From Candidatus Rifleibacteriota bacterium (GTDB lineage Bacteria > Muiribacteriota > Ozemobacteria > Ozemobacterales > Ozemobacteraceae): a stretch of 33,603 nt of DNA. This document shows, one piece after another, positions 1 to 33,603 of the stretch (position 1 is the stretch's first letter; the number at the start of each line of letters is the position of its first letter). The stretch covers positions 1 through 33,603 of the forward strand of contig JAAYVD010000007.1 in the NCBI GenBank assembly GCA_012517355.1. Direction: 5' to 3'. The notes under the pieces are model-generated. The model searched no databases and had not been told where the DNA came from. It saw only the letters and a program-made list of their open reading frames with translations. Position numbers and translations under genes: made by a program.

Positions 1-316
1 AGAGGCTTGAAAGCAGGAGGGGATGACCACTTCCTTTAGGAACCGGAGGGGAAAGGGAGAAAGGGGGGAAGGGGCGAGGGTGGCCTGGGCAGACATGGCG
101 TGGAGGCACACGCGGCGAGGAGAAGAGAGGGTTGGAAAGAGGCTTGAAAGCAGGCGGGGATGACCACTTCCTTTAGGAACCGGAGGGGAAAGGGAGAAAG
201 GGGGGAAGGGGCGAGGGTGGCCTGGGCAGACATGGCTTGGAGCACACGCGGCGAGGAGAAGAGAGGGTTGGAAAGAGGCTTGATAGCAGTCGGGAGAGAA
301 TACTTCCTAGAAAGGC
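1..316. repeat. 137-bp tandem repeat, about 2.3 copies
   Basis: Copy 1 spans 1-137, copy 2 spans 138-273, and a third copy starts at 274 and decays by about 316. Each copy begins with AGAGGCTTGA and contains a purine-rich stretch followed by GGTGGCCTGGGCAGACATGG. Copies 1 and 2 differ by only a few bases. The array may continue left of the window. Open frames across it read as low-complexity peptide in several frames, so I do not call a gene. It stops about 27 bp before the -35 box of the ankyrin gene. Confidence 0.85.
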
Positions 317-342
317 CCAGTGGGGAGCCGGCGTTGCATCCT

Positions 343-371
343 TTGTCATTTCGATGCGAATCTGGTACAAA
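343..371 (+). promoter_or_regulatory. sigma-70-type promoter of the ankyrin gene
   Basis: A -35 box TTGTCA (343-348), a 17-bp spacer and a -10 box TACAAA (366-371) preceded by TGG, giving an extended -10. The predicted start of transcription is near 378, leaving a short leader that holds the ribosome site GAGGAGGT (392-399) before the ATG at 405. Confidence 0.6.
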
Positions 372-404
372 TGAGAGGGAAAGTCACCCTCGAGGAGGTA
401 GGTC

Positions 405-1295
405 ATGAAGAAGATCGCCCTGTTGTCCGTGGTTCTGCTCGTGCTGGCCGGCGCGGTTGCCGCCGGGGCCGCCCCCATCCATGCTGCCGTCAAGGCCGAC
501 AACCTGGCCAAGGTGACCGCCATCCTCGACAAGGATCCCGCCCAGATCAGCGTCAAGACAACGAAGGAAGGGGAAACCCCCCTGCACGTCGCGGTGGGCG
601 AGGGCCATGCCACGATGACCGCCTTCCTGCTCACCCGCAAGGCCGACGTCAACGCCCGCGACAACGAGGGGACCACCCCGCTGCTGTTGGCCACCGGCAA
701 TGACGACACCGAACTGGCCACCCTGCTGTTGCGCAAAGGGGCCGACGTGAAACTGCGCGACAACGACGGGGCCGCCGCCCTCGAACTGGCCGCCGCCGTG
801 GGCAGCAAGGACCTGGTCAACCTCTTCCTGGCCCGGGGGGCCGACCCGCGCGGCAAGGACAAGACCGGCATGACCGCCCTCCATTACGCGGCTGGTGACG
901 CCGGAGAGGACGAAGAGGAAGAAGGGGCCGCCCCTGCCTCCGGCCCCGCCCCGGCCGCCGCCCAGCCGGCGGAATCCGAAGAAGAGGAAGAGGAACTTCC
1001 CCGCATCGACATCTACAAGGCTCTCATCGCCAAGGGCGCCGACGTCAACGCCAAGGACGATGACGGAGTCACCCCCCTCCACGCGGCCGCCGCCACCGGC
1101 GAACAGGAAGCCGTCGAGTATCTGCTGGTGAAGGGCGCCGACCCCAACGCCAAGGACAAGGAAGGCAAGACCCCCCTCGATTGGGCCAACGAAGCCGAGG
1201 AACCGGAGATCGCCAAGGTCCTGAAGGCGAAGATGAAGTTCGAAGCGGTCCACGGCACGCCCACAACCACCCCCGCGCGCCGCCAACCCCGCTGA
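405..1295 (+). CDS. secreted ankyrin-repeat protein
   Basis: This 296-residue protein starts with a signal peptide (Lys-Lys, then a hydrophobic core to about residue 22, with an Ala-rich cleavage region and no lipobox Cys), so it is probably exported. The remainder is ankyrin repeats with recognisable TPLH and GADVNA consensus pieces near residues 58-61, 81-84, 113-115, 157-160, 211-216 and 223-226. About residues 166-203 form an acidic, Ala/Pro-rich insert that interrupts one repeat between its helices. Ankyrin repeats bind other proteins; no partner is visible here. The start is supported by a well-placed GAGGAGGT, by the promoter and by the signal peptide. It is a single-gene unit closed by a terminator. 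The function beyond protein binding is unknown. Confidence 0.9.
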   Translation: MKKIALLSVVLLVLAGAVAAGAAPIHAAVKADNLAKVTAILDKDPAQISVKTTKEGETPLHVAVGEGHATMTAFLLTRKADVNARDNEGTTPLLLATGNDDTELATLLLRKGADVKLRDNDGAAALELAAAVGSKDLVNLFLARGADPRGKDKTGMTALHYAAGDAGEDEEEEGAAPASGPAPAAAQPAESEEEEEELPRIDIYKALIAKGADVNAKDDDGVTPLHAAAATGEQEAVEYLLVKGADPNAKDKEGKTPLDWANEAEEPEIAKVLKAKMKFEAVHGTPTTTPARRQPR

Positions 1296-1322
1296 CGGGT
1301 CGACCGGCTCTCCCGTGCCCCA

Positions 1323-1357
1323 CGCACCCCGCCCCGATGGGCGGGGTGCGCCTTTTT
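1323..1357 (+). terminator. Rho-independent terminator after the ankyrin gene
   Basis: A perfect 12-bp GC-rich stem (1323-1334 pairs with 1339-1350) with a four-base loop CGAT, followed within two bases by TTTTT (1353-1357). It lies 27 bp after the stop codon. Confidence 0.9.
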
Positions 1358-1506
1358 CCGAACCTCCCGCGACGCCGACGAGGGTCAGGAAGCCTATGGC
1401 GGATCCAGGGGCGGGTCTGCCTGGAAAACCACTCTTTCCCGGCCGCCGCCTGGGTTCGTCCGCGGGGCGATTGGTGTCCCGCCTGACACGAGACCGGGCG
1501 AGCCCC

Positions 1507-1750
1507 CGTGCCGCCACGGCGGGCACCGTGAAACCCCAGTGTCAAGCACGTCTGGGGAACCAACCGGGACGATGTCGGTCGTGGGCCCTTGCCGCTGCGG
1601 AAGGTGGCGTGAAACCCCGGTGCCCAGAACGGCCGGGGGACCAGGCGGGAAGACGGCGGACGAGGGTCCTTGCCGCCACGAAGGGCCGCGCCAAACCCAG
1701 GTGTCACGCACGGCCGGGGGCCCGTCAGCCGCCCGGCGGAGGGCTCCCTT
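1507..1750. repeat. 81-bp minisatellite, three units (intergenic copy)
   Basis: Three diverged units are marked by GAAACCCC-type cores at 1530, 1611 and 1692, exactly 81 bp apart. Each unit then carries a CGGCCGGGGG-like block and a TTGCCGC block. The reverse complement matches the repeat inside the downstream cyclase gene (4105-4348), also with 81-bp spacing. Open frames run through it because the unit length is divisible by three, but there is no ribosome site or conserved protein. The rest of the 1358-1811 gap shows no gene and no clear promoter. Confidence 0.8.
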
Positions 1751-1811
1751 TTTCCCGAGCGGGTCCGGGGTTGATGGCTGAAAGGGGAACGGCCAGGAGA
1801 CCGGGCCCCGG

Positions 1812-4800
1812 ATGAACCGACATGATCTCCGGCCGGCGGGCGGTGGGGAGGCGCGGAGCCCGGAACCGGTGCCTGGCCTGGCAGACCGCCCCGCCCGGCA
1901 CGGCCTGCTCTGGGCGGTGGTGGTCCCCGCCCTGCTCAGCCTGCTCCCCTGGCTGATCCTGCGTGGAGATGCCCAGGACCAGCGTCAGACCATGGACCTG
2001 GCCCTCCAGAAGGACTGGAAGGAGGAAGCCCGGGAGCTGGCCGGGCACCTGCCGCGGCTGGTCACCCCCGCCACCTGGCTGGAGGCCCGCACCCGCCAGG
2101 TGCGGCGCACGTTCGTGCGAGGGACGGTTCCCCGTCCCGCCACGGACCCGGCGGAAAACGCACCCCATCCGGGAAGCGGAATGCCGCTGCCGGCGGGGAA
2201 CGGCGCCAGCCCCGCCCGGGAGGATGGGCGGCCGGCAGGCACCCCCACGCCACACGGGAGGCCGTCGGTTCCCCGTGCCATCGGTGACCAGGACGGCGTT
2301 CCGACCGCGCGCCGGGGGCCCTTCCTGGCGGCCGCCAGACAGGAGCTTCCCGCCGACCCCGGGGCATCCCTGCAAGCCGGTCCAACCTCGGCCCGGCCGG
2401 GCCGGCCGCCGGTGGCGGACCGGCTGCGTCAGGCCCTGGAGCGGGCGGGGATCCCGGGCCTCGAACGGCCCAGGGTCTGGGCGGTGGTCTTCCCCGAGGA
2501 TGGCAGTCGGCCGGTCCTGCAGACGGGGCCGGGGTTCGACGGCCAGTTCCGGGTCTTTTTCCAGAACCTGTTCCAGGAGATCGGGACGGCAGCCATCTCC
2601 GGCCGGTCCGAGCTGGATTCCAACCTCTGGGCCGGCAGGCTTCGCAGCACCTTCGGGGATGCGGTAGGGGCCGACCTGTTCCAGCCCGACCACCAGGGCC
2701 GCGCCTTCCACGTCATCTTCCAGCGGCGATGCGGGCTGGCCGCCTGGGACCTGCTGACCGAAGGCGGGCGGCCGGTAGCCGGCTACCTGGTCGTCCAGCC
2801 GGTGGACCGCGGCACCTGGCAGCACGGACTCCGGCTGGCCCTGGCCGCCTGGAGCCGCCGGTTCCCCGGCACCGCCCTGCGCCCGGCCTTTGTTCCGTTG
2901 GCGAAGGAGCGCGACGGGCTGGGGAGGCTCTCCCATCCCGACCTGGCGACCGGAGAGGGAGCGGACCTGGTGCGCCGGCTGCAGGCCGGGGTCGGCTACC
3001 GGCTGGCACCCCGGGGGGAATGGGTCGGAGCAGCCCGCCTGCCGGTGGCGGCCCTGCGCGACATCCAGGTGGCGGGCTCCCATTGGGGCATGGCGTTTCC
3101 GCTTCCGCCGCTGACCGGGCACCTGGCGGTCCTGGCAGGGCCGGCGCCGGCGCCCACCCCCAGCCTCCTGGAGCGGCTGGAACGCTTGCTGCGCGGGGGC
3201 CTTCTGGCCTTCTGGTGCCTGTATCTCCCCTCGCTCTGGTTCCAGGGCCGCCCCCCCGACCTTGGGGTACGGGCCCGACTCTGGCTGGTGCTTCTCGGTC
3301 TGGCGGCCACTCCGCTGGCCCTGACCGTCGGAGCGGAGTATCGCCTCGCGGCCGACCTGGAACGATCTTGGCGATCAGGCCGGGAGGCGGAGCTGCAGGC
3401 CCATCTGCGCCGCCTGGAGAACGGCAACGCCATCCAGGAGAACGGCTTCCTCCAGCTCGTCCGGGGGCAGGCCGGCCATCCCGGGGTCGGGCCCACCCTC
3501 CTGGCCGCCGCCCGCGATCCCGCCCTCGGCCAGGCCCTTCTGGACCGGATCTGGGACACCTGCGCCAGTGCGGGGATGGACCTGATGGCGGTGCACGCGG
3601 TCGGGCCCCAGGATTTCTCGCTCGGCCGTTTTCCGGAAGAAATGTCGGAGGTCGACCGACAGCAGATCGGGTATCTGCACCGGGTGTTCGCGGCGGAGTT
3701 CCTGGCCTCGGCCACGCTGGGCGTGCGCCCGGCCGCCGGCGGACAGAAGGCCACGGCCCTCGGCGCCATGGCCCGGCTGGGGATGTTCCGCCGCAACCGC
3801 AGCACCCTGGGTCCCCCCGACGGCATCTTCCGGTTCCACAGCGGGCAGCGGTTCACCAACCGGTATCACCGGCCTGTCCAGGTGAACGGCCGCACCCTGT
3901 TCTACCTGTTCATCCTCTGGAACCAGGAGACCTCCTTCGCCACCCACCTGCAGAGGGAGGTGCCGTCCGTGGCGGCCGGGGCTCCCGGAGCGGCCTTTGC
4001 CGCCCTGTATGACAACGGGCAAGGGGCCCGGCTGCTGGTCCAGGCCGGCGATCCGGGGGCCGCGGCCGGCCTTTTCGAACGCCTGCGGAACCGGACAGGC
4101 CCCTGGCAGGAGGCGAAACAGGCGGTTCGCGCCGCCCACCCGGGCCGCGGAAGGGGAGGGTCCGGTCCGGGGCGGTCGGAGCCCTTGTCGGGCCTAGAAC
4201 CGGGGTTTCCCGCCACCGACCGGGGCGGCGAGGGGGTATGGCCGGCCTTGGGGCGGTCGGCCCCCTTGCGAAGCGCGGAACAGGCGTTTCGCGCCGCCAT
4301 CCGTGGCGGCAAAGGGGCCCTTCCGGCATCGGGGCGGTCGGAGCCCGGGGCGGCGGCGGGCTACCTGACCGTGGTCCAGCCGGTGCGGGGTTTTCCGGCC
4401 TACACCCTGGCGGGTTGCCTGCCGCTGGCCGACCTCCACGAGCGGCTGGCGGGGGAGCGGCGCCGCGCCGTGCTGACCCTGGGGGGGATCCTCATCGCCC
4501 TGCTGCTGGCCGGGGCCGCCCTGTCGCACGGCATCGCCACCCCGGTTGCCCGGATGACGGCCGGTCTGCGGGCGGTGAGCTCTCACGACCTGACGGTGCG
4601 GGTGGCGGAGGACCGGGAGGACGAATTGGGCCTGGCCAGCCGGCACCTCGACCGCATGATCGCCTGGCTCCGGGAGCGTGACGTGATGAGCCGGTTCGTG
4701 GCGCCCCAGGTCCTGGAGGTGGTGGCGGCGGGAGACCTCGAGGAAGCCTGCCGGCCGGCCCGACGCGAGGTGATGCTGCTGGTGTCGGACATCCGGGGCT

Positions 4801-7800
4801 TCACCACGCTGGCCGAGTCACATCCGCCGGCCGCCGTTTTCGGCCTGATCAACCGGCACCTGCAGGAGATGACCGCCGTCATCCAGGAACAGGGCGGAGT
4901 CATCGACCGGTTCATCGGCGACGCCATCCAGGCCGTCTTCTACCCGCGTGGGGCAGACCCCGCCGGCCCGGCTCTCACCGCGGCCCGGGGCATGATGGCA
5001 GCCCACGCCCGTCTGAACGGGGAACGGCGGGAGCGAGGGGAGTTCCCCTACGAGATCGGCATCGGGCTGGAATGGGGCGAGGTGGTCACCGGCGTCCTGG
5101 GCGCCCGGCAGATGCGGCTCGATTTCACCGTCCTGGGGGAGCCGTTCAAACGGGCGGCCGACCTCGAGGCGGCATCGAAGGCGGGCCGGGCCAGCCGCAT
5201 CGTGGTTTCGGGGAAAGTGGCAGCCCTGGCCGGACCGGCCTGGTCGTTCCTTCCCCTCCCCCACCCCGACACCCCCGATGCCTGGGAACTGGACGCCCCC
5301 GGCCCCGGCGGCGCGTCCACCGGCCCGGCCCCCCAGGCCCACCGCGCCGAGGGGCCGACCGACCCGCCGTTCGTCCCCTCGAACACCGGCTCCCACGCCG
5401 GGCCCCCTGGCCCAGCGACGGCCTCCGCCGACACCGGGGACGCCCACCCCACGGCCCATCGCGAGCCGCCCAGCGGAACCATCGCCGCCAGGAACGGAGC
5501 CGCTCAGGCCCTGGGGAGAGGGAGCGAAGGCGGGCCGGGCCAGGCGCGGGTCCGGCGTCCGGCGGCGCCTTCGGCGGCGGCCCGGACCTGGGCCACGCTG
5601 GCTTTGGTGGTCGCCTGGGCCATCCCCGCCTTCCTGGTCCATTCCTCGGTCGCCACCTATGACCGCAGCCTGGCCGACCAGCGCCAGGCCACCATCCGGA
5701 AACGGTTGGACGAGGCGCGCCGCCTGGTGGAGCATTCGTTCGAAGCGAGGCGACAGGTCGAAAGCCATCTGACCCGGCAACTGTCCGCCCTGATCGGCGA
5801 GGCGGCGGGGCGCCGTGATCCAGTGCGGTTCCTGGCGGAGAGATGCGATTCCCTGCTGAGTTCCCCCACCCGGGCCATCCCGCCCCTGCGGTGGCACGTG
5901 CTGTCCTTCCTCTCGGCCGGGGAAGCAGCGGGCCGACCCGCCGAACTGGCCCCTCCCCTGGAGTTTCACGGCGGCAGCGGCCCTGATCTGCACCGCCTCG
6001 ACCTGTTCGAGCTGTTCCAGTATCTCCGGTGCGATGTCGCGGGCGTCAAGTTCGATGGCTACTACGAAATGACCGCGGAGCTGACCACCCGCCTCGGCCT
6101 TGGCTCCCTTTCCCCCGTGATCGAAACCATCGGGCGGTTCGTCGACCTGGAGCCGAAGCGTCGTCCCCTGGCGGTGTTGTGGGTGCCCATCCTCGATGAC
6201 GACCTGGAAAGGCGGTCGGCAACGGACCGCGTCCTTCAACCCCTGGCTCCTGACACCCCCCGGCGCCGCCACACCCTCCGGGGGGTCATCCTGCTGGTGG
6301 TGGCGCCCGAAGCCCTGACCGTCGATGCCGGGATGCACTGCCTGCTGAAGGACATGGGAGAGAAAGACATCCTGCTGGAGGTGACCACGGGGGAAGGGGC
6401 GGCGCAGCACACCTGGAAGCACCCGGCCCTGCCCGGAGGCACGACGGATCCGGGGAGCGACCCGATGATCCGCCCGCCCGCCGGTTTTTCCTGTCAGCAG
6501 CTCACCGTCGTGCAGGACGGGGTCTACCAGGTGTTGCTGGCCCTGCCCGAGCCGCCGGCGGCGAGGGGTGGGAACCTCCTGCGGCGGGCGGCCGGGCTCG
6601 GCATCCTGGCCTGGATGGCCGCCGGCGTCGGAATCATCTGGTTCCGGATGGCGACCGGCCGTTCGGGATGGCTGCCACTGGCCGCCCAGTTGGGCGGCAC
6701 TTTGCTGGCCATGCTGCTTCCCCCTCTGCTCATCGGCAGCCTGGCCGTGGAGTGTTCCTTCAACCAGCGACAGGCCGGGCTGCCCGAGGAGGTCGAGGGG
6801 GGGCTGCGGGAGACCTTCGCCGCCATCGACCAGACCCGGCCCCTCATCCTGGGCTGGAACATGGCCATGACCAGGCTGTTGATCGACCGTCACGATCTGC
6901 TGGCCGCCCTGGCGAAGGTAGATGCCCGGCGCGGGGAGGACCGGAAGCGGCTGGGGGACCGCATTGTGGCCTGGTTCAACCGGCGGGCGGCGGAGCGCGG
7001 TTTGTTGCTGAAGGACCCCTTGTTCGGCTCCCGTTCCCTCAAACCGGTGGGCTTCCGGTCCTCCCAGGAGGAATCCCTGACCCTCATTTTCAAGGGGTCG
7101 GCCTACCAGGGGGCCCGGGTGTTGCGTGCCCTGGACCGCGAAGACCAGAACCCGCCGGAGAATCAGCAGGGAGAAGAAATGATGTTGGGAATCGGCCTGG
7201 ACGAGGTGGACGGCCTCATGAAGTCCTCGATCAGCCCGACCGTCAGGACCTTCATGGCCCTGGCCCCCGAGGAGGTCCTGGAGTTCCGGCTTCTCGATAC
7301 CAACACCTTCCTGGCCTCCTGCCAGCTTCCCCGTCACGGCACCCCCCGCTTCGTGTTCAAGTCCAAATTCGACTCGGAGGTGCTCGATTTCCACACCGCC
7401 CGGTTGTGGAGCAGGGGGAGGGCCTCTTCCGGAGGAGGTTCGCGGGCATCGGGGGGTTGCCCCGACCCGTTCGAGGCCTCCGCTGCCGGGGGTCTCCCGA
7501 AGGGGTCCGACGGAGGCAACCGGCTCGCCCCAAGATTCTTCCTTTCCCCCATCGAACTTTCCGGATGGGCGCAACAGGATCCATACTGGATTCCCGAGAC
7601 CTATCCCGACGAGGCTTTCGAGACCTCGCTTCTGGTCCAGGGGGACATCCATGCGTTCTGGTTGTTCCCGCTGGTCCAGGAGGCGGGGCGCCAGGGGAGC
7701 CCCCAAACCGCCATCGAGGGGGAAGGGACCGCGGCCCGGTTGTGGATGGCGTATGCCGGGACCGGGATGCCCAACCGGCTCCCGGTCGGATTCGCCCCGC

Positions 7801-8747
7801 TCGGAGAACGGATCGCCGCGGAGCAGGGGGCCCAGGAGGGGCGGCGGGGGGTCCTGATCGCCTTGCTGCTGGGCACCCTCGGGCTGGCCATCCAGGTCGG
7901 AAGGCGGTTTCTGTCCCCCATCCTGAGCCTGTCGGCGGCCGCGGAGCATGTGATGCGCGAGGACTTCACGGTCCGTCTTCCCCCGGCGGGCGGGGAGTTC
8001 GGGCAGTTGGCGGAGGCGTTCAACGAGATGGTCCGGGGCGTGGCGGAGGGGCGACTGCTCAGCCGGTTCGTGTCGGAATCGGTGCGGGGCGCGGCCCGCG
8101 ACGAGGAACAGGAGCGGGCGGCCCGCGAGGGCGAGGTGGTCGAGGCGGTCATCCTGTTCGCCGGGCTGGGCCGGTTCAAGGATCTGCTCGCCTCGGTTCC
8201 GCCCGACGTGCTGGTCGTCGGCCTCAACCGGCACCTGGAGGGCATGGCCGAGGCCATCCGCGGGCAGGATGGCGAGATCGACAAGTTCATCGGCGACAAG
8301 GTGCTGGCCGTCTTCCCCGCCCGCGGCCCGGGGGGCCGGGAGGCGGCGGCGGGGCGGGCCCTACGGGCCGCCCTCGACCTGCGCCGGCGGGCCCGCGAGG
8401 CGGGGGTGTTCCCCGCCAACCCGCTGGGAGTGGGCATGGCCTTCGGGCCGGTCTTGTCAGGCATCATGGGCACCGCGTCGGTGCGGCTGGAGCTCACGGT
8501 CATCGGCGACACGGTCAACCTGGCCTCCCGCCTGGGCGACCTGGCGGGGCGGCTCGACGGGGCGGGCCGGCTCGACGGCCCGGCGGGCCTGGAAGGTGGC
8601 ATCGTGCTCGAAGCGGGCCTGGCAGGGCTGCTGCGGGGGGCTCTCCCCGCCGGGGCGGCCCTGCTTCCCCTGGCCCTGCCCCCGATCAAGGGCAAGTCCC
8701 GGTCGGTCGACGCCTTCCTGGTGCGGGAGCCCCCGGGGCAGGAATGA
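1812..8747 (+). CDS. tandem class III nucleotidyl cyclase with two membrane/sensor modules
   Basis: This 2,311-residue membrane protein contains the same module twice: TM, extracytoplasmic region, TM pair, second sensor region, TM, HAMP, cyclase. The approximate TMs are 31-50, 459-477, 488-507 and 887-907, then 1260-1280, 1593-1614, 1620-1646 and 2012-2030. HAMP regions follow at about 908-957 and 2031-2080. Cyclase 1 (about 985-1150) keeps both metal Asp residues (D993, D1037) but has Lys1113 and Asp1117 where the transition-state Asn and Arg should be, and Arg1033 for the base-binding Lys. Cyclase 2 (about 2108-2270) has Gly2118 for the first metal Asp but keeps Lys2158, Asn2236 and Arg2240, with Glu2227 for the base-selecting Asp. 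The expected product is cAMP, made at the shared interface. Low-complexity segments lie at about residues 104-199, 765-845, 1161-1256 and 1867-1908. An AGGAG precedes the ATG by 12 bp. The sensed ligand is unknown. Confidence 0.9.
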   Translation: MNRHDLRPAGGGEARSPEPVPGLADRPARHGLLWAVVVPALLSLLPWLILRGDAQDQRQTMDLALQKDWKEEARELAGHLPRLVTPATWLEARTRQVRRTFVRGTVPRPATDPAENAPHPGSGMPLPAGNGASPAREDGRPAGTPTPHGRPSVPRAIGDQDGVPTARRGPFLAAARQELPADPGASLQAGPTSARPGRPPVADRLRQALERAGIPGLERPRVWAVVFPEDGSRPVLQTGPGFDGQFRVFFQNLFQEIGTAAISGRSELDSNLWAGRLRSTFGDAVGADLFQPDHQGRAFHVIFQRRCGLAAWDLLTEGGRPVAGYLVVQPVDRGTWQHGLRLALAAWSRRFPGTALRPAFVPLAKERDGLGRLSHPDLATGEGADLVRRLQAGVGYRLAPRGEWVGAARLPVAALRDIQVAGSHWGMAFPLPPLTGHLAVLAGPAPAPTPSLLERLERLLRGGLLAFWCLYLPSLWFQGRPPDLGVRARLWLVLLGLAATPLALTVGAEYRLAADLERSWRSGREAELQAHLRRLENGNAIQENGFLQLVRGQAGHPGVGPTLLAAARDPALGQALLDRIWDTCASAGMDLMAVHAVGPQDFSLGRFPEEMSEVDRQQIGYLHRVFAAEFLASATLGVRPAAGGQKATALGAMARLGMFRRNRSTLGPPDGIFRFHSGQRFTNRYHRPVQVNGRTLFYLFILWNQETSFATHLQREVPSVAAGAPGAAFAALYDNGQGARLLVQAGDPGAAAGLFERLRNRTGPWQEAKQAVRAAHPGRGRGGSGPGRSEPLSGLEPGFPATDRGGEGVWPALGRSAPLRSAEQAFRAAIRGGKGALPASGRSEPGAAAGYLTVVQPVRGFPAYTLAGCLPLADLHERLAGERRRAVLTLGGILIALLLAGAALSHGIATPVARMTAGLRAVSSHDLTVRVAEDREDELGLASRHLDRMIAWLRERDVMSRFVAPQVLEVVAAGDLEEACRPARREVMLLVSDIRGFTTLAESHPPAAVFGLINRHLQEMTAVIQEQGGVIDRFIGDAIQAVFYPRGADPAGPALTAARGMMAAHARLNGERRERGEFPYEIGIGLEWGEVVTGVLGARQMRLDFTVLGEPFKRAADLEAASKAGRASRIVVSGKVAALAGPAWSFLPLPHPDTPDAWELDAPGPGGASTGPAPQAHRAEGPTDPPFVPSNTGSHAGPPGPATASADTGDAHPTAHREPPSGTIAARNGAAQALGRGSEGGPGQARVRRPAAPSAAARTWATLALVVAWAIPAFLVHSSVATYDRSLADQRQATIRKRLDEARRLVEHSFEARRQVESHLTRQLSALIGEAAGRRDPVRFLAERCDSLLSSPTRAIPPLRWHVLSFLSAGEAAGRPAELAPPLEFHGGSGPDLHRLDLFELFQYLRCDVAGVKFDGYYEMTAELTTRLGLGSLSPVIETIGRFVDLEPKRRPLAVLWVPILDDDLERRSATDRVLQPLAPDTPRRRHTLRGVILLVVAPEALTVDAGMHCLLKDMGEKDILLEVTTGEGAAQHTWKHPALPGGTTDPGSDPMIRPPAGFSCQQLTVVQDGVYQVLLALPEPPAARGGNLLRRAAGLGILAWMAAGVGIIWFRMATGRSGWLPLAAQLGGTLLAMLLPPLLIGSLAVECSFNQRQAGLPEEVEGGLRETFAAIDQTRPLILGWNMAMTRLLIDRHDLLAALAKVDARRGEDRKRLGDRIVAWFNRRAAERGLLLKDPLFGSRSLKPVGFRSSQEESLTLIFKGSAYQGARVLRALDREDQNPPENQQGEEMMLGIGLDEVDGLMKSSISPTVRTFMALAPEEVLEFRLLDTNTFLASCQLPRHGTPRFVFKSKFDSEVLDFHTARLWSRGRASSGGGSRASGGCPDPFEASAAGGLPKGSDGGNRLAPRFFLSPIELSGWAQQDPYWIPETYPDEAFETSLLVQGDIHAFWLFPLVQEAGRQGSPQTAIEGEGTAARLWMAYAGTGMPNRLPVGFAPLGERIAAEQGAQEGRRGVLIALLLGTLGLAIQVGRRFLSPILSLSAAAEHVMREDFTVRLPPAGGEFGQLAEAFNEMVRGVAEGRLLSRFVSESVRGAARDEEQERAAREGEVVEAVILFAGLGRFKDLLASVPPDVLVVGLNRHLEGMAEAIRGQDGEIDKFIGDKVLAVFPARGPGGREAAAGRALRAALDLRRRAREAGVFPANPLGVGMAFGPVLSGIMGTASVRLELTVIGDTVNLASRLGDLAGRLDGAGRLDGPAGLEGGIVLEAGLAGLLRGALPAGAALLPLALPPIKGKSRSVDAFLVREPPGQE
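2121..2408 (+). other. in-frame low-complexity insertion in the cyclase N-terminal sensor
   Basis: Residues about 104-199 are Pro/Ala/Gly/Arg-rich with no predicted fold. The homologous gene at 31859 lacks this stretch: its WVERAAQRL region continues almost directly into the next conserved part, whereas here about 90 residues intervene. A GGTTCCCCGT word recurs at 2126 and 2267, 141 bp (47 codons) apart. Confidence 0.7.
4105..4348 (+). repeat. 81-bp minisatellite, three units inside the cyclase coding sequence
   Basis: The word GGGGCGGTCGG occurs at 4169, 4250 and 4331, exactly 81 bp (27 codons) apart. Each unit also encodes a PGFPATDRGGEG-like or AFRAAIRGGKG-like peptide and ends in GRSEP or GRSAP. 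The array sits between the second sensor region and the last TM of module 1. It is the same family as the intergenic array at 1507-1750, read on the opposite strand. Confidence 0.85.
5290..5580 (+). other. Pro/Ala-rich linker joining the two cyclase modules
   Basis: About 95 codons (residues 1161-1256) of Pro, Ala, Gly, Thr and Arg join the end of cyclase 1 to TM5. This is the junction of the internal duplication. No stop codon or internal start with a strong ribosome site was found, so one polypeptide is the simplest reading. Confidence 0.6.
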
Positions 8748-9184
8748 ACCGGGCCTGCCAACCCACATTTCCGGTTTCCTTGCGCTCCCCGCGGTCTGCC
8801 ACCACCCTCCGGTCGCGATCCCCGCGGTCGGCTGGGTTCCTTACCCGGTCGCCCACCTGTCGCCTCCCCGGAACGGATCCCGGAGCCCTCCAGCCTGGAC
8901 ACCCCCATGCCCCCCCGGATGGACGTAGAAGCCAGGCGGAGAGCATCGGGAGGGCGTCCAATACCTTCGTAGGCGGGCAGAGGCGGGCCCCGTGTCCTCC
9001 CCCTGTCGGGATGTGGTTTTCCGGCTATCCTCGTCCAGCGTCACAGTCGAGTTTGGAAGATCGCGATTCGACGGAGGGGAAGAGCCAGGCCATGGTGTAT
9101 GGATCAAGCCTGCAAGTCCAATCGTGACAGAGGACGAGAACCATCTCGGATCCGGGGTGCCACGCCCCCCGCGGTTCGACCGGG
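8748..9184. other. 437-bp gap between convergent genes; no gene seen
   Basis: The gap lies between the cyclase stop (plus strand) and the dapL stop (minus strand). No conserved frame, RNA gene or clear terminator was recognised. A short GGGGTG/CGCCCC hairpin near 9158-9172 lacks a T run. Two CCCCGCGGTC words occur near 8788 and 8820. Confidence 0.5.
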
Positions 9185-10411
9185 TTACGGACGCGGGCCC
9201 CCGAACACGCGGCGGAGGCGGCCGGCGGCCTCCTCGACGTTCTCGCGGTGGCCGAACGCGCTGAACCGCAGGTAGCCCTCGCCGGCGGGGCCGAAGCCGG
9301 CGCCCGGGGTGGCCACCACATGGGCCTTGTGGAGCAGCTCGTCGAAGGCTTCCCAGGAGGACTTGCCGGGGATCCGCACCCACAGGTAGGGGGCGTTGTC
9401 GCCGCCGCGGCAGGGGAACCCGACGGTGGTGAGCGCCTCGCGGATGAGGCGGGCGTTGCCCAGGTAGTGGTCGACCTGCCGGCGCGTGGCTTCCAGCCCG
9501 GCGGGGCTCAGTGCCGCCAGGCCGGCCGCCTGGGAGAAGACCGAGGCCCCGTTGAAGACGGTGGTGACGATGCGGTTGAAATCGTCGTGCAGGCGGCTGC
9601 CGTCCTCGTAGCGGAGGGCCTTCGGCACGACGGTCCAGCCGAGCCGGACCCCGGTGAACCCGGCGGGTTTCGAGAAGGAACTGGTCTCGATGGCCACCTC
9701 GCCGGCGCCGTCGATCTCGTAGATGGTGCGTGGCAGCTGGGGGTCGCGGATGTAGGCGCTGTAGGCGGCGTCGAAGACCAGCAGGGCGCGTTTCGCCCGC
9801 ACGGCGGTCACCAGCTGCTGCAGTTGGGCGCGGGTGGCGACCGCGCCGGTCGGGTTGTTGGGGGAACAGAAGTAGACGATGCCCCGTTCGGGAATGACGG
9901 TCAGGTCGGGGAAGAACCCGTTCCCCTCGTCGCAGGGAAGGTAGGTGATGCCCGCGAACTGGCCGCGTTCCTCGATCAGCCCGCCGGTCATGCCGGTCAG
10001 CACCGCGCTGTCGACGTAGGCGGGGTAGGACGGGTCCTGCACAGCCAGGCGGGCGGCCGGTCCGAACATCAGCTGCAGGCGACCGATATCGCACTTGCAG
10101 CCGTCCGAGACGAACACCTCGTCGGCGGCGACCTTCCCCCCGTAGAGAACCTCGGCGATCCGCTGGCGCAGGGCGGTCAGGCCCTGTTCGTCGCCGTAGC
10201 CGGCATACCCTTCGCGCGTCCCCATGGCCGCCGCCCGCTCCCGGACGGCGGTGACGATGGGCTCCACCAGCGGTTCGGTGGTATCGCCGATGCCCAGGCT
10301 GATCACCTTCGCTTCCGGATGGGCGGCGGCGAATTCGCGGCGACGGCGCCCGATCTCGGAAAACAGGTAGCGTGACGTGAGTCGGGCCAGGTGGGGGTTG
10401 CGGATGACCAT
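9185..10411 (-). CDS. dapL: LL-diaminopimelate aminotransferase
   Basis: A 408-residue fold-type I PLP aminotransferase, the usual length for DapL. It converts tetrahydrodipicolinate directly to LL-diaminopimelate with glutamate as amino donor, bypassing the succinylase and acetylase routes to lysine and peptidoglycan. Visible signatures are SPNNPTG (183-189) and the PLP lysine K248 in SSFSK, followed by PAGFTGVRLGW. The N-terminal ISLGIGDTTEP and YAGYGDEQG blocks are typical of DapL. The start at 10411 has AAGGAG eight bases upstream; an in-frame extension to 10936 is low-complexity and unsupported. It lies downstream of thrA-thrB-thrC on the same strand, 284 bp after thrC, with its own possible promoter. 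Confidence 0.93.
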   Translation of the reverse strand: MVIRNPHLARLTSRYLFSEIGRRRREFAAAHPEAKVISLGIGDTTEPLVEPIVTAVRERAAAMGTREGYAGYGDEQGLTALRQRIAEVLYGGKVAADEVFVSDGCKCDIGRLQLMFGPAARLAVQDPSYPAYVDSAVLTGMTGGLIEERGQFAGITYLPCDEGNGFFPDLTVIPERGIVYFCSPNNPTGAVATRAQLQQLVTAVRAKRALLVFDAAYSAYIRDPQLPRTIYEIDGAGEVAIETSSFSKPAGFTGVRLGWTVVPKALRYEDGSRLHDDFNRIVTTVFNGASVFSQAAGLAALSPAGLEATRRQVDHYLGNARLIREALTTVGFPCRGGDNAPYLWVRIPGKSSWEAFDELLHKAHVVATPGAGFGPAGEGYLRFSAFGHRENVEEAAGRLRRVFGGPRP

Positions 10412-10478
10412 GGGAGAGGCTCCTTTCAGGATGGGCCGGCCCGGGTGGCCGACGGGCCGACGGGAAGATCTGGCCGGG

Positions 10479-10508
10479 ATGGTACCGCCCCTGGCGGGTT
10501 GAATGCAA
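10479..10508 (-). promoter_or_regulatory. possible dapL promoter
   Basis: On the minus strand, TTGCAT (10508-10503), an 18-bp spacer and TACCAT (10484-10479), about 68 bp before the dapL start. The match is moderate and the surroundings are GC-rich. Confidence 0.4.
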
Positions 10509-10527
10509 GACGGCGAATTTCGGTATG

Positions 10528-10586
10528 TGTCCCCGGAATCCGCGGAATCCGCGGAATCCGGAATCCCCCCCCGGAATCCTGTCCCC
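10528..10586. repeat. GGAATCCGC 9-bp tandem repeat bracketed by TGTCCCC words
   Basis: GGAATCC begins at 10535, 10544 and 10553 (9-bp period) and recurs at 10560 and 10573. Direct TGTCCCC words lie at 10528 and 10580. The element occupies the gap between thrC and dapL, just upstream of the possible dapL promoter. It may be a relic of a dispersed repeat. Confidence 0.6.
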
Positions 10587-10695
10587 AAAATCCCCCCTCG
10601 TCCGATGCCTCCCAGGCCAGGGTGGGCGCAAGACCGACCCGGTCCGTCAGCGGCGCGGGTGCGGTTCACGGGGAGGATACCTTCCCGCCGTCTGG

Positions 10696-12132
10696 TCATC
10701 GCCCGGCCGGGCCCGCCAGTTCTTCCCACGGGGGCGGGGAGGAGGGATCCAGGGGGTGCTCCCGGCGGGGGCGGGCCAGCAGGTCGGCCAGGGCGGGCGG
10801 CACCGGCAGGGCGCGGCCGATCAGGGGTTCGACGATGGTCTCGAACTTGGCGGGGTGGGCGGTGGCGACCACGATCGCCGGCCGGCCCGGGAACCGGGTG
10901 CGGCGCACCCGCTCGGCCACCGCGGTGTGCGGGCACAGGATCTCGCCGGTGGCGGCGAAGACCTCGCGGATGGTCTGCCGGATCTCGTCGTCGGTCACCG
11001 AATAGGCTTGTACTTGCTGGCAGATCTTGTCATCGCCGCCGAACAGGGTCCGCACCCGCTCCCAGTTGCTGGGGTTGCCGACGTCCATGGCGTTGGCGAG
11101 GGTGGCCAGGCTGGGGCGGGGCCGGAACTCGCCGGTGGCCAGGAAGTCGGGCAGGACGCGGTTGGCGTTGACGGCCAGGACGATCTCGCCGAGCGGGGCG
11201 CCCATGGCCTTCGCCCAGAAGGCGGCGGTGACGTTCCCGACGTTGCCGGTGGGGACGACGACGAGAGGCGGTTCGCCCAGGCGGGCGGCGAAGCGGGCGG
11301 CGGCCTCGACGTAGTAGGTGACCTGCGGCAGCAGCCGGCCGAGGTTGATGCTGTTGGCCGAGGTCAGCCGCAGCCGCTGCGCCTGCCCGGGCACCGCGAA
11401 GGCGGCCTTGACGAGGCGCTGGCAGTCGTCGAAGGTGCCCGCCACCGCGTAGGCGGTGACGTTGCCACCCCAGCAGGTCAGCTGGGCGCGCTGCCGCTCG
11501 GAGACCCCGGCGGCGGGGAACAGCACCGACACCCGGGCCGTGGCCCGCCCGGCGAAGGCGGCGGCCACCGCCCCGCCGGTGTCGCCCGAGGTGGCCACCA
11601 GCACGTGCAACGGGAGCGGGGAAGCCGGTCCGGCGGCGGCGGGGGAACCGGGCCCGTGGCACGGGGCACCCCGGTCGTCTGGTCCGGCCACCCCAGATCC
11701 CGCGAAGGTCCTGGCCGCTTCCGGTCGGCCGGGATCGCCGGGCGCCAAGGTTCCCGGACCGGCCGCGCGTTCGGCGGCGTCGAGGAACTCGGCCAGGAAG
11801 CGGGCTCCGATGTCCTTGAAGGCGAGCGTGGGCCCGTGGAACAGCTCGAGCATGGCCTGCCCTTCCTCCCCGCGCCATCGCAGCGGCACGGGGAAGGTGA
11901 AGGCCGCCCGGCAGAGGGCGTCGAGATCGGGGGCGGCGGGGTCGCCGGCGAAGAAGGGGCGCAGCACGCTGGCCGCGCGGTCGGGAAATGGCAGGTCGGG
12001 CGCCAGAGCTTCTGGGGCGAGGGCGGGCAACGTCTCGGGAACGAACAACCCCCCGTCCGCGGCCATCCCGGCACGAATGGCCGCGGCGGCCCCCACCGGG
12101 ACCGCCCCTCCGCGGGTACTGTGAAACCACAT
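10696..12132 (-). CDS. thrC: threonine synthase
   Basis: A 478-residue PLP enzyme that converts O-phosphohomoserine to threonine, the last step of the pathway. The PLP lysine is K106 in HGPTLAFKDIG, and the phosphate-binding loop SGDTGG follows at about 182-187. The N-terminal block STRGG..P and the YAVAGTFDDCQ and NSINLGRLLPQ blocks are typical. Residues about 124-173 are a Gly/Pro/Ala-rich insert between the PLP-lysine helix and the LVATSGDTGG strand, a place where the family normally has only a short connection. The start at 12132 has AAGGGAG eight bases upstream; the longer frame to 12318 is rejected because it runs back into thrB. It follows thrB by 31 bp, so one transcript is likely. 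Confidence 0.93.
   Translation of the reverse strand: MWFHSTRGGAVPVGAAAAIRAGMAADGGLFVPETLPALAPEALAPDLPFPDRAASVLRPFFAGDPAAPDLDALCRAAFTFPVPLRWRGEEGQAMLELFHGPTLAFKDIGARFLAEFLDAAERAAGPGTLAPGDPGRPEAARTFAGSGVAGPDDRGAPCHGPGSPAAAGPASPLPLHVLVATSGDTGGAVAAAFAGRATARVSVLFPAAGVSERQRAQLTCWGGNVTAYAVAGTFDDCQRLVKAAFAVPGQAQRLRLTSANSINLGRLLPQVTYYVEAAARFAARLGEPPLVVVPTGNVGNVTAAFWAKAMGAPLGEIVLAVNANRVLPDFLATGEFRPRPSLATLANAMDVGNPSNWERVRTLFGGDDKICQQVQAYSVTDDEIRQTIREVFAATGEILCPHTAVAERVRRTRFPGRPAIVVATAHPAKFETIVEPLIGRALPVPPALADLLARPRREHPLDPSSPPPWEELAGPAGR
11614..11769 (-). other. in-frame low-complexity insertion in thrC
   Basis: About 50 codons rich in Gly, Pro, Ala and Arg separate two strongly conserved threonine synthase blocks. 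The DNA includes the near-palindromic GTGGCACGGGGCAC. The frame is kept and both flanks are intact, so the enzyme is probably active with a surface loop here. Confidence 0.7.
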
Positions 12133-12163
12133 GTTTCCGTCTCCCTTTCTTCCGCCCCGCCGA

Positions 12164-13327
12164 CTACCCTGCCTGGGGTTTTCCCGGGCCGACGAGGTGG
12201 GCGCCCCGTGGGGAAATGGGGCCCACCCATTCGTCGCAGGGCAGAGCCTGGTCGGCGAAAACGGCGCGCACCGCGGCCCGCACCCGTTCGGCGGCCGCGT
12301 CGCCGCGGGCGAGGGCAAAGACGCTGGGGCCCGACCCCGAGATCGAGAAACCGAGCGCCCCGGCGGCGGGGGCGGCCGCTTTGGCCGTCGCGAAGCCGGG
12401 AATCAGCACCGCGCGCTGGGGCTCGATGACGACGTCCTCGAGGCTGCGGCCCAGCAGGTCATAGTCGCCGGTATGGCAGGCGGTGACGAAGCCGGCCAGG
12501 TTGGCGGTCTGGGCGATGAACCCCGCCATCGGCACCGCCGGCTTGAGGATGGCCCGGGCGGCCTTGGTGTCGACCCGCAGGTGGGGGTGGACGACCACGG
12601 CCCGCAGCTCGGGCAGCACCGGCAGCGGCAACAGGTCGGGGGGGCTGACCCGGCGGGCCAGCAGGAGGCCGCCGCAGAGGCAGGGCCCGACGTTGTCGCC
12701 GTGCGGGGCGCCGCCGGCCAGGGTCTCGCCCAGCAGCGACAGGGTGAAAAGGTCGGGCTGGGGAAGGGGCCGCTCGAGCAGCGCGTTGGCCGCGACGAGC
12801 GCCCCCACCGCGCTGGCCGCCGAGCCGCCCATGCCGCTGCCGAGCGGGATTCCCTTCACCACCTCGACGGCGAACCCGAACGACAGGCCCAGCTTCTCGC
12901 GCAGGCCGATCAGCACCACTCCGGCGGTGTTCTTCGCCGCGTCGAGCGGAAGGGGCTCGAGCAGGCCGGGCGTCGCGGGCCGGCCGGAAACCGGGCCACC
13001 GGGCAGCGGGGGAGCCGCCTCGCCCCCGGGGGTTGGCCTCCCGGCCGCCCCGGGCAGTCCGGCCGGGAGGCCATCGCCGGTTCCGCCGCCAGATTCCCGC
13101 CCCACCGCCCCCACCGGCGCGGGAAAGGTTCCCCGGGACGCTGCGCCAGCGAGGGCCGGCGACCAGGTGGAAGAGACGATGCGGACCGTCGGTTCCTCGA
13201 TCCGGCGCACGGTGACCGTGTCGCCGAACCCGGAGATGGCGAATCCGAGCAGATCGAAGCCCACCGCCACGTTGGCGACGGTGGCGGGGGCGAAGGCGGT
13301 GGCGACCGCCGGGCGGGCCCCGGTCAT
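12164..13327 (-). CDS. thrB: homoserine kinase
   Basis: A 387-residue GHMP-family kinase that phosphorylates homoserine with ATP to make the ThrC substrate. It begins with the family block APATVANVAVGFDLLGFA. The ATP-binding motif GIPLGSGMGGSAAS is present at about 160-172, and the C-terminal GFSISGSGPSVFAL is typical. The family is usually about 300-320 residues; the excess is a Gly/Pro/Ala-rich insert at about 54-123. The start has GGGGAGG a few bases upstream. It lies 19 bp after thrA and 31 bp before thrC, so translation is probably coupled in an operon. No catalytic block is missing. Confidence 0.93.
   Translation of the reverse strand: MTGARPAVATAFAPATVANVAVGFDLLGFAISGFGDTVTVRRIEEPTVRIVSSTWSPALAGAASRGTFPAPVGAVGRESGGGTGDGLPAGLPGAAGRPTPGGEAAPPLPGGPVSGRPATPGLLEPLPLDAAKNTAGVVLIGLREKLGLSFGFAVEVVKGIPLGSGMGGSAASAVGALVAANALLERPLPQPDLFTLSLLGETLAGGAPHGDNVGPCLCGGLLLARRVSPPDLLPLPVLPELRAVVVHPHLRVDTKAARAILKPAVPMAGFIAQTANLAGFVTACHTGDYDLLGRSLEDVVIEPQRAVLIPGFATAKAAAPAAGALGFSISGSGPSVFALARGDAAAERVRAAVRAVFADQALPCDEWVGPISPRGAHLVGPGKPQAG
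12959..13168 (-). other. in-frame insertion with a palindrome in thrB
   Basis: About 70 codons of low-complexity sequence lie in the N-terminal domain of homoserine kinase. Inside, 13035-13046 and 13061-13072 form a perfect 12-bp inverted repeat (GGCCTCCCGGCC and its complement) around a 14-base loop. This resembles the in-frame palindromic elements known from Rickettsia, although the sequence is unrelated as far as I can tell. Confidence 0.65.
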
Positions 13328-13346
13328 GCGGCACCTCCCCGGGGGC

Positions 13347-15890
13347 TCATTGTCCGCCCCCGATGATGGAACACAGGCGCAGCAGGTCGGCGAACACCCC
13401 CGCCGCGGTGACCTCCGGCCCGGCCCCGGGCCCCATCACCACGAGGGGATGCGCGTCGTAGCGGCGGGTGCGGAAGGAGACGACGTTGTCACCGCCGGTG
13501 GCCAGGGCGAACAGCGAATCGCGCGGCACGCCGACCAGCTCGACCCGCGTTCCCTCGCGGGGGTCGACCCGGCCAAGGTAGCGTGGCTCGCGGCCGCCTT
13601 CGCGACAGGGGGCCAGCAGCCCGGCCAGGTGGTCCTCGAGCCGGTCGAGCGCAGCCAGGAAGTCCGGCAGCGGCAGGGCCCGCAACTCTTCGGGAACCAG
13701 GTTCAGCACCGGCACCTCGGCCAGTTCGAGGGGCAGCCCCGCCTCGCGGGCCAGGATGACCACCTTGCGGGCGACGTCCGTGCCCGACAGGTCGTCGCGC
13801 GGGTCGGGCTCGGTGAACCCCTTGGCCATTGCCTCGCGCAGCGCCTCGGCAAACCCCGCCCCGGCGGACAGGCGGCTGAACAGGAACGACAGGGTTCCCG
13901 AGAACATGCCCTCGGCCCGGATCAGCGTGTCGCCGGTCTGCACCAGGTCGTGCAGGGTGCCGATGACGGGCAGGCCGGCGCAGACCGTGGTCTCGTAGAG
14001 GAAGTGGCGGCGGCAGCGGCGGGCCGTCTCGCGGATCCGGCGGTAGTCGGCCAGCGGAGCGGAGCCGGCCCGCTTGTTGGGGGTGATGACGTGGAAGCCG
14101 CGGGTGAAGAGGTCGGGGTAGCGGGCGGCCAGGTCGGTCGAGGGGGTGCAGTCGATGACCGCCGCGTGCGGGATGGAATCGGTGCGGACGTGGGCGAGGA
14201 ACGCCTCGAGGTCGGGCGGCCGGGTCGACGCCGCCAGGCTGTCACGCCAGCGGGCCGGGTCGAGGCCGCGTTCGTCCAGCAGCATCTTCTTGCGGGTCAG
14301 GATGCCGCGCACCCGCAGGTCGATGGACAGTTCCTCGCGCAGGCGGCCCACCTCGCGCCCGATCTGGTCGAGGAGGGCGCCGCCGACATTGCCGGTGCCG
14401 ACGATGCCGAGGCTGATGGCCTGCCGCGACAGGTAGAACCCCGCGTGCGCGGCGCGCAGCCCGCGCACCGCGTCGGCGGCGTCGATGACCACGCTGATGT
14501 TGCGCTCCGACGACCCCTGGGCGATGGCCCGGATGTTCACCCCGGCCGCCCCCAGCGCCCCGAAGAAGCGCGCCGAGACGCCGGTGGTGCCGGCCATTCC
14601 TTCCCCGACCGCCGCCAGGATGGCGCAGGGACCGGTCACCTCGACGCGCTGCACCTTCCCGTGCAGCATCTCGGCGGCGAAGGCCTCCTCGGCGGCGGCC
14701 TTGGCGGCCTGGCCCTGGGCGGCGGGCACGGCGAAGCAGATCGAGTGCTCGCTCGAGGCCTGCGAGATCATGATCACCGAGATGCCGTGCGCGTGCAGGG
14801 CGTCGAACAGGCGGCCGGCGATGCCGGGAACCCCCATCATGCCGGTCCCTTCCATGTTGACCAGGGAGATCGGCTCGATGGTGGCGAAGCCCTTCACGGG
14901 CCGCTCGGCGTCGAGGGCGGTGCGGTATTTCACGACGCTGCCGGGGGCCTCCGGGCGGAAGGTGTTGCGGATCAGGATCGGCACCGACTTGGCGATGGCC
15001 GGCCCCATGGTGCCGGGGTGCAGCACCTTGGCGCCGAAATAGGCCAGCTCGATGGCTTCCCGGTAGGTCAGCTCGGGCACCAGCACCGCCTCGGGCACCT
15101 TGTTCGGGTCGGCGCTCATCACGCCGTCGACGTCGGTCCAGATGACGACCTGCTCCGCGTCGAGGAGGTGGCCGAAGATGGCCGCCGAGTAGTCGGACCC
15201 GTTGCGACCCAGGATGGTGGCCACCCCGGCCGGGGTCTGGGCGACGAAGCCGGTGCAGACCACGACCCTCGGGGTGCCGGGGGGAAGGGGCGGCAGCGCG
15301 GCGCGGAACCGGTCGAGGTTGGCGCGGCTGACTTCCCACACGACGTTGACGGTGGGCTGGGCATGCTCGACCACGAGCAGGCGCCGGGCATCAATGCGGT
15401 CGACCGGCAGCCCGGCGCCACGCAGGACGCCGGCCATGATCATGGACGACCAGACCTCCCCCACCCCGGCCACGTAGTCGCGGGCCCGCTCCGAGCACTC
15501 GCGCAGCAGTCCGACCCCGCGCAGGATCTCGCGCAGGTCGCCCAGGTCGGCCTCGATCGCGGCGCGCACGTCCTTTCCCGCCTCGCCCGGCAACAGGCGG
15601 TCGATCACGGCGAGGTGGTCGACGCGCAGTTTTCCGAGGTGCTCTTCGAGGGCGGGGTCACGCTGCTCGGCCAGGGATGCCAGCTTCAGCAGGCGGTCGG
15701 TGACCCCGCTCATGGCGGAAACGACGACGGCCAGCGACCGGCCGCCCGCCAGTTCCTTCTTCACCAGGTCGGCCACGTGGGCGATCCGGTCGGCGGTGCC
15801 CAACGAGGTACCGCCGAACTTGTGGACGATCCAGCCCGGGCCGCCGTCGGGCGACCCCGGGGACGCTGCGTTCAAGGTGCTTCCAGCCAT
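13347..15890 (-). CDS. thrA: bifunctional aspartokinase / homoserine dehydrogenase
   Basis: This 847-residue ThrA-type fusion catalyses the first and third steps of the aspartate pathway. The aspartokinase domain starts with KFGGTSLG (K24) and carries NGSDYSA and WTDVDGVMSADP. Two ACT-type regulatory regions follow, with GTGMMGVPGIAGRLF and NIRAIAQGSSERNISVV, so feedback by threonine is expected. The homoserine dehydrogenase part begins near residue 490 with the NAD(P) motif LGIVGTGNVGG and includes TPNKRAG and GTLSFLFSRL. The chosen ATG at 15890 has AGGAG eight bases upstream; a GTG at 15908 is less well placed. It heads thrA-thrB-thrC. Unlike thrB and thrC it shows no low-complexity insertion beyond a short N-terminal leader. 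Confidence 0.95.
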   Translation of the reverse strand: MAGSTLNAASPGSPDGGPGWIVHKFGGTSLGTADRIAHVADLVKKELAGGRSLAVVVSAMSGVTDRLLKLASLAEQRDPALEEHLGKLRVDHLAVIDRLLPGEAGKDVRAAIEADLGDLREILRGVGLLRECSERARDYVAGVGEVWSSMIMAGVLRGAGLPVDRIDARRLLVVEHAQPTVNVVWEVSRANLDRFRAALPPLPPGTPRVVVCTGFVAQTPAGVATILGRNGSDYSAAIFGHLLDAEQVVIWTDVDGVMSADPNKVPEAVLVPELTYREAIELAYFGAKVLHPGTMGPAIAKSVPILIRNTFRPEAPGSVVKYRTALDAERPVKGFATIEPISLVNMEGTGMMGVPGIAGRLFDALHAHGISVIMISQASSEHSICFAVPAAQGQAAKAAAEEAFAAEMLHGKVQRVEVTGPCAILAAVGEGMAGTTGVSARFFGALGAAGVNIRAIAQGSSERNISVVIDAADAVRGLRAAHAGFYLSRQAISLGIVGTGNVGGALLDQIGREVGRLREELSIDLRVRGILTRKKMLLDERGLDPARWRDSLAASTRPPDLEAFLAHVRTDSIPHAAVIDCTPSTDLAARYPDLFTRGFHVITPNKRAGSAPLADYRRIRETARRCRRHFLYETTVCAGLPVIGTLHDLVQTGDTLIRAEGMFSGTLSFLFSRLSAGAGFAEALREAMAKGFTEPDPRDDLSGTDVARKVVILAREAGLPLELAEVPVLNLVPEELRALPLPDFLAALDRLEDHLAGLLAPCREGGREPRYLGRVDPREGTRVELVGVPRDSLFALATGGDNVVSFRTRRYDAHPLVVMGPGAGPEVTAAGVFADLLRLCSIIGGGQ

Positions 15891-15944
15891 CGTTTCAACT
15901 CCTGCCACGCGGTGGCGTGCTCATGGTCGGAGGACCGGGAAGCC

Positions 15945-15953
15945 AGGGTACCA
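15945..15953 (-). promoter_or_regulatory. possible extended -10 element of the thr operon
   Basis: Minus-strand TGGTACCCT lies 55 bp before the thrA start, in the 100-bp gap after the permease stop. It shares the TGGTA core with other promoters in this window. No good -35 box is visible. Confidence 0.3.
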
Positions 15954-15990
15954 CAGAACGGGTTCCCGTGGGACGGGGGGCTTTTCCGGA

Positions 15991-17076
15991 TCACCCGCGG
16001 GCCTGGATCAGGTTGCCCGACTCGTAGCGCCGCAAGCCGGCCGCGAAGACGAGCCGGGCCAGCCAGACCCACAGGACGGTGGCGGCGACCAGCAGGGCGA
16101 GCGGCCCCGCCCCCGGCCCGCGCACGATGCTCACCGGCAACCAGGCGACGAACCCGACCGGGACGACGGAATAGACGAAGTATTTGACCCCTCCGGTGAA
16201 CAGGGAATCGGGATACATGGACAAGGTGACCAGCGCTTCGGCAAGGATGCCGGAGATGCCTTCCGAGCCGCCGAGGAAGAAGGCCAGGCATTGCGAGATC
16301 ACCCAGAAGGCGGTGAGGATCAGACCCGAGCAGACCACCACCACCCCGAACGCCAGCCAACGGACAGGGTCGGCGGGGTACAGCCACAGGAACGCCCCCA
16401 CCCCGAACAGGAAGTCGCCGATGCCCGACAGCGACATGCGCGACATCAACAGGTGCAGGAAGGGATCGGGCGGCGCCGACAGGAAGACGTCCACCTTCCC
16501 TTCCTGGATCATCGAGGACAGGCGCAGGGCATTGCCGAACAGGGTCACCGACAACCCGAACCCGGCCGCCACCAGGGCGAACAGCAGGAGCATGTCGTCC
16601 ATGCCCCACCCCTGCACCTGCGGGAACCGCTGGAAGAAGACCCACCAGAAGACCATGAAGATGGCGTTGTTGAGCATCATGAACACCACCTGGGACAGGA
16701 AACTCCAGCGGTAGGCCATGCCCGCCATCAGGTTCAGCCGCTGCAGGGCCAGCAGAAAACCCAACCCCGGCAACGGCCGCCGGGCCGGCCCCCCTGCCGG
16801 ATCCGCGGCCCCGGTTCCGGCCACGCCGGGCATGTCGCCGGCGGAACCGGTCGCCAACGAACCGTCGTGCCACGGTTCGCCGGGAACGGAACCACCCGCG
16901 GTCGCTTGGGATCCCCCAGGGCCGACCGGCGGCGGTTCGCCGGGTGCGGAACCACGGGGGATCCTGCCGGTCGCCCCTGGTTCGCCATGGCGTGGCCCGT
17001 CAGGAACGGAACCACCGTTGGCTGTTCCGGAACCCACCAGGCCCCCGCCAGCGGGAGGCCGCCGTTCACCCGCCAT
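15991..17076 (-). CDS. ABC-2 type exporter permease (COG3694-like) with repeat-rich N-terminus
   Basis: A 361-residue membrane protein, the second permease of a three-gene exporter. The core starts near residue 105 (LGFLLALQRLNLMAGMAYRW) and has about six TM helices, with the family block GNALRLSSMIQEGKVDVFLS after TM2 and a final LRRYESGNLIQARG. The family is normally about 260 residues. The first 100 residues here are a Gly/Pro/Ser-rich leader encoded by a 60-bp minisatellite. The ATG at 17076 has AGGTGG upstream and overlaps the previous permease by 11 bp, which supports it, but translation could start nearer the core. Related exporters (VexABC and antibiotic-type) expel small toxic compounds; the substrate here is unknown. 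Confidence 0.85.
   Translation of the reverse strand: MAGERRPPAGGGLVGSGTANGGSVPDGPRHGEPGATGRIPRGSAPGEPPPVGPGGSQATAGGSVPGEPWHDGSLATGSAGDMPGVAGTGAADPAGGPARRPLPGLGFLLALQRLNLMAGMAYRWSFLSQVVFMMLNNAIFMVFWWVFFQRFPQVQGWGMDDMLLLFALVAAGFGLSVTLFGNALRLSSMIQEGKVDVFLSAPPDPFLHLLMSRMSLSGIGDFLFGVGAFLWLYPADPVRWLAFGVVVVCSGLILTAFWVISQCLAFFLGGSEGISGILAEALVTLSMYPDSLFTGGVKYFVYSVVPVGFVAWLPVSIVRGPGAGPLALLVAATVLWVWLARLVFAAGLRRYESGNLIQARG
16842..17016 (-). repeat. 60-bp in-frame minisatellite in the permease gene
   Basis: The word CGGAACC (plus strand) occurs at 16887, 16947 and 17007, exactly 60 bp (20 codons) apart, and a diverged copy lies at 16842. Each unit also has a GGTTCGCC core about 15 bp to the left. The translated unit is a GSVPGEP-like or GSAPGEP-like peptide. 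It lies entirely in the N-terminal leader before the membrane core. Confidence 0.8.
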
Positions 17077-18058
17077 GGCTTTCCACCTGCCGGATCCCGG
17101 CGTGGTACAGCGCCACCGTCACGACCGCGAACACGGCGATCCAGGCCGCCTGCCACAGGAACAGCGAGCCGGCGTCGGCAACCGAAAACCGAACCAGCAA
17201 CCGGGCAGGGCCGCACAGGATGGTGCGGAACGGCAACCATCCGGCGACGGCCTGCAGCCAGCCCGGAAGGAAATCGAGCGGGATCATCAGCCCGCCGAGG
17301 ATGAACAGCATCTTCTGGTAGACCCAGAAGAACGGCGCGGCGTCCTCCACCCAGAAGGCCAGCAGGGCCAGGCAGAGGCCGATCAGCACCGACAGGGTCA
17401 TGGCCAGGGTCACGGCGGGGAACAGGGCCAGCACCGCGGCGGGGGCGACCGGCAGGGGGCCGATCAGCACCCGGGCGGTGACGACCCCGACCGCCAGGTT
17501 CAGCAAAAAGACCGGCAGCGCCTCGCCGAGGGCGAAGGCCAGGTGGTAGCCCACGTAGTGGCAGGGTTTGTTCAGCAGGGTGGCCACCGCCCCGGTCTTG
17601 ACCTCCTCGTCGATGCGCCCCTGCAGGCGCGGGGCCGACAGCAGGATCGCCTCGGTCATGACCAGGTACCAAAGCGACTCACGGGCCGCGAACCCCACGA
17701 CCGGCGCCCGGCCGTCGGCGAAAACGGTCTGCCAGAGCCGGCAGAACACGAACAGGATGAGCGCGAAGAAGACGGGCCGGCCCAGGCTGTCGCCGATGTA
17801 GGCCATCCGGTGCCGCACCGCGGTGGCGACGATCGCCGCGTATTTGCGCGCGACCGCCGCCAGGCTGCCGGTCGGTCGGGGAACGCGCCGCGGCAGGCCG
17901 GGGAAAGAGCGGGGTCCGTTCATTCCCTCGGCACCGGTTTCCGGCGGGGGCGCCAGGGAACGCTCCTCACCCTGACCGCCCCGGTCCCCGCCTTTCTGCG
18001 AAGCGGGGGCGAGGTCGGGCCGCCCCGGTGGGGAGGTGGGGGGCTCCGGCCGGGTCAC
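17066..18058 (-). CDS. ABC-2 type exporter permease (COG4587-like)
   Basis: The first permease of the exporter, with about six TM helices. The conserved core begins near the internal Met at 17923 (285 residues from there), with VRHRMAYIGDSLGRPVFF, LQGRIDEEVKTGAVATLLNKP and a C-terminal ALYHAGIRQVESHGG. Two starts are possible. The longer one listed is a GTG at 18058 whose GTGA overlaps the ATPase stop and has GAGGAGG close upstream; it adds a 45-residue Pro-rich leader. The shorter one is the ATG at 17923, which has only GAGGGA directly before it and would leave a 131-bp gap in an otherwise tight operon. GAGGAGG also encodes the acidic tail of the ATPase, so the choice is open. The gene overlaps the next permease by 11 bp. 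Confidence 0.85.
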   Translation of the reverse strand: MTRPEPPTSPPGRPDLAPASQKGGDRGGQGEERSLAPPPETGAEGMNGPRSFPGLPRRVPRPTGSLAAVARKYAAIVATAVRHRMAYIGDSLGRPVFFALILFVFCRLWQTVFADGRAPVVGFAARESLWYLVMTEAILLSAPRLQGRIDEEVKTGAVATLLNKPCHYVGYHLAFALGEALPVFLLNLAVGVVTARVLIGPLPVAPAAVLALFPAVTLAMTLSVLIGLCLALLAFWVEDAAPFFWVYQKMLFILGGLMIPLDFLPGWLQAVAGWLPFRTILCGPARLLVRFSVADAGSLFLWQAAWIAVFAVVTVALYHAGIRQVESHGG

Positions 18059-19074
18059 TCGTCCTCCTCGGCCGGTTCGGCGGGGGCGCTGGCCGGCAGG
18101 CCCTTCTGCCGGTAGATGTGGGCGATGATCTGGTCGAGCGACGGGGTGCGGACGGTGATGTCCTCGATGCGGGCGTAGGCCTGCAAGGCCTGCAGCACGT
18201 GGTCGATGGGCGTGGCGGCGGTGTCGACGCGCAGTTTCAGGCCGGGGCCCTTGCGTTTCAGGATCTCCACGCCATCGCAGGCGAACCCGTCCGCGGGCCG
18301 CGACAGGCGGGCCCCGACCGTGCGGATCGAGAAGTGGGGCGAGCGGCGCAGGGACTGCACGTCGGCATCGAGCAGCACCTGGCCGTGGTCGATGATGATG
18401 ACCCGCCGGCAGAGCTTCTCGATGTCGCCCGCGTCGTGCGAGGTGAGGAAGATGGTGACGCCGGCGTCGCGGTTGGCGCGCAGGATCAGGTCGCGCACCG
18501 CTTCCTTGGCGATGACGTCGAGGCCGATGGTCGGCTCGTCGAGGAACAGGACGCGCGGGTCGTGCAGCAGGGCGGCGGCGATCTCGCAGCGCATGCGCTG
18601 GCCCAGCGACAATTTGCGCACCGGCACGGCCAGCAGGTCGCCCAGCTCGAAGACCGCGACGAGGCGGTCGAGCCGTTGCCGGTAGAGATCGTCGGGCAAT
18701 TCGTACATGCGGGCCAGCAGGTTGAACGAGTCGAGGGGCGGCAGGTGCAGCCACAGCTGCGACCGCTGGCCGAAGACCGACCCGATGTGGAAGGACAGCT
18801 GCTGCCGGTCCTCCCAGGGGACGAAGCCCAGGACGCGGGCCCGGCCGCGGCTGGGATGCAGGATGCCGGTCAGCATCTTGATGGTGGTCGACTTGCCGGC
18901 GCCGTTGGGGCCGATGAAGGCCAGCAGTTCCCCGGGAGCCACCGTGAAGGTCACGTCGGCGACCGCGGTCACCGGCCGGTGCCGCGGGGCCACCAGGGCC
19001 CGCAGGCTGCCCCAGACCCCCGGTTCCTTCTCGGGAACGAGGAAGTCCTTGCCCAGCCCCTCGACTTCGATCAC
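18055..19074 (-). CDS. ABC exporter ATP-binding protein (COG4586-like)
   Basis: A 339-residue ATPase that powers the two permeases downstream. It shows Walker A GPNGAGKST (55-63), a Q-loop in FGQRSQLW (101-108), the signature LSLGQR (155-160), Walker B VLFLDEPTIGLD (175-186) and the H-loop TSHD. A long loop before the Walker A strand (WGSLRALVAPRHRPVTAV) is typical of this subfamily. The C-terminal extension ends in an acidic AEEDE. The start is a GTG at 19074 with a weak ribosome site; the nearby ATG is out of frame. Together with the permeases this is a complete exporter of the daunorubicin/viologen type; the cargo cannot be told from sequence. Confidence 0.93.
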   Translation of the reverse strand: MIEVEGLGKDFLVPEKEPGVWGSLRALVAPRHRPVTAVADVTFTVAPGELLAFIGPNGAGKSTTIKMLTGILHPSRGRARVLGFVPWEDRQQLSFHIGSVFGQRSQLWLHLPPLDSFNLLARMYELPDDLYRQRLDRLVAVFELGDLLAVPVRKLSLGQRMRCEIAAALLHDPRVLFLDEPTIGLDVIAKEAVRDLILRANRDAGVTIFLTSHDAGDIEKLCRRVIIIDHGQVLLDADVQSLRRSPHFSIRTVGARLSRPADGFACDGVEILKRKGPGLKLRVDTAATPIDHVLQALQAYARIEDITVRTPSLDQIIAHIYRQKGLPASAPAEPAEEDE

Positions 19075-19087
19075 ACCATCACCCGAT

Positions 19088-19128
19088 CAGTACAACCAGC
19101 ACTACTCACGAAACATTGTTCTGTACTG
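19088..19128. promoter_or_regulatory. inverted repeat before the ABC exporter operon
   Basis: CAGTACA (19088-19094) and TGTACTG (19122-19128) form 7-bp arms 27 bases apart, in a short AT-richer gap between the DUF155-like gene and the ATPase start. It could be an operator or a hairpin in the leader. No clear -35/-10 pair was found here. Confidence 0.45.
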
Positions 19129-19129
19129 G

Positions 19130-20239
19130 TCAACGGAAGAAGGCGATCAGGCCCTGGACCATGGGGATGACGATCTCGATGAGGATCAGGATGATGATCG
19201 TCATCTCCAGGGCGGTGGCCTGCTGGATGTCGATGCGTTCGAGGATGATCCGCTGCACGTCGCCAATCTCGGCGATCTTCTCCTTGACCGAGGACAACCA
19301 TTCCTTCACCTGGAAGGCCTCGTTCAGGTCGCGGTAGACCACCTCGTAGTAGGGGTCGTCGGTCACCTTGGTGGTGTTGGTGATGTCCTTGACCAGGTCG
19401 ACGAGGTCCATCCGGATCTGCGTCAGGCTCAGCACCTGGCGCACCTGGTTCTTCAGGTCCTTGCCCAGCCAGCTCAGGGGCATCAGTTGCTTCTGCTTGG
19501 GCAGCTGGTCGAGGAACCGGTAGGTCGATTCGATGTTGCGGTCGAGGATGAAATCGTAGATCTTCAGCTCGAACAGCTGCACCCGCGACAGTTCGAGGAA
19601 GTTGGCGACGTCCCAGACATCGCCCAGGGTGTAGAGGTAGGCCCGGTTGCCCAGGATGTAGAGTTTCTCCGGCTCGGCCCCCAGCGACACCTGCTTGATG
19701 AAGGCATGTCGCGTCTGCCGGGGGAACAGCTTGTTCTCCTGCATCAACAGTTCCATGCAGTCCTTCGCGGGACGGTCGGTGTCCTCGATGAAGAGCAGGA
19801 AGTGGTCGGTGAAATCGGGAACCTCGTACTCGTTCTTGATGATCGAACCGACCGTGCTGTTGATCATCGACAGGTCGTTGCGGAACAGCTGGTCGAAGTC
19901 GACCCGGCCGATGCCGGGCAGATCGATCTCGGTCATCGCGAACAGGCGGGCCGGTTCGATCCCCTCACCGAGGGCTTCGAGGCAGTATTCGAGCAGGGCG
20001 ACCCCGTAGCTGAACAGCTTGAGGTGGGTCGAGAAGACCACCCGGTGGTCCTCGACCTGGACCGTCTCCTGCCGCAGCTTGACGCGGATCGGGGCCAGGC
20101 CGGAGGCCACGAAATACTGCGAATAGACGCGGGAGGTCTCCTCGAAGACCGGGCCGCCGAGCTTCCGGGCGACCTCGACGAACCGTTCGGAGTCGAACTC
20201 CCCGCCCAGGTCGCGGGCATACAGGTGAATGACCTTCAT
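19130..20239 (-). CDS. DUF155/RMD1-like membrane-anchored protein
   Basis: A 369-residue protein with a soluble N-terminal part and a single C-terminal membrane anchor near residues 345-368 (ALEMTIIILILIEIVIPMV), preceded by a helical, probably coiled-coil stretch. This layout and the acidic-aromatic middle section resemble the RMD1/DUF155 family, whose molecular role is poorly known; in eukaryotes members are mitochondrial and linked to meiosis or ribosome anchoring. I assign the family only tentatively. The start at 20239 has GGAGGAA six bases upstream. The ATG at 20353, further out, encodes low-complexity sequence across the predicted promoter and is rejected. The gene precedes the ABC exporter by 55 bp, so the two may be co-transcribed. 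Confidence 0.75.
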   Translation of the reverse strand: MKVIHLYARDLGGEFDSERFVEVARKLGGPVFEETSRVYSQYFVASGLAPIRVKLRQETVQVEDHRVVFSTHLKLFSYGVALLEYCLEALGEGIEPARLFAMTEIDLPGIGRVDFDQLFRNDLSMINSTVGSIIKNEYEVPDFTDHFLLFIEDTDRPAKDCMELLMQENKLFPRQTRHAFIKQVSLGAEPEKLYILGNRAYLYTLGDVWDVANFLELSRVQLFELKIYDFILDRNIESTYRFLDQLPKQKQLMPLSWLGKDLKNQVRQVLSLTQIRMDLVDLVKDITNTTKVTDDPYYEVVYRDLNEAFQVKEWLSSVKEKIAEIGDVQRIILERIDIQQATALEMTIIILILIEIVIPMVQGLIAFFR

Positions 20240-20289
20240 GGACCGTTCCTCCGGGGGCCGTCGGAACCAGGGTCCGGCCCCGGCGGGAG

Positions 20290-20298
20290 AGTATACCA
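20290..20298 (-). promoter_or_regulatory. extended -10 promoter of the DUF155-like gene
   Basis: Minus-strand TGGTATACT lies about 50 bp before the start codon. The -10 hexamer TATACT is close to consensus and TGG provides the extended element. The -35 region is poor. Confidence 0.45.
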
Positions 20299-20377
20299 GA
20301 AACCCGGTCACCGGACACCTCGCGGCCGATCCCGGCCGGCAGGCCCCGGCCAATCGCCCTTGGAATCTCTCCCAGGC

Positions 20378-23356
20378 TCAGTCCAGGGGTTTTTTGTGGA
20401 TGACCCCCAACCGTTGCCGCCCATCCATGACCATGGCGAAAGGCACCGGGACCCGGGTGTGGACGAACCGGGCGGTCCGCTTGACCACGGGTTGCCGGCG
20501 CACCCAATCCCAGTCGATGAATCCCCCCGAGTTTCCGGTGGGCACGGTGAAGTACCCGATGTTCATGGAGGTGATGTTGTGAAAGAAATGCGACCCCTGC
20601 GAGGCCTCGACGGCAAAGCCCTCGATCTCGTATTCGACGATGGCCCGGGCGAGGGAGATCTGGGGCCAGGTGACGGGGATGCCCAGCCAGCGGTCACGGG
20701 TCCCCCAGCGGCCGGGACCCATCAACAGGTATTTCCGCCCCGCCCTCCGCAGGTCCTCGTTGAGCTCCTCCACCTCCCGGGCCATTTCCTGGGTGTGGGC
20801 CCGGTCGAAACGGTCAGGGTCGGCCCAGACGAGATCGCAGAGGCCGCCATCCACCCCGTTGCCCAGGCACTTCTCGGAATACAGGAAGAGGTCGTCGCGG
20901 GAGAGGGAACCGGCATCGATGGTGCAGTCCCGCTCGTCGAGCCCGAGGTGCTTGATCTGGAGCAGGTAGAAGGTGGGTTTCGCGGACCCGCCCGGTTCGA
21001 GGTTGACCGCGAACTCGATCTCGACCGGGGTGTCCATCGAAGCCTTGAGGTAGTCGAGCAACTCGTGAAGGATGGGCGCCAGGGGGAAGGTCTTCAGCTT
21101 CAGGATGGGAGCGAAGGTGAGGACCTTCAGGCCCTTGCCGTCCCCAAGGCCGATGCGCAGCCGGTCCTCGGTGTGGTCGAAGGTGCTGACCAGGTGGGGA
21201 AGGGTGCCGTCGGGCCCGGCGTCGTCGGTCTGGAGAGTGACCAGGGTGGCGGCGTCGCCGGTGAAGAGGTCGGGATGTTCCGCCCCCATGTCGAGGGCGT
21301 AGAAATGGCGCTGGGAATGGCGGGCCTGCTGCTGGGGCAGGGTGAACTCCACTTCGGGATAGGCCGGACAGAACCGGAAGCAGGGTTCCCCGCCCACCAC
21401 GTACCGACCCAGTCCCATGGCCACCTGGGCCACTCCGTCGGTGGGTTCGAGATACCCGATGGGGTAGAAATTGTAGGATTGGGCCACCCCCGATACATGG
21501 GGGTAGTAGCGTGTCCCATGCGGGGATCCCACCACCTCCTGGATGACGATGGCCATCCGTTCCTCCTCGATCTTGTACCCGATGGCCTCGAAGTAGGCCC
21601 GGGCGGTGGGGGAGTAGACCGAGGCGTAGACCAGCTTGACGGCCTCCATGACCTGGTTGAGCCGGATGACCGGATCGGGACTGTTGTTGGGCAGGAAGAA
21701 GGTCTGGTACAAACCGGCCAACGGATGGGTCTGGGAATCCTCGAGGAGGCCCGAGGACCGGATGGCCAGGGGATACCGCGCCCGGTCGAGATACCGCTGC
21801 AGGCGGTCGATCAGGTCGGGAGACAGGCTGCCCATCAGGAACCGCCGCTTGAGGGCCTCGTGATCCTGGCACTCCAGGGCCTGCTTGTACAACTTGTTGT
21901 TCCCCAGGAAGGCGGTGAACTCGTCGACCCCGATGATCGCCGTCTGGGGAATGCGGATCTCGACTTCGGGGAACTGGTCGACGAGGGGGGTGTCGTGCAG
22001 GAAGGTGTTGGCGAAGGAGATGCCCCGCCCTTTCCCTCCCAGGGATCCCTTGGCCAGCCGGATGACGGCCCGGTTCCAGGCATCACTGAGGTAGGCCTCG
22101 TCGAAGGGGACCACCTGCCCGGCGACGTTCATCCGCATGACGTGCTCGCCGAGACCGACCAGGAACTGCCGCAACTCCTCGCCATGCCCGAAATCCTGGA
22201 CCTTGGCCTTGAAGACGACCTGGGCGATGCTGATCTCGCCACGCGCCATCAGCCATGCCGAAAAGTGGTCGCGGGAGGCGTGATAGAGCACCGACTCGGT
22301 GGGGATGCGCCCCAGGCAGTCCTTCAACTCGGGCAGGGTGCGGGCCCGGGCCACCTCGCGGCCACCGTTGTCCCGGAAGATGAAGTCACCGAATCCCAGT
22401 TTGTGGTAGAAGAAGCTGGCCAGGTCGTCCGCCAGGCTCTCCGAGTTCTTGTTGACGAACCCGACCCGGTTCTCCGCCGCCAGCCGTGCGTTCTCCGGAT
22501 TGGAGGACTGCAGGAGGACGGGCAGATCGGGGCTGGTCCGACGCAACTCCTGGATCAGCCTGATGCCGGCCTGCTCGTCGAGGGCTCCTTCCCGGGGGTA
22601 GGCAACATCGGAAATCACGCACAGCAGGTAGTCCTTGTACTGCGCGTAGATCTTCATCGCCTTTTCGAAACTGGAGGCCAGCAGGACCTTGGGCCGGGCC
22701 CGCAACCGCAGGATCTTGCGCATGTCGTCGAGATGTTCCTCGGTGATCAGGCGGTGGGTCTGCTTGACGATCTCGCGGTACAGCAGAGGAAGGTACCGCG
22801 AGTAGTACCGGATGGAATCCTCGACGAGCAGGATGACCCGCACCAGGCCGATCTGGGTGTCGTTGGCCACGTTGAACCGGTCTTCCACCAGTTTGACCAT
22901 GGCCAGGAAGATCTCGGAATTCCCATTCCAGACGAAGACGTTGTCGAAACCCGACACCAGGTGCCGGTTCTGGCCGTAGAACCCGACCTCGGCGTTGTCG
23001 TTGAGGAGCAGAAGGATGGGGATCTGGGGATCGATCCGGCGGAAGCGGTCCACCAGGCTGAGCCAGTCGACGCGATGGATCCGGCTGAGAACGATGACCA
23101 GATCGAACCGCCGGCCGCTCATCTTCTGGATGGCGGCCTCCTCCGAGGACACGCTGATGATGCGGGGGGCGTTGGCCAGGTTGAGCTGGTTGTATTCGTC
23201 GTAGATGACCTCGGACAGGGGGGCGTCGTGTTCGAGGCTGAAGGCATCGTACGGAGGCGCCACGAGCAGGATTTCCCGCATGCGCAACGGCATCAGGTCG
23301 TGCAGGATGTCCCGGTTCGTCTTGTATTTTCGGAAGAATTCGGTGATTTCTGGCAA
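20378..23356 (-). CDS. receiver-like / PEP-pyruvate-binding fusion protein (paralogue A)
   Basis: A 992-residue soluble protein. Residues about 25-165 form a receiver-like domain without a clear phospho-Asp. Residues about 172-318 form a second receiver with ILLVEDS (acid D180), phospho-site candidate D250 in VISDVAYP and K303 in VNKNS, plus a long insert after the first strand. The rest resembles the ATP-grasp part of PEP synthase/pyruvate phosphate dikinase: GSLGGKGRG (437-445), IRSSGLLEDS (532-541) and, near the end, GPGRWGTRDRWLG. No TGG-x-TCH phosphohistidine motif or PEP-binding barrel is seen, so PEP synthesis is unlikely on its own. The start is a TTG: an in-frame stop lies upstream, and alignment with the paralogue at 27200 fits. 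It follows the Cys-rich gene by 131 bp and may be driven by its sigma-54 promoter. Confidence 0.85.
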   Translation of the reverse strand: MPEITEFFRKYKTNRDILHDLMPLRMREILLVAPPYDAFSLEHDAPLSEVIYDEYNQLNLANAPRIISVSSEEAAIQKMSGRRFDLVIVLSRIHRVDWLSLVDRFRRIDPQIPILLLLNDNAEVGFYGQNRHLVSGFDNVFVWNGNSEIFLAMVKLVEDRFNVANDTQIGLVRVILLVEDSIRYYSRYLPLLYREIVKQTHRLITEEHLDDMRKILRLRARPKVLLASSFEKAMKIYAQYKDYLLCVISDVAYPREGALDEQAGIRLIQELRRTSPDLPVLLQSSNPENARLAAENRVGFVNKNSESLADDLASFFYHKLGFGDFIFRDNGGREVARARTLPELKDCLGRIPTESVLYHASRDHFSAWLMARGEISIAQVVFKAKVQDFGHGEELRQFLVGLGEHVMRMNVAGQVVPFDEAYLSDAWNRAVIRLAKGSLGGKGRGISFANTFLHDTPLVDQFPEVEIRIPQTAIIGVDEFTAFLGNNKLYKQALECQDHEALKRRFLMGSLSPDLIDRLQRYLDRARYPLAIRSSGLLEDSQTHPLAGLYQTFFLPNNSPDPVIRLNQVMEAVKLVYASVYSPTARAYFEAIGYKIEEERMAIVIQEVVGSPHGTRYYPHVSGVAQSYNFYPIGYLEPTDGVAQVAMGLGRYVVGGEPCFRFCPAYPEVEFTLPQQQARHSQRHFYALDMGAEHPDLFTGDAATLVTLQTDDAGPDGTLPHLVSTFDHTEDRLRIGLGDGKGLKVLTFAPILKLKTFPLAPILHELLDYLKASMDTPVEIEFAVNLEPGGSAKPTFYLLQIKHLGLDERDCTIDAGSLSRDDLFLYSEKCLGNGVDGGLCDLVWADPDRFDRAHTQEMAREVEELNEDLRRAGRKYLLMGPGRWGTRDRWLGIPVTWPQISLARAIVEYEIEGFAVEASQGSHFFHNITSMNIGYFTVPTGNSGGFIDWDWVRRQPVVKRTARFVHTRVPVPFAMVMDGRQRLGVIHKKPLD

Positions 23357-23392
23357 GCGCGATCGTCCGGTGGGAGGGGGTGATGGGGGTTC

Positions 23393-23421
23393 ACTCTACC
23401 ACACCCGGACCGAATGGCCAA
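23393..23421 (-). promoter_or_regulatory. possible internal promoter of paralogue A
   Basis: Minus-strand TTGGCC (23421-23416), a 17-bp spacer and TAGAGT (23398-23393) preceded by TGG. The match is weak to moderate, and the site is close to a 24-bp palindrome. Confidence 0.3.
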
Positions 23422-23424
23422 TCC

Positions 23425-23448
23425 GCCCGGGGGAAATTTCCCCCGGGC
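23425..23448. repeat. 24-bp perfect palindrome between the Cys-rich gene and paralogue A
   Basis: The left half is GCCCGGGGGAAA and the right half is its exact reverse complement, with no central gap. No T run follows on the minus strand, so it is not a classical terminator. It may be an operator or an mRNA-processing hairpin in the 131-bp gap. Confidence 0.7.
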
Positions 23449-23487
23449 CGGGGCGGTCGGCCCCGGACGAAGGGCCGGCCGCCTCTT

Positions 23488-23808
23488 TCAGCAGTATTCC
23501 TCGCAGTGGAAGACCCCGCCGGCGGGGCGGGGGAACCGGCAGGTCGCGGCATTCCCGCAATTGGAGCACAACCCGCGCGGCCCCTCGACGGCGGCGAGGG
23601 GGGCCTCTTGAACCGGGGCGGTCCGGCCCAGGAAAGCGGGCACCTCGGGTTCAGGCATCACCTCGCAGAACTGGCGGGACCGGCGGCTGGCGGCCGCCCA
23701 GCCGCAGGAGGCGCGTTCCTCGCAGCGGTCACACAGGCTGGGTCCGGACTCCAGGGCGGAAGGGGAACCGCGATCGGCACACGAATCGGGCTTGGGTTGG
23801 TGAGTCAT
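23488..23808 (-). CDS. small Cys-rich metal-site protein
   Basis: A 106-residue protein with ten cysteines in two similar motifs: C26-x2-C29-x5-C35-x12-C48 and C81-x2-C84-x5-C90-x11-C102, the second followed by EEYC. Each could bind one zinc ion or an iron-sulfur cluster. The second motif (CSNCGNAATCRFPRP, then GGVFHCEEY) resembles short Cys-rich proteins I recall from anaerobic bacteria; I cannot name a family. No signal peptide or TM is present. The start has GGAGGAGA five bases upstream. It is the first gene after the sigma-54 promoter and probably shares a transcript with paralogue A. A redox or metal-sensing partner of the PEP-binding protein is a guess. Confidence 0.8.
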   Translation of the reverse strand: MTHQPKPDSCADRGSPSALESGPSLCDRCEERASCGWAAASRRSRQFCEVMPEPEVPAFLGRTAPVQEAPLAAVEGPRGLCSNCGNAATCRFPRPAGGVFHCEEYC

Positions 23809-23856
23809 GTCGTCTCCTCCTCGAAAAATCGGCCCGGTGGGGCCAACCTCTCTATA

Positions 23857-23872
23857 GGCAAACGCCATGCCA
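23857..23872 (-). promoter_or_regulatory. sigma-54 (-24/-12) promoter of the Cys-rich gene
   Basis: Minus-strand TGGCATGGCGTTTGCC matches the consensus TGGCACG-N4-TTGCA, with GG and GC separated by exactly ten bases. Transcription would start near 23847, giving a leader of about 38 bases with the GGAGGAGA ribosome site. The gene directly upstream encodes a sigma-54 activator. Confidence 0.75.
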
Positions 23873-23916
23873 CCCGTCCCTGTCGCGGAAACGGGCTTCC
23901 CCACTGGTTTTCGCTT

Positions 23917-23951
23917 GGTCAACCACCCTGCGGGAGGCGGGGTGGTTGACC
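23917..23951. promoter_or_regulatory. palindromic upstream activator site candidate
   Basis: GGTCAACCACCC (23917-23928) and GGGTGGTTGACC (23940-23951) are perfect 12-bp inverted arms around 11 bases. The centre lies about 87 bp upstream of the predicted sigma-54 start site, where NtrC-type enhancers usually bind. No T run follows, so a terminator role is less likely. Confidence 0.65.
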
Positions 23952-23975
23952 CCACCGGGGCGAATCGCCCCGCCC

Positions 23976-25339
<1,364 letters not shown>

Positions 25340-25343
<4 letters not shown>

Positions 25344-26935
25344 GCCTTCCTCCATTTCGTTTCGGGCCTCTCGAGAGCGGGCAGCAGAATTTCGAACCGC
25401 GCCCCCTTGCCCGGCTGACTCTCCACCTGGATGGCCCCGCCGTGGGAGGTGACGATGCCATGCACCACCGACAGCCCGAGGCCGGTTCCCATGCCGACCT
25501 CCTTCGTGGTGAAGAACGGGGTGAAGATCATGCCGCGAACCTCTTCGTCCATACCCACCCCGGTGTCCTCGATGGCCAGGCGGACCATGCCACCGCGGCG
25601 GTCGGTCCGGACGGTCAACCGCCCGCCGCCGGGCATGGCCTGGATGGCATTGACGATCAGGTTGACCAGGACCTGGTTCAGCTGGGAGGGATCGCCGAAG
25701 ACGGGTGGCAGGTTGGCCCCCAGCTCACGGACGATCTCGATGCCTTCCTTGGCACACCGCGATTCCAGGAAGTACAGCCCCTCTTCGACGATGCGGTTGA
25801 AATCCGTCTCGGCCATGTGGACAGGCATCTGCCTGGAGAAGTAGAGCAGCTTCTTGATGATCTCCCGGGCATGCAGGGAAGCCCGGACGATGCGGTCCAG
25901 GTCTGAGGGCACCTGGCCGGGCAACCCCTCGGTCCGCGCGATCAGCTGGGCATAGCCGAGGATGTTGGTCAACGGCTCGTTGAGCTCGTGGGCCACGCCG
26001 GCGACCAGCTGTCCGACGGTGGCCAGGCGATCGGCATGGCGGAGCTGGCCCTGCAAGCGGACCCGCTCCTCCTGCGTCTGGCGACGCTCGACGATCAGGG
26101 CCACCTCGCGGGCGATCGAGTTGAGGAGAGCCTGTTCCTCGGCCAGGAAGGGATGCTGCCCGAAATCCTGCCGTTCCTCGGTGTAGAAGATTTCGATGCG
26201 GCCGCGATTCTTGCCCCCCACCACGACCTCGGCCTCCTGGCGGAAGGGGCCGGTCCGGAACCCGCGGCACTCGAAGGAACGGTGATCGATGACCAGCCGG
26301 GCGCAGGTGATCTCGGGAAACTGCCAGGCCTTGGGCAGCAGGTCGGCGATCTGCTGCAGGGTCTCCTCGATGGGTTGGCGGGCATCGTCGGCCACCCGCA
26401 CCAGGCCGTACAGGCAGGTCAGCTCCTTGTTGCGCTCCCGCAGGTCGGTCAGCAGGCGATGGACGGTGAAGACGGTGCCGAGCCGCTCGCCGATCTGCTC
26501 CAGCAGCCCTCCCCATCGGGATGCCACCTCGGCCACCGGCCGGGGAAAGCCCAGGAGCAGGTGCCCGAGGAGTTCCCGGCCGGCGCAGAGGGGGATGGTG
26601 AGGGTGTCCCGGGAAGGGGCCGGCTGGTGGTCGGGATTGAACAGGCGGGCCGCCATCACCTCGTAGGAGAACCCGGCGGGGTTCCCCGACAGCACGCCAT
26701 GGTGGAGGGTTTCGCCCCGGAAGAGAAGGACCTCGATGACCTCCGCCCCCATGAAGCTGCCAAGGAGGGTGAGCACTTCCCGCGCGAACTCGGACGGTCG
26801 CAGCGGCTGGTTCGACATGACGAGCATCCGATCGACCATCGCACGCAAAGCCTGCTCATCGGTCGGGGGAGAAACCCGCGACGGGCGGGGGGAGGGAGAC
26901 CTGGCCGAGGGTGACCGGACGGCTCGTGGGGACAT
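25340..26935 (-). CDS. soluble NtrB-like sensor histidine kinase
   Basis: A 531-residue cytoplasmic kinase with no TM or signal peptide. After a Ser/Pro/Arg-rich start (1-25) come two GAF-like sensor regions, about 26-160 and 165-285. The second contains PKAWQFPEITCARLVID, a pattern I associate with sensor kinases of anaerobic bacteria. The HisKA box is GVAHELNEPL (H316). The ATPase has the N-box NQVLVNLIVNAIQ, G1 DTGVGM (457-462), FFTTK and G2 GTGLGLS. It should autophosphorylate and pass phosphate to D58 of the overlapping regulator. A promoter sits so close to the ATG that the mRNA may be leaderless. The ligand is unknown. It is divergent from paralogue B of the PEP-binding protein. Confidence 0.93.
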
Positions 26936-26941
26936 GACCCC

Positions 26942-26969
26942 ATTGTAGCTGCGGGCGGCCGGAAGTCAA
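26942..26969 (-). promoter_or_regulatory. sigma-70-type promoter of the kinase/regulator operon
   Basis: Minus-strand TTGACT (26969-26964), a 16-bp spacer and TACAAT (26947-26942). The ATG at 26935 lies seven bases past the -10 box, so transcription would begin at or next to the start codon (leaderless mRNA). Confidence 0.65.
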
Positions 26970-27140
26970 CCGGCAGGCTCCCTCCCCGCCGCCGTGGGGA
27001 TGCCTTCCCTGGACTGGCGAGGCTGAGGGCCGGTTCTTCCCCGTCCGGGACGCCCCTCGGCCGACCGTTCATCAGGAGGTCCGCCGAATCGGGAAGGGGG
27101 ACCATCGGTCCCTGTTTGGGAACGAGAATCGTCGCGATGG

Positions 27141-27169
27141 TTCATTTTACCCCACCACCGTGGTATAAT
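27141..27169 (+). promoter_or_regulatory. sigma-70-type promoter of paralogue B
   Basis: A consensus TATAAT (27164-27169) with an extended TGG just before it, and a weak -35 box TTCATT (27141-27146) 17 bp upstream. The predicted start is near 27176, giving a leader of about 24 bases that includes GGAGGAG. The remainder of the 264-bp divergent gap (26936-27199) shows no gene. Confidence 0.7.
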
Positions 27170-27199
27170 TCCCCTTTCCAACCATGCCGGAGGAGCGAA

Positions 27200-30184
27200 A
27201 TGCGCCGTCAGGAACTGACCGAGATTTTCCGCCGCCACAAAACCGACCAGGAGATCTTTCACGACCTCATGCCTCACCGCACCCGCGAAATCCTGCTGGT
27301 GGCGCCGCTCTACGAGGCATTCACGATCGAGCAGGACGGCCTGCTGTCGGAGATCGTGTTCGGGGAGTACACCCAACTCAATCTGCCGCTCGCCCCGCGG
27401 GTCACCAGCGTTTCATCCCGGGAGGAGGCCGTCCAGCGCCTGAAACTGCGCCATTTCGACCAGGTCATCATCATGAGCAACCCGACCCGCCAGAATTCGG
27501 TCGAAATCTGCAAGGCCATCCGGGCGGCCGCCCCCACCCTCCCGATCAGCCTCCTGATGAGCGACAATGCCGAACTGGTCGGGGTCTCCCAGAACCCCGA
27601 GTTCCGCCGGCACTTCGATCAGATCTTCGTCTGGAACGGCCATTCCGAGATCTTCCTGGCCATGGTGAAATGCATCGAGGACCGGCTCAACGTCGACAAC
27701 GACACCCGGCTCGGCGGAGTGCGGGTCATCCTTCTCGCCGAAAGCTCGATCCGCAGCTATTCGAGCCACCTTCCCCTGGTTTTTTCCGAGATCGTCAAGC
27801 AGACGCAGCGACTGATCGGCGAGGAACACCTCAACGGCGTGAAGAAGATCCTTCGCATGCGCGCCCGCACCAAGGTCCTGCTCGCCACCTCTTTCGCCGA
27901 GGCCGTTTCCCTCACCGAGGCCTACCGCGACAATCTCCTGGCCGTCTTCACCGATCTCCAGCTGGCGGGGGGGCCCACGGGACAGGAACCTTCCGGCCTG
28001 CGACTGGCCCGGGAACTGCGGGCCACCAGACCCACCCTTCCCATCCTTCTGCTGTCCTCTTCGCCGGACGCCCCGCGGCTGGCCGAGGAACTGGGCGCGA
28101 CCTGTCTCAATACCCTGTCGGAGACCTCCGGGAAGGAGTTGGCCAACTTCTTTTCGACCAACCTCGGGTTCGGCGATTTCATCTTCCGCAACGCCCGCGG
28201 GGAGGAGATCGCGCGGGCCCGAAGCCTGGAAGACCTCACGTCCCAGGTCCGGGTGATCCCCGCCGAGTCCCTCGTCTACCACGCCACCCGCCACCATTTC
28301 TCATCGTGGCTGATGGCCCGCGGCGAGATCCTGACCGCCCAGATGGTCTTCCGCATGAAGGTGGACGACTTCCAGAACCCCGAAGGGTTGCGCAGCTACC
28401 TGCTGAGCATGGGGAAAGTCCTGCAGGAAGAGCACAACCGGGGCAAGGTGGTCCCTTTCGAGAACTGCGGCTTCGGCCCCGAGCACACCATCGCCCGCCT
28501 CGCCGGGGGCTCGCTCGGCGGCAAGGGGAGGGGCATCGCCTTTCTCAATTCCCTCCTGGGGAACTCCAACCTGGGTTCCCGGATTCCCGAAATCATGATC
28601 CGGATCCCCCAGACGGCCATCATCGGCATCGACGAGTTCACCCGGTTCCTGGAGACCAACCGCCTCCAGAGCGTCGTCGCCACCGCCCAGGACGAAGCGA
28701 CCGTCAAACGGCGGTTCCTGGCGGGAAAAATCAGCCCCCAGCTCGAGGAGAAACTCCGGGCCTATCTGGACAAGGCCCGCTATCCCCTGGCGGTCCGCTC
28801 CTCGGGACTCCTCGAGGATTCCGTTTCCCACCCGTTGTCCGGGCTGTATCAGACCTTCTTCCTGCCCAACAACCATCCCGACCCGGCGGTCCGCCTCGAT
28901 CAACTCACCGAAGCCATCAAACTGGTCTACGCTTCGGCCCACTCCCCCAGTGCCCATGCATATTTCGATGCCATCCAATACAAGATCGAGGAAGAGCGGA
29001 TGGCCGTCATCATCCAACAACTGGTGGGAACCGACTACGGGACCCGGTTCTATCCTCACCTGTCGGGGGTCGCCCAATCCTACAATTTCTACCCCTATTC
29101 CTACATCGAACCCTCCGACGGCGCGGGCCTGGCCGCCGTCGGCCTGGGCCGATACGTGGTGGGCGGGGAGCGCAGTTTCCGGTTCTGCCCGGCGTATCCC
29201 CACCTGGAACTGGCCGCGCCGGAAGACATGGTCAAGGATACCCAGACCCACTTCTACGCTCTCGATCTGGCGCCGCGTCCGATCGACCTGTTCAAGGGAG
29301 AGGACATGACCCTGCTGACCCTCGGTCTCCCCGAGGCGGAGGCCGACGGCGCCCTGACCTACTCCGCCTCCGTCTGGAACCATGCGGACCAGCGGCTGGA
29401 GGCCGGCCTGCATCGGGCGGGCCCGCGGGTGATCAACTTCGCCTACCTGCTGAAATACCAGAAGTATCCGCTGGCCCAAGCCATCCAGGAGGTCCTGGAC
29501 GTGGCCAGGCTGGCCATGGAAAGCCCGGTCGAGGTGGAGTTCGCGGTGAACCTGCAGGACCCGGCGGCCAACGGAGGCCCCTGCTTCTATCTGCTTCAGG
29601 TCAAGCACCTGCTGCGGGAACAAAAGGATTGCACCATCGAACTCGGAGATACCGAGGCGGCCGACATCTTCCTGCTCACCCACCATGGGATGGGCAACGG
29701 GGTGGTGGACGACGTGACCGACGTGGTGTGGGTGGATCCCGAGCGGTTCAATCGCGCGCGCACGGAAGAGATGGCCCGCGAGGTCGAAAGGATCAACGGG
29801 GCCCTCAAGGCCGCCCGCCGCAAATGCCTCTTGCTGGGACCCGGCCGCTGGGGAACCCGGGACCGGTGGCTCGGCATCCCCATCAACTGGCCCCAGATTT
29901 CCCAGGCCCGGGTCATCGTGGAGTATGCCCTCGAAGATTTCCAGGTGGATCCTTCGCTGGGCTCACATTTCTTCCACAACGTCACGTCCATGAACATCGG
30001 CTATTTCACGGTACCCTACGGGGATCCCCCCAACCGCATCGACTGGACCTGGTTACGCGGGCAGCCGATCCAGGACCGTGGCGAGTATTTCGTCCACACC
30101 GCCCTGGAGACCCCCCTGAAAGTGGTCATGGATGGCCGAAAGAGCCTGTCGGTGATCCTGAAAAACGGTACACCGACCATTTGA
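27200..30184 (+). CDS. receiver-like / PEP-pyruvate-binding fusion protein (paralogue B)
   Basis: This 994-residue protein is collinear with paralogue A (20378-23356). It shares HDLMP, FVWNGHSEIFLAMVK, GSLGGKGRG, VRSSGLLEDS, HPLSGLYQTFFLPNN and GPGRWGTRDRWLG. Its second receiver keeps the phospho-Asp position (D252, VFTDL) but reads LLAESS where A has LLVEDS, and LNTLSE where A has VNKNSE, so the conserved Lys and part of the acidic pocket are lost. As in A, no phosphohistidine or PEP-barrel domain is seen; an ATP-dependent regulatory or phosphotransfer role is an inference. The ATG at 27200 has GGAGGAG close upstream; an ATG at 27116 lies before the TATAAT box and is rejected. It is followed by gdhA with a separate promoter. 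Confidence 0.85.
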   Translation: MRRQELTEIFRRHKTDQEIFHDLMPHRTREILLVAPLYEAFTIEQDGLLSEIVFGEYTQLNLPLAPRVTSVSSREEAVQRLKLRHFDQVIIMSNPTRQNSVEICKAIRAAAPTLPISLLMSDNAELVGVSQNPEFRRHFDQIFVWNGHSEIFLAMVKCIEDRLNVDNDTRLGGVRVILLAESSIRSYSSHLPLVFSEIVKQTQRLIGEEHLNGVKKILRMRARTKVLLATSFAEAVSLTEAYRDNLLAVFTDLQLAGGPTGQEPSGLRLARELRATRPTLPILLLSSSPDAPRLAEELGATCLNTLSETSGKELANFFSTNLGFGDFIFRNARGEEIARARSLEDLTSQVRVIPAESLVYHATRHHFSSWLMARGEILTAQMVFRMKVDDFQNPEGLRSYLLSMGKVLQEEHNRGKVVPFENCGFGPEHTIARLAGGSLGGKGRGIAFLNSLLGNSNLGSRIPEIMIRIPQTAIIGIDEFTRFLETNRLQSVVATAQDEATVKRRFLAGKISPQLEEKLRAYLDKARYPLAVRSSGLLEDSVSHPLSGLYQTFFLPNNHPDPAVRLDQLTEAIKLVYASAHSPSAHAYFDAIQYKIEEERMAVIIQQLVGTDYGTRFYPHLSGVAQSYNFYPYSYIEPSDGAGLAAVGLGRYVVGGERSFRFCPAYPHLELAAPEDMVKDTQTHFYALDLAPRPIDLFKGEDMTLLTLGLPEAEADGALTYSASVWNHADQRLEAGLHRAGPRVINFAYLLKYQKYPLAQAIQEVLDVARLAMESPVEVEFAVNLQDPAANGGPCFYLLQVKHLLREQKDCTIELGDTEAADIFLLTHHGMGNGVVDDVTDVVWVDPERFNRARTEEMAREVERINGALKAARRKCLLLGPGRWGTRDRWLGIPINWPQISQARVIVEYALEDFQVDPSLGSHFFHNVTSMNIGYFTVPYGDPPNRIDWTWLRGQPIQDRGEYFVHTALETPLKVVMDGRKSLSVILKNGTPTI

Positions 30185-30209
30185 CAACCGGGGGGGCCAC
30201 AGGTATCAT
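30181..30209 (+). promoter_or_regulatory. strong sigma-70-type promoter of gdhA
   Basis: A perfect -35 TTGACA (30181-30186), a 17-bp spacer and -10 TATCAT (30204-30209). The -35 box overlaps the stop codon of paralogue B. The predicted leader is about 95 bases long. Confidence 0.7.
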
Positions 30210-30217
30210 GCTCTTGC

Positions 30218-30253
30218 GGTTCTTTTTTCCCCGGCAACGGGGTCTTTTGAACC
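30218..30253 (+). promoter_or_regulatory. hairpin at the 5' end of the gdhA leader
   Basis: CCCCG (30229-30233), loop GCAA and CGGGG (30238-30242) make a tight stem. Outer GGTTC (30218-30222) and GAACC (30249-30253) can extend it across T-rich internal loops. TCTTTT follows the inner stem, so it could terminate readthrough from paralogue B or act as an attenuator or stabiliser for gdhA. Confidence 0.5.
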
Positions 30254-30268
30254 ACCCGGGACCGGTGA

Positions 30269-31645
<1,377 letters not shown>

Positions 31646-31678
31646 TCCCCATCATCCTTCTGTAGCAACCATTACTCC

Positions 31679-31712
31679 AACGGCGCCGGTCCTGCGGCGC
31701 CGTTTTTTTTTT
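31679..31712 (+). terminator. Rho-independent terminator of gdhA
   Basis: Perfect 10-bp stem AACGGCGCCG (31679-31688) and CGGCGCCGTT (31695-31704) with a six-base loop, running into a stretch of ten T residues (31703-31712). Confidence 0.95.
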
Positions 31713-31858
31713 CTCCCGGCCAACGGTCGTGTCCAGCCCCCGAGGGGCAGGACCGTGGAAGGGTGAGGAGGGATGTTTCCGGGGCGAGGAAGGGCGCCCG
31801 GATTCCGGGGAGAGGGTTCCTTGCACGGTCCGCCCCTCTGAGGTAAGGTGGGGAAAGC

Positions 31859-33603
31859 GTGCCACCGAGCGCCACGAGAGGAAATCCGGGCCTTTTCCCG
31901 CCCCCCGGCCAGGGAGGCGGCGAAACCGGCATCCCCGAGGCCCGCCCCGGCACCCCGGGCCGGCCGTGGGTGGTCGGGCTCCTGCTTCCCTTCCTGCTGT
32001 CGGTGCTGCCGTTCATCGTGCTCACCTCCGAATCCCGCGCGCTGCGCAACCGCCAGCGGGAGGACCAGCAGCAGGACTGGATGGAGCGGGCCCGCCGCGT
32101 CCTGGAGCGGATTCCCGAACGGACCGCGCTTCCCTTCTGGGTCGAACGGGCGGCACAGCGCCTGCAGGAGGAGTTCGGCCAGGCGATCGGCCCCGGGCCG
32201 GTCACCGAAGCCTCGTTCCGCCGGGCCCTGCGCAGGGCGGCGGCCCGCACCCGGCTGCCCGCCGGCCGGCAGTCCTCGCTGTGGGCGGCTTTCTATCCCG
32301 ATCCGGCGATGCAGCAGGATCCGGTCCTGCTCTCCGGGGATGGTTTCGCCACCGGCTACCGCTTCGTGATGAACCGCATCCTGACCGAGGTCGGCCGGGA
32401 AGCCGCCAGCCTGCCCAGCCAACTGCATACCGAGACGTGGGAGCCCAGGCTGCAGGCCACCTTCGGCGAATCGGCCGTCAGCGAGCTGTTCGCCCCGGGC
32501 TCGCGCGGGAAGGGATTCTCGGCGATCACCCAGGGGAAGCAGGCGGTCGCCTTGTGGAACCTGCTGAAGGTCGGCGGCCGGACGGTCGGGGCGTTCCTGC
32601 TGGTGTTCCCCTACCCGCCCCAGTCCGAACTCCTGGCCACCCGCCTGTTGCTGCACCACTGGGACGAGGTCTTCCCCGCCCAGGGGTTCCGGCCCGCCTT
32701 CCTCCCCCTGCCGGGGGCGTTCCCCGAACCCCGCTCCCCCTGGCTGTCTCCCGACCTCGCCCGCCCGGGGGCCAGGCGGCTGGCGCGGATGCTCCTCCGC
32801 CAGTCGTTTTCCCGGCCGCCCCGCCGCGGCGCGCCCCTGGGCCGCACCATCCTGCCGGCCGACCGCACCCTGGAGATCACCGAGTGCGACGGGTGGTGGG
32901 CCCTGCTGGGCGTTCCCTCCCTGTGGATGCGGCACCTGCCGGCCGTCATCGGCCCCGCCCCGCCCGCCCCCCCCATTTTCCTGGAACGGCTGGCGGCGGG
33001 CTACGGGTTCGCGCTGCTGGCCGGGTGGCCTCTGCTGCTGGCGTGGGCCGGCCTGGGCGGCCGCCTGCCCACCCCCGGCATCCGGCTCGAGCTGATCCTC
33101 TGGTTCGCCGGCCTGGTGGCGACCCCGTTGGCGCTGATCCTGGGCGCCGGCGGGAAACTGTCGCTGAACCTCCGATCCAACCGGGAGGCGCAGCTGCTGC
33201 GGGCGGTGGAAGGCCGGCTGCTCGACCTCGAGACCGGCAGCGGCCGCCTGGCCAACCGGTTCCTCAGCCTCTGCCGCGCGGTGGCCGCCACGCCCGGGCT
33301 GGGCGCGACGATGGAAGACCTCGAGGGGCGGCCGGCCGGCCAGGTGCGGGAGCGGGGCGACCGCCTGCTGGAGGGCCTTTCCCAGACCTGCCGGCAGGGG
33401 GGAATGAACCTCATCGGCCTCTTCCTCTTCGGGCCCCACGGCGGCCTCCGGCGGATCGAGCCGGGGCACATCCCGTCCCAACGGGCGGCCGACAACCTGG
33501 GAGCGTTCCACGAGGCGATCGCCCTCGAGCTGCTGCAGTCCTCCGGCCCCGCCTCCCCGACCGGGGCGGCGGCGGCGGCGGCCGCGACGGCGGCCGCGAC
33601 GGC
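31859..33603 (+). CDS. N-terminal part of a second cyclase-type membrane sensor (runs off the window)
   Basis: An open frame of 581 codons with no stop before the window end. An in-frame TAA at 31844 and an AAGGTGG ribosome site fix the start at GTG 31859; the first ATG would remove TM1. TM1 is at about 37-56 (WVVGLLLPFLLSVLPFIVL), with two more TMs near 33000-33060 and 33080-33150. The sequence is collinear with residues 31 to about 640 of the giant cyclase: WVERAAQRL, LWNLLKVGGRTVGAFLLVFP, FRPAFLPL and LVATPLALILGAG all have counterparts. It probably continues into HAMP and cyclase domains to the right. It lacks the 95-residue insertion of its relative but ends in an Ala/Thr repeat of its own. 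Confidence 0.8.
   Translation, partial: MPPSATRGNPGLFPPPGQGGGETGIPEARPGTPGRPWVVGLLLPFLLSVLPFIVLTSESRALRNRQREDQQQDWMERARRVLERIPERTALPFWVERAAQRLQEEFGQAIGPGPVTEASFRRALRRAAARTRLPAGRQSSLWAAFYPDPAMQQDPVLLSGDGFATGYRFVMNRILTEVGREAASLPSQLHTETWEPRLQATFGESAVSELFAPGSRGKGFSAITQGKQAVALWNLLKVGGRTVGAFLLVFPYPPQSELLATRLLLHHWDEVFPAQGFRPAFLPLPGAFPEPRSPWLSPDLARPGARRLARMLLRQSFSRPPRRGAPLGRTILPADRTLEITECDGWWALLGVPSLWMRHLPAVIGPAPPAPPIFLERLAAGYGFALLAGWPLLLAWAGLGGRLPTPGIRLELILWFAGLVATPLALILGAGGKLSLNLRSNREAQLLRAVEGRLLDLETGSGRLANRFLSLCRAVAATPGLGATMEDLEGRPAGQVRERGDRLLEGLSQTCRQGGMNLIGLFLFGPHGGLRRIEPGHIPSQRAADNLGAFHEAIALELLQSSGPASPTGAAAAAAATAAAT
33561..33603 (+). repeat. GCG/GCC/ACG triplet tract encoding Ala-rich repeat
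   Basis: The last 43 bases are GGCGGC-type triplets and two copies of GCGACGGCGGCC, read as Ala runs with Thr. The tract begins where the relative at 1812 has a variable segment (LGVRPAAGGQKATALGAMA), and it is cut by the window end. Confidence 0.7.

Follow-up and report, generated by a model that had tools for sequence, protein, structure and literature searches.

Does any bacterium possess a cyclase built like the membrane adenylyl cyclases of mammals, with two complementary catalytic halves in a single chain? The mammalian C1/C2 enzyme is explained by duplication and fusion in early eukaryotes. We addressed this question for a reading frame at positions 1812–8747 (forward strand) of a 33,603-nt stretch of Candidatus Rifleibacteriota DNA, hereafter the window. 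According to a 2022 review (PMC9552081), bacterial class III adenylyl cyclases homodimerize, and fused dimeric species are unknown in bacteria. A search of the open-access literature returned no paper on these proteins or on cyclases of Riflebacteria or Ozemobacter. From the analyses described below, the frame very probably encodes an independently evolved, pseudoheterodimeric bacterial class III adenylyl cyclase of 2,311 aa, in which the two domains are predicted to pair within the chain and to be catalytic together.

The frame has the properties of a real gene. It runs through 2,311 codons without a stop, and its GC content by codon position (0.76/0.54/0.87) is of the coding type. Together with these features, Pfam supports a tandem cyclase, as two Guanylate_cyc and two HAMP domains were matched. 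The family PF00211 also exceeded its cut-off, in two stretches (67.4 bits for the 2,311-aa protein versus 21.9). A histidine kinase identity from NCBIfam was considered and rejected, the matches being weak and confined to the HAMP region. A sequencing frameshift, named in the first-pass annotation as a possible source of the fusion, was ruled out by a fused orthologue in Ca. Ozemobacter sibiricus (L073, a 2,151-aa frame with the same K/D replacement) and by many other fused frames; in all, 30 fused frames of 1,632–2,681 aa were found in six genomes of the phylum.

All parts of the protein are encoded on the forward strand. Half 1 starts with a membrane and sensor module (1905–4523), for which hydropathy gives the order TM segment (aa ∼32–50), ectodomain A, TM pair (aa ∼455–508), ectodomain B and TM segment (aa ∼886–904). 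HAMP 1 (aa ∼908–955, 4533–4676; matched by Pfam, with borders set from the sequence) and cyclase domain 1 (aa 985–1160, 4764–5291) follow. A Pro/Ala/Gly-rich cytoplasmic linker (aa ∼1165–1262, 5304–5597) connects to half 2, whose membrane and sensor module (5598–7901) again holds two ectodomains, with TM segments at aa 1263–1281, 1593–1611, 1623–1641 and 2012–2030. The N-terminal part of this module is homologous to half 1 (E 6.9e-9). HAMP 2 (aa 2030–2075, 7899–8036; Pfam) and cyclase domain 2 (aa 2108–2300, 8133–8711) complete the chain. Both cyclase domains were defined by Pfam, alignment and search.

Around the cyclase, a gene for an ankyrin-repeat protein (405–1295, forward strand) lies closely 5' of it. 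Downstream, the reverse strand carries ordinary aminotransferase, threonine synthase, GHMP (homoserine) kinase and aspartokinase-homoserine dehydrogenase genes (9185–15908), with ABC-2 transporter genes beyond them. Two further frames (20378–23356, reverse; 27116–30184, forward) encode an odd signaling fusion, in which a response-regulator-like region is apparently joined to a PEP-synthase-type ATP-binding domain (PPDK_N). An NtrC-type regulator (23976–25355) and a histidine kinase (25340–26935) are encoded between them.

To compare the catalytic domains, both were aligned in the same way and read at six columns: metal Asp 1, base-binding Lys, metal Asp 2, base contact, Asn and Arg. Domain 1 reads D-R-D-T-K-D. 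It has both metal aspartates, D993 (4788–4790) and D1037 (4920–4922), and T1106, with R1033 (4908–4910) replacing the base-binding Lys, and K1113 and D1117 (5148–5162) replacing the transition-state Asn and Arg. Domain 2 reads G-K-D-T-N-R. Here G2118 (8163–8165) replaces the first metal Asp, whereas the second is retained (D2162), as are the base-binding K2158 (8283–8285) and the transition-state residues N2236 and R2240 (8517–8531); the base contact is T2229 (8496–8498) rather than Asp. All of these residues except T1106, D2162 and T2229 had been named in the first-pass annotation, and the alignment finds each of them where it had been placed. A KGK motif (aa 2293–2295, 8688–8696), which we take to correspond to the Lys that, in class III cyclases, binds phosphate and comes after Asn/Arg, occurs near the C-terminus of domain 2 and has no counterpart in domain 1. 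The six-residue class III set for one dimer site is thus complete only when the domains are combined; neither has it alone. In a composite site, domain 1 would supply the metal aspartates D993 and D1037, and domain 2 would supply Lys2158, Thr2229, Asn2236, Arg2240 and the KGK lysine. This would be the single complete site for conversion of ATP to cAMP, and the second site of the interface, with G2118 and R1033/K1113/D1117, would be dead.

We then asked how widespread this arrangement is. The host genome (7.1 Mb, 96% complete) contains 87 Guanylate_cyc matches. Relatives were collected through Pfam matches and fetched regions; the whole 2,311-aa protein, used as a query against genome contigs, found none. 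In total, 219 cyclase domains from the phylum Riflebacteria were typed. Pairs consisted of neighboring domains of the host genome and many from seven others (G001, G002, G005, G007, G011, G019 and G022). They were picked by adjacency and their residues typed only afterwards, with half-types assigned from the metal Asp and Asn/Arg positions and with Lys, Thr and KGK unused. Complementary division was seen in 83 of 88 neighboring pairs (30 fused, 58 in adjacent genes): one partner has both metal aspartates and lacks the Asn/Arg pair, and the other has lost a metal Asp and has Lys, Thr/Ser, Asn and Arg. Among the 83 are 30 fused pairs, with the metal half always first, and 35 and 18 split pairs with the metal half first and second, respectively; 12 fused and 15 split clean pairs reside in the host genome. 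The remaining five cases comprise three triples (L051, L074 and L109), an alignment gap (L125) and an unrelated neighbor (L059). Triple L051 has the order metal, metal, Asn/Arg, and in L074 and L109 a canonical cyclase precedes an Asn/Arg plus metal pair.

With complementary loss repeated in 83 of 88 neighboring pairs, the complementarity is far beyond chance, and a coincidence in one protein is ruled out. The pairs are kin by descent and do not represent 83 independent events, so these statistics show long retention under selection, not many origins. The division of residues that had been proposed for one bacterial polypeptide is indeed present, but the protein is no single case: it belongs to a large paralogous family, made up mostly of adjacent gene pairs and partly of fusions.

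Positions left out of the classification were informative. Lys was found in all 83 Asn/Arg partners and Thr in 82, with Ser in the other one; for metal partners the counts were 36/83 and 35/83. Of the Asn/Arg partners, 64/80 have the KGK motif, as do 29/33 canonical domains; among assessable metal partners the count is 5/55. Many bacterial class III enzymes have Lys and Thr at the two base-contact positions, a pair of the adenylyl cyclase type. Few changes suffice to switch the substrate of a class III cyclase, and the fused enzyme might make cGMP or another cyclic nucleotide; given Lys/Thr in 82/83 Asn/Arg partners, we consider this improbable.

Residues of the predicted dead site are far more variable, with 7–15 different residues at each position across the 83 pairs. 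The first metal position of Asn/Arg partners is occupied by G (39), S (14), A (8), H (6) and others, and the former Lys position of metal partners by K (36), R (33), Q (8) and others. At the former Arg position of metal partners, 13 different residues occur. Metal-type partners with Asn or Arg singly number 7 and 13 of 83, respectively. That dead-pocket residues vary so freely argues against one common ligand. The family-wide complementarity supports the earlier proposal of one working and one dead site, as far as residues can predict it. A contrary reading is that both domains are pseudoenzymes, serving as dimerization or nucleotide-binding modules, and that complementarity is a by-product of decay. 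Each domain alone does miss essential residues. Yet in 83 pairs from eight genomes, D/D on one side and near-invariant Lys/Thr/Asn/Arg on the other have been kept as residues of the second site drifted, and no pair outside triple L051 has lost the same half twice, which makes this reading highly improbable.

The distribution of the family was traced at the DNA level with the signature IDKxxG[DE]K of the Asn/Arg half. Of 24 genomes in the host's family, 19 carry it; in 16 genomes elsewhere in the phylum, one probable chance match was the only hit. G019, from another family, has reversed-order pairs that lack the signature. Among the closest metal-type matches in a wider genome collection, 69 loci carry a lone canonical domain, and almost all of these loci lie outside Riflebacteria. 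Two frames, L087 and L088 (786 and 771 aa), have lost both the metal and the Asn/Arg residues and appear to be true pseudocyclases. A record titled Candidatus Methylomirabilis (SulCav; L137) has a complementary pair of Riflebacteria type; the title may be a mislabel.

Phylogenetic trees place the two half-types in sister clades. The larger tree combines the phylum's domains with 85 more drawn from the wider genome collection; the comparison with eukaryotic domains was made by search. In this tree, a clade of 95 metal-type domains (SH-aLRT 86) adjoins one of 90 Asn/Arg-type domains (88). The two are joined in a larger clade (88), whose only canonical member, L007, lies next to the metal-type clade. 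A smaller tree splits the Asn/Arg type into groups of 58 and 27. Clustering of the half-types survives masking of the active-site columns. The halves have co-diversified: over 83 pairs the Mantel r was 0.74, a value reached in none of 2,000 permutations (best 0.18). For 50 of the 83 pairs, both halves pointed to the same pair as nearest relative, with ∼1 expected.

These data bear on whether domains pair within or between chains. With ∼27 pairs in one genome, more than half of them encoded by separate genes, C1–C2 pairing across chains or mixing of paralogous halves into combinatorial heterodimers is physically possible, and triples such as L051 hint at shared partners. But the strong co-evolution of cognate halves (Mantel r 0.74) and the fusion of cognate partners favor insulated pairs, and we think both possibilities unlikely; the catalytic logic would be identical either way.

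Structural modeling gives a further hint of pairing within the chain. The two cyclase domains of the window protein together span more than the 1,200 residues of one model, and a fused homologue, L117 (a 1,994-aa frame), was used in its place. The modeled part of L117 covers 1,200 residues, beginning at cyclase 1 and ending at the C-terminus; it was computed with 30 fused sequences and is 27% identical to the window protein. The model had a pLDDT of 81 and a pTM of only 0.58. In Foldseek searches its best PDB match was human AC5 (E 2.3e-16). AC9 structures gave TMq values of 0.28–0.29 with ∼336 residue equivalents, and single-domain chains gave 0.13–0.17; CyaB reached a TMt of 0.84. The roughly twofold higher TMq of AC9 suggests, from scores rather than inspected contacts, that both domains superpose at once. 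On this reading, the two cyclase domains may dock as in C1/C2. Intramolecular pairing of this type, as the first-pass annotation had envisaged, thus gains support from family-wide complementarity, co-evolution of the halves and the L117 model.

The membrane part of half 1 of the window protein was modeled with good confidence (546 residues with pLDDT ≥ 90, pTM 0.73). Its ectodomains match B. subtilis McpB/McpC models, TlpQ, PctD, Mlp24 and KinD, with only two Foldseek E-values below 1e-3. Pfam found no Cache domain in the 2,311-aa protein. Judged from the model, the membrane halves may be Cache-type sensors. The weak ectodomain matches of half 1 are a likeness to the HAMP-linked Cache sensors of chemoreceptors and histidine kinases, from which the window protein differs in having two ectodomains and four TM segments per half and a cyclase output.

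How does the protein compare with known cyclases? Like the mammalian membrane adenylyl cyclases AC5 and AC9, it has two homologous membrane-plus-cyclase halves in one chain, two metal aspartates in domain 1, and Lys, base contact, Asn, Arg and phosphate Lys in domain 2, with presumably one live and one dead site. The hexahelical TM modules and Asp base contact of eukaryotic class IIIa are absent, however; each half has instead four TM segments, two ectodomains and HAMP coupling, and the base contact is Thr2229. The ancestry is also bacterial class III, and many relatives are split gene pairs. Bacterial homodimeric cyclases (CyaB, CyaC, bPAC, OaPAC, Rv1625c) share the catalytic fold and are the nearest relatives in sequence, but have two equal sites where here incomplete halves complement each other. 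In searches, CyaB, OaPAC and bPAC were the closest solved relatives of both domains, far better than mammalian cyclases. Human soluble adenylyl cyclase (ADCY10) and the heterodimeric soluble guanylyl cyclase are likewise tandem or heterodimeric class III enzymes with one catalytic and one degenerate site, and domain 2 of the window protein could be aligned to the second of the ADCY10 domains; these enzymes differ in being soluble and eukaryotic and in having other regulatory domains. Because of the Thr base contact, the putative Cache-HAMP membrane part and its closest solved relatives, the window protein is, by sequence, a member of the bacterial class III cyclases, not of the eukaryotic family, and is predicted to work like a mammalian membrane adenylyl cyclase.

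Could the division have been acquired from a eukaryote, or passed to one? The residue division is the same, as is the order, with the metal half first in all fused members. Against this, both domains match bacterial class III cyclases with best E-values of ∼1e-14 to 1e-18 and mammalian membrane cyclases with 1e-3 to 0.05, both clades adjoin bacterial canonical domains (in a tree without eukaryotic sequences), the membrane halves are of putative Cache-HAMP rather than hexahelical type, and a second, independent pair (L129, below) suggests that the division can arise again. We judge such a transfer very improbable. The closer sequence kinship to bacterial cyclases agrees with the independent evolution that had been suggested at the outset, and the textbook C1/C2 arrangement appears to have evolved convergently in bacteria on their own.

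The family retains traces of its history. Parts preceding the cyclase matched a model built from metal halves in 74/89 metal and 68/84 Asn/Arg halves. These parts are homologous in both half-types, which makes duplication of whole genes probable. Among 28 canonical cyclases, L068 alone matched the same model (E 6.8e-13). At this locus (3137–6169), one frame of 1,011 aa encodes four TM segments as in the halves, together with a complete active site, and its cyclase branches just outside the metal and Asn/Arg clades; it is a plausible living representative of the homodimeric progenitor type. A complementary pair in adjacent genes of another family (L129, at 2795 and 4974, in G022) falls elsewhere in the tree, and the division seems, from sequence, to have arisen again there. 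The division as such had one or a few origins and most likely predates fusion. The course of events would begin with whole-gene duplication of a homodimeric, L068-like 4-TM Cache-HAMP cyclase; labor would then have been divided between neighboring genes, followed by radiation of cognate pairs and fusion in some lineages.

Each cyclase domain is preceded by a HAMP and a four-TM module of its own, and the latter bears two Cache-looking ectodomains. Ligands or envelope signals at the two sensor halves may shift the HAMP-linked coils relative to each other, setting the geometry of the single composite site, so that cAMP output would depend on how the two differing sensor halves set the C1/C2 interface. 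With different sensors on either side of one site, inputs could be combined in a manner not open to a homodimer. The host genome has 24 matches to cNMP-binding domains, making receptors for the cyclase product plausible.

On a broader view, for and against which we find the case evenly balanced, the phylum evolved the C1/C2 division itself, at least twice, and a cell contains dozens of insulated pairs, each sensing several extracellular ligands through its two different halves (coincidence detection), with progenitor, split and fused stages persisting. Homodimer-type, split-pair and fused stages coexist in bacteria, with dozens of natural replicates. This opens to direct test in what order events took place, what is gained from unlike sensor halves and what becomes of the dead site. 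It also makes the family a natural collection of split cyclases that may be insulated from one another.
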